This document shows, piece by piece, positions 1-64,000 of a stretch of DNA of 64,000 nt. The notes under the pieces are model-generated. The model saw only the letters and a list, made by a program, of their open reading frames with translations, had not been told where the DNA came from and made no database searches. The number at the start of each line of letters is the position of its first letter. Position 1 is the first letter of the stretch. A program made the translations under genes and the position numbers. Source of the DNA: Colius striatus (taxonomy: Eukaryota; Chordata; Aves; Coliiformes; Coliidae); assembly GCF_028858725.1 (NCBI RefSeq), contig NC_084761.1:19932501-19996500 (forward strand). The letters run 5' to 3'.

Positions 1-67
1 CAACCCAAAATCGTAAAATTCTTTCCTCTTACACTGTTTGAGGAGTGGGTCAAAAGAAGTCACCTAC

Positions 68-190
68 CTGGGAGAGGTAGCTGAACTAATAAACCACTAA
101 CTGTAGAATCCTTGTTGAGTTTTACCGTCATATCTAAGAGTTCTTCCTGAGAAATGTCTTTAGGCCTCAGTATGATCTCACTAGAAATGC
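68..190 (-). CDS. MTHFD2L: MTHFD2L exon 3
   Basis: 123 nt, acceptor AG at 192-191 and donor GT at 67-66, in phase with exon 2 (a split glycine codon). It encodes SSEIILRPKDISQEELLD followed by VSGLLVQLPLP, the conserved substrate-pocket motif of the family. The next exon should start with the rest of a split Asp/Glu codon, outside the window. Confidence 0.94.
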
Positions 191-3100
191 CTGATAAAAA
201 CCGAAAACAGAAGACACATGTTAGTATCATGAAATTTATCTATGGACAGCTTAGTCATTTTATCTACAAATCTGTCCAATGCTTAACGATTGTCTTAAAT
301 TACCACGGAGAACTTGCTAAAAATTACGCTTTTGCTGCCTTATCTTTAAGGCTGTATTTCTAAATGTCAAGTACAATTTTACAACAAAATATACAGAAAA
401 AAAAGCCCCCAAAAAACCCCTATAGTTGGACACAGTAGCTTTAACAACAGTTTAGAAATATCTGGAAAATAAAGCACGTAGATTTTCTACAGATGTGCTC
501 CTGAGAATTGCAACTAAAGAGTCAAGCTACACCAGCATTATTGACATTTTATGTGACAGCTTTTCTACTTCTGTGGGACAAAACTTGTTATCGGAAGAAT
601 ATTTTTCATATTACTTCATAAGATTGCAGTTTCACTAATAGCTGATAAGTTCCCTGTTTAGGCTATGTCACTCTTTCATTTGGAGGTGAGATGTTGTAGT
701 GGCTGGACTTTATCCTAGGTAATCAGTCACTTGACTTAGTATTTGATCTCATTATCTCTCAACTTTTGCCCTTCATATTCAGAGCTGTGCAGCCTTGGTG
801 TTGGATTGGCTTGCCCGGCCTGGTGTGGACCTAAAGCATTCAATAGGATAGATATTCCATGAGATACAGTAGATGCACATGAAGATTGACATTATGAAGA
901 GGTTATTAACATTATGAAGAAAAAGGCTCTTCTCAATATCTTCCTGTGAAACGGGCTACTTAATTACTATTCCCATAAATTCTGTGGTAGTAGGGTTTGC
1001 TACCACAGTTAGAGGTGAGCTGAAAAATCCACATATAAAAGAAGGCATCTAACACTAATGAGGAGGCAAGCTCTTGAGCAAATATTTAACATTCTAAAGG
1101 AATCCACATCTTGCAGAAACAACTAAAAACTGACATAGTTTTTCTCCAGTTATCTTTATTCATCAAGCCTCTCAAAGCCAGCTAAGACATCTATCTGTCA
1201 AAAACCCTGCCCAATATTCTTTAGTTTCCAACTTCAAACAGGAAGGGTGCAAACTGTTCCCTAATAACATTTTAAGATACAGAATTGAACTTATAGCTAC
1301 CATTCAAGTGCCATTGAAACTACTGTCTTTGCATGTCAATGAAACTGTTTTTATTTAAGTTCATCAGAGAAGATGAGGAAGAAAACTGTGCCAAATTAAA
1401 TGAAGATATGAGAGGTGTTCCTCCCACTTTTTTTAAAAAAAATACATTATATTGTGCTTACCAGAGCATCATTTATATTACATAACACATACCTACAGCT
1501 GCAGCTGCTTTTATCTTGTTTCTGACATAGATATGACTAGCTGGATTGTCTCCTACTAATATGACAGTGAGATGAGGTCTCTTGTTTCCAAAGGATATCC
1601 ATGATTCTACATCCCTTTGAACTTCTTTCAAAACTTGTTTAGCAAGCTTTGTCCCTGAGATAATGGTTGCTTCATCACTATAAAGACAAAAAGATACACA
1701 ATATTTAGGTCTAACTTTTCATAAACAAGACACTTCTAAGTGCATGATCTACCATATTTAGTACATGCTTAATTTGATAGTATTTAAGATACTATTTGAA
1801 AAACACTAACACACTACAGGTTCACCCAGGGAAAGAACTGTTTCCCCATACTCTTACGTGAAGAGCAGGAATGTGCCATCAGTGCATACGTAGTAGGAGC
1901 TCATCTGCCACACCCCACCTTCCCAACACACAGAGACAGCCAGACTGAACATACTTACCAACTCCTGCACTTGGGAACAGAACATGAGAACATTCTTACA
2001 CCCATAATTTTTCTATTTCAAGGAATTTTTACCCACTTTCCTTCCTAAATTTCCTTCAAAAAACTATTTGCCATGGCATTATTTATCCTATTCTTTTGTC
2101 CAGGCCTGGACGATACAATTTCTCGGCTTTCTTAGGACTTAATTCATATAAACTAGTGGTTACCAACCCCAGAGCTCTGTCATGCTCTCCCCACTTTCAT
2201 CCTTTCAATTCCCTGTCCTTGCAGTAATCTCTCTCTGCCCTTGAACTAGCACTACAGCAGACCAACACACTCCTCGGGTAAAGAGCCCACAACCATTGCC
2301 CTACCTATGTAGAAAAACAGAGGAAAATAAAAAGTCTTGAGTCTTGAACTTGTCCCAGAACTCCTCAGGCTTTCTCATTCCCTCTATCATTGCTGTGATC
2401 ATCATCCCTGGTGAAGGATGTGGAACCCTCTCCAGACCCCACCAGTTCTCAGTAAACAGGAAACCTCCTGCATGAATAATTTTCAGATGCTAAGATGTAT
2501 AGTTTATTCTGTATCAGACAAGCAATCTTTAAATACTAACTATATTGTCTGTTTGTGGTGGTGCTTAGAGGGCAGAAAGCACAAAAAGACAGAAAGCTAT
2601 AGGGCTGTTTTAAAACATGGTATTCTGTAAGATTCAAACCCGTAAATTCAAGCTGCCAAAAAGAGACAACTTCAGAAATTTGTGCATTTTCAATCATTCT
2701 TAGTAAATCTTCATGACCAAAGAAGCTAAAGGCACAAATGTGTGGAAGAAAGAAGATGGCAGAAGGGGAAAGAGCAGTAACAAAGATACCAGATGGGACA
2801 GGACAACCACAAGACCATCCAAAATCACAGACTACCTATGGTCTTATATTAAAGGAAATCGTTCAAACTTAACTTCTGTATCTGACTGATAGATGAAGAA
2901 ATCCAATGTACATTTTAGGTTACTGAAGAATGGTCCTATGAGGAGTCTGCTACATAGGAAAGAGCAAGATACCTGAAAAAAACCATTTTTCTGCATTGGA
3001 AATAATAATATGCAACTCTAACTTCTACTACTGTTCCATCTCTTCAAATAAAAGAACAATTTCTAAGCAGTAACGTGACAACCCCCAAAATGTATTTTAA

Positions 3101-6100
3101 AATCAAGATTATTCCAAAGGGAATATGAGGTAAACAACAGAACTCCAGAGGTGCTAACCAGAACAGAATGAAAGTTAAATTCCTTATTTGACCTTACAAG
3201 CCTTGCCCACACCTTTGAATGACACTTGGGTGACAATAATATTAAGATTAACCCTTTAGTAAATGTCTTAATGTTTTTATCAACTTCCCATGCTCACCTG
3301 GCCAGCTAACCTCTGAAACATCAAGGGCATCTCAACTGAACAGCACTTTCTGAAGTACTATTTCATTCAGGTCTTCTGGGGGTCACACCTTGGTTGTTCT
3401 CGTGGTCTTTGGTGTTTTCTTCATCTTCTTGCCTGCCTGCTCACTGTCAACAAACACAGGTGCTTCTCACCTTGTACATGTCTATGGGACATATTCCACT
3501 AGAGTGCAAACTTTTATGTATGTTATCACCTTTGCTTATTGAACCTCTCATCTTCTCAAAGAAACTCCAAGAATCCTAAAATGGCTCATACATATAGTTT
3601 GTTTTGTGGCACAACCATCTGATATTGTAAGAAGAAACTAATTATCACTCCATCTGCAAAAATACAGTAAAATAACATCAACTCCCCAGAAGAAGAATCA
3701 CTATGATAGACACAAAGTTCAAGTTACTAGTGGTTAAGTTCACTCCTCCCCTCAAGGGAACAACTGTGCAGTAACAAAACCCACATACCTGGTTCATCAG
3801 CTCTTAACCAAAGCCTGTCGACTGATTACTTGACCTTTCTTATGAGAAAGTAAGCTGAAGTAGGAGAGTTTCCTCTCTGCAAATATCCTTTGCTTCCTTC
3901 TTAGAGATGAAGATCTCTACATTTATACACACACAGATTGTAATCCCTGCTTTCAATGGAATAATTTAATTCAACAGGACCACTATTTGTAGTTGAAATA
4001 CTTTAGCAAAGGGCTCCAGATGGTTTATACTGACACCAAAAAGGTGTCATTATAACTTCAGGAAAAAAAAAAAGAAAACTGAACATATTCCACTGAGAAC
4101 GATTTATCTGACTATTTGTCAGATAAGCAAAGTATTAGAAACAAACTTAGCACACAAAACCCACAAATATTGTGTTTTCTTCAATTTTACACTAGGTTTA
4201 GCTACTTCCCAAACACAGGTTTCTGTACTATTTAGATATATATACAGATAAATAATTAAGTCAGCCAATGTGGTTTTATTCTTTCCCTGTACATACTCAT
4301 TTTCATATATGTCGCTCTCTCATCTTCACTAATTATGTTTTAGCTATAGATGCTTTTGGCATGTCACACTTCTTCCATGTAGTCATTATGTCAAATAAAC
4401 AATTAATGCTCACCTATGTAGCAATGCCACATACAGCTAAGAACACAAGCACTTAACGTTAATTTTGTGCCAAAAAATATTTTCAATCCCTGACTGTGTA
4501 TCACATTTCTATGCTAGTTTTACTCCAAATGCATTGCCAAAGGATAAGTTTTCCTAATCTTAAAGTTTTAAGTGCATGCCTCTTCCTTAAAATCTAGCCA
4601 CAGACTCATTACATTTTAAAGATCTGTACTCACTGAAATCTGAGCATTCTCAGCGCATCACATTCAGTCTCCTCAGTCATCCGAATATTAAAGCCAAAGC
4701 AAATGAATGGAAAAACAGTGCTAAAACCATAAAACCACACACACACACAAATATACACCCCCCCCCCCCCCCCCCCCCCCCCCAAATCATCGCTCACACA
4801 CACATGTTACAAGCCAGGACAAAACACATCACACATCCTAGCCAGGAGATGCCATGACAAGGCTCTTCAACATCAGACTTTCTAGGGACAATTAAACAGC
4901 CTGTTCTACAAGCCTCAGCAAAAGTAAATAGTAAAAGGCAAAACCTTGCCTGAAAACAGCAATGTTTCACATTAAGACTACTCTGAAATATTAATATTCT
5001 GGGCCAGCCCAGATACAGAAGATCAAAATTAAAGGTTAGTTCACATAGACAGAGGAAAACGGTTACAATTATACCTTAGAGGAAGGTTTGGGATAGCCCT
5101 CCTTCAATAGAGTTACCCTCTTTTGGCATTCCAACAGCTAATAGATACTTTGAGGAAGTTACAAAATGTATCAATGCAAAGAGTAATTCTATTTCTCACA
5201 CTTGTAACTTAAAGATGCTAGGAAAGGAGATGGCAAATAGCACATATTTCTGGCAAATTTTTATCAAACTGACTCCAGGTCTCCAGGAGAACCTCAATGA
5301 AAACAAAAATTACTTGGGGAAGAAATCTTCAGCTAAAACCTTTGCTTTGGAGACTGACCATGAACCACAGAGACACGGAAATTAAATAGGTGGAAAATGT
5401 AGTGTGACAATGCAGCTTTGTATCTTACAGAGCTACAGATAAAGAGTCTTTTAAGTTACAGATGCACTGTTCTCTCTTAGAAGAAAGGAAGGAACGGCAA
5501 ATTTCCTGACTTTTTGGCCCCTCTCTCTAAATGTCACAATTTGTTTAAGGCACAAAAGCTTTCCCCCTGCCATCTGCCCATAGATGATGATTGTACCCTT
5601 GTCTTGAGCCACATGGGTTCAGCCACTTAGAGCTGACCAATATCAGTACAATGTCACTAAAGAAAACCTTTTTTGGAACACAGTTAATGATTTTTGTAAC
5701 GAAATCAAGTGTCCCCGTTGTCACGAGCACCAAGCTATTAAAGGCATTCCACATATCCATGACCTTAATTCTGCACTGAAAAATGCCATCACTATAACCA
5801 AACTGTAAATATTGTTACTGCAAGAGCCATCACTTAGTTTTAAATGTTCATAATTTCTTATGTTTCTGAACAGATTCTGTTTTCAAATACATTTGAAAGC
5901 TTATAATCACCCTCATATACCACAAACAGCTTTGCCCTAAACTGGCTGGAACCTAAATTTTTACAAGTCCAAGGGTAAAATCAAGGGTAAAACAAACATT
6001 CCACAAAATGCACCTATTCATGCATTACCATAATGCTGGTCTACTATATTAAATAATAATTAAAAAGAACACATACATTTAGTGTTTACACTTAACCATT

Positions 6101-9100
6101 TATGTTTCAGTTACACAAACTGAAACCTCAATGCTTCAATTGTCGTACAAGGGAAGACTTTCTAGAAGCGTCCTAAAATGAATTATTTCAGTCTTGATGA
6201 TGACTTATCTTAGCTGATCATCATTACAGAATGGCAACAGACTATTCTTCCTATATAAGACTTTAATAAATTATATTTATTCATCATAATTGATTACTTT
6301 AGCCTTACACCTAATGTTTGACTACTTCAACTTTTGTTGCTTCAGCTTCACCTGACACATAAATTAAGCAAAGTATGTGATTGTATTTTATCTCTATTTT
6401 TTAGGAAAACAGCAGTATTTATTATTTGTTTTGATCATTATTAGTTCTAGTGGGTTTACAGTTTCATCTAAATTTTTGAGACAAGGGTACAAATTTAGTA
6501 TATCATGGAAATGTGGGTTACCTATTGTTTATCACAAATGTAGTTTTAATTCAAAAGAAAAACTTCCCTGGGAAAAAACAACCAACCAACCAAAGCCATA
6601 GTAGATTAAAAAATGTTTGATTAAATGTTAAAAGAATAAAAGCTTGACAGCCTTCAGCAGTAATATTTTTCTTTGTCTTACTACCCTGAACATCCAGAAC
6701 TAAAACTTCTAAACATACAAATACATATGCTTGAAGTTTTAATATATGTTTGTATACAAACATGTTTAACATTGATATTTACTACATGTTGAGCCAGTTT
6801 GCCATGATGAAAGAAGTTCAAAGTTATTTTCAAAAAACCAAAGCATTCTGGGTTTATGTTAATACTGGACTGTTTTTTAAAGTGCTGCAAATCTGATCAG
6901 TACGGGGTTTTTTTCTGCACTATATTCTGGGGAATGAACAAGTTGGCACATAGAACAACATTCAGGAAGAAAAACAAAGCATCATGCTTTCCAAGATAGT
7001 CTAAAACCAGTTTTACACTCACATCTGTACTGTAAAAAACTACACAATCAGAGTAAAATAGCATGTAATTCATGTTTTGTTATATTAATAAGTGCATATT
7101 TGTCTGCTTATCAGCATACTCAAATGTGATAAACATTTAACAGTTCAGCACATCAGGAAAATGAGTGACACTATATTTATTGAGACACTTGTTTAAACTT
7201 TATAGACACATGGACGACACATGGTAGAACATTATGGATTTTAAAATACTACCCCAATAGCATATGGAAGAAATGTACAGTGGTGAGTTCTGAAACAACT
7301 TCTTTCCTCTACTAGTCTTTAAGATAAGAATATAATCCTAGAAGCACAAACAAAGTGTAAGGAGCATCATCCCACTCATAACAAAGCTCATCCATTTATT
7401 TAAATGAACTCTGCTTAAATAAGATCACAACTGGAAACAGCTGCTGCCAGCACTTCTGGGAAAAAAATCAACTGCCTACACATTCTAACTACACCTAAAT
7501 CAACATCACAGTCTTCTTGCTATTACCTACCAAGTTAATGAAATAAACTTGTTTAAATGCCAATGGCTAAAACGCAGAAACCATTTCTGGATTTAGATGA
7601 AAATACTAAAAAGGCAAGAAATCTGGTGGCAATGCATTGTGGCAATTTGCTTATTGAACCTCTCATCTTCTCAAAGAAACTCCAAGAATCCTAAAATGGC
7701 TCATACATATAGTTGTGTTTCTCGGTACAACCATCTGATATTATAATAAGAAACTAAATACCATTCTATCTGCAAAAATGCAGTAAAATAATGTAAACTC
7801 CCCGGAAGAAGAACCACTAAGACACAAAGTTCAAGTTACTAGTGGTTAAGTTCACTCCTCCCCTCAGGAGAATAACTGTGCAGCACAGTAACAAAACCCA
7901 CACGCCTGGTTCATCAGCTCTTAGCCAAAGCCTATTAACTGATTACTTGACCTTACTTACCAGAAAGTAAGCTGAAGTAGGTGGGAAATGCATAAAATCA
8001 CTCCAAATGGAGAAGTTTCTAGTTATCTTCCTTCCAAGATTACTCTCTGCTTCATGACTTCAGAAATTACTTTCCCAAAATTAAGAAAAGAGTTGCAATA
8101 ACATCACTTTTTATACATAATTGATGGATTTTTATGAAATATATTTCATCAAGAACCCTTCTGCTACATAGTCATCATCTATACATATCTTTTAAGTATC
8201 TTGATTTACCCAACAACCATTAAAGGTTTGAGCTCTATACAGCAGCAGGCATACATATACCTGCCGCACAACATGTACTCAGCTTCATCAGCTCACCTTC
8301 CCATTCTAGCACCCTCTCCAGCAATCATGTTAAGTAAAACAAAAGTCACCTTGAAAACATGTGGCTTCGCGAATTCAACTGCTATTTGTCTTCTATGCAT
8401 CAATGAATATTTTCATATGCAAAACAAGTATCACAAATAGTTTACCACAACTCAGTAAATACTATCACATTTGTTATTTAAACCTTCAGAACACTCTCAG
8501 CAAAACCACTGATTTATAACATTAGCTCACACTTCAGGAAAAAAAAAGCAAGCTTTAAATATACAGCTAAGGAGAAATCAACAATACCTTGCCATTTTCC
8601 TTACAGCTGCTCTATAGTGCACTTGCAAGTCTTTTATTTACTTGCTAAAAACTGTGTATATATGACTTTCTCAACTACAGATTTTTTTTTCACAACTGTA
8701 AAATATAAAAAATGTTGATGTTTCTTAGGCTTATAATCTCAACTGTTTAAGTCCTTCATTGAAAACACTAAACAAGAACTACGTTTCATTTAGTAAAAAC
8801 CGAAGTAAAGCATCATCTATAGAGGAAGGTTACACTGCAATGAGCTATTCAAGACACTGAAATTGAGGAGTGAATTAATATTTTAAATTTTATTCACATG
8901 AAAAACTTGACTAGGTGTAACAATAGATTTAATATGTGTTACTGTGCCATGCTATCCCACTCACTCATGGATGCCCTTGTTCTGAACAGAACAATTCATA
9001 TACTGAATCTTTCTTGTTAGTGCATCCAGTGATTTACAGAAACAAAGACGTTAGCTGCCGTTTTATATCAATCTAAACACTAGAAGCCTAAAATATTATA

Positions 9101-10616
9101 TGAGGCATCACAATGGGATCTTAGGACCAGTGCATGTGTACTACTATTCTTTGCTGCTAATAGCTGTTTTTTACAGTTCTGAGAAAAGTTGCTCCATCAA
9201 TCACGATTTTATAGAGGTTTTCATGTGTTATGTGTGGGACTGAGAAGCTCCCATTGGTGCCAAACCTGTCAGAAACAAATCCTCTGTTGTACAGGATACA
9301 CAGGGTATCTAGGAGGTCAGATGCTTATTTCAATTGTCATGATAAAGCTTCCTAACATTTTAAAGTTTGAAAATACAAAACAAAGACAATGCTTTCACTG
9401 TAACATGCTATGTGTGATCCATTGAACAGAGCAAAGTTTCATATCAGTATTTCAGATAACTGCAGTAGAAATAAAAAGGCTGAGAAGCAGGAGCTCAGAT
9501 GAAACCCTCCCGTCCACACCCAGTGAAGCACTCACAGTTGCCTTGCTGTAGAATCAACACAGAGGCTCTGTCCAGCCAGCACATTAAACGAAACCCACAG
9601 GGTAACAGTGTCAGAAGACTGGTCCCTTGCTGTGCTGGAAGAGTGCATCCCGCTTGCCCTAGGGATCCAGGCTTTCTGCAAACACTGCCAGACCCCTGCC
9701 CACTGCAGTGCTATGTGACACACAGTAAGACCACGTGGTGGGCTAGTCATTTTTTTTTCAAATAGTATTTTGATTATTTTTTTCAAGAACAAAAGAGCAC
9801 CACGGTATCACACCACCTGCCTTGCTGAGGACAGCGGGATGCAATGGGCTGAGCTGTCACCATCACATGTCCCTTCATATGGACGGTAATATCCTTTAGC
9901 AATGATTAAAACACTCACCTACAAGTCGTCAGTGAAAACAATCATAGATTCAAAAGAATAGATATACATAGTAATTCCGTGTCAATCATCTGAGAGTCTC
10001 TTCAATGTACCAGGAGCAAACAACATGCTTAATACCCAGATTCCCTGCAGAAAACAGACAGGAAGGCCACATCGCCAGGGCTCCCCCCTTTCAGTGCACC
10101 TTTGAAATCCTCACTGGATCAACAACGCCCGTGCCGCAGCCCGCGCTCCCTCCCTCCCGGTACCTCTGCCCGCTGGCACCGCTGACCCCGCAGAGCTCCA
10201 TTTTCTCAGAGAAAACTGCAATTCAGCCGAGGGCATGGGGCAGCCACCCCGGAGGGGACCGACGAGGGAGACGATCCTCGCGGTGGCGAGCGCCGGGCCG
10301 GGCTTTGTCTTTCCCTCCCGTTCCCCTCACGGGGTGGGCGCCAACTCTGTCCGGCGCGCGCTCGGGGGCTCCAGCACGACCGTCCCGCCGTACCCACAGC
10401 GCTCCCCGCCGCGCCGGGAGGAGGAGGAGGACGGGCAGCGCATGAAGATGCCCCGAGCGGTGCGGCGTACCTGGCGGCTCTGCGAGGGGAGCTGCTGGTG
10501 CCGTAGGCGGCCCGGGGCGCCGGGAGCGAGAGGGCTCGCCATCTCCTCAGCGGTGCCAAGCCCGGGCGCAGCACGGAGGAGGAAGAGGAGAAGGAAAAGG
10601 AGGTCGCCGCCGCCAT
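68..10616 (-). CDS. MTHFD2L: MTHFD2L, 5' part (exons 1-3), partial at left edge
   Basis: Mitochondrial bifunctional methylenetetrahydrofolate dehydrogenase/cyclohydrolase of one-carbon metabolism. It oxidises 5,10-methylene-THF and hydrolyses the product to 10-formyl-THF in the mitochondrial matrix. Three coding exons are read on the minus strand: 10471-10616, 1493-1677 and 68-190, joined in phases 2 and 1 by canonical GT/AG sites. The spliced protein has an Arg/Ser/Ala-rich N-terminus suited to mitochondrial import, then the family blocks IISGTKLAK, RPHLTVILVGDNPASH, YVRNKI and VSGLLVQLPLP. The YVxxK-type tyrosine and lysine of the catalytic core are present. The wording VESWISFGNKRPHL and RPKDISQEELLD fits MTHFD2L better than MTHFD2, and the chemokine neighbours support this. 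Exon 3 ends at a GT donor at 67-66, so the NAD(P)-binding half lies outside the window. Intron 1 is about 8.8 kb and intron 2 about 1.3 kb. Confidence 0.95.
191..1492 (-). other. MTHFD2L intron 2
   Basis: AT-rich sequence between the two splice sites described for exons 2 and 3. I see no further exon, RNA gene or clear transposon in it. Confidence 0.85.
1493..1677 (-). CDS. MTHFD2L: MTHFD2L exon 2
   Basis: 185 nt, acceptor AG at 1679-1678 and donor GT at 1492-1491. It encodes the start of the folate dehydrogenase/cyclohydrolase catalytic domain, with ISGTKLAKQVLKEVQRD, GNKRPHLTVILVGDNPASH and YVRNKIKAAAAVG. The tyrosine and lysine of the YxxxK-like catalytic signature are intact. Confidence 0.95.
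3531..3864. repeat. Direct repeat copy 1 (about 334 bp) in MTHFD2L intron 1
   Basis: Closely similar to 7646-7981 in the same orientation. The first 65 or so bases (starting tttgcttattgaacctctc) are nearly perfect, and the rest matches at roughly 90% with small indels. I see no terminal inverted repeats, LTRs or poly-A tail and do not recognise it as a named family. It could be a local duplication or two copies of an unlabelled dispersed repeat. Confidence 0.9.
4738..4783. repeat. CA repeat followed by a 26-bp poly-C run
   Basis: A short CA-rich stretch at 4738-4749 leads into an uninterrupted run of 26 cytosines at 4758-4783. In the MTHFD2L transcript this reads as a 26-nt G run. Homopolymers this long are error-prone, so the exact length is uncertain. 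Confidence 0.95.
7646..7981. repeat. Direct repeat copy 2 (about 336 bp) in MTHFD2L intron 1
   Basis: Partner of 3531-3864. Both copies end at the shared gtaagctgaagtagg and diverge at once beyond it. The divergence suggests the duplication is old rather than an assembly artefact. Confidence 0.9.
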
Positions 10617-11110
10617 GTCGGTCCCGACAGACGGAAGCGCCACCGCGGCCAAGCGACGAGGGGAGGAGCCAGGGCAAGTAACGGGACCGGGGTCGCGGCG
10701 GGGCGCAGCGCGTGGCTGAAGGGCGGGCGGAGCTGCCGGTGCCGTGACAGGAACAGCGCGCCTGAGGGGCGAGGCTAATAATACACCGCCCGGCAAAATT
10801 GAAAGGGCGGCGGCAGTGCCTGCGGTGAAGGCATATCTGTCATCCGTTAAACGGCCCGAGGCTGTCGTGCCGTGCCCGGGGCTGGCGAGCCCTGAGGATT
10901 TGTGCGCTGAGAGGGCGAGCGGCACTGCCTCTGCCCAGGCCGCGGCACCCCGCAGCGCGTCGGAGGATTGCGGCGGGAACGGCTGCAGGTGATGGTGCAA
11001 AAGGCGGCCTGCATTTGCGGGCTTGGATTTGTGTGAGTTTCTGTTCCCGCCGAAACGTGGTGTGGGCAGAGGTCACACCGAGTCAAAGCTGTGTGGGCGA
11101 GCGTCGATGC
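10130..11110. promoter_or_regulatory. CpG island promoter of MTHFD2L
   Basis: A block of very high GC and CpG density in otherwise AT-rich DNA, spanning the MTHFD2L first exon and about 500 bp upstream of its start codon. I see no TATA box close to the start codon. This is the usual housekeeping-type promoter, and such islands often fire in both directions. Boundaries are by eye. Confidence 0.8.
10471..10616 (-). CDS. MTHFD2L: MTHFD2L exon 1 (mitochondrial leader)
   Basis: The start codon at 10616-10614 has G at -3 and G at +4, a strong vertebrate context. It is followed by 48 codons plus 2 nt and a GT donor at 10470-10469. The encoded leader begins MAAATSFSFSSSSSVLRPGL, is rich in Ser, Ala and Arg and lacks acidic residues, as expected of a matrix-targeting peptide. 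The serine run is encoded by an imperfect purine-rich stretch on the plus strand (about 10573-10603), so its length may vary. Joining to exon 2 restores a serine codon and runs directly into the DEATIISG block. Confidence 0.9.
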
Positions 11111-12054
11111 CTTTTGTAACCGCATGTTTTCCTAGGGAAAGTCTGACAGACTTTCTTGTAACTCACAGAGTAGGGCTTTCTGTCATGTTTTGTGGCAGAT
11201 TTTTCACTAAAGATTGTGGAAAAATTCCTCTGTGCAGAGGGGAAGAAGAAAATAAACTGAGATCTGCAATAGGATATATGAAGCATGCCAAAATAATAAC
11301 AACAACCTCACCTGCAAAACAGCCTACAGACAGTTGGCAAATTCCTTCATGAAGATGGTGAGAGCTTTGAAAAGATGCATCAGATGACTTGGACTGCAGC
11401 TTCTGATGCTGCAGTGGCAATTTTTTCTGATCAGTTATGTGTTTGTGTCAGGAACGTGGCTCAGGTGCTCCCACAGACAACATGTGTGCTGGTTTTTAGT
11501 GCCTTCTCCTCTTAGACTCTTATTGTCAACATTATGTGAATCTTCTCCTTTAAGTTGCCATCTCATATTTTGTAAACAGTAGTGACACCAAACTTTACAC
11601 ACTATCAAGTACATACTGCATTAATTAGAAACCATCTTTAAAAAAGAGTGCTTATCCAAGACTCATTGACACAGTTGTATACACTGTCCCTTAACTCTCA
11701 TGATTATTTCTAATTACCATTCTGTTTGGAAAAAAAATGAACATACAAGGTTATAGGAAGTCCTGTGAAAATTTACAGTCCTTGAACAGATAGTAAATCT
11801 TTAAGGTAGAACACAGATCTTGAAGTGCTAATCTACCCTATCCAGCCTCTAGAGAACTGAACATTACAAATGTAAATTGAGTACTTAAGCTCATTGATAT
11901 AAAAGCTAGTCATTGTTTGATTGCTATTTGTTTTTAGGACTGTCATAGCAATGATTCCATAAAAAGATATTTTAATATAGCTAAACTCACAGTTTATGTG
12001 CTGATGGGATAAGGAATTGCAAGCAATTGTAAAAAAGGGAGTAGGTTACTTGAA

Positions 12055-12056
<2 letters not shown>

Positions 12057-12091
<35 letters not shown>
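12057..12091. repeat. (AT)n microsatellite
   Basis: An uninterrupted AT dinucleotide repeat of about 35 bp. Confidence 0.97.
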
Positions 12092-12093
<2 letters not shown>

Positions 12094-14491
12094 ATGAAAA
12101 TGAAATGAAAAAAATATCAGTAGTCTTAAAAATTATCATTACAGACAAGAGAATTTTGAGGAAAGTTTCAGTTTTTCTAGTTGTCCACTCATTTTTTCTA
12201 TGCAAGGTTTCTATACATGACTACAAAACTTTGAATTGTTATTAAAATTTTCCACAAATGAAATGTCCACCACAGATTTTTCTACAAAATAATGCACTAG
12301 AAAAATAGCAATTGTTTTATAAATGCTTTTGATAAAATTTGCTGTGCAAATTGTGTGTGACAAATTGATTTACTTCAGGAGTACATAACTTATAAAACAT
12401 TTGTCAAATGTAGACAAAACATATTCTTATATCAGTGATGCTGAACACAACCAAAAAACCAGCAAACCATTATCTTTCATGCAAACTCACTTTCTGTACC
12501 AGTTGGAGTCCTGCTATTCATCCTACAGACACACACAAATAGGCTTTCAGTAACACAAGAGTGCAATTTTTTTTCTTGACCTGGGTGAGTTAACTGCATA
12601 AGTTTTAGATACCATTTCAGTTTGGAACTTAAATATCACAGCTTTATAAAAAAGCAAACCACGACATTTTAAATCAACTTCCACATCAATCTAATTGCAC
12701 CAGACTGCTAACCTCAGATTTGACCTTGAAGCTACATGTAGTAATGCACATTAGAAAAAAATGCTACCAATATCAGTCATTCAGAACAAAATAATAAACT
12801 GCCTTTTTGTATCATTTCTGGAAAAAAAAAAATCTGAAAGCTCATCACTGCTATAATAACAATATTTATAATTAACAGTTTGCAGAGCGTATCATACAAA
12901 AAGTGACCCCATTACTGTTGCTCTCCTGAATACATTATATAGAAAATCTTATGAAAATATTACTGTAATAATTATCAGTATGCATATGATCCACAACAAT
13001 GCATTGATGAAATTGGTACAAAGGATAAAACTGAAAATATGCAATTTGATTTGTACAATAGTTAAAGCAAATTTAGGCATCGACAGCAGTGAAGGAGGTG
13101 GATATTCTTAACAGGTTATTTCCAAGTCTGTTATACTTGCAGTATTTTTATATGCATATGATAAAGGACTGTCTTAGGCATGAACCATCCCATCAACTGA
13201 AATTTATCTCTCAATAATTATTTAAATGTGAAGAAAAAGTCAAACATCTTTGTTTGGTAAGAAGTGTTGCTCTCATCTTGTGAAAACCTGTATCAGGAAA
13301 TGTTGCTTTATGAAAATAAAAATTGTTATTATTTTCTTTTCCTATCCCGGGAGAATATTATGTTTCCTCTTCCATCCACTTCTTCACTTTTTTCTCCTCT
13401 GTTTTGCCTTCTCAGCTGCTGAAAGGGGTACGTTTCTGTAAGACAGAGGTTAAGAAGTGAGGTGACTCACTTTGTATTTTGCAGTCTTAGCTTAAGGAAA
13501 AAATGAATCTAAGTTTCAGAAAAAAAGCCCAGTTTGAGAAAAATATAATTTAAGAAAAAAATCTTGTTGCTCTTGGGAAGTTTATTATTTTAAGAAAATT
13601 TATTTGTTACTCTTTTTTGCTTTCTAGCAGTCTTAACCCCACCACACCTGCAGCCTCTATTTTCAGTTTCAGCAGTTTTAGAGATGAACATAGTCTTTGA
13701 GACAAACATGTAATTGTATGTTCAGAAACCCTGCTCAAAATCCCATCATCTGGAGCTTTCAGCACTTGCTTTCTACAGCAACAAACTGTATATAAAAAAC
13801 CTGGGCCCCAACAGCAGAACAGGATCGCAGCCACTGGGGGAGCTGGAAGAGATACCTTGAAAAAATGTTACCAAAATGTAACTGGTACATATTTTGCGCT
13901 CTGGGCTAACATCACTCATCTTGTGATCAGAAGTGCAGGTCGGCACAGGGGAAAAAGCAGCAGTACTCTCTGCCTGAAAGATTGTCCTTCATCAGTGCGG
14001 TCTGGGTTGTGTTGGTGTCTGCACGGGTGTTACTATGTGCCTTGACTGTGTTACAGTGCACATCAATAATTCGGACTGTGCTTTCACTTTGTGTTGATAT
14101 AGAAAGTCTGTTACTATATTAGGGTAGTTATAGCAGCGAGTGGTTGTCTTCTATGGTTTTCCACGCCATATGGAAAAGTGGCCACCAGGAGACACTCATC
14201 CCACACGTTAGTCTCATCTTGGGCTGATCTCTTTTGCTGCTGGCTTCCTAAAAGCGTTACTCGGGAAGCCAAAGTTCAATTTGAGTGTTACAACGATCAT
14301 TAGTGATGGCGTTAACTACAGCTATTGATATGCAGGCATTATTCTGAAACTTAAAGTAAGAGACTGCGGGCACTTCTCGTGTTTTAGTATCGTCTTTTCC
14401 TTTAGGACCTGCTCCCGGATGATGGTGGGCAGGGAAACAAAGACTAATAGGAGCACAAGTTCTGTTCACAAGTTCTGTCAGCTGAAATAGC

Positions 14492-14515
14492 AAAAAAAAA
14501 AAAAAAAAAAAAAAA
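14492..14515. repeat. Poly-A run of 24
   Basis: 24 consecutive adenines on the plus strand. The sequence before it contains no recognisable retrocopy, so I treat it as a simple repeat. Confidence 0.9.
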
Positions 14516-17500
14516 TTGAATCGTTCTGTAGGAATGAAAGAGAACTAGATTGAAGATGGAAATTCATAGTTAGGATCTTGAAGAGGAAAATAGAGGTCAA
14601 AACCCAGGCAATCTTTAAAGATTCTTTTCCTGTGCTATTCATGCGGCTACTAGAAATCCTCAGGCTACCAGTCAACACTGCATGTTTAGGAAAGTCTTGG
14701 ATCAGAGGTGCAGTGTTAAGGCATAAACTGAAGAAACAAATATTCAGCCAAGTCTGTTTTAACGAGAGTTTTTAATCTTAATTATTTTGGCATCCCCTTC
14801 TACAGTTGTCAAGGCAGTAAATCACTGCTCTCAGGGTTGTGCTAAAGTCCATGGATGGAGGCATTTTTGATTAATAACTAGCATTTTTTTGTCTGGCATG
14901 ACCTGGCTCTAAAGTATCTTCTTAAGTGAGCATAGTATTGGAAACACTAATGTGAGTTAGGTAAATTGTGTTGTTCAGTAGCAGTGCATTGTATTTTTAC
15001 AGAGGTCCTAAACAGCAATGTGTTTTTTACTCATCTTTCTCTACGATTATTAAAATAAATTAGGATTTTCCTTTCCTCCACATCCTGTCTTACTATTGCA
15101 TTCTAAAGAACCTTATATTGGAAACAACAGAAAGTACTATTTTATGTCAAAAGGAAGATTCTAGAATTTGCTGTGAGATCAAATTTGAGCAAAGGTTCTG
15201 GTAGTATTTTTAAAATGTAAATAAAATACAAACATTAACCATAATGATAAACATTTATAATCCCTTTCACAAATATTATCGGATCTTAAAATGCATATTT
15301 TCACATTTCAACATGGAAATTGTTTTGATTTTATTTTAAATGAAGCAACAGTTTATGTTATTACAAAATCATTGGTCGACCATAAATACTATTACTAACA
15401 GTAACAGCTATTCCGAAATAATAAGATGCTCCAAGCTCTGTAATGTATTTGCATAAGTATGTAATATTTTGACTTTTACGTTGTTTTCATTTTTAGTCTA
15501 GCAAACCAAGTGTCTATTTCAATTGCAAGAAGTGTAAAATGTGCTGTAAGTCTGTGCAGATTCTACTCAAATTGTACCACTTCACAGTTAAGTTTAGATG
15601 AGTTAAATTTGTAACGGCCACGTATATTTGCTCTGCCATGACTCTTTTTGGATAATGTGATGCATTGCAGAACTCTGAACTAATGAAAGTGAGATATCTA
15701 GTTGGTGCTTGAACTCTGCTATGCGTACAACAGCAGGGAACATGGATTTTCAGCTTAAGAAGCTTCTCATCAGCTTAATTGACACATCTTAATTGCATTT
15801 ATATTATCTTTTAAGTTATTCTAAAATAATCATTAAGTTTTAATACTGTAAGATGTTTAACATGTAGTTTGACCACACATTACAAATTATGTAATATAAA
15901 GGGATCTTCCCATGGATCTTAGGTTAAAGCTTATTCTATTAAAAAAAAGAAAACCACTTTTTTTTTTTTTTAAAACATACATCAGCAAAACAAAAACCCA
16001 GGATTCTCTGTTGTCCTTACTTTGGTATGCAGATACAATTAGCATTGTTGCTGAAGTCAACAGAGGATGTCTTTATGAGTTTAAAACAAAGTAAATCTAC
16101 TTTCAAGTTCCCAGGAAACCCATAGTAGTGATCTTCATTCTTACTGCTTTCCAAGTCATTCTTCAGTTGTCTTTGTTTTTGATAGATCTACTCATTAGAC
16201 AACTAAGGTTTTTTTTTTTGTCAAACATTGTTTTGTAGACAGTTCCAGAATGTAATTTCAATCTTCTCTCCAGTTCATGCACGTAACTAAAAACCCTAGA
16301 AATTATATAAAGTCTGATCACAATTTTGAGATGGTTTTCATGTTAAAAATTCAGCAAACACATATTGCTAATGTTTTCTGTATGAGATTCTCTGAGCATA
16401 TAGTGTTTTCTTTATTGAAAATATTTGTATTGTCTCAAATCTTCCTGAAAATTATGTCGACTTTAAAATAGCTGTCATCTAATATTACAGTTACTGTTCT
16501 CTTTTAGGTCTCACAATGTCCCATCCTTCTATCTAGGGAATTAAAGACATAGTCACTATGATGTGCCACTGGTTCAGAGATCCCATTTCTTTATAGCTGG
16601 TTTCATATTTTATAGCAAAAAGTTTTTGAAAAGAGCTGAAATTCTCTGCCGTTCCTTCTCTGACTTTTGCTCTGTGTTTTTTTCTTTCAGGCAAGGACAG
16701 GTGCTTCCTATCCAAGTATTTATTCCGGCAGCTGAAGATGTGTTTTGTTCTAAGCACATAGTGGAGTGCTGGCATTTATGGCAGAGGTAAGCAGCTGACT
16801 GAACATTATGAGCAGGGCTATAAAGGGCTGAACATCACCTGGGCAAAAGCTACGAATACCGTGGTGGGCAGGGGAAGAGAGAGGTAGATTTGCCTTAGGT
16901 TGCTCTGAGAACTCTTATTTTTGCAAGACACTTTTATGTGCTACTGAAGTTTAGTAAAGTTGTATCCAGAGATGAAGGGATTTGGGTCTGCCACTGTTGG
17001 AGAGCCTGTGTGCTGGAAACCGTCTAGGGTCAGCAGGAGAATTACAGAAAAAACTCTTACATTAGTCTATCAAAAGGTGTAGTTGATCTTGGATCTTGTC
17101 TCACGGGGAGAAAGGTATGGGAGAAAACTTGCAAATTAATGTCTCAAAATACTTCAGTTTGTTTAAGTGTAGAGAGGAAAAATAGTCCATTTTACATGAT
17201 GGTATAATAGTAAAAATCTAGTTTAATACTGTTATACTGTGTTCCTGGAAGTTAGGAGATGCTAGTGAAAATGAAAATTAGAAAAGTGAAAGTTAGAAAA
17301 ATCTGGTATGTTACAAGAACACAGTTTGGCCAAGAATAAATAAGCCTTTTAAAAACAAGCTCATGAGCAATGCATTTCTCTGGATCTGAATTTGTTTGCT
17401 TACCCTATAGTTTTTAAAAACTTGATTAACATAATTACATTTACCTGCTGTGCAAACGGGACACTTTGCAGCTTTAATTTAAATTTAATTTAAATGGAAT

Positions 17501-20461
17501 TTAAAGGTAATATTAAATGAGGAAGAGAGAAATAGTAAGCTTTTTAATTTTTTTATTATTATTTGAAATAATTGCTATGGGAGTGTGTTATATTTATTGC
17601 CTGAATGTTACACAAACAGTGTTATTCTGGGAACTGATATGAAAACAGTGTGTTATTGAAAGGTCACTAATACAATAAAAGTTGTAGAACTATATATGCA
17701 AGACCTTCTAAAAGCAGATGTTGGAGATATCAACCATCCACTGAAGGATCAAATGTAGGTACCAAGTACTGCACTTTAACTGAGGTTGCATATTTAGTGT
17801 GAGTATCAGAAATGAAGCTGTGCTGCTCGCAGGTAAGAGTACAAAGGAAATTCTGGGCTGAGGTGGAAGTCAGATTTATGCTGACATACAAGTCAGGAAT
17901 GATAAGGACAAATTTATTGTTAGAATAAATCTCTTAAGTCAGTAGGTGAGCTTTAGTTATGAGACCAGATGTTTCGCATAGAAAGCCTGTATGCTGTTTC
18001 TTCTTTGTGGAAAACTATTTCTGTGCAGGGCATAAGAATGTTTTTTATTTGGCCTTACTGTGAAAACCCCTTGAAATAGTACTTTCACTGACGTGACTTT
18101 CACGTGATCGTGTTCAACTACTTTGTTCAAATAGTACTGGCAAAAAAACCCAAACCCTATAACTGTTGCTTGCTTGATAAGTGAGTTTCCAAGTGCACTA
18201 TTTCTCTGTGGAAAAGGATAGCCAACTTGTACCCATGGAGCAAGACACTTGACTGTGTCTAAGTTGAAGTTGGCGTTCCCCTCTTTTTAAGGCTAAATGG
18301 AGACATTTTCTTGTCTTCCTGCAGAGTTCATTGCAAACAACCAACATATCATTTGAATGGTAACAGTCATCATCTTTGAGTACCCTTGTAGAGTAAGTAA
18401 TTTCTTATTTCTCCATGAAAACTTCCATAGTCGGCAGCTATGTAGAACAATTCAATTTCCTAGCCATTCATCTAAATATCTTATAAATGTTTTCGGTCCA
18501 TCAAGTTTGCTACAATACAGCACAAAGGCCATTACGCTAGTCACTCAACTTTACATGGAAGTGCTTTTTCCAGTTCCACTTTTTGTGCTAACAAAAATAA
18601 TTGCAAAGGTTAAGTCCAGTTTTAAGTTGCAACAATAGACTTAATGTGACTGTGCACATTTGAATCTCTACAGGCGTTTATCTGAAAGTCTTAGGGTACT
18701 GTCCAATTCAACTTCCTCCATGGTTAGTACATTGAGACTTTAAAAGGATTGATGATAGAAAGTTCTAAGTCCCAAGAGGACATTAAATAACTGAGGCGCT
18801 TTTGATGTGTCTTGTTTTACTAGCATTTCTTGTTGTGCAATATATTTCCATGCTGAAAATTAGATGGGAGGCAAAAATCCAGAGTTGCACAAGAAGATAT
18901 TTCCATTGCTTTTTTAGTAGATTAACTTTCATCTGAAGGAAAACATATGACATGGAGCAGGAGGGAAAAACTATAGCAGTCTTCACTGATCCCCAGTTTT
19001 CAATAATAACATAAAATAGGTGTTTATTCCAGGTGACAAATTATGTCATTTGTCTCTTGAGCGTAAGCTGGTTGTTGTCAGTCTTTTAGTCCCAGATTTT
19101 GGTGTACACTGGGAATTGAAAGGGAAAATTCTGCCTTGGAAACTTGGAATTTTGTAAATATTTGCTGTGCTGTTCAAGTGAAGCCAGATGTAGCTCTCCC
19201 TGGAATCCATGCTGTTCCCAAGATGGACATGTTGCAACAGAACAATGTATTGACAGTGATTTCTGATAGACACCATCACCCAGAGGAAAGCTATAAAGTG
19301 TGCAGATGCTCTAAAGTCTGTTGAGTGATGGACAGTGCAGGCAGGGCTTTCTGAAGACTGTGGAGAGGGAGGAGTAATTTCAGGTCCCATGTAAATTGCA
19401 GGAAGGGAATTGTGGAAGAAAAAAGAATATATTTTGTACACTCTATTCATGTGTGTTTTGACAGTGCCAAAGTTAAGGATGGAGGTTACTTACTTACAGC
19501 ACTTCTTACTTCTAGGAGAGGAGACAAGAACAGGCTGTGCACGTAGCAGTCATGTCCCAGAATTGTTCCTATACTGCCAGTGATTTGTTTTTCATGGGCT
19601 GCCTGAGCTAGGCAACAGTCTTGGGATTTTTTTGCCATATGTCTGCATGTTATCTATAGGAGACTCTTGTAAGCCTCTAATATTTACAACATCCTTTGCT
19701 ATGACTTAGCTACAAGTTATGTGATTAACCACCTTCCTTTGATTTCTAGCCTGTTCCCTGTGGACAAGCGGATGATTATGTCTGCGCAATCCTGAGGCAT
19801 TAACACACAAGAGATTGCATGTGGGTCACTTGGTGTAGTGGCTTTGCTGTATAAATATCCTCATGTAGCATTGCTCTGAATAGGATACACTTACTTTTTC
19901 CATCTCTTAGGAGTGTCACAATGCCCTCCCAGGAGAGCCTTATTTGTCATTCTAACCTAAAGTGCTGGATTTCAGGACTTTCTGCCTCTCACACAATAAA
20001 CCAAGAGGACATTCATCCCTCTGGCATGCCCTGCAGACCCCCTCTCATAGTAAATCCATGTGGAAAAAATTTATCTGTGTTACTCTCCAAATACTTTCAA
20101 GCAGACCACTCGAGTCTTGGTGTGAGGTGGAAAATGCAAGTTTTTATTATTATTGTTCTAAGGGATGTGGACAAATTATTTTACTGTATTTGGATGTAAG
20201 CGGTTGTGTAAATCTTTTATTTTGCTGTCTGTGGTTACTAGCTTGTGCAGGAGGGAATAATCCATTAAACACAACAGGGAATTTGAGTATATTTGGGAAC
20301 TTTTATCTCAGATCACAACTATTTTTCGACTTCATTCCCTGACTCGTCATCTCACTAGGTTTGTCTTTTTTAACTAGGTTTTTATGATATATCAGTTCTG
20401 ATATTGTTCGTTTCAGTCTTTCACATTTCCTGTCTAACCACAGCATTAACAGAGGGAGACT

Positions 20462-20483
20462 GGGGAGGGGAGGGCGGCAGGGG
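20462..20483 (+). other. Potential G-quadruplex motif
   Basis: Four G tracts (4, 4, 3 and 4) with loops of 1, 1 and 5 nt on the plus strand meet the usual G3+N1-7 pattern. No gene is recognised nearby, so any function is unknown. Confidence 0.5.
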
Positions 20484-22174
20484 AGGAAAGTACTTGTACT
20501 TTTAGAAAATACATCTCATCTGTCATTGAAAAGATGTGGCTAAACCTTTCTGTACACAAAAGTCTTCCTAAATGATCATGGAGATAATCTCAGAAATAAT
20601 TTGTCTAAGAGCACTCTCATAGGAAAGTGGTATTTAAGGAAAAATGACAGTCAAGCTTGATAATAATGTACTATCCCAGTTCCTGCCCAGCAGTGAGTTT
20701 AAGGTATATAATGCCTTCCTACCATTAAACTACGCTATTATTCATGTGCTGTGGAAGGAAAATGTTCCTGATACTTTAGAAATGATGAGTAGTGAATAGG
20801 GTGTGTGTTTGGAAAAACCCCCAAATGAAAAACTGCTAATGAACAGAACTGGTATTTTCCATAGTTCAGTAAGCTAGTCATAGTTACTACTAATGAGTTC
20901 ATCCACAGGACAGGTACTTAGATACATGGCACTCATGAGGCAAAAGCATCTGCAGGCTGTACTTTACCTATATAGTAGTATATTTCTACAGGCTACAGTG
21001 GAGAAACTTCCAGGTTGAACTTTTCTGTTTAATACCAGTGTAAATATGAAGTCTGAGACTATTTTCTAATGATGCTGGTGTAACTTTTTACACCTTCTGA
21101 CTGAGATATGGAGCAGGACAAAAGGTCATTGGAAAAACAGTCAAATAACTCATATTATGGGAAAAAATCCCATGAGATTTAAAAAATTTGAATTTGCAGT
21201 CTTTGCCATAGCACCTACTGAAGAAGACCTCTAGGAAAGTCTTTCTCTTTAGCACCAGTCATCCACAATTTAATTATCCAAAATTTCTTCTTGGAGTTTG
21301 GAAACAGGCTGGCAATGTAGAAAAGATTGTTCAAACAGTAAAGGCCTAATGCTATTTTGTATGGAAAAGAGTGCTAAGCAGTTCTGGTGCAAACCAAAAT
21401 GTCCAAAATATATCTATAGTGCAACCCAGATGCAATCCTTCTGCTAGAAAAGCTTCTGCATCCAACAGAGTGAGAATAAAAATAAATGAGAACAGAAGCT
21501 TTGTAGAAATGTTCATCTTGTTTTCTGCTTTATTGTATTTCTCACTAAGAGCTGTTCTTACCATTCTGCCCTGCTGAACACTATGAAAAACATCAGTGGA
21601 AGAGTTTTCCACTTAGGCTGAACAAATCAGTAAAGAGCACAAGTTTGCCTATAAAATTTTATAATTGTAGTACTACAATGTCTGTTTTGTTCAGAAGAGA
21701 AGATTTTTATATCTGTAGGAAAGATTCCTGAATGTGGTAATTTGCTGATTCAAAGAACTGAGAGGACAATCCTCCTGTGTATGGCCTTAGCAAGGAGAAG
21801 GCCTCAGTCAGAGTTCTGGGATATTTATTACTTCAGTTTCCCCATTGTTAAGCTGGGGGTGATAATAGGTCCTTACCTCCTGAAGAGTGGAGACTCAATA
21901 CCTCACTGAAGAAGGCTCTAAAGATAAGGAAAGTATTTTGTTTTCTCATACACCCATGTGGAAATCTGTCATCGTGTTAAGGTGACAGAGTGAAATGTGG
22001 CCTGCAGGACACAGTGGTTTGAGAGTGGTATTCTTGAAGTGCATCCTGAGCTTTCTGTCAAAAAATACAAACTTCTACTGAACAGTTAGATAACCTAGGT
22101 GTTTTCAATAGATAAGGAAATATAAAATTGGTATGATGAAGGCTTTGTGGTCCATATACTTATTTCTCCCACAA

Positions 22175-22217
22175 AGAATCATAACATCATTTGAGTTGGA
22201 AAAGATCTAAAAAAGAA
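22175..22217 (-). mobile_element. CR1 LINE 3'-end scrap
   Basis: The sequence agaatcataacatcatttg and the following gttggaaaagatct read, on the reverse strand, like the CR1 tail (AGATCTTTTCCAAC, then a degraded ATTCTATGATTC). It is only about 40 bp, so the call is tentative. Confidence 0.4.
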
Positions 22218-25200
22218 CCTGTATTATCATTATAAATAAGTCTAATAAAGATATTATTACCAAGAAATGTCATTTTGCTGACCAATGGACATTTGTTTCC
22301 TTGCAGCTTAGAATGAAATACTGGACAGAAATTACTGTTTCAGACTCCAAGTGCTGGTATTCAAAATGGTTAAAAAAAATTTGCATTTCTTTTCTGATTT
22401 TGACTTTGCATTAGACTGAAGAATTACACTTGTATTCACCATTTTCTTTTAACAATAAAGTATGCTATTTCTATTTAGTGTGACACAAGCCTCACAGGTG
22501 AGTTTTTATGAGCATATTGTTTTCCTTGCAAGGAATCAGTATTTCCCACATAATTTCCTATATCTGGCAGCAGAATGGCACATTTTCTTCTGACATATGA
22601 TGACATGGGTAATAATTTAGAGTGACAAAACTAATGCTGTAATGAGTCAGGCCAGCGCAGACAGGAGCACGAATATTCCACACCCTCAAAGGAATCTTTA
22701 TTATTTCATTATTTTCATGATTTCCTTTTTGTTTCCTCATCCTTCTTTCGCTTCCTTTTAGTCTGGACTTGTCAAGTTGCTTCCCCCTTTGGATCAGTTT
22801 CTCTCATTAATCTCTGTTTTGGCTGTTCTGCAAAACTGTTTGTATCAACTCTTTCTGTGGAATGTGTATTATCTGAGCTGGGAACTAACATGTAGCTGGG
22901 AAGTAGAGCACCCTAGAATTAGCAAACTCATGTGAAGCTTATGGAGGGAAGTAAGAAGGCTACAATTGCCATTGGGTTTCAACCTAAAGACCTATGGAGG
23001 GGCTTTTACTGCAGAATTATTGGTACTTTCATTGACATTAACTGGATCAATTTCAGAATGCCAACACAATTTCTCTTCTGATAACTCACAACCTTTGCAG
23101 TGACCACTCTAAATGTTTTGAATGCAGAAATCTTCCAGTAACCACTTACTCCTGTTTTTCATAAAACAATTTATCCCTTAATGCACTAAGGAAGAATCAT
23201 AAAGCAACTCACCTTATTGAAACCTCAAGATATCCAAAGACGTCAGAGATTGCAACAATAATAAGGATGCAGCACCTTGTATATGAGTTGACAAAACACA
23301 TTGTTTCAGCTGGTCTGATTTGAATGTGATCTCAGTCTGGTGCTATGTACTCATTGGCATGCTCCTGCAGCAATGCTCACTGCGGTGGCCAGTCTTACAA
23401 AACTTGGCATTAGGAACAAGACATGAAGAGTTCACACTCTGCAGCTACCATCCCGTAAAAAAATCATGGGAGCACCTGAATAATACTGTATTTCAGGCTC
23501 CTAAATAGCCCTGCTGGCAGTGTGATTTAATGTAGGTTTTTCTGTTGGCACCATTCGGCATCTGTGTTAACAAGTGGCTAATTGTTTTCATTCACTGCAC
23601 CAATTTACTCAGCACCAGTATTATCTCATATCTTGGCCTTGGTTTTCATTGGATTCATCACAGTGACAACATTATTACATTACTCAGAATGTGCAGATGG
23701 AAAAGATACACTGACATGGTGACTGTCTGAATGAGGACAATTTGTTTCTAATTTATCCTTGGCTTTTTATAACTCTGAATCAAGAAAATGCTTCAAGAAG
23801 GATTGTGCAGGTACTCATGTCAAGATGGGCAAAGCTTCTCAGGAAAGATTGAGTATAGCACTACTATACCATGTTGGAATTCATAATAATGAGCAATTTT
23901 TTATTGCAGTTGTCAATTGATCACATTGGGCAGTCACATGAAGAATTCTCTCTGTTTTATCTGAAAATTCTAATTTACTGTTTTTGAAGAAAAAACAGCA
24001 GTCAAAACAACAACAAAAAGTCAGCTACTGTGTTTTGCTTGAAAAGATTTCTTCTTAGGAAAGATTTTTATTTCTTCCCCTGCCAAAGATGGAGAAGAAC
24101 ATTTATACAGGTCAGTGAAAATACTGCATAGAGAGACAAAGCGGTTTTATCCAATCACAATCAAAATCGACTGAAAAGAGAGGAAAGTCTACCTGTGATG
24201 CTTCTAACACCTGAACTTTTTTGCGTTTAAAGGGATGCAAAATTAGGTATCTCCCACCTGCCACTATTGCAAGCAGAATATATCTTCCTTGGGCAAGCCT
24301 GCTTCACTGACTCCTCGGAAGAGAGGACAAAGCAACAGGCCATCAGCTGTAGAATTCTCAGAGGAACAAGAAGTTCTGGTGATAATTGGGTGATTCTTCT
24401 AGGAACAAAGACATCAGTGGAAGAAGTTTCAGAGCAGGTGTGTTTTCTGTAGTTTAGCAGGGTTTCTGCACCACTTCTAACATGTTTCTGATATACAGGG
24501 GTGGTGTAACCTTTCAAGGTTACAGTTACTCTTCCTCATCATGCTGTGAGGTTTCTAGATCATCCTTCCGCAGTGGAAATTATAGCTTCCTTTTTTTCAT
24601 GCTGACATTGCTATTCTTATGGTCAATGTAAGATACGAAATCAGCAGCGTGAGGATCGGAAGGTTGACTCAGCATACTTTACGAAACAAAATGCTCTTTC
24701 TATTACGTCCTTCATTTAATTTGGCATTTAGAGGACATTTCTTTAGCTGCTTACAAAATGCAAGCTATCAGAAGCCTTATTTTGTACCCTGAAACATGGC
24801 ATTTCAGGGCCTTAGAACAAAAAAAAAAAGGCATAACAACAGCTGTGCCACATCTCATTACAGATCACAGAATAGAATACAGTGTATCCTAACACAATGG
24901 CCCATTAAGGATGCTTGGGAACAAATAAGAGCAAACATAAGAAGATATGTTACACTATTACTTTTCCTCGATATTTTTTCAGATGCTAGGAATTTCAAGT
25001 TGAGTTACTTCACAAGCCAAAGACAGCCTCTTTGTGTTGAATCGGCCTTAAAGAATTTTCCATCATAAAATTGTCTACTCACTGCCTGAACTTCTGGAAG
25101 CATTTAATGTCCACAGATAGCGTAGCAAAGAATCCCACAGTTTAACTATTTGATGTAAGAAGGAAACGTTTCTTTAGTATCTGTTGAACCTGCCATCTCT

Positions 25201-25299
25201 TATCTTCATTTTTGGCCTGGTTTTTTTTTTTAGATTGGAGTAGGTTATCAATCTGCTGAAAAGGACTATAGGGGCTTCCTACAGAGATAGGCCAAAGAG
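22218..25299. other. Intergenic, no gene recognised
   Basis: AT-rich DNA with only short open frames and no recognisable domain or repeat family. Confidence 0.55.
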
Positions 25300-25480
25300 G
25301 TGCAGGAGGCTGAAGAGTTATGGGAGGCTGAGGTGTGGGAGCTGAAAAGGTATGAGAGAGTGGTGAGTTATAGAGGCAGAAAAGGTATGGGAAGCTGAAG
25401 AGATGGGGAGATCTACAAGGTTTAGAGTCTGAACATGTGAGACACGGAAGAGGTGTGGGAAGCTGAAAAAATGTTGACAC
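25300..25480. repeat. Degenerate purine-rich minisatellite
   Basis: Loosely repeated units of about 17-18 bp built on ggtatgggaagctgaag recur several times on the plus strand. The 149-residue minus-strand open frame across it (Pro/Ser/Leu/His-rich) is a by-product of the repeat and not a gene I recognise. Confidence 0.5.
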
Positions 25481-25727
25481 CCATAAGGTGTGGAGAGTGC
25501 AGTGGTGTGGGCACTGCACACTCTCCAGTTCCTGCTCCGGGCATTTCTCCTGCCTGCTTTTCCCGGCAGGTGCCCATGTCATGGTGTGCAATGTTTGCCA
25601 CCGTTAGGTGTCAGCAAGTAGCTGGGACAAAGGTTTCATCGCACAGAGCAGAGAGTGGTCAGTCACGGTGCTAGGAAAGTGAAAGAGACATCTCTGTCAG
25701 CTTACCTGTTGGAACAGTCCTTAGAAA

Positions 25728-25945
25728 TTGGAGCAAGATCCTTTTGGCATCATCACTTACCCAGAGGGGAAGAACAGACTCCCCAGTGATGTGGTGGAGT
25801 CCCTATCCCTGGAGGCTTTCAAGCTGCAGTTGGCCGGGTGCTCTCCTCCAGGCTGCCTTGCCCACAAAAGCTTGGATGAGAAGGCCCTTCTGAGGGCCCA
25901 TCCAACCTGGACTGTGCCACCACCCAATGACTGGAATTATTGGGG
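25728..25945 (+). mobile_element. CR1-like LINE 3' fragment
   Basis: Contains gatgtggtggagtccctatc followed by a 'ccctggaggctttcaag' stretch, wording typical of the C-terminal coding end of CR1-type LINEs. It lacks a clear ATTCTGTGA tail, so the subfamily is uncertain. Confidence 0.5.
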
Positions 25946-27252
25946 AAGGAAGGAAAGACTGATTTATACAGCAGAAAAACCTCAAGAAAGTGGAATTAGT
26001 GCTGGGGAAAGGTAGACAAGAAATTGGAAGACCCAGAAGTATTTGATGAATAATTTTTCTGCAAGAATATTTGCAATGACATATGTGAGGGTGGGAGCCT
26101 TAAATCTTTTGAAGATGATGCCCCAGAGAGGCCAGTGCCATTTGTCTAGCAGGTGCATTTTTGTTTCCTAGACGCTTGAAAGGAGATTACTTCGCTGTGC
26201 CTCATTATTTATGTTGTGTTAATCTTATGTGTCAGTGCAGTCGCTGCCCGTCTTCAGAGACAAAAATCTGAACGTGAGATTGCAATTTTTCCTGTAGCAT
26301 AACAAGCAAAAATGCACTTATCAGACATTTTTCAGTATCAATTCCTACTGTAATGTGCATATTTGCTCTCAGTACCAACTTGGTATGAGTGTGCTCTTGG
26401 CAAAATGAACTAATCAAAAAAGCTACCTTACTTCAGTTAAAACAGAAAGAAATATTTTTTTATTTTTAACCTGGATAAAAAGATTGTCAGTTTTATTTCC
26501 AATTATTTGGCTTGATCAACATATTTTTCACTATATATGGAAGAAAATTCTTCTTCCCTAAAATACTTTTTCAGTTATCTAGAAATGTAAGAACTTAATG
26601 GCAGATCTGGTTTGCTTTGGTTTGTTCTTTCCCTTACAAAGTATTCAGGTAGTCCTTAAATAGCCTTTCATGCCCCACAGCTGAGACATCACCTCTCAAA
26701 TGTATTTGGAGACCAGCAGTGCCAGCATTCAGTGATGATGTCATGACCTCTTGCATACATAAAAAACAAAAACACGCTTGTGTTCAGGTGGGCAAGGGGC
26801 GCTTTTACTTTTGAAAACAAGGTAGTATTCTAAGATGTTATTTAAAGAGAAAAGGAAACATATTTTAGCATAACTGTTGTTACTGAAAATGATTTTGAAA
26901 TCTAGTTTATTTTCTACTACAAACAGATGCAGCAATTCAGAATATTATTTACAGTCATTATGTACTTATTGTAAATTTTTGTTTACTTTTCAACCTCTGG
27001 TGCACTATGAACAAACCCTAACAGTGGTTTGCAGGTGGCAAAACTCTGAGCGTGTTTGAAAACATTGCAGATATTACACACACATTTTCTTCACTTTCAT
27101 TTATGAAAGGCTGAATTGATGACTTCCAAAAACGTGTTTATGGAGGAGTCTTTGCGACACAAACAAAATTACTGAGACTCTGCTTTTCTAGGGTTAGAGG
27201 TACATTTAATATGCATAAGACCAAAAAAGCAGTTTTTCAACAGTGAAATTAC
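25946..27252. other. Intergenic, no gene recognised
   Basis: AT-rich sequence with no recognisable exon, RNA gene or transposon. Confidence 0.55.
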
Positions 27253-27465
27253 GAATCACAGAATCTCAAGGGCTGGAAGGGATCTCGGAAATTCATCTAG
27301 TCCAACCCCCCTGCCAGAGTAGGACCACCTAGGGTAGGTCCCACAGGAACTTATCCAGGTGGGTTTTGAATGTCCCCAGAGAAGGAGACTCCACAACCCA
27401 TCTGGGAAGCCTGTTCCAGTGCCTCGTCACCCTCACACCCTATTGCCTCTCAGCAAGGTTTTTAT
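27253..27465 (-). mobile_element. CR1 LINE 3' fragment
   Basis: Reads as an inverted CR1 tail. The plus strand starts aatcacagaatctcaaggg, then the 'ggaagggatct...tctagtccaacccc' block, then 'ccaggtgggttttgaatgtcc' and 'ggagactccacaaccc'. It is truncated at its 5' side, as is usual for CR1. It lies 3' of the 28-31 kb chemokine and may fall within that gene's 3'UTR. Confidence 0.85.
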
Positions 27466-28020
27466 TGATACCAAGAAATTCCTTTTCCCCCCTTTCTTTT
27501 CCTTTTTATTTATTTTTATCCTTTCAGTAAGAATCCCATTTGGTTAATATTTCTTTACTTAGAAAGCTACAGCCCTCTTAAACTAGACCAAGCTGTACTT
27601 CCTAGTCATTCTGATCACCACTTAGAGATGGTTTGGTGTAACGGACCAGTTCAGCAAATGCCAAGCCCTTGGTGCTGCTAAACCTGGGCAGATGTTTCCA
27701 GCTGAGCAAAGCAGGGCCAGGGCTTGTTTAGATATTGCTTTAAAGGCAGTTAAACACCCTGTACATTTTTGCCATAAAATCCAAGAGTCTGCTAGTGTTG
27801 TGACAGCCTATTGAGCCCAGCAGTTTCCTTTTGCAGATGAATGGTATGTGCATGGAGGGCAGGGAGGATAGGAAAAGCTACAGTGAAATTATGAATACCC
27901 AACTCTACAGACACTGAAAGACTCAGGGCATTTCTGTGCAGCTATCTCTTGCTTGCAGGGGTGCCTTGGTTTCCTTTACTGATGTCGTTTCTTGGATGAA
28001 CTGTAATACAGATATTGTAG
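27466..28020 (-). other. Probable 3' flank/3'UTR of the 28-31 kb chemokine
   Basis: Lies directly downstream of the proposed stop codon. Minus-strand AATAAA hexamers occur in the T-rich stretch near 27500-27520 and could serve as poly(A) signals. The true 3' end cannot be fixed by eye. Confidence 0.35.
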
Positions 28021-31000
28021 TTAATTACTGCAGTCACAAAACAGTGAGGTTAATTTGCAAACGTTGAAACCAGGCAAAAGTTAATCACTTTTGGTGGAAA
28101 AGAAAATAATGATTTCTGTCTTTTCAGTTGAATGTTTGTTTAATTCACACTAGGGGGATGTCTCTTGAAAATATGCTAGAATAAATTTGCCTGGAGAGCT
28201 GCTGTGTGTAATCTGTTTCTGAGGAGCTGCACCCACCCACACATACAGGAGAAGCTTATCTTCATGACTGTCTGTTCTCTTGGGCAGACCGTGGACACAG
28301 GGAAGCGCTTCCAGGACTGTTACTCCAGAAAACCCACACATGGCCCTTGGCAATGTGGAGCTGAACACAACCCTGAGGAGCCCTCAATCAGTACACTTGT
28401 TTGAAACGTAAAACATGTAACTGTTTGTTTAAAATTACTGACATATGTCGGGTAGGCCTTGTTTCTGCCTTGTCCAAAGACCAATGACATCTCGTCCTCC
28501 TGTATGCTAGCCCTGCACTACTCAAATGGCTCTCAGAGAAGTTTGTACACACTGGAGAAAATATGGAGTTTGTTTACTGGAGAAAATATACCCTTTGATG
28601 GAATAATTTCAATTACTAGGTAATCCTGGCAGTTACCTGTGTAGAATCTTGTTGATTATCACCTTCACCCATTTGGCCTGGGGATCTAAACAGATTTGCT
28701 GGCTGTTCTTCAGTGTTGCTCTGCAGTGGAATGAATATTTCACTTGAGTTAATACTGGCACCTGAGGAGGTCAGAGGAGGATGCAGACAAGGCTAAAGAT
28801 TGTAAGCTTAAGGGCTACCAACTCTTCAGCATTTGTAAGCCTGCTGACTTCTCTTGCCTGCTGACTTTACTTACATGATTTCCACAATGTTGCAGTGTGG
28901 GCCCTTAGGAATGATTTCTACATTGGCCAGGTGCTTCAGTGACATTAATCCTTTGACAGTCTGGATGCAATGACACCGCAGCTCTGCTGCCAGCATTATG
29001 TCTGTGAGAAAATGAAAGGGAAGCCGATAATGTCTGCAACTGAACCAAACTAACATCGAAAATTATAATCAGAGAAAGCAGAAGCAATAAAAAATGAATG
29101 CCTCAAAGTATTAATAAATTGCTGTGCATGATTTTAAGGCAGTATCTTCACTGAGCAAGAAGAAGGCGTTTGAGATTTGCAGACTTTGTACAGGTAACAA
29201 TTTATAAGTTCCCATTACTACTTAAAATTATTTTGACATCCCACGACATGAAGTGCAATAAAGACCTACTGGAAGTGTGGGACTCCTATCTTATAAGAGG
29301 AAGAAAAATCTAGTTGAAGAGGCAGACTGGCTACTCCGCATGAATGCAGCCTGGAGGTGAAACCTATTTGGGATAAAATTCTAGGCTGATTCCTGGTGTG
29401 AAAAAGCAATGAAAATATTCAGCTTAGAAGTTCAATCAAGATGCTAGGAAAGGTGTGGAGGCTTCTGAGGAAGCACCTCTAGGTAAGTACTAGAAGCAAG
29501 AAAACTAACAAGCTTTGGGATGAGTTTTAATTACATTATGCCACATGTTGTACAGCACCCAACTCCATGGACTGAATTTGCTGTTGCCTGACAGTGCTTC
29601 CAGACCCATGTTGCCCTAGTGAAGCAAAAGAAATGTTATCTCAAGTTTAGGGACTGAGCACAGAGCACCAGAGTGGTGATGGAAATTATCTATGAAGCCC
29701 AGGGCTTTCCCAGCTCCACTCTGACACTGGAATTTCTTCCTGTTTCCAAATCAGATATCACAGGTTGAAATGCACATCACAGCTCTTGCATTTGTCCATT
29801 TTTCCTACTGAGATAAACTGCATCTTCAGCTTGATATTCCTGATGTTTGAGCTGTGGAGTGTATTTGAAAGAGGAGATTCAGTAATCTGAGGGCTGTATC
29901 AACAAGAAGAAAAGACCAGCTCCAGATAAATGGATTTGGGGCACACAGACACTCTTACTCAAATGAGTATAGCTGCAGGAGATGAAATCCCAGTAATTTC
30001 ATAAGTCCTCTCTTACTGTGGGTAGTCTTGACATCCCTTAAGACCAAACAGCAAACCCCTCTACCTCATCCCATGCTAGTTCTTGTATCTTGATGTGACC
30101 AACCGTCTGTTTCCCTTCTTCACTTATGTTCTGCCCAGATGAATCTGCTGGTTCATCTTTTGGCTGACTGACACCTCCCTACCTACCTGACAGAATGAAG
30201 AAACAGACGCTTTTGAAAGTCAAGCACTGGGTAACACAAAGCATTGCAACAGAGCAACAGCATCCCATCTGCAGGCTCAAGAGAAGAAAATAAGATTCCC
30301 AGAGACTGTACGAGGGCTTCACTGCAGATATGTGTAATGATACAGGCGTCCTTTTAGCAAGTTGTCCAGCCTGCAGGTTGGCTACATCCAACTCTGTTCT
30401 GGCTCAAGCGAGACTGCACATGTGTGTCATCACAATGTGAAGCCAGGACACAATAAGAACAAGTATCCACAGGGTACTGAGGCTTGGAAGCATTCCAGAC
30501 CCCTACATTTGGCATACTTTCTGCCCACAAAATACTTTCTGGACTTTCCCAGCAGAGTTTGGATTTTATTACCCCCATGCTTCTCAGGAAAGAGCTCTAG
30601 CAGACGTCCGTTGATTATAAACAGATTGATTAGAACTAAGTTGAAAATTCCAAACTTTCATCTCAGGCTTGTTATCATAAAAACACAAAAAGTGATAACG
30701 ATGCAACATGCCACACAGTTATTGCAGGCTAGCACTTCTGAGGCCCTGGTTGCAATCTCATTTTTCTCAGAGTATTTCAAGGACAAGTTCACCAATGTCA
30801 GTGAATCTCCACTAGCAGAAGGATAATATGAGACAAAAAATACTCCCACCATCAGAATCCGTGAATATTTTTTTCTTGACCTACTACCTCAAAAATAGTA
30901 TGAGTACGGAAGTCCTACACACCTTGAAAACATTCTGTTTATCTAAATCATTTTGCAGAAGAACTATAATTCAAAGGAAAATAAATTTATTTTTCTTACC

Positions 31001-31057
31001 AGGAAAGTTGCCCATAAAAGACAGAATCAGGAGAGAGATTACAGTCTTGGTATCCAT
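28021..31057 (-). CDS. ELR-positive CXC chemokine (CXCL8/GRO-like)
   Basis: A small secreted chemoattractant of the neutrophil/heterophil class. Exons on the minus strand: 31000-31057 (signal peptide, start codon at 31057), 28875-29001, 28637-28720 and a proposed exon 4 at 28021-28027. Intron phases are 1, 2 and 2, as in all CXC chemokines here, and exon 3 is 84 nt. The model gives 91 residues: a leader MDTKTVISLLILSFMGN, ELR at 26-28, CHC in place of CxC at 29-31, Cys 56 in GPHC, Cys 72 in QQICLDP and Trp 79 at the start of the C-terminal helix. Exon 4 is the weak part. The acceptor with tract cactgttttgtgactgcag gives only S-N-stop, but its intron (609 bp) matches that of CXCL8 (578 bp). 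Other acceptors near 28219 and 28573 are possible. No clear TATA box was found. Orthology to a named mammalian gene is not resolved; a third avian inflammatory CXC gene is a reasonable guess. Confidence 0.85.
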
Positions 31058-31840
31058 GACTGCTCTCTGTGCCTTCTTATGGTGAACTGAAAACAAACTT
31101 CACTGTGTCTTCAGACCCACTTGGGACTGCTGACACTGTTACACTCCAAGAGTTGTTTCTCATGGACATGTACATACAGATTGAATTACTCTTGCTCATG
31201 TATTTTGCCACAACCAGGACAAGTAGTGGAAAAATATGAGATGAAACAGCTTGTACTGACACACTTGAATCAGAGCAGTAAGTAGGAGCCACTCTGCTTG
31301 CTGAGATTCTTTCTTAATTCCATTAAAACAGTAAAATATTAAGAGTGACTAATCTTATGCTTGTTAAAGCAGTGAGAGAGATCTTAAGCTTCATTGGTCA
31401 TCATCATTTGCAGCTCAGTACTTGCTTATTTTATATCAGTGCTGAAATGCAAGACAGAACCAACTCAATAATAGAACATTGGCAAAAATCTCAGTGATTG
31501 TGTTATTTGGCTAGGAAGTTGGATCGTTATCACTATAAGATAATGATCTTTAGAGATACTTTTGTATATATTTATCTGCTGTCCCTTAAAACATCCAACA
31601 AATTCATCAGCCAGGACATGTCAGGAACTCGTCCTGTTTCTGAGCACACATTTATCTGTAAGGAAAGAGACTTCAGCTGTATGGAAAAGACATGTCATGC
31701 CATGTGCTCTGATGTCCAGAGAACAGCTCCTGACCTCTTGCATTTATTCATACTGTATAATAATAATAATAATAAAAAAGATTTAAAGAAGGTTTGACTT
31801 TTCAACACCTGAATATTAGGTGGTGTTTTACAAAGCACTT
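31058..31840. other. Upstream region of the 28-31 kb chemokine
   Basis: Should contain the promoter of the minus-strand chemokine, but I see no convincing TATA box or NF-kB site. A short AAT trinucleotide repeat lies at about 31758-31775. Confidence 0.4.
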
Positions 31841-32050
31841 ATCATAGAATCATAGAATGGTAGGGGTTGGAAGGGACCTTTAGAGATCATCTAGTCCAAC
31901 CCTCCTGCAGAAGCAGGTTCACCTAGATCAGGTCACATAGGAACATGTCCAGGTGGGTCTTGAAGACCTCCAAGGAAGGAGACTCCACAACCCCTCTGGG
32001 CAGCCTGTGCCAGGGCTCCCTCACCCTCACAGTGAAATAGTTTTTTCTAT
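31841..32050 (-). mobile_element. CR1 LINE 3' fragment
   Basis: A clean inverted CR1 tail: atcatagaatcatagaatgg, then 'ggttggaagggacc', 'tctagtccaaccctcctgcag', 'gtccaggtgggtcttgaag' and 'ggagactccacaacccctctgggcagcc'. The good match suggests a moderately young, 5'-truncated copy. Confidence 0.93.
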
Positions 32051-33204
32051 ACTGTGTCATTTCAGCTCCTATTCCTTTAAAAAGAACTAATAATGTGGTT
32101 CATGATTTTGTTTAATGAAGATTTGAGTTACTTATGCAACAAACACACACACATAATAAACCCAATACACCAGCTGTGGAAATCCCAGGAACAGCCACCA
32201 CCTCCTCATGCTCCTTTCTGTGCCCTTAACCCTCTTTGGTTTTACTGTGCTCTTCTCAGTCAAGGACAATTTAATTCCTTCTTGCAAACCCCTTCAGACT
32301 TTCAAGGAGGCTGCCTGTTACTACGCTCTTGCATTTAACCTTATTGAAAACAGGTCTTTTTTTCAGATCTCTTTTTCCCACTCCTTTCTAGATATTTCTC
32401 CTGAGAGGAAAATTCAGAGATATACTACCAGAAAGCATACATTTGCCACTCTGCTGGTCAGTGTCTCCTGGCCTACGACCAGACCTGCACATTGCACACT
32501 GCTTTTGATCTCAGTCTAGCCCTGCCTTCACTTGTAACGAGTTACTGATGATTTAGATATACCTAAAACATTGTATTCAGAAAGGATTCCTGAAATTGAG
32601 GCACTCAATTCTACCCAGTCAATGTTTTGCTTTGTTGTGAGTGGTGTGTGTGTTTGCATACTGTGAAATCCGTCATTCAATGAAATAACTAAAACATTGG
32701 CAATTTTAGAAAATGGCTGAAAAAACAGGCAAAAATACTAAGAAGTAGCTAATTACAATATTTTTTAATTCCAAAGTACAAGTAAGACCAATTTTTTTCT
32801 AAGATATGTACTTAGAAAAGTATTTCCTTTCAAAACCAGTAAAGCATGTCACTCTACAGTTCTAAAATTATTTCCACAACAGAGGTTATCTCATAAAGCA
32901 ATGGAAAATCTTAGGGGCTTGCGAAGTTAATAGCTCACAGCAGAAAAGTATCATTGGTTACTTCAAGGACTGGGATAACAGACTTGGTCTTAGTTTATCT
33001 GTATATATGTCTGAGAAATTGCTGACATTTTCTGCAAAATGACTTCTTGCTTTGGTCTATATGTTAATTTATATTGCAGCAAACTTCAGTCCTCTGTCAG
33101 TAACATGAAGGCACATATTTTTGCATTCTCATCAGGTGTCAACTGCAGGGCTGCTCTACTGTATCTGAACACTTCTGTGACACTGTAATACTTGCATTTT
33201 TGTA
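32051..33204. other. Intergenic, no gene recognised
   Basis: About 1.15 kb between two CR1 copies, with no recognisable exon. Confidence 0.55.
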
Positions 33205-33967
33205 ATCAGTGGAGGAACCTGCATCAAGGACAAGTGTAGAGTCTTACATCTGGGAATACCCCATGTACCAGTAGAGGTTGGGGAATGGACTCTTAGAGGG
33301 TAGTGTAGGGGAAAGAGACCTGTGAGTCCTGGTGCACAGCAGGATGAGCATGAGCCAGCAATGTGCCCTTATGGCCAAGAAGGCCAATGGCATCCTGGGG
33401 TGCATTAGAAGTGGTATGGTAGAGTAGGTCAAGAGAGGTTCTCCTCTCCCTCTACTCTGCCCTCCTGAGACCACATCTAGAACATTGTGTCCAGTTCAGG
33501 GCCCCTCAGTTGACGAATTTCAGGGAGCTGGAGAGAGTTCAGCACAGGGCCACCAAGATGCTGGAGTGGAGCATCTCCCTTATGATGAAAGGCTGAGGGA
33601 GCTGGGGCTCTTTAGTTTGGAGGAGACTGAGGGGTGACCTCATTAATGTTTACAAATATGTAAAGGGCTGGTGTCAGGAGAATGGAGCCAGGTTGTTCTC
33701 AGTGATGTCCAATGATAGGACAAGGGGCAATGGGTAAAAGCTGGAACATAAAAGGTTCCAAAGAAGCATAAAGAAAAACTTCACTGTGAGGGTGATGGAG
33801 CACTGGAACGGGCTGCCCAGATGGACTGTGGAGTCTCCTTCTCTGGAGACATTCAAAACCCACCTGGATGAGTTCCTGTGTGACCTACTCTAGGAGGACC
33901 TGCTCTGGCAGGGGGCTTGGACTAGATTATCTTTCAAGGTCCTTTCCAACTCTTGAGATTCTGTGAT
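33205..33967 (+). mobile_element. CR1 LINE 3' part (about 0.76 kb)
   Basis: Plus-strand CR1 from the end of the reverse-transcriptase coding region to the tail. Recognisable in order: 'aagtgtagagtcttacatctggg' (the CRVLHLG region), 'catgagccagcaatgtgccc', 'gaggggtgacctcattaatg' (RGDLINV region), 'cactggaacgggctgccc' and a terminal ttgagattctgtgat. The frame is broken and the 5' end truncated, so it is a dead copy. Confidence 0.93.
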
Positions 33968-35690
33968 CTGCAGCCCAATTGACTTGTTACCACCAGCTGA
34001 AAATTTATGATCTCAAGCTTGTCTTTCAAGGACAACAACTACAGTGCAAGACAGAGCATAAATTCTGGGACTGGCAAGAGACTTCTGCAGCCCAATGTGG
34101 TGTGACTAGAGGTGAGACAGAAGAGGGCTCAGGTCATTTGTCATTGTTCTTCCTTGTGGCCTGTGCAGAAGCAGCAAGTTGGCCAGCGTGTCTATCTGTG
34201 GAGCTCTGGTAGCACTGGAATGGGCTGCCCATAGCACTACCACCCAATGGGAGTAAGGGGTAGGCCTTAATGAAGTCCAGGAACTCCTCATCTACAGCCT
34301 TTCCCCTTCATTTTGTGGTTTAAGAATATGCAGTTGATCTAAGTAGATGTGTGTGTTTGTGTGTGTGTGTGTACGTCTATGTATATATAGTTGTTTTAAA
34401 GTAAAATCCACCCTTTGACAGATGCTTTATTTATTCAATTCTATACATATATGTGTGTAATCCCTCCCATTCCCTGTTGGTTTTTGGCATGTAGCTTTAT
34501 CCAGCTTACTCTCTCCCCTAATTTATTTTCTCTTTAATATTTCCAAAGTTGCACAATTTGATTTGTTGTTTTTCTCTGACATCTTTTTATCCCTTTACTA
34601 TTCTAAATATCTGCACTCCTCTGATGGATCAGTCAGACAAAAAATATTCTTTTCCCTAGCTAAGTTTTAATACAGTAAAACCTTTTCCCTTCAAGAGCAA
34701 CATCAGGAAGATGGTGTCAGTAAAAAAAAACAAAACCCAACCTTTCTCCTTCTGAGTGATGTAACACTTTTTACTAGCCATAACAGCCCAAATACTAGAC
34801 TTCAAAATTGCAGCATTACAGGCAGAAAAGCTATTTTATACATCAAGTTTGCAAAACTCAAAAAAGTAACATCCAGTTACTTGCTAGGTAAAGAAGTAAG
34901 GAACAAGGACAAGCCTTGTTTGTTTGAATTTGCTTTCCAATGATTTCTCTCAAAGCAACGTTAGGCTGCGTTAGGAGGTTGAGCTGGTTGTCTTCAGGTG
35001 TCACAGGAGAGCACCACCTGACTCTTAGCTGTGTCAGCAAGGCCAGGATGTGGTTATACCTTCAGATACAATTCTAATTAATTCAGTGAGCAAACAGCAA
35101 AGGATTATTTTGTCACTAAGCAAGTATAGTATACCAAGTAAATGATGATACTGCTTTGACTAGAAACATGCACCAAAAAAAGAATCCAGAGGCGGAGATC
35201 CTTTGCTATAAAATGTGTCAGGGCTCCTTGTTACAGCCAGGACCTGAATGATTTATTTTTCTGGAAACATATTTGCTGTTGTAAACTGTCATGGTTTCTT
35301 ACTGCAGCAGACACTGCTGCTTCTACCTCCCCAGCAAAACACACTTCACGTCAAACAGCCCTGCTTCAAGTTACACAGAATACAAGTTCCTGAAGATTGC
35401 AGAGGTTTATGTGGATTCAGTACATCCACCCTGCAGTTAATCTCGCTTCACATCAGCAGCTCCGAATGAAGAGTTTAAAAAATATGCCTCTGAATCTAAA
35501 AGCACCTTTGCTCAGTACAAAGTGTCCCCAGCACTTCAAGAATGGGACTTCAAGTGTGCCCAGGAAGCCCTGGGCATGAACAGAGGTTATGTGTCCCTGT
35601 TTCCCAGCTAGCCAAATTGACATAGCGACACAGACAGGTCCACCTTAACACGGACTTCACCAAAAAACCCTTTACCTTTTTCAAGAGAGA
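33968..35690. other. Intergenic, no gene recognised
   Basis: AT-rich, with a TG dinucleotide repeat at 34348-34372. A short 'cactggaatgggctgccc' echo of CR1 near 34213 is too small to call. Confidence 0.5.
34348..34372. repeat. (TG)n microsatellite
   Basis: Imperfect TG repeat of about 25 bp, interrupted once by a TTT. Confidence 0.9.
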
Positions 35691-35695
35691 ATATT

Positions 35696-36255
35696 TTTAT
35701 TATGTTATTATTTCATGATAAATCCACCTTTTTCATAAATACACTTTTCCAAAGCAGAATAAGGAAAATTACTTATTCTATATGAGTGATGACAGTATGT
35801 CATACAAGTAGACATAAAATATCTAAGCCTCTTCAGAACATTTACTGTTCCTTTACATCTTGTGTATAAATACCAAATAATTAAGTGTGAACTTGTTTGT
35901 CAACAAACAAATGTGAACAAACCGACCAACCAACCCCAACATTATCTTGTTAGAAACAAATCTCCACAATGGACTCATCTTATTTTTAGAGAGTATGTAA
36001 ATGTTTGTAAATGCTATTTACAAGAACTTGGCAAATAGTGTTTGGGGAGAAGGAGCTTGCACAACAGTTGGGGTGCTGAGGTTGCCAAGAGGTGCCTAGT
36101 AAAGCCTACACTGTCTTATTACACACACTGTATCACTTCAGCTGAGTCAACACATATGTAGGAACTGGCAGTAATAAATATGAGGGGAGAATCTTAAAGG
36201 AACTAAACATAGAGCAGCTGGTCTACAAACTCATTAAAACTAGAGAGTCGGGCTA
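35696..36255 (-). other. Probable 3'UTR of GC-rich CXC chemokine A
   Basis: Downstream of the proposed stop at 36256. A minus-strand AU-rich core CATATTTATTAC lies at about 36171-36182, and an AATAAA hexamer at about 35697-35702 could end the transcript. AU-rich instability elements are usual in inflammatory chemokine mRNAs. This inference depends on the exon 4 choice. Confidence 0.45.
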
Positions 36256-37234
36256 CTATGTTCTTCCAGCATCCATTTCCCGGTATCTTCTGGCAAAAAG
36301 AGGTGGCTTCATTTGGAGAGGTTTCTTCTCTCAGGGCTTCTTATGTGAACTGCAATAGGCAGAATTCAAATTATGAAGCCAGTCAGGAAATCTTTCCTTA
36401 AGTACCATATAGGAGACGTATCTTCTGGAAAAGATGCCTGTTGATGATGGTGAACCACACTGGCCTGCTATGATTTGCCTTTTATTTGTGATGCCTACTC
36501 TACCTGACCGACAGGGTTTTCTTTCTTCAGCAAAGAAACCACTTTTTTGGCAACTCTGTGGCATAACTAAACAGCCTTCCCCATAGAAATCCACAGCAGA
36601 ATGTGGCTTGTTACTTCTGTGACACCCACACTAGTTTCAAACCCACTGAAGAGCTGAGCTTGGTCCCCAAAAGGGCTCGCGCCAGCGAGCAGCGCGGCGC
36701 CTCTTCCCGGACCCAGGGGGAAGTGGCTCCAGCCCCTGGTCCCGGCAGGTACCTGCTGAGGAGCTTGGCGAGGAGAAGCTTGACCCAGGGTGCGGAGGGG
36801 CTCAGGCAGACCGTCTGTCCCTGCTTCGTCGTGGCTCTGTGGGGCGAGGCAGGGAGTGAGGTTGGAGCCGGGCCCGGGCCTGGGGCCGGGAGGGGGCCGG
36901 GCACTTACATGACCTCGGGCACGGCGCAGTGCGGCCCCTCGGCGACGAGCTCCAGGCGGGCCAGGCGTCGCGGCGGGATCACGTCGGAGACGGCCCGCAC
37001 GCAGCGGCAACGCAGCTCCCCGGCCAGCGGCGCCCCTGGCAGCGGGACGCGTCGCCTGAGCCCCGGCTGCGGGGCCCCCGGCCCGCCCCGACCCCCGCCG
37101 GCCCCCGGCCGCAGACGGCTGGGTGTCCCGGCTCAGCCCGCCGGCAGAACCCGCAGGCGCTTACCCCGGCAGCGAGCGGCGGCGGCGGCCAGGAGGAGGA
37201 GGAGGAGCAGGGGGAGGCGGAGGTGCGGACTCAT
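36256..37234 (-). CDS. GC-rich ELR-positive CXC chemokine, copy A
   Basis: Compact secreted chemokine gene. Minus-strand exons: 37165-37234 (start codon at 37234), 36909-37035, 36753-36836 and a proposed exon 4 at 36256-36289, phases 1, 2, 2. The 104-residue model has a Leu/Ala-run signal peptide (MSPHLRLPLLLLLLLAAAAA), GELRCRC with ELR at 30-32 and Cys 33/35, GPHC with Cys 60, VCLSPSAPWV with Cys 76 and Trp 83, and the tail RRYREMDAGRT. Exons 1-3 encode exactly the same protein as copy B at 45 kb, with one synonymous difference. Exon 4 was chosen for its strong pyrimidine tract (cctctttttgccag) and short tail. A competing acceptor at 36618-36617 would open a 95-codon exon. A TATA-like GATAAAAG lies at 37294-37301. 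The ELR motif predicts CXCR1/CXCR2-type receptor use and heterophil recruitment. It could be a partly converted or non-expressed copy if exon 4 is wrong. Confidence 0.83.
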
Positions 37235-37321
37235 GGCCGGTGCTGGCGGTGGAGGTGCTGCGGGAGCAGTGTGCGGCCCCTTGTCTGCTGGAGCTTTTAT
37301 CCCTCACCGGGAGCTGTCGGG
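36732..37321. repeat. 590-bp tract shared with copy B
   Basis: Matches 45052-45640 with about eight substitutions and one C insertion (about 98.5% identity). The differences cluster in intron 2. Identity ends abruptly in intron 3 on one side and about 20 bp upstream of the TATA-like box on the other. Confidence 0.93.
37294..37301 (-). promoter_or_regulatory. TATA-like box of chemokine A
   Basis: GATAAAAG on the minus strand, about 60 bp upstream of the start codon, leaving room for a 5'UTR of some 30 nt. Identical in copy B. Sequence upstream of about 37321 is unrelated to copy B, so distal control may differ. Confidence 0.6.
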
Positions 37322-37523
37322 CAGGAGAAACGTGATTCACATGGCGTCACACATCTTTCTCTCCTCCCTGCACATCCTCGGATGGCCCCTGCTTGCCCTC
37401 TTCCCTGTCTGTGACCGTCAAGTGGTCATGGCACAGCTCGAGCCGGCAGGGCATAGCCCAACACGACCCAGTATGGCTCAGTAGCTTCCAGATGTGAGAG
37501 CTGGCTGTGGGGTCGATTCCGTG

Positions 37524-37562
37524 GACCATCCATCTCTTCAGCGGGCCATCCATCTCTTCAGC
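37524..37562. repeat. Short tandem duplication
   Basis: The unit ccatccatctcttcagc occurs twice in a row with a 20-bp period. No function is evident. Confidence 0.85.
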
Positions 37563-40500
37563 CTACTCCACTTGCTGGGAACCCAGCAGTGCCAGGGAGC
37601 CAACCATGGAAGTTCATACAGGCACAGACTGTTGTTTAGACACACAAATTTGGAAGTTAAATTTAGTGCAGCCCATATTTTCTTGACTTCAGTAAGTCTG
37701 AAAGATGAGAGTAGAAACAGAGATACAAAATCCTTTGTCTAGGGAGAAGTTATCATTTAATTTTAGCACCTGACTAAAAACACAGTAGTTTCAGTGAGGA
37801 TTTAGTTGTTATCTGAACAGCATACAACAATGAACATTTTGCAAAGCAGTGAGTGATAGGGGCCCTCTTCAGCCAGCTGGAAAGATGTCAAGGCTTCGGG
37901 CCTGCAGGAGGATCTGGGAATGCCTCTGAGCAGCAGACTCAGTCCAGAGGTGCCATTGCCATACCCCACTTTCTTCCCAGTCTTTGGAGATCATGCATTC
38001 CCTTATTTCAGTTCTCCAACTTTTCTTTGGCCTGCTGTTGTGCTTTCCAGGACAGTGAAGAGTGATGAAAATTTTTACCTTAGGATCTATATAAAGATAT
38101 AATAACTGTGTTAAGGGTTTTTTTCGTTGATCTGGGGAGCAAAAGAACCAATTTGATATTAGTGCAGTATCTGCAAGCTCGTAAATGAACTCTCTGTTTA
38201 ATTGAAGAATATTCCCAGGAAGAGGGAAGCTGAGAACAGAGATAACTGCATGCTTGCAATTAGTCCATCAGGTGTTTCCCTGCATGCTGACTGATTTGAC
38301 TGCCTTGCCACTCCTCTGGACCAGAGTGTGGGCTCACTGATTTGGACATTTGCTCTAGGTCCATCAGACTTAGAAGCCTTGAGGCACTTGACTCTCTTGT
38401 TTTTTCCATCCTGCCCAAAGTAATGCAAGTAAATGCTTAAGTAATCGAGTGGTTTGTATCACTCTCTAAAGTGCCTGTTTCTCATCATGCTTGGTCTGCC
38501 AAAGGGTAGGGAGCAAATACCAAGTACCTACTTGTCTGTAGTTCCTTCCTTCTGCCTTGTGCTCATGAGTCTTCTGAAAGAGCTACAGGTTCTAGTTCGA
38601 TAGGTGAGCACCAGCTATCAAATGCTGGCGTGGATGCTGGTCCTTGCTCCACCACAGCAAAACCTAGATACAACCCGGCCTATTGTTGTGAAATTTCATT
38701 ACAAGGTGCAAAAAGAAAATGACATTTTCATGCCAAGAATCCTATTTCTCCAATACAAAACCATTCAGAGTAGAACCTGAAGTCATATGCTAGGTGTGCC
38801 AGATGGAAAGAGATCATAGAGGCATGGGTTAGCTTTAAAATGTAAGAACTCTAGTCTATCAGAGCTGTTTTCTGACTTTTTTCTCTCCATATTTAAGATT
38901 CCTCCCTGCCCCACTCCTTACATAAACTAAAATTTCCTGGCTTGTGTCTGTTTATAAGATAGGGCAGTCTGTGCTGGCTTTTGTTTATTTGGGAAAAGCT
39001 TTCCTATGCTATGAGTTTGTTTTTCTTGTTGTGGCAATGTTCTGTGTGAACAGATTTTCTGCTTTGGAAAGCACTAGCGCAATAGCAGCCTGGTTCTGAA
39101 CTAGGTTGTTTTGGATTTCAGGGTAGTCTTCATTTGTTGTATGAAGTCTTTGTTGCACTGACGTCAATGGCAACTTAGATGAAGCCGACTTTTCATACCT
39201 GACTTCAGTTGTCACTTTAAGTAGACTAGGTATGGAAGAACAATTGGGGCTGACCTGTGTTTTACCCCCTTTTTGAGCAATTCATGGAGGGCAGCAATGG
39301 CAGAACTCTTAAAAAATTGCCGTGGATGGTATGTTAAGGTCACATCTCATGGAGGAAAAGGATTTTTCTGTTGGAGTAGCCAATGCCTTGTGTCGTGTAG
39401 AAATCTTCATTAACAAAGTGTATTTCACTAGAATAACTACTTCAGTCTAATCCAAATCTCTCAGAAGGAATTTGTGACCAGGAATAAACTGAGCTAAAGT
39501 AAATATATAGCAGTATCAGTGGTTACATTAGTTTGGCATTTAAAACGTGTAAGTAGTAAAACAGTAGTGACAAACTCCCCGTGCGGTGAGAAACTCTGCA
39601 GTGGATCTTCTGTCCCGTGGGCTTCAAACTGTCAACTTCATCAACAGGATCTGGAATGACATTACTTTCCTCTGCCTTCTCAAACAGCTGGAAAGCACTT
39701 CCTAGCATTTCTTGTCTCCAGTGGGAGATTTCGTAACAGTTAATTGATAGGGTCTTAAAAAAACCAACACGCTACTTTCAAGTAAAACTATGCTTCTTGT
39801 GAACTGGAAAAGTTTCCATCTTTTTAGTGGAACAGTTGTGTTTGAAATCTGGAGAACTGGTCTTTGTGGGTTTTGGCACTTAATTTGTTTAGGGCTTAGA
39901 AAATCTACTGGCCTAGCACCATGTCCCTGTGCTGATACAGCTTTCAAAAGCAATCTGGTTTATTGTTTTTCAACTAGGAAAAATTCATTCACGTGCATTC
40001 ATTTGCCACTGACTGGCCTCAGTGTGAATGATAACATGATTCAGCATTAATCCAGCAGATAAGCTGTTCAGGTATATTCCTTTTAAAGGGACATCTGAGT
40101 GTTGAGCAGCTCATAACAATAAAATAATGATGTGTCAGGGAAGCAGAAACTCGCTTACAGAAAGAGATGAAGAAGCTCTGAGATTGCTTCACTATGCAGA
40201 AAGGAAATACTCTTCCATCAGCAAATGTGACTTGTTGACGAAGCCTATTTGCTCAGTCATTTTCCTGTGATATGATTAACCATTTTGTTTGACATTCACA
40301 AGAACATTTATTGATGGGGTAGAATGTCTTCATTCTCTGACATATCAAAACTCCTCAACAGCTGGCCTGACCAAGTAAAAGTTTTGGGAATGTCTTGTGC
40401 AAATACCCACCATACCAACAGAGCAAGAGGAAACTTTAGATGTATGAAGACTGAAAGAAATGTCTCATCTGTCCAGGAACATTGCTCAGTCATTTCCTTT

Positions 40501-40694
40501 AAGATGTGCTAGGCTAACCCTACTCATCTAGCTCTGTCTGCGTGCACTCAAAGCAATATTATCAGGACCACGTTTTAGAAAAAAAGGCAATAAAAAGTCA
40601 TATGTGCATCATTTACTCTGTTGTGCTGTTTGCACTAGTGCTCAGAATGTCCTGCTGCTATTCCTTTGTACTGGAATTAATACAATAATCATTA
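37563..40694. other. Intergenic, no gene recognised
   Basis: No exon, RNA gene or clear transposon. It is the upstream side of chemokine A and may hold its enhancers. Confidence 0.55.
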
Positions 40695-40936
40695 ATGAAG
40701 GCAGATTAAATGATAAATATTAGGAAAAATCTCTTCCCCGAAGGATTGTCAACCACTGGAACAGGCAGCTGCCTGGGGAAGTAGTGGAGTCCTCATCCCT
40801 TGAGGGATTCCAAAGTCATGTAGCTGTGGGGCTGTGAGACATGGTTTAGTAGTGGCTATGGCAGTGCTGTGGGAACAGTTGGACACAATGAGCTTAAAAT
40901 TCTTTTCTAACCCAAATGACTCTGATTCTTTGTGAT
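40695..40936 (+). mobile_element. CR1 LINE 3' fragment (another subfamily)
   Basis: Plus-strand CR1 tail: 'ttaggaaaaatctcttccccgaagg', 'ccactggaacaggcagctgcc', 'gtagtggagtcctcatccc', 'gacatggtttagtagtgg', 'ggacacaatgagctta' and a degraded end 'gactctgattctttgtgat'. It differs in wording from the 33- and 57-kb copies, so it is a separate CR1 subfamily. Confidence 0.9.
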
Positions 40937-43900
40937 CCTCACTTTTAGATATTATTCTTAACAAAGTGAAGAGGAAAATAATTGAGGATCATCCTAAAGG
41001 AATGAACTCTGTCAAAGATTACGCCCTGGGCAATTAGATGAATTTTGCAAACAGGATCAGACCAACCTTCTGGCCAGGCTTTTCCGGCTATGGGGAGATT
41101 CCCCTCCCTTTTCTAATTGACACAACCAGTTGGTCACACTTGATTATTAGTTACTGTTGAGAGAAAAGTGAAGTTGACTGGTAGGCATGCTCTCCTCTTG
41201 CATTGGTTCCTCCTGGAAGCAGGGCTAAGAGGAGGCAAATCAGCTAATTTTCTTACACCATTGTGTATGAATCAAGGATGCTCAAGGAGAAGGAGTAACT
41301 TGAAAAGCATTCATCTGGGATGAGGTTAGTGTATCAAGAGGTCTGTCAGATGACAGAGAACAAGAACATGTATCATAACATAAGGAAAATGTGCAATCTA
41401 CACAGCTTATCCTGCCACTTTGAATGGAAGATATTTCTAGGAAATTGAAGGAAAGCCCAGTGACATTAACTTCTCCTTGACAGTCACATGGTAGACTGAT
41501 CCTTGCTCCCATCAGGTGAGAATTATTGCAATGGATGATAAATCTGCTTTGAGCGAACAAGTAGCAGAACTGATGAAACTGGATTTCAATGAACTTGAGT
41601 TTTGGGATTGGATTCCCTCATATGTGATGAGGTACACAATCCAAAACAGGAACTTTCCCCAATTAAGACACTTGTAACTTCTTTTTCTCCCTCTGTCTTT
41701 GGTTCTTTAGTGTGTTACGAAAGTGTTATTTGATTACTCTGCAGTCGTTCCCTCAGTGGGAGCACAATGGCAATTTCTACAGCTACCTGTACACTTTCAG
41801 AAAACTTCTAGAAAAAAGAATGTCTTTGATCCTAATACTTTGAAAATGGCAAACATGCAGAAGTTGCCAGGGGAACAGAGGAATACAAAACAGTCAAGGC
41901 AGCTTCATCACACAATTGACTTTATTTACTAAGAAAACCAGACTAGATGCTGCCAAACAGATGTGGAACTGAATTTCATTACTGTTCCACTCCCAGGCAG
42001 TCATCCAAATCAAGTAATCATATTTGCAAAAAGCCATGCAGACAGAAAATCCTCATATTGTCTGTGGTAGCTACAGACATGTAGCAGGGGTAGTATGAAA
42101 AGGACATCTAGCCATTACGGGCCTGTTTAAATACGTGTTTTCTGAGGAGATGGTGGTGGAGTGGTGTTAAGGTGGAAAGAAAGATACTCAGATGAGGACA
42201 AAAATGCTGAAATCCTGCTGCCACTCTCAAAATGAGTTGAGAACCACTGTCAAACTTGTGCTCTCCCTTCCCTTTGTCCTTCACAGCCTCCTCTGGCCAC
42301 CAAGAAGTGCCCCAGTAGCCAGAGGATTCCAAAGGTAAGAGAGTGTGCTGGGGCAGCCACATCTCTTTTTTTGCTCTGACAAACAGCTTTAGAAGTCTGC
42401 TTATTTTTTGTGAACCTTCTGATCTGCGGCCTTTTTGGACTGGTGTAAGTATGAGAGGAGCTGGCCTTTCTTCCCTATTGCAGAAGCAGAATTTGCTTGG
42501 AGATATAGCCTTATAGCTGGATTTGTGTTAAGGCAGAGCATACATGTCCCAAACAGGGATGGGGGCCTCAGTCCTAGGCACTGTGCAAGTGTGGACCAAA
42601 GGGATAATTCTTCCCAAAGAAAGACTTCCACAGCTGAGTCACAACAACCAGTATGAACCAGGAAAGGCAATGTTAGGTGTTGCAAACAACAGATATTGTA
42701 GTACATTTGCATGACTCTGATTGCATGTCGCAGGGTGGATTTGTTACTGGATCAGCTAGCAAATTTGCAGTGCAAGTGCTTCAAACTCCATATTCACAAT
42801 GATTTCTGTCTTATTATGGAGAATGTCCAACCTGCTCATGTTTTCCACAGAGGCTGGAAATTAACTTCTGAAGCCATTACAGGTATCAGCATGACCAGTA
42901 TTTACTTAGAAGAGTTTGGCTGAGGAACAAATTAGCAACAGACTAATCAGTTCTGAAACAGGTAGCGTTAGCCTTGCAGTACCCACAGCCTGCTACCTCC
43001 CACTGCATTTTCATGGAGGATATGTTAGAAAAATACATGAAAACAGTGTTTCTCCTTTGCAGCAGGTGAAGTGACAGAGGTGTGTCAATAGACAGAAAGA
43101 AAAGACTCAAGCTGGAGAACTCCCAGACAGACACCTTCATATTTAAACTAGTGTCAGTCTGTTACTGTGATGCAGTTACATTATCCGACCTTCATGCCAT
43201 CCAGATTGCAGTTTGCTGGCTTCATTCAATCCAAACCAGCTCCAACTCACTCCCTGCCCTTGGCATCCAACAGATCTGCCAAAACATTAGGGTTTCTTCC
43301 TAGCCTCTACAAGTGGCAGCACTGGCTCATTTCAAGCACAGCAAGAGAGGGGAAGGGTAAAATGTTTTATTGTAACCTTACTAAGAAGTCTAAGCCACTG
43401 GGCTGTATGAAACCCATCCTTTTCTTTATTACCAAAGGAACCAGAAATTGGTACAAGGGGAGTGTGTGGGAAAGAGGAAAATGGAGCCATGGGGCTTTTC
43501 ACATCAGCTTCCCAAATAATTTCATTTCCCTACAAGTAGGACCAAGTAAAAGCAGCTCTGTCCTGCTGCTTTGCGCCCAGAGCTCCCCTTGAGGCAAAGG
43601 AATGCTGAGGAGTATAGTTTCAGAGTGGTGAAAGAATGTTGATGGGCGCAGCTTGTACTTGCCATGAACTATACTGACAAGATTTGACATTTTAAGATCT
43701 GTCTTTTGTGTTAACACATGGAAACACACACCAGAAAAGCATATATAAATATTTATTTTTTTTAAAAGCAACACTCCGTAAGTTAGAAGGGAAAATTTCT
43801 TAACCAGGAAACATGTATAGGAATAAAAACATGAGGACAAATCTTCTGTTTGAGTTACAGGAACATGTGACAGTTATCCTGGATGTTTCATGATACCTCT

Positions 43901-44034
43901 CCACAGTAATTGTACATATGTAATTATGAGAGTTTCTTCAATATTTTGGAAAATGAGAAGATTAATAGAAATCACATGGTCTCACCATGATGACATATAA
44001 AGGCTGGTATTTCAAAGTGGTTTAGATCCCCCTT
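40937..44034. other. Intergenic, no gene recognised
   Basis: No exon with a recognisable domain. Open frames up to 141 codons show no similarity I know. Confidence 0.5.
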
Positions 44035-44828
44035 TTTATTTTTCTGCTGGACAGAAATATGAAGAGCACAGGAAACTGCATCTACACAATTCTAAAAGGA
44101 GTAACTAGCAGCATGTTCACTTAAAACTTCATATAAATTATGACATTATGCCATACAAAGAAAGACATCACATGTCTAAGGTTGCAAAGAGCAAAATCCA
44201 TCAGCTCCCTCAAAATGCAAATGCACTAGGTAAGCAGTGCTGGCTGAACAGGGTCTTCTGGCACAAGAAGGGAACTGAAAGTTGCTGCTGACCTGGCATT
44301 GCAGAGCTACCTTTGGCTCTGGCACAGCAGGCTGAGCTGTTTCCCAGGTGGTACAAAACAAAATAAAGACATGGCTTGGGAGGCGGCAGTTCGCTTCTCT
44401 GCTCAGGGCTGCTGTGTAAAGTAAATGTTTCTGTGAGTTACACAAGGCCTTACAAAGGCGTGTAGCATGGAAACGCACTTCATGCTGATGTTGAAGCCTC
44501 ATCAGTGGTTTGCTGATGACCAGGCAATTTTTTTCCTGTGAAAGAATTCAGGATATTTTCTGTATCTTTTCTTCTGCACAGCCTCCCAAAAAGCATGACT
44601 TTAAGGAAAGTAAATTAGTACAGCATTTAAAGTTGTGCTTTTCAGACAATGTCCAAATTAAAGATACATCTTACACAGTACTTGCAATATTTAAATAGAC
44701 AGATATAATTACATTAAATAAAGATCCAAATAAACAGTTGGAACTCAAACACATTGTGTTTCAACATAAGGAAGCTCCTGAAGCCTCAGGCTCCGTGCCA
44801 TCCCACCTCCAGCGACGTCCTTCCCCCT
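44035..44828 (-). other. Probable 3'UTR of GC-rich CXC chemokine B
   Basis: Follows the stop codon of copy B. It holds a minus-strand AU-rich cluster at about 44688-44735 (TTTATTTGG, TTTATTTAATG and CTATTTAAAT) and an AATAAA hexamer at 44035-44040 as a possible poly(A) signal. It shows no similarity to the flank of copy A. Confidence 0.55.
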
Positions 44829-45553
44829 TCAGTTCTTCTGCATTGAGCTGAAAGTGAACAGCCGAGAGGACAGCCATCAGCACTGCCTGCCAATACCCGT
44901 GGCCTGCAGCCCGCTAGGAAGCAGGATGCGAGGCAGGTGGAAGAGGCTGCCCCCGCTTTACCCGGGGGGTCTGTGCCTGTGCTGCTGCCAGGGCTGCAGC
45001 CACAGCCTCCCTGCTCCGTCCCGGGACATCCCCGCGGCGGAGACCGGGGCTGCCCCTAGTCCCGGCAGGTACCTGCTGAGGAGCTTGGCGAGGAGAAGCT
45101 TGACCCAGGGTGCGGAGGGGCTCAGGCAGACCGTCTGTCCCTGCTTCGTCGTGGCTCTGTGGGGCGAGGCAGGGAGTGAGGCCGGAGCCAGGCCAGGACC
45201 TGGGGCCGGGAGGGGGCCGGGCACTTACATGACCTCGGGCACGGCGCAGTGTGGCCCCTCGGCGACGAGCTCCAGGCGGGCCAGGCGTCGCGGCGGGATC
45301 ACGTCGGAGACGGCCCGCACGCAGCGGCAACGCAGCTCCCCGGCCAGCGGCGCCCCTGGCAGCGGGACGCGTCGCCTGAGCCCCGGCTGCGGGGCCCCGG
45401 CCCGCCCCGACCCCCGCCGGCCCCCGGCCGCAGACGGCTGGGTGCCCCGGCTCAGCCCGCCGGCAGAACCCGCAGGCGCTTACCCCGGCAGCGAGCGGCG
45501 GCGGCGGCCAGGAGGAGGAGGAGGAGCAGGGGGAGGCGGAGGTGCGGACTCAT
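44829..45553 (-). CDS. GC-rich ELR-positive CXC chemokine, copy B
   Basis: Minus-strand exons: 45484-45553 (start codon at 45553), 45229-45355, 45073-45156 and 44829-44847, phases 1, 2, 2, all with GT/AG borders. The model is 99 residues: the same leader, ELR (30-32), Cys 33/35/60/76 and Trp 83 as copy A, but a private tail ending SSMQKN. Exon 4 has a good acceptor (ctgttcactttcag) and a length usual for the family, and an AU-rich 3'UTR follows, so this copy looks complete. The introns are only about 72-220 bp, which makes the whole gene about 0.72 kb. Third-position GC is close to saturation, unlike CXCL8 16 kb away. Expected role: secreted heterophil attractant acting through CXCR1/CXCR2-type receptors. 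I cannot say which named avian or mammalian gene it is orthologous to. Confidence 0.9.
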
Positions 45554-45640
45554 GGCCGGTGCTGGCGGTGGAGGTGCTGCGGGAGCAGTGTGCGGCCCCT
45601 TGTCTGCTGGAGCTTTTATCCCTCACCGGGAGCTGTCGGG
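45052..45640. repeat. 589-bp tract shared with copy A
   Basis: Partner of 36732-37321; same orientation, about 8.3 kb away. Confidence 0.93.
45613..45620 (-). promoter_or_regulatory. TATA-like box of chemokine B
   Basis: GATAAAAG on the minus strand, about 60 bp upstream of the start codon, identical to copy A. Upstream of 45640 the sequence is GC-rich and private to B (CCGCGCCCGGGAAAATAC on the minus strand). No perfect NF-kB consensus is visible. Confidence 0.6.
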
Positions 45641-45800
45641 TATTTTCCCGGGCGCGGAGCGGAGCCAGGGGTTGTGCCTGGCCGGACTCCCCACCTACCT
45701 CCTTTGCCCCGGGCCAGGTGGGACGGCGGTCCCCGTTCCACCGCCGGGTGCTGAAGGAGCGGGACAGAGGGAAGGGGCTGCTCCCTGCCCAGAGAGGCTC

Positions 45801-48800
45801 GAGGCACAGTGGCTTTTCAGGTACAGGGGAGGAGGAAAGGTGATACAGCACAGTCCTCCCGGTCTGCTCAGGGTCTGTGCGGGGCCTTGAGGAGACTCAG
45901 ACCATTCTCTGTAGGGAGCTGAGGCTCTTTTGTGCGGGAATAAGTCTTGGTGCAGGGTGTAGAGTCAAAGGAGAGTTTGGGCTCTGAAGCCCACCTTGCT
46001 GGCTAACACTGTGCAACTGTGTGCTCTTACCCAGTGGGAGTTGGTCCTCTGAACACCCCTTTCTTCACCTGCCTGCAAATCTGTTCTACTTGCAACCAGG
46101 GGACACTGAAATTTTCATATCTACACTACACTAGTACAAGTCTTCTGTTCCACTCTGCACCAATAGGTCAATAGTCTTCATGACTGTCAAGGCATTTTGC
46201 TACATTATATTATAAAGCAGAAAAAAAGTTATCTGGGAGCTTTTACAGAAAATGATATGCAATTTTTCTGAGCCTTATTTACATGTAGATTTAGATTAAT
46301 TATGCAATTTCAAAGCACTTTTAAAATGAGTTTTTGTATGAAATATGATTTTACGCATCCTTTTATTTTTTTTGCAGTCAATCCTTTTATTCTCTTCCAC
46401 AGGTACTTATGAACATGAGTGGAGATCAGTAAATCAAGTTGTTCCTGGGTCAGACTGTCATGTGTTTTGCCCCAACAACTTGAACATTTTGTGTATCCCT
46501 AAGGTGTCTAGATCTGTCTTTTGATAGCATGTGTCACATGTTGCTTTGATTTATGACATTTCTACAGCTATGCAGGAATTTAAGGTTTGCAACTGTGTTC
46601 TTAGATCTTATTCCTCCTGAAATTTTCTAGTCTTTATTTATTTAATAAAAATTTCTTTACTGTAGAATATACATCTAACTAATGCAAAATCGGATAATAC
46701 CAGTCAAATTTCAATGAAACAGTCCTGGTTTGTGAAGATCTTCTCATGAATCATTACTAGAATGACCTGAAACCAAACATGTTATAGTGACTGCTTTAAA
46801 CTGGCTTAACTTGATTTTCAGGAGAAAAATGACATTGTTTCCTTATAAGAAGATTGTCAACACAGACACAACTTCTTGCAACTAAAGTATTTCAATTATA
46901 TTTACTCTTTTTTTTTAGATATAAGGCAAGTACTCATCAAAATAAAATATTAAAAGGACAGAATAGGAATTAATCGTAGGTAAAACCATACTGGTAGGGT
47001 TGCCAAGATGGACTGCAAAGTAAGGTGATTTTGAAATTGCAAGGGTCATAGTACAGTAATTTCATTAGAAGTTTTACTCTCTGAAAAGAACCAAAGTCAG
47101 TACTCAGAACAGGTAAAATGTAGCATGCAAATCAGTCCTTGCAAATAGACAAATTAGGTGGCAACCTGGTAGTACACAGAGACTCTTACTCCTGAGCTTT
47201 CACATCACTGCTGGTTTAGTCTCTCACGAGATCAGCTATGAGGGAAGATTGAATGTCATAAGCAAATGGCGATTGCCCCATGCAATCAGGAAATGGCTAA
47301 TGACTAATTTTCACCCCTTTCCAATTGTCATTTGGTATGGTATGATATCCTTAAAAGCTGTTGGCTTGTGTCTTGGTCTTAAAAGGAAATTACATGATGA
47401 AGACATCTCTCTGCCCTGCTCTGTCATTTCCCCCCCTCTCCCCATTTCACCCTGCCAGTAAAGTTTGTATCATTTCGCCAGCTTCAGAAAGATTTGACAA
47501 AGGGTTATGAAGGGCTGTCAACCAACTTGGTACAAGATAGTGGAGAGCTGCAGGGAGGAAGAGCACCAAGCCAGCACTGCCACTGAGGGAAAATCTGCAG
47601 CAAAAGCCCTGCTATTTCCACCTTGCCATCTGGCCAGTCCAGATGTTCCTTTGTGCGGCCAGTGCATAGCTTGGAGATTGCTGCCTCCTGTGCTGTCTCT
47701 TGTCTAGCTGCTGTCCATGATGCAGAGGTTGTGTGGGAGTCCAGAGGATGTTAAATTGAGTATATTAGAAGAAGCATACATCCTCACATCTGGGCCCATT
47801 ACTTTCTGGGGACCCTTATGCCATCTGTCTTTTTTTAGTTGAAAACTAATTGTTTTTAATGAAAATGTATTCTCCAGTAATGTGTATATGAAATTGCACA
47901 TAGAGCTGATGCATCATATAACTTGTGCTTCCATCTTCAAGACGGAACTGTATAGCAGAGGTGCCGTTCCAGGCTTTTATTTTTGCAGCCTTCTAAGTAG
48001 TAACAGTAGTAGTAGGTGAGTATTGTGGTGTGTTTGAGAGTAGATAGGATAAGAAGTTGGAGCCAGAGAAGCAGGGACATGCTTTCCTTGGAAACTAGAG
48101 AGATTCCTTAAGAAAACTGTAAGAAACACAGCTGTTAAGAATGGACAATTGCCCACAGGTGCTTAGGGGCAACCACTAACCAGAAATGTTAGAAAACTGG
48201 CCTGGGGTTGCTTGAGATCCCTTGAGATCTTAGGGATGAAGTCACCATTCCCTTCAGGCTATAGCACCACAAGCGCTGCCCTGTGAGTTCGTGGCGTGGC
48301 TGCCCAGGGAAGTTCCATGTTCTTTGCAGGATAACACTAATGAACACAGATCTTGCTTGCATATGTGCATTGCTATGTTGATAGGAACACACACATCCTT
48401 GAGTGACCATAATTTATGGGAATCAGGCACCCTATTCCACTGTCATAGACCTCTGTGCATCCAAAATTAGCTTTCTCCTATACGTGGCGCTCACAAGCTG
48501 AATATCAAAACTGAGGCTTAAACTGTATTACCAGGAAGAAGAATTTGCCCAACTATATCAAACTGAGAAAATAAACAGTTAGGATGATGCACAGATAATC
48601 CAGCACAGGTCACTGAAACTATCAGTAGCAGATCCAGCTCTGAATAAATGTGGAGAGCAGATCTGTTGAGTAAGAAATTATCACTCACATAGCGTCAGAT
48701 TATGTGTTATTCTTGTACAGTACACATGAGTAAGGACAGTTACGTGGTAGTGCTTGATTTTATGCTTGGATGACTTTTCACAATATCTGAACTCTCAGAC

Positions 48801-51800
48801 TCATTCCACAGTGGTTACTGCTGAGGAAATTCCAGAAGTCTCTAGGGGTGAAGCGTGAGTCTGTTTTGGACACAAAGCAGCAATGTGTGAAACTTGGCCA
48901 TCAGGTCTCCAGCAGAAGCGTGTGCTGAGATGAGCAATAGTCAGAGGGCTCGTGATCATTCTGAGGTGCAGTGGGCATTACAGAGAGTGATTCTGTGAGA
49001 CAGTACTGGTGCAAATAGACCTGGCATAAGGGAAATGGGTATCTCTGGCAGTATTTCAGAAGGCAAGATCATCTGCCTAAGTAAATTTGCAGATCTCTTA
49101 TAGCTGCTGTCCGTGTGAATTTGAGTAGACTCTCTTCAGTTGAGATGATAGCAGCAAAAGGCTGAGCTATAGATGAACTCTCCTAGATTCTTCCTTTTGC
49201 TCCATCTCCTCTCACTGCTTTTGGCACATTTCCTTTTGAGTTGGGAAAAGACAGAACAGATAGCATCGCATCAGCCAGAATATAGAAAGCTTAAGTTCCC
49301 CCTATCTGCTCCTGTATCTCTTATTTTAGATAAGTCCATCATACATTTTCTGCAGGTGGTACAAATGTACTTGAGTTAAGTTTAAATTAATTATTGTGAG
49401 TGGTGATGTAAGTGTAACTATGACAGAACTCACCAAACTGCTCTTTTTTGCCTCATGAAGGTTACCATTGAAGCTACCCACCTTAGGTTCTTTGGTAGGA
49501 GCTACTGTGTCTATAGCATGAGCCACAGGGTTTCTGGAGCATCAAAAGCTGTCTCAGCTTAGGCAAGCCCTAAGAAAATGCATGCAGAGTATTACTAATC
49601 TCATGATTTAATCTTTATGTTATCCACTTGTTAATTCACTCAATTCAGGAGTGATTCTGTTGCTTTGTTGCACACTTTGGCTGCTTGCCTTTCCACAACA
49701 GGTATTTGGCTTGGTATTTGTAGTGAGAGCACACGTTCACGGGCAGCAGGCCCAGAAAAGCTGAAAAACAACCAACTAGCGACAACGCCTCTTTCATTTC
49801 AACAAGTGAAGACTTTGCCTAACAGCACAAAAATGAATTAGGAGAGTATGTCCCAGATGCAAGGTTTAGGTGACTTTCAACATTGCCTAGAAACCATTTA
49901 TCATGGGCAATCTCGGAAAGGGTGGGAGTGTCTCCTAACAAGTTTAGTGTTTCCTCCTGTGCTTTTATTACAAATTAATTATTATTTATAAGAGAGCTAG
50001 AAAAGTGTCAAGTCACTGCTGCCTGCCAGTGTCTACAGTTAGAGAGTATGGACTGCTTATGCCCCTCTTAGCTTAATTATTATGTTACCCTTTTTCTTTA
50101 CCAATACTCTGCTTCATAGTGTTCCCTAGCTATGGTAGGTTGCTATTGCCTAGTGGCTATGACCCTCCTGTGGATACAGCTCCTTCATAACATACAAACA
50201 TAATCATCCTACTCTCAGAAAGACAATACTGTGGCTTTTCTATCTCTGTGAAGATTTGCTGAAGGTTGTAGCCAAATTTCAATATTATTCTGCAGTTTTG
50301 TGCAAAAGATGTTTCATATCCTTGAAGTTCCTTCATTGTTTCTCTAGTTTTGAACTGTTTCCAGTCCATATTTTCTTGTGAATAATACCTGAATATGTAA
50401 GAAATATGAGCATCCTGTTATTCAGTTTGTATCATGATCTTAACTGCATCGTGGCACACATCACACACTGTTGTGTATTCATTTTTAAAAACCTTTTGAC
50501 ATATTAATTCTTTGCATATAGCAGATGATGATCATCATTTTCTTGTCTGTCTTCCTGGTTCTTCACCTGATTTGAACACTCTAGAATCTTATCTTTTTCC
50601 CTTCAACAGAGTTAGAGGTTCTCCTTTACATGTGCTCATTGGTGGCTGTAAGAGGATGGACAAACACAGTTAATAGCTGCAAAGGAATGTGTTTGTATTA
50701 CTGAAGCATTACTGTAGGAAAAGTAAGTTTGGGAATAATTTCTCCATTTTTCAGTTTCAAGTGCCAACTTACCTTTTCTGAGATAGCTAATGGGATTGTA
50801 ATTACTGCCACACTGTGACCTTACTTTTTGTGTCTCCTGGACATACAACAGTTTAAAAAAGCACATAAATTGACTAGCTGCAGGTGGACTGACAGGTTTA
50901 GGTGTTTTATACCTAACCTATAAGGGCTTTTGAGAATAGGAGCAATTTTTTCCTAGCCTCACTGAGGGGAAAGAAGCCTTAGGCTTTTTAGTGACAGGCA
51001 TGATCCTAGATCAAGATTACAACTGAGTGACTCCTTCCACCTCCTGTGGAGTTGGAAGGAACATAGCTGTTCAGTTGATAAGTCTTTGAGGTTATCACAT
51101 GCCTTCAGTAAGGCATGAAGAGCTCCTCTTGGCCTTAGCAGCCTCTGAAAATGCTCTGCATATTACAACTTCCTGCAGGTTTTTACCCTTGATCTGTAAA
51201 AATGTCAGAAGCAACTCTGTTCAGAAGATTGAATAGGTCTCTTGCTGTGGCTTGTCTGCCAGAGACAGGCAGGTTGTCTAATTGTTGAGGCAGACTTTGA
51301 TTCTACAGCTTGAACATTAATTCAGGTATAATTATACTGAATATGCAGCTAGCTGCTGCTGCTTGTGTATCTAGCTACAGCACCTGACAGCAGGACTTAT
51401 ACTCGGCCAGTGCCTTGTACAGGCATACTAAACCACATCCTCTAATAATTGAAGGTCTTTCCACTGGTGTGACTTAGTCAAGGGAAAAAAATTAGGTCCT
51501 TTAAGCCTGATAGCAAAGATTTCCCTCAACTAGGAAATGATCTGTGTCAATAGAAACACATAAAAAAATGTTCTATCTGCAAATAGTTGGAGTTAAAGCA
51601 AATATGAGTTTCTTAAAAAACGAACTCTTCACACAATTAAAAGATGAAGTATTCACTGAATTAAAAGATGAACTGTTCACTCAATTAAAAAACCCAACCC
51701 AAAACAACAAAAAATCTTACCTCAAACATGGGTTAAGCCAATTTCAATCCATGAAAATTTTCAGGTGCAGTGGAGCTGAGTAATTTTTGAGAATGTGCTT

Positions 51801-54800
51801 TGGATAGTTGTGATCTTTCGGTTTAAGTGATGACATCAGTTGAGAAAGCAGTGACACAAGACTGGTGACCACATGGAAATAGGAACACTCATTGGAATAA
51901 TTTTCAAAGTCTTCTTTTATGACACTCACACTTTAATCCTCTATGTTGCTTTCATTGGTTTTGTTGCAATGAAGGAAAAAATGAAGAAGTCATACTTGGC
52001 TTATAAAGTTATCATCTTGGGGAAAACTTTCCTAAAGCACTTTGAGAGTGTTACATGCTAGTTCATTCTTCAGCATGTTTGTACTCTAGTAGAGTTGCTT
52101 CCGTTGTTCCTGGCAAGAAAAAAATGCGTGCTCTTCGGTTGAAAGGAAGGAAAAATGATATTGATACATTTGCTTAATTCTCCATTAAGCAAACAACATA
52201 CAAATCACCAAGAGGGAGAAGTCATCATTTCAGCTTGTTAAAGGTAAGTGTGTAGGAAAGAAGGTGCTCGGAGGAAAAACATCAATGACATTTTTTATAA
52301 TTGTGATCACCACTGAGGTTACTGTCAGTGATTTTCTTCCCCATTAGCTTTTATTTACCTATCTTTAAAAAAAATACAGATTGCTTGACTTCAAATAGCC
52401 TCAGTACACACAGGGTACCAGAACAATCAAGGAGATCATGAAAAAAATTATGCCAACAAATGTGAGCACACTCTTTTTCTTTTTTAAAATTGCCACTTCA
52501 AAATTGCTCTTGTCAGAAGTACGCAGAGAGAGTAGAAGAGTCTGTAAGCTAGAGGGATTCTTTAGAAAATAGGCTACTGAAAAAAGAAACTTGTGATTTG
52601 CTGAAAATTCACCTTTTTTACCTTTGATTTTCTTCTAAATAGTCATAATTCCCATAAAATTAAATTGATAAGGACAACAACCGAAAAGAATAATTTTGCT
52701 TATCTCCAAGTACTGTTTTGCTGTGAGATCAGCCTAATTTAATTTAAATAAACAGTTTACAATTAGCATTTGAATATGTGCTTGGATTTGAAAAAAAGTC
52801 ATTGCTTTCTAGTGAACATTTGCAGTTTGTTGGGATGCTCATTTTTCTCATGGAGAGCTGTTCCATCAGCACACTTCCTAACTGGATGGCCCTGGCTTGT
52901 ATTCATGACACATTTGAATCAAACCATACTCAATACTTCTCACTGAGAACTCACTCTTGTAGGCCATATTGATCCAGCATTACCTGTTTGCTCCTTGTTC
53001 TGTTTCTTTTAATAGTAATTTTAGTATCGAAACACATTTACATGCTCTCCTTCAGCCTTTCCTCCAAATAGAAATAATGTTGAGAGAATTTTTCAACAAG
53101 GAAATTATTCTATAGCATTTGGCTTGCCAACAGTTCAAGTATGTGCAGGTAGATTTCCAGCTCTTTCCCAAGCTGCTTACTCAATCTACTCTCCTGCTGA
53201 CTTCTGTGAAAGATTTGGGTATGCAGATCCCCATTTTTTTTCCCCTTTGGTGTTAAGTTTAACCAGGAGTGACTGACTGAAGCTACAGTGTTCAATATGA
53301 ACCAGCTACAACAATGCCTGTGTTCTTTGGCTTTGGCTCTCTTTTTATCACAGTTGTGTTCATGGTGAACAGTGCTTAGGCAAATTGCTTCTGTTTTGTG
53401 GAATGACGGTCTGCTGTGAGAGGTGAAGAATCAAACAGAGAAAACATAGAGGGGAGCAAGAGAGAAACAGGCATTAGTGCAGCCTGTCACTATAGGAGCC
53501 TGAGGACACAGGGGCTCCGCCTGTCTTAACTTTCTGGAAAAGGAATTAGTAGAAAGTGAAGAGTGGATAGAATTTTTACAACAGGAATTCAGTGAGTCAG
53601 CAAATGTATTTTTATTGGCTTGATTACTGGTCTGCTGCTGGGAATGTCTGGTGTTTTCAGCCATGAACCAGTCTGGATTGCTGTGCATTTATTAATAGTT
53701 ACTGATAATTCAAACGTAAAGCTTTCAGAGTATCAGATCTCTTGACAAGTCACTCACTTTTTCTTTGTTTTTGTTGAGTGATCAAGGGTCTTTTGCACAA
53801 AGATCTGATACCCACATGAACAGCACTTAGTTTTGAGTAAGAGTAGCTGAGCTGTTTTAAATACGAATATGTACATAAGGATGGACTGTTGAGGTTGATG
53901 GGGAACTCGTGATGCTTGTTTTGCCACCTAGATCCCCAGGTCTGACAAATTACCTTACAGGGCCATCTGCTACTGTCCTAGCAGCATAACCTTTTGGAGG
54001 GTCAATGCCAGATGGTTTTGTGAAGCAGTTAGCACAGCAGTGCTACTTAGGCAAGGTACTACCATTACTGTGATTGTGCTTGTATTTGTAAATAATACTG
54101 AGATCATAGCATTGCAGTTTGTACCTTGTTGGGAGATTGTCTCAGCATTTTGACGCAAGAAAGTATGGTTTAACCTGACCACAAAGGGGATTTTTTTGGT
54201 ATGTAAAAAAGTAACAAAAAAGTTATTAACTTCTAGAAGCTTGTGGAGGATGCAATTATTATGTGGAGGAAACTTTAGACTTGGGTTTTAGATTGTTTAA
54301 TTAACACTGTTCCTAGCTGTGGGCATTAGCATCTACGTCTGATGTGATATAAATTTGGAAACATGAGTGATTCAGGTCAGGACCTGTTTATATCAGTAAA
54401 ACTGCTGAGTAAACCCATTAGTTGACCATTTTCATTTTTCACTCAACCGGTAGAATAGTTTTGCAATAAAAGCAATTTCCTAAGTTGTCTAGTGTAACAG
54501 GATGAGAAACCTATCAAATATCTTCTCTGGACTTCTGTGGAGACTTGGACATTTTATATAGCTGCAAATTTCTCTTCTAGTGGAAATCCCCTTCTCATTG
54601 ATTGTTTGTGTGGTGCAAGTTATTTTTTAAATTATTTTAAATTATGGCATCTCTGAACAGTAATTTAGTTCTGTTGATTTCTAGATTAAATGAAAATTTA
54701 CACCCCACTCCCCCACCCCATAGTTTGGAGAGGAAGGTTTGCCCATCCCCTCCTTAATTTCTGCTCCATTTCCCTCACACCAGAAGTTTAGTGTTTGCTG

Positions 54801-56837
54801 TTCCAAAAAAAGTGTTCTCACCTCTAACTGCACACATTTTGTAGTTTTCTTTTGAAAACTTCCAAGCTCTGTTTTAGAGCATCTTGGCTTATTTTTACCC
54901 TTCTCCACATCTTGGATTTCATAGTCTCACTTTCTTTTGATTCTAATTCCTTCCATCTGTTTTCTTCAAAGCCATTTCACACCCCATACCCCCACCTTCA
55001 CTTACTACTACAACTTGTTCCTCAAGGAATGCTTGTACAATGTCTTATGGCAGTCAAAAAGGCATCTTCAGTTTTAGGAAGTGTTTAGAAAGGAATTGGG
55101 AAGAAAAAGGAAATACGACATCTCATGTTGAAAGCAAACTGGAGCATGTACTTCTATAGTATGTGATTAAATAGTAAAAGTCATTGTCATAAGATGCTGA
55201 GCAGGCCAAAAGTATGATGGGTTTGGGGAAAATGCATTACTGTAGATACGCAGCTGTGATAGTACAGAGTTTGCACTTAAACTCTTGCTAAGCATTAGAT
55301 CTCACTACAGGAAAGCAGCTTATTCCTGTTGTAATTTCGAAAAAATGCTTAGACTCTCAGCCTACCTTCTAGATTCTTCCATGCGTAGTATCTTCTATCA
55401 TGGTATCTCTAAAAATCCACAGAAATAGTGAAGTTCAATTGGCACTAGTAATTATTATTAAAAATAATTAGCTGCAGATTATATTAAAATTTTCACATTT
55501 TTCAGCAACAGAGATCTCAGGCTTATTGTTCTGGGTGGCAAAATTCTTGTTTCACTGTTGCGCACAAAACCAAAATGCCTGTTTGACGACCCACATGTGT
55601 CTGTAGTAGCCTGTATAGTTTCCAAAGGAGACATTTCCTGTGCAGCCACTCATAGTATTTTGTTATAAACAATGCAATGCTTGAAACAAGTCTGCAATTC
55701 CCAGCCTGAGCTATGTGTAATATTCCAGGGATTTTCCCGGGTTCTGTGATAACAACATGAGAAATGCAATCATTTCCAGAATGGGAAGCAAACCATAAAC
55801 TAAAGCAAGTAAAGCATGGATAATACATTTGTCACCTGATCTATAACCAGGATGTTTGTTTTAGTCAATATTCAGCACAGACAAATCAGTGTTTGTATTT
55901 TCTGTTCTTGTAAGGAAGAGTTAAAAGTATTTGTTAGGGACTTTCCAGTATTTGTTTCAATGACTTCCTCTGTGGTTTGCAGCATTTATACATTACAGAG
56001 AAATACACTTTCATTATAATAAGAATAGCGACATTGAAACTCAAGGAAACAAATTACAGCTCATGATTGAAAAGGCTCTTGATATAAGACTGGAACTACA
56101 GCAACCAGGCATGGGAGGGGGAGTTTGAAGATGAAGAAATTACACAAGTTCCTTGCTTAGTTGTTGGGCTGTTGCTGCTGTCATCTTGCCCCCAAACTGA
56201 AACTGGTGGTGTAAAAAGGAAGTGAAAGAGATTTGGAAGGGAGACAAAGTAAGCAATCAAGAAAATAGCTGAGGACAGACGCCTCTGCTACATTTAATTG
56301 CAAGGAAGGCAGTAGAGAAATTAGTGGAAGATGGCGATTACACATGGTGACTGTAATGTGGAATGGCCTTCTGACAAGATTGTAGAAATAAAGATGCTAA
56401 ATAAAAGGAGAGAAGAAGCTTACATGAAGTTGGTAAAAGGAGCAGATGGACAAGGAAATGTAGTTAGCTGCAGTGAAATCTCGGTCTTTCATTTCATTGT
56501 GGTGCAATTGTCCTGACTCTTCTGGTTTGTTACATAGACGTGCACGCACACACAAATATACTTACTAAAATAGTCTACATGTTTTAAAGGGATGTAGTTT
56601 CCTCCTGTGGCTTCTATATACCCTGATAACTGGAGGGCCACAGGGCACATGTTTAGAGTTCAAGTGGGTAAACATCTCAAACTGATGCCAAGATAGTATG
56701 GGCTGAGGAGAGGACTGGCATCCATCTTACTGTGAAGAGTCTTCAAGAAGAGGCAAGCCAAAGATATCTCATTTTATGAGCACAAATTTACTTGACAAAA
56801 ATCTTTCTGCTGTTTTAACACTGTCTAGATCATAGGC
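45801..56837. other. Intergenic, no gene recognised
   Basis: About 11 kb of AT-rich DNA between copy B and a CR1 element. I scanned for the GPHC and ELRC signatures of chemokine exon 2 on both strands and found none. Apart from a small minisatellite at 51.6 kb I see no repeat family or RNA gene. Confidence 0.55.
51621..51692. repeat. Three-copy 24-bp tandem repeat
   Basis: Three successive imperfect units of 24 bp (type gaactcttcacacaattaaa). The period is a multiple of three, so the plus-strand frame reads as repeated ELFTQLKD-like octapeptides within a 79-residue open frame. I take the frame as chance. Confidence 0.8.
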
Positions 56838-57318
56838 AAAGTGTCCAGTTCTGGGCTCCTTAGTTGAAGAAGGACAAGGAGCTGCTGGAGAGAGTTCAGT
56901 GCAGGGCCACCAAGATGTTGAAGGGAGTGAAGCATCTCCCTTATGATGAAAGGCTGAGGGAAGAGGAGATTGAGGGGTGACCTCATTAATGTTTACAAGT
57001 ATGTAAAGGGCAGGTGTCAGGAGAATGGACCCAGGCTGTTCTCAGTAATGTGCAATGATAGGACAAGGGGCAATGGGTACAAGCTGGAACATAAGAGATT
57101 CCAAAGAAACATAAGGAAAAACTTCTTCACTGTTCAGATGAGGGAGCACTGGAACAGGCTGCCCAGGTGGGCTGTGGAGTGTCCTCTGGAGACTTTCAAA
57201 ACCCACCTGGACAAGTTCTTGTGTGACCTACTCTAGGAGGTCCTGCTCTGGCAGGAGGGTTGGACTAGATGATCTTTCGAGGTCCCTTCCCACCCTTAGG
57301 ATTCTGTGATTCTGTGAA
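56838..57318 (+). mobile_element. CR1 LINE 3' fragment
   Basis: Plus-strand CR1 with a still-open frame reading [19 protein letters not shown] and [20 protein letters not shown], the C-terminal end of the CR1 polyprotein. It ends in 'ttggactagatgatctttcgaggtccc' and attctgtgattctgtga. It is 5'-truncated, very like the 33.2-kb copy and so the same subfamily. Confidence 0.95.
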
Positions 57319-57884
57319 GAGTGTATATGGCTCAAATCAATAGGGATGCACTAGCTAAAAGCAATATGCTTTAAGCCTGTGCTCTCTCTTATTCTCAGTT
57401 CCTTTCCTGAAGATGACCAACATGTTGCTGGCTTTCATTGGGCCACCTTTGCAGATGATTTCAGAGAATTATTGAGCATCAATGTTTTATATTACTGCCT
57501 TATGAACTGCTCTGGGACTCCTATGGGAAGATGCATTACACTACGAGAACTGTGCTTCTCAACAGACCCTGCAGGACAGGGGAGGTGGTGATAACAATAT
57601 GAAGCATCCTATTTTATCTACCAGAATCCTTCCTTGGTGTTCATATGTGGTATAAGTACTTCTCTCTCAAAGGGACCAAGCATCATGCCTGTGCATTGTG
57701 AGCAGGAACAGATGGGCCTTTTAAAAGAGACAGGCATCATGTACTCAGCATTCCCCATTTCAGAAGTCAGAGTAAGAAGCAGTTCTTACACAAGGGCAAA
57801 TGCTTGATATTTGGGTACCCAAAGTAAGTGTCACAAATTCCCATTGTAATAGTCAAATATCAGCCTTTTGATGTAATAATGTCT
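57319..57884. other. Intergenic, no gene recognised
   Basis: About 570 bp between two CR1 copies; nothing recognised. Confidence 0.55.
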
Positions 57885-58242
57885 GTCTAATTTGATGTCA
57901 TCTATCTTGACTTCACCAAGGCTTTTGACATCCTCTCCCATGATAGTCTCATAGCAACGTTCAGGAACTGGGAGTTGGATGACTGGATGATGAGGTAGAT
58001 CAAGAACTGTCTGAATGACAGAACCCAGAGAGTGGTGATCAGTGACGCAGAGTCAAACTGGGGGCCTGTGGCCAGTGAGGGTCCACAAGGATCGGTTCTG
58101 GGGCGTCTTGTTCAATATCTTCATCAACAACTTTGATTAAGGGATGGAGTGTGTCCTCATCAAGTTCACTGGTGACACCAAACTGGGAGGAGCAGCTGAC
58201 TGAGCAGAAGGCTATGCTGCCATTCAGCAAGATCTTGACCAG
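57885..58242 (+). mobile_element. CR1 LINE, reverse-transcriptase part (left half)
   Basis: Reads as YLDFTKAFDI, then GPQGSVLG and a mutated K-F-x-D-D-T-K-L-G-G block (here TGDTKLGG). These are core motifs of the CR1 reverse transcriptase. Stops and the changed FADD aspartate show a dead copy. It continues at 59176 after an inserted LTR. Confidence 0.9.
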
Positions 58243-59170
58243 TGTGATGGGTTTGCATGGAGCCGCTGGTGCTTGGTAACAAGAGGGGGGGGCTGCCGTG
58301 CTGTGCCCATAAACTTTCCCCAGCTTGGATCCCACCTCCGGCCTGGCTGGGCCAATCTTTTGTGTGGTGCATAGGAGGAGATGAAAGGGTTGGGCAAGAG
58401 GGAGGCAACTTGTGGACTCCACAGTCAAGAGGAGGAAGGGAGGAGGAGCAACACTGGGCCAGAGACCAGCCAATGGCAAGAGAGCAACTGTTTCACTGCA
58501 ACTCATGGAGGGCAATGGCAGGACTAATGGCAGGACTAATGGCAGGACTAACTCTGACAGGACCCTGTACCAGAGGGACTTGAGTGTTGGAAACCCCATG
58601 TTGGGGACAGAGTGTTGCAGACCCCGACCCTGGCCCCAGTGGAGAGGAGCTAAAGCCCTTGGGATGAACACAGATCAGAGTGGCCCATGCACAGCTTTCT
58701 GACCTGTGGGACACCCTGCACTGGAGCAGAGAGGACCAGCAAGGAGTCCATCTGCCTTGAGGAGAGACAAGTGACAGGAGCCATTGGGAAAGGACTGACT
58801 GCCCCCTGAGCCGTTCAAGAAGGGAGGAGGTAAAGACACCAGGATCATGTGTCTGAGCCTGGGAAGAGGGGACAAGTCGGGGGAATGGGATCTCAAAGAG
58901 GCTGGTTGCCCTACTCTGTATTGGTTTTCGTTGGGTGGGAGGTTTTTGTTATATTTTTGGTTGATGGCAGGTTAAATTAAGTTTGATTTTCTTCCCCAAG
59001 TTGATTATTCCTATTTGTTTTGCCTGGGACCATAAGTAGTGAGTGAGCCTTCTCTGTCCTTAGGAGGTTCCAAAGGCCCTTAGTACTTTTCCCCATCCTG
59101 TCAGGAGCAGGAGGAGTGACCAAGTGGCTGATTGTGGTTTTTTGTTCCTAGATGGGCCTAAACCGTGAAA
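58243..59170 (+). mobile_element. Apparent solitary LTR inserted in CR1 (fossil)
   Basis: About 928 bp splitting a CR1 element. It starts TGTGATGGGTTTGCATGG and ends with an AAACCGTGAAA-type terminus, resembling avian endogenous-retrovirus LTRs (ERVL-like by start, end and duplication length). It is flanked by a 5-bp target duplication, accag at 58238-58242 and atcag at 59171-59175, with one mismatch. No internal viral genes are present, so it looks like a solo LTR left by recombination. It is younger than the CR1 it interrupts. Confidence 0.7.
58513..58552. repeat. Three-copy 13-bp tandem repeat inside the LTR
   Basis: The unit atggcaggactaa recurs three times in a row. Confidence 0.9.
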
Positions 59171-59175
59171 ATCAG

Positions 59176-59944
59176 CTTGAGAATTAGGCACACAGAAACC
59201 TCATGAGATTCAACAAGGGCAAGAGCAGAGTCCTGCACCTGGGAAGGAACAACCCCATGCATCAGTACAGGCTGGGGATTCATCTGCTGGAGAGCATCTC
59301 TGCAGAGAGAGACCTGGGAGTCCTGGTTGACAATAGACTGAACATGAGCCAGCAATATGCCCTTGTGACCAAGAAGGCCAATAGCATTCTGGGATATATT
59401 AAGAAGAGTATATTCTGCCCTGGTAAGGCTTCATCTGTAATACTGTGTCCAGTTCTGGGCTCCCCCATCTCAAGAGAGATGGGGAATTTCTAGAGAGAGT
59501 CCGGTGCAGGGTCACCAAGATGATAGGCATCTTTCCTATGAGGAAAGGCCATGGGACATTGGGCTGTTGAGCCTAGAAAAGAGTGAGGGTGGATGTCATG
59601 AACACTTATAAATACCTAAAGAGTGAATGTCAAGAGGATGGGATGACACTTTTTTCTGTAGTATCCAGTGAAAGGACTAGGGGTACTGGACAAAAGCTGA
59701 AACACAAAAAGTTCCAGTTAAACACAAGGAAAAAACTTGTTCTCTGTAAGTGTGAGAGAGCCCTGGCACAGACTGCCCAGAGAGGTTGTGATGTCTCCTT
59801 CTCTGGAGATTTCCAAACCTGGATGGGTTCCTGTGCACACTGATTGAGGTGAACCTGCTTTAGGAGGGGATTGGACCAAGTGATCTTTAGAAGTCCCTTC
59901 CAATCCCTGCCTTCTATGATTTTGTAATTCTGTGATTCTGTGAT
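59176..59944 (+). mobile_element. CR1 LINE, 3' half (continues 57885-58242)
   Basis: Resumes the CR1 frame after the LTR: 'cctcatgagattcaacaaggg', then an open stretch reading RVLHLGRNNPMHQYRLG and MSQQYALVTKKANSILGYI. The tail is gatctttagaagtcccttcc and repeated attctgtga. Together with the left half it spans about 1.1 kb of CR1. Confidence 0.93.
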
Positions 59945-60274
59945 AAAGATTTACGACTGAGGCTGATCTGAACTGGCAGTATTTAGGCATCGGAGGGTAA
60001 AATTCATATATCTGCAAGATAGGTAAATAAGGAGCCTTCCTCTACAGCCTACTAGTCCTCAAGGACTGGGAATAGCTTGAGGAGAGGAGCATACTACTTG
60101 ACTGTAGGGGTTTGGAATTGCATTCAGTAATGAAAGGTTACTATACAGGGTGAGTTATGGCATCATGTCCTAAAAAATTTAGTTCCAGAAATCAGCCTGA
60201 GGTAGCAAAAATGGAGCAGATTGTTCCCAAAATAAAGCAAATGAAAATGTAAAACAACAAACAGATAACAAATG
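59945..60274. other. Spacer between CR1 and CXCL8 3' end
   Basis: About 330 bp in which nothing is recognised. Confidence 0.5.
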
Positions 60275-61095
60275 TGGTTTTTTTAAGAAAACATTTAATA
60301 ATATATTGTTAAGAATAAATACTCTCTCACAAGCAAATTCTGTATATGTAAGATGCATTTTTTCCATTAGCTGATGGACTAGCTAATAAGACATACAACC
60401 ATGTCCTTGTACAGAGCAATGAGATTGTGAATATCTCAGAAGAAATCAATAGCAGGAATGGAAAATCCAGTAGAACTTAAATAAATTATCATAATTTTAT
60501 CACTGGCATAGAAACTACTCAATAAAAACATTTATAAATAAGTACCATGGCATTCACAATAAATAAATACCAAATCTATTGTGTTACAGATTTGGCAGGC
60601 TAGATTCTTCAAGTCAGAAATCACAGTTCACAGTCTAACCCCAGGCTGACTGTGGTTCAGAAAGCTGCTGTTGACACAACATACTAGCAGACTCCAGGGG
60701 AGTAGGAGGAATTACCAGTTTGCTGGTGGAATGGCAAAATAGTAAGGCTTAGTGTAAATAAGCTATACTGTAAGTACATTGCACTTAACTAGTTGTCTTT
60801 GCCTGAAGTGGCTGCCAAGGGTTCTTCATTTCCTTTAGTAAACCACTTTTCCTATTCAGTGTCTTCAGTGTCAATGAACATCATGTCCCACAGCTTACAC
60901 TGACCATTTTGAAAGACTTTCTTAAATAGATGCAGTCAAATAAATAAATAAATAAATAAAGCAATCCATAGTTAACACAGTAACACTGGCACATGAGGTG
61001 GAACATGGTACACTGGCTGAACGAGTCTTTTCCCAAATGTTTCTCTCCATGGAGGAGCAGGAGCAGTTCTCAGGTTTTTTCCATCCTGATGTTTC
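60275..61095 (-). other. CXCL8: CXCL8 3'UTR with AU-rich elements
   Basis: Downstream of the CXCL8 stop codon. Minus-strand AU-rich elements occur at about 60938-60960 (five overlapping ATTTA within TTTATTTATTTATTTATTT), about 60560-60570 (TATTTATTTATTG) and about 60530-60545 (CTTATTTATAAATG). These are the class of elements bound by TTP/HuR-type proteins that make interleukin-8 mRNA short-lived. A variant poly(A) signal ATTAAA lies at 60294-60299. The exact 3' end is inferred. Confidence 0.75.
60938..60960. repeat. (AAAT)n microsatellite forming an AU-rich element
   Basis: A pure AAAT tetranucleotide repeat. In the CXCL8 transcript it reads as overlapping AUUUA pentamers. Confidence 0.92.
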
Positions 61096-63324
61096 TTAGA
61101 GTGGCGAGTCAGAATTGAGTTGGGCTCTGTTAAGAGAAGAGGAAAGGAGAATACTTAAAAGAAGGTTCAAGAACAGTTGTCATTGCTTAGCATTGTGCAG
61201 TTAAGGATGAGAGGTCTGCTACCAACTCTATGTGTTATCTTGAGGCACAGGGAGAATAAAGATGTTTCAAAAGCAATTACTGAAATCCTAGTGTGTCTAT
61301 ATTTGGCAACTTGCTAAGAAACTTTTGCAGCATGAGTTTCTGCATTTACTTGCATCAAGAAATTCATAACTTGGAAATACCAATTCTTGACATATGCTAC
61401 TGTAAGTAAGGGGAAGATGAATTTTTTAAAGCCTCATCTTTAAAAGAGAAACAAACTGTGTTCCTCTCCCTTCAGACAGTTGCCAATACCCAAAAGTTTA
61501 GAGGTGATGTATCGGCTTGAACAAGGACCTTGCAGCAGAGTCAGAAAAACTAAGACTAATTCTAGAATTAAGCAGCAATTTCTCATGTTCTTTAAATCCA
61601 ATTAAGAGAAGATGGAAAGTATCACTAAGAAATCCTACAAACTGGCTTTTTTTGAGAGATTTACCACCAGTCAACTGCGCAAATTGAGAGGGAATGGGAC
61701 TTACTTGGCCAAAATTGCCTTTATGATCAACTGCACCCAGGGAGCAGTGGGCTCCAAGCACACCTCTCTGCCGTCCTTCAGAGTAGCTCTGCAAAACAAG
61801 GGGTAAAGAAAAGTCAGGAAACCACCACATGGATTGGCTTTACTCACAGAATCTGATGTTGCATTTTTAGATTAGTTAGTATAAATTTATCCCAGCTACT
61901 CTAGGTTAGACTTGGCCGTTTTGTTATATGTGTTTTACAGATGAGGAGATGAAAACCATTGCAGTCACACATTCCCAAAAGTCTTTCTCAATATATGTGG
62001 GTACTTGGTTTGAATTTGTTTGCATTAGTAAAGCTTTCATATACAATGATTGAACTTCCAGGAGTGAAAAGGTGCTTTAGCTGTATAAGGATTTAAACAT
62101 TTTTGTCCCTCCTCTGTGCTATTCAAGACCAGATTAGTTTTGCTGTTTCTCTAAATCTGCTTGTGGGAACTTAATTTTTCTCTCTGAGACCGACACAGAG
62201 TATTTTAATGATAGTTTTGCCTGCCTAATAAATGCAGGATTTAAACTATGGTGCTACCTTGTGATTCAAGAACTGACTACCTCGTGTCAGCCTGTACCTA
62301 TTGTATTTGTCATGAAACGCAAAAGCCCTTGCAGTGGCAGCAGCAACAGAGGGGATGTGAAGACGAGGGAGGGTCTTGCAGAGCTACTTACATGACTTCA
62401 ACATTCTTGCAGTGGGGGCCACTCTGTGTCAGCTTGACATCTTGAATGGATTTAGGAGGGATGAACTTTGAATGAGTGGCTACACACTGGCACCGGAGCT
62501 CAGTTGCCATCCTTGCCAGGGTCATACCTGCACACACAAAAGGAAGATAGTGGTTTGAGATGCGGTTTTACCATCACTATATTGGACGTGATTTCTCTAT
62601 TTTAACAACATTATCAAGTAAAATACTGCATTTGTCCAAGCTGCCTAATTCCTCATGGTGCACAGATCAGTTGCCTGTTTGTTTCAGAGAAGCTGATACC
62701 CAAGTACATCTAAAACTAAACATATTTTTAAACTAAACCCACATATTTTATGGTTACTTGTACTGGCCACGTTGTTTAGTTAGTCACGTTTTAATACGTG
62801 GATCTACAAATGGGCAGCTATACAGAAAGTTCAGCTCTAGATTTCTTTGTTAATTTGAAGCTTATCTATGCTTTTATGTTCATATTGTTCATTCTCCGTT
62901 CCCAGCTGTATATTACTTGTTTGAGGCAGTATGATCATTAAGTAAAACATATGAGATTGTAAACTATGTGAGAAGGGAGAGAAACATTCAAACACTTAAG
63001 AAGAAGATCCTGTCTCTAGCTGCATATGCTTCAGTGAACCGTAGAAACAAAGCAAATTTAAGTTATATCCTTAAACTTTTTCCCACAAGATGTCAGTAAC
63101 TCTTCAGTACAAGAGCTATGCGGTAGCTTTCTGACTGAGAAGTTGCTGAAATCTCTCAAAGGAAATTAATTTGCTGAAACAGATATAAAGCTATCTCTCT
63201 GCAAAGACCAGTATCTTAGTTGATGCCTAGACAATACTACAGCCACAGGAGGGATTTACTGACCTTGAGACATAGCTGCTGAAATCAGGAAGAGAGCCAG
63301 GACAGCCACCAATTTGCCGTTCAT
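61096..63324 (-). CDS. CXCL8: CXCL8 (interleukin-8), complete
   Basis: Secreted ELR-positive CXC chemokine that recruits heterophils/neutrophils via CXCR1/CXCR2. Minus-strand exons: 63264-63324, 62392-62527, 61705-61788 and 61096-61126, phases 1, 2, 2, all GT/AG. The product is 103 residues, the length of chicken IL8L2 (CXCLi2, 9E3/CEF4). It has a leader [23 protein letters not shown] at 30-32, CQC at 33-35, [20 protein letters not shown] with Cys 60, [19 protein letters not shown] with Cys 76 and Trp 83, and the tail [10 protein letters not shown], almost the chicken ending. All four disulphide cysteines are present. The promoter and AU-rich 3'UTR show inducible, unstable expression. Base composition is ordinary, unlike the GC-rich chemokines at 37 and 45 kb. 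Confidence 0.97.
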
Positions 63325-63434
63325 GATTAGATGGGAGTTTTTTGCTGGCTTGTTTAGCTCTGTCTGGTTCTGTGGAGCAGTGGCTTCTCTTGTCCCAGAG
63401 GATGTCTGATACCTGATCTGGGCAATCCATCTTG

Positions 63435-63442
63435 CTTATATA
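63435..63442 (-). promoter_or_regulatory. CXCL8 TATA box
   Basis: TATATAAG on the minus strand about 110 bp upstream of the start codon. This predicts transcription starting near 63405-63412 and a 5'UTR of roughly 85 nt. Confidence 0.85.
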
Positions 63443-63490
63443 CAGTTTAGTGCCCGGTGGGTGCTCTACTAGCCTGTAGATTGCGTTAGA

Positions 63491-63500
63491 GGAATTTCCC
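63491..63500 (-). promoter_or_regulatory. NF-kB site of the CXCL8 promoter
   Basis: GGGAAATTCC on the minus strand, a full kB consensus 49 bp upstream of the TATA box. This is the spacing known for the human IL8 promoter, where the site drives TNF/IL-1/LPS induction. Confidence 0.85.
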
Positions 63501-63511
63501 AGATGCAGTAA
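63501..63511 (-). promoter_or_regulatory. Possible C/EBP (NF-IL6) site
   Basis: TTACTGCATCT abuts the NF-kB site on the distal side, where human IL8 has its C/EBP site. The match to consensus is only partial. Confidence 0.4.
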
Positions 63512-63514
63512 AAA

Positions 63515-63521
63515 TGAGTCA
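63515..63521 (-). promoter_or_regulatory. AP-1 site of the CXCL8 promoter
   Basis: TGACTCA (a perfect AP-1/TRE heptamer) lies 14 bp distal to the NF-kB site, preserving the AP-1 - C/EBP - NF-kB - TATA order of the mammalian gene. Confidence 0.8.
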
Positions 63522-64000
63522 CATGACAGTTGTGAAACTCTTGGCTACACGACGAGGAATTATTCTGTTGAGAATTACATACTGTATTAATTTATTCAAA
63601 TATGTAAATAATAGCCATGCATACCAATTTCTTTTGTAGACTTTTGGAAGTTTCATGCTTTTTGTAATGCCTACCCTTATTTAGTAATATAACTTTATGA
63701 AGGTTTCAGTTCTGGTTGTAACTTTTTATTATTTTCTTCATGGTAATGGTAATGACCATTCTTGGTAGGGATGCCACACATACTTAAATCTTTATCTCTG
63801 TTTATGACAATAGATTCTACTTACCTAATTTTAAGCCACTGAATTAGAAATCGTGCAGTACTGGAATCACCAGCAATCACCAAAAATCACTGGGGCTAGG
63901 ATTTTAACTCAGCATTATTTTAATGTTAATGGTTTTAATGTTTGTTTTGTTTTGTTCTGTTTTTCTGTTCAAGTGGCATCTTGGAAAGTAAATTAATCTC
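63522..64000. other. Upstream of CXCL8, no gene recognised
   Basis: AT-rich DNA to the window edge; no exon seen. Confidence 0.55.

Follow-up and report, generated by a model that had tools for sequence, protein, structure and literature searches.

Tandem CXC chemokine genes in the window

The stretch of DNA analysed (the window; 64,000 nucleotides, C4:19932501-19996500, on a contig of 99.9 Mb) carries part of an array of at least six tandem CXC chemokine genes (G1, A, B, G4, G5 and G6), all on the minus strand, that was identified by a Pfam search of the genome (Table 1). Genes A and B each have three clear exons and a predicted fourth; a four-exon structure is typical of CXCL8/GRO genes. 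Intron 1 (129 bp in A, 128 bp in B) and intron 2 (72 bp in both) have GT/AG boundaries. The spliced product would begin MSPHLRLPLLLLLLLAAAAARCRG-APLAGELRCRC, and inspection by eye recognized a putative signal peptide in its Leu/Ala-rich start, an ELR motif before C-X-C, and four cysteines (APLAGELRCRC...GPHC...VCLSP). The spliced A and B proteins match the Pfam IL8 family (PF00048) with 57.9 and 57.8 bits, respectively, against a curated cut-off of 21.3 (E = 1.2e-15). The near-identical tracts of A and B (Table 1) are thus the 5' parts of minus-strand genes for ELR+ CXC chemokines, signal proteins that attract neutrophils. Their best matches among solved chains are CXCL2 (62.7 bits), PF4 (62.1 bits) and CXCL3 (59.5 bits), with a one-residue gap relative to A and B in all five of the aligned chains listed, and the pair looks GRO/CXCL2-like.

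Table 1. Features of the chemokine gene array (window positions unless prefixed C4)
Feature	Position	Strand	Basis
G1, CXC gene, exons 2-3 (GRO/CXCL7-like; AAELRCHC...)	28642..28993	-	Pfam; best matches GRO alpha, NAP-2/CXCL7
Block of residual homology in the presumed A 3'UTR	35780..35827	-	Similarity to B block
Exon 4, gene A, favoured candidate (SSHKKP-stop)	36331..36349	-	Acceptor ttgcag; match to B candidate
Near-identical tract, copy A (probably homogenised)	36732..37321	-	Self-BLAST
Exon 3, gene A	36753..36836	-	Splice sites; PF00048 genome match
Intron 2 stretch with 5 of 8 substitutions (A coordinates)	36862..36878	-	Alignment columns 443-459
Exon 2, gene A (mature N-terminus APLAGELRCRC...)	36909..37035	-	AG/GT sites, spliced translation, Pfam IL8
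Exon 1 coding part, gene A (putative signal peptide)	37165..37234	-	ATG to GT donor
TATA box, gene A (GATAAAAG)	37294..37301	-	Sequence; same in B
Block of residual homology in the presumed B 3'UTR	44131..44180	-	Similarity to A block
Exon 4, gene B, favoured candidate (SSMQKN-stop)	44829..44847	-	Acceptor ttcactttcag; 1 of 9 candidates listed
Near-identical tract, copy B (probably homogenised)	45052..45640	-	Self-BLAST
Exon 3, gene B	45073..45156	-	Splice sites; PF00048 genome match
Exon 2, gene B	45229..45355	-	Splice sites, spliced translation, Pfam IL8
Exon 1 coding part, gene B	45484..45553	-	Sequence
TATA box, gene B	45613..45620	-	Sequence
G4, CXC gene, exons 2-3 (CXCL8-like)	61707..62516	-	Pfam; sequence matches
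G5, CXCL8-like array gene, right of window	C4:20006552-20007759	-	Pfam
G6, array gene beyond window	C4:20012060-20012980	-	Pfam

The A/B core differs in composition from the rest of the array, with a GC3 of 0.91-0.93 versus 0.50-0.65 in four other array genes, and a second intron of 76-77% GC versus 36-44% GC and 153-1030 bp in other array genes. For comparison with G1, a table of a 2012 survey lists a CXCL7-group gene in none of three birds (PMC3568907). G5 does not have the ELR motif, its sequence reading EKGFQCLC where its neighbours have ELRCQC; on this substitution, it is possible that G5 has lost neutrophil-attracting activity or taken on a new role.

Elsewhere in the window, positions 10206-11000 (71% GC, with overlapping long open frames) resemble the first exon, within a CpG island, of some unrelated gene. 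Positions 27253-33970 and 56841-59921 hold several dispersed repeats, 71-87% identical and lying in both orientations, which we take to be probably CR1-type elements, and a direct repeat pair of approximately 340 bp (3531-3864 and 7646-7981) is 89% identical. Rfam gave no match at the gathering score, GTDB and IMG/VR contigs no relatives, and phage records no match.

Extent and identity of the tract shared by A and B

Self-BLAST of the window aligned the two tracts at 98.475% identity, with 8 mismatches and 1 gap. No other pair among the 12 listed at E<=1e-5 is as long or as similar; the remaining 11, which are 71-89% identical, lie elsewhere. The copies are spaced 8.3 kb apart in the same orientation on the same contig, and each begins 20 bp before the TATA box and ends 21 bp inside intron 3. 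By alignment, the substitutions comprise seven transitions and one transversion (two of the eight at CpG sites, as read by eye), the sole indel is 1 bp in intron 1, and the single difference in coding sequence (CCG/CCA) is synonymous. Five of the eight substitutions fall within 17 alignment columns (443-459), all in intron 2, a clustering that has a chance probability of 6.5e-5 if substitutions are uniform over the tract, or 3.5e-4 if only noncoding sites are variable, and that hints at either a patch that escaped conversion, with a conversion tract to each side, or one cluster of mutations. The initial annotation had described a near-identical tract of about 590 bp with about eight substitutions and one indel, only one (synonymous) coding difference, a concentration of differences in intron 2, and a content of promoter core, exons 1-3, introns 1-2 and the start of intron 3; self-BLAST returned the same coordinates, and the alignment, the TATA box and the GT/AG sites bear out the remainder of this description.

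In the genome (1.21 Gb, 191 contigs; best candidates only), two of eight DNA matches to the tract are full-length, A and B themselves, so that a third copy was ruled out among these candidates; the remaining six are partial, 50-61 bp long, and fall in the GC-rich coding sequence of exon 1 (query positions 434-494). Gap filling or polishing of the assembly might have placed one core at both loci, since GC-rich stretches are error-prone and GC content reaches 88% in 100 bp of this window (average 41%), but there is no N in the window or in 40 kb of joined neighbouring sequence, the flanks of the two copies are distinct, both copies are on one contig, and the copies differ by eight substitutions and an indel, with seven of the eight being transitions and two at CpG sites; such an artefact is very unlikely.

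Near-identity is restricted to this core. The edges of identity are abrupt, with no fading, and self-BLAST of the window detected no high identity between the 8.3-kb units beyond the tract. A fresh duplication of the whole unit, from which kilobases of approximately 98% identity would be expected, was therefore rejected. The shared orientation and 98.5% identity would also suit a whole-gene tandem duplication of recent date, after which large indels replaced the flanking DNA of one copy, but besides the missing high identity this explanation needs independent replacements on both sides, and the residual similarity on the 3' side (see below) is far more diverged than the tract; it is accordingly highly improbable. 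The synonymous nature of the only coding change is in keeping with purifying selection alone having kept two old copies alike, but introns 1 and 2, the 5'UTR and the synonymous sites almost equal the protein in likeness, unlike the flanks, and this leaves the explanation with practically no probability.

Sequence outside the tract

No A/B homology was found in 1.2 kb of 5' flank (score equalled or exceeded in 95 of 500 resamplings), and the 250-bp promoter has no excess similarity by local score (306 of 400 resamplings as good). A scan of the upstream sequences for NF-kB, AP-1 and C/EBP motifs found a strict kB site in neither copy and, in A, one candidate AP-1-like site. On the 3' side, leaving aside the 21 bp of intron 3 inside the tract, the only A/B match at E<=0.05 is a block in the presumed 3'UTRs, in which 38 of 50 columns are identical, with 10 mismatches and a two-base gap (E = 6e-4 to 1e-3). 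The block is nearly colinear in the two genes (926 bp from the exon 3 donor in A versus 893 bp in B), and its Smith-Waterman score of 37 was reached by none of 500 first-order resampled sequences (maximum 34) and by none of 276 real 1.2-kb control pairs (maximum 33; drawn from 24 segments, so the pairs are not independent). Among the 15 pairs of array genes whose 3' flanks were compared, the strong matches seem to be dispersed repeats or stretches rich in AT, and short matches in other pairs (29 bp in G1-A, 15 bp in G1-B, 15 bp in G4-G5) also pass E<=0.05; weak matches alone therefore prove little. The possibility that the block is a dispersed repeat was discarded when a genome search with the B sequence (44100-44200) matched no place but its own at E<=0.001, a search that also missed the A relic and so leaves room for weak relatives. 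The presumed 3'UTRs, with end points chosen by the analyst, contain six and five ATTTA motifs, against 2.3 and 1.8 expected from composition; inflammatory chemokine messages are often rich in ATTTA.

A second residual similarity is seen between the favoured exon 4 candidates of A and B, which are identical at 12 of 19 nucleotides. Random flanks contained as good a match to the B candidate in 3 of 3000 cases, a figure that covers the search within A and not the choice of the B exon among nine candidates, the A exon having been chosen after seeing B. The window has 952 acceptor-like sites, counting both strands, and the A site is the only one that fits the B exon, apart from that exon itself. 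When exon 4 and its surroundings were compared between A and B, 2 of 400 resamplings were as good by global (end-to-end) score and 26 of 400 by local score. Other exon 4 candidates have acceptors with higher pyrimidine scores (0.71 at 36289 versus 0.65 in A; 0.82 at 44913 versus 0.76 in B). The candidate at 36289 (RRYREMDAGRT-stop) had been considered as exon 4 of A, and was replaced by SSHKKP-stop (36349) after relaxation of the acceptor filter and the chance tests. As a positive control, the exon 4 search recovered convincing tails in G4 and G6 (KANTKPDTVS-stop in G6), which presumably resemble chicken CXCL8-type tails; a like search of G1 found no convincing exon 4.

Both residual similarities are far more diverged than the tract (8/589): the exon 4 candidates differ at 7 of 19 positions (Fisher P = 5e-8) and the 3' block at 10 of 48 (P = 6e-8), each having been picked as a best match. 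There is no excess A/B similarity in what remains of intron 3 (local score matched in 269 of 400 resamplings, global score in 198 of 400), in the interval from exon 4 to the block (142 and 320 of 400, respectively), or beyond the block (196 and 299 of 400).

Both loci have GC-rich surroundings. Immediately beside the tract, the 100-bp stretches on the two sides are 64% and 56% GC in A, and 74% and 71% GC in B, values that are reached by 1.5% and 4.2% (A) and 0.5% and 0.8% (B) of other 100-bp windows, and these flanks are not homologous to each other. Had a 590-bp piece been inserted into average DNA, such surroundings would not be expected on both sides. The piece might nonetheless have been pasted, by template switching or end joining, at a place where no chemokine gene stood, creating a chimeric gene or a dead fragment, which would agree with the abrupt edges and the 5' flank devoid of homology, as well as with the fact that exon 4 of A is predicted and has competing candidates. 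The matching exon 4 candidate and the nearly colinear 3' block at both loci argue against this origin, as do the GC-rich surroundings, and chance would have to account for a start just before the TATA box and an end just after a splice donor; on balance, it is unlikely, though less so than the other alternatives to gene conversion.

Proposed gene conversion and related systems

The most probable history is that A and B are old tandem paralogues, the core of which was homogenised recently by interlocus gene conversion. Conversion between older paralogues predicts ancient homology beyond the tract, and this was found on the 3' side; since the 5' side has no relic homology, the case stands on two short relics of the 3' side, and the loss of all upstream homology is only assumed. 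The proposal in the initial annotation of ectopic gene conversion between older tandem paralogues is thus supported, by these relics and by the lack of kilobases of approximately 98% identity, whereas its description of the flanks as unrelated has to be divided: the upstream sequences have no detectable homology, but the 3' side keeps two relics, the exon 4 candidate and the 3' block. Likewise, exon 4, the 3'UTR and the upstream DNA, which it called different, are indeed strongly diverged, but 12 of 19 nucleotides and 38 of 50 columns still match on the 3' side.

According to this proposal, two old tandem paralogues, ELR+ CXC chemokine genes similar to GRO/CXCL2, would have diverged almost beyond recognition in exon 4, the 3'UTR and the flanking DNA. 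One copy would then have suffered a break and been repaired from the neighbour 8.3 kb away, in a stretch still similar enough to pair, so that the GC-rich, compact core (TATA box, exons 1-3 and two short introns) of one copy was recently overwritten. The outcome would be two genes with the same chemokine core and with different upstream DNA, short C-terminal tails and 3'UTRs. It is by inference that the relics are assigned to exon 4 and the 3'UTR, and that a conversion from one copy into the other is placed a few million years back. With an avian substitution rate of 1.9e-9 per site per year, the 8 substitutions in 589 sites correspond to a tract age of roughly 3.6 My (1.5-7.0); equally rough estimates from noncoding sites only are 6.0 My (2.4-12.3), or 1.4 My (0.3-4.0) if the intron 2 cluster is left out.

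The high GC content of the core could be the expected product of GC-biased repair in repeated conversion, although an ordinary CpG-island gene looks alike. A bolder and rather doubtful extension is that overwriting has recurred for tens of millions of years, the core evolving as a shared module, while the two promoters, tails and 3'UTRs diverged freely, and that GC-biased repair drove the core to approximately 76% GC and hid these GRO-like genes from earlier bird surveys. In Table 1 of the 2012 survey, chicken, zebra finch and duck all have no entry in the CXCL1/2/3 group (PMC3568907), and part of another report describes GC-rich bird genes that were missed by databases (PMC4539667); by analogy, GRO-like genes may be unlisted for birds owing to their high GC content.

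If the conversion reading is correct, A and B are a clean example from nature in which concerted evolution is confined to a cytokine gene's functional core and leaves its regulation and tail free to diverge. The two genes are hard to separate by exon 1-3 probes, short reads or coding-sequence trees, and orthology across birds could be misread as a result.

Among the literature matches listed, which are not proof of absence, no title concerns conversion between bird CXC ligand genes. Conversion between nearest neighbours is suggested, in a passage of one report, to contribute to ligand similarity (PMC3749542). For chemokine receptors, gene conversion is noted in part of the 2012 survey (PMC3568907), and conversion between CCR5 and CCR2 is described in part of another report (PMC6383237). 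These cases, as far as those passages go, resemble the history proposed for A and B in that a limited tract was homogenised between neighbouring immune paralogues; they differ in being mammalian receptors rather than bird ligands with almost unalignable flanks. The primate CCL cluster, according to sections of a study of five clusters (PMC3161012), is similar to the case proposed here in that coding exons were converted between clustered chemokine ligand genes, CCL15 being the gene with the most conversion events there, and differs in that its ligands are of the CC type and its conversion activity was the least of the five. The GRO genes CXCL1, CXCL2 and CXCL3 are likewise ELR+ ligand genes in tandem, and CXCL2 and CXCL3 are among the best solved relatives of A and B; no significant gene conversion was found among the GRO genes in the results given in part of PMC5627130. 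Homogenisation of the kind proposed for A and B is a process known in gene clusters, and is here unusually clear-cut.
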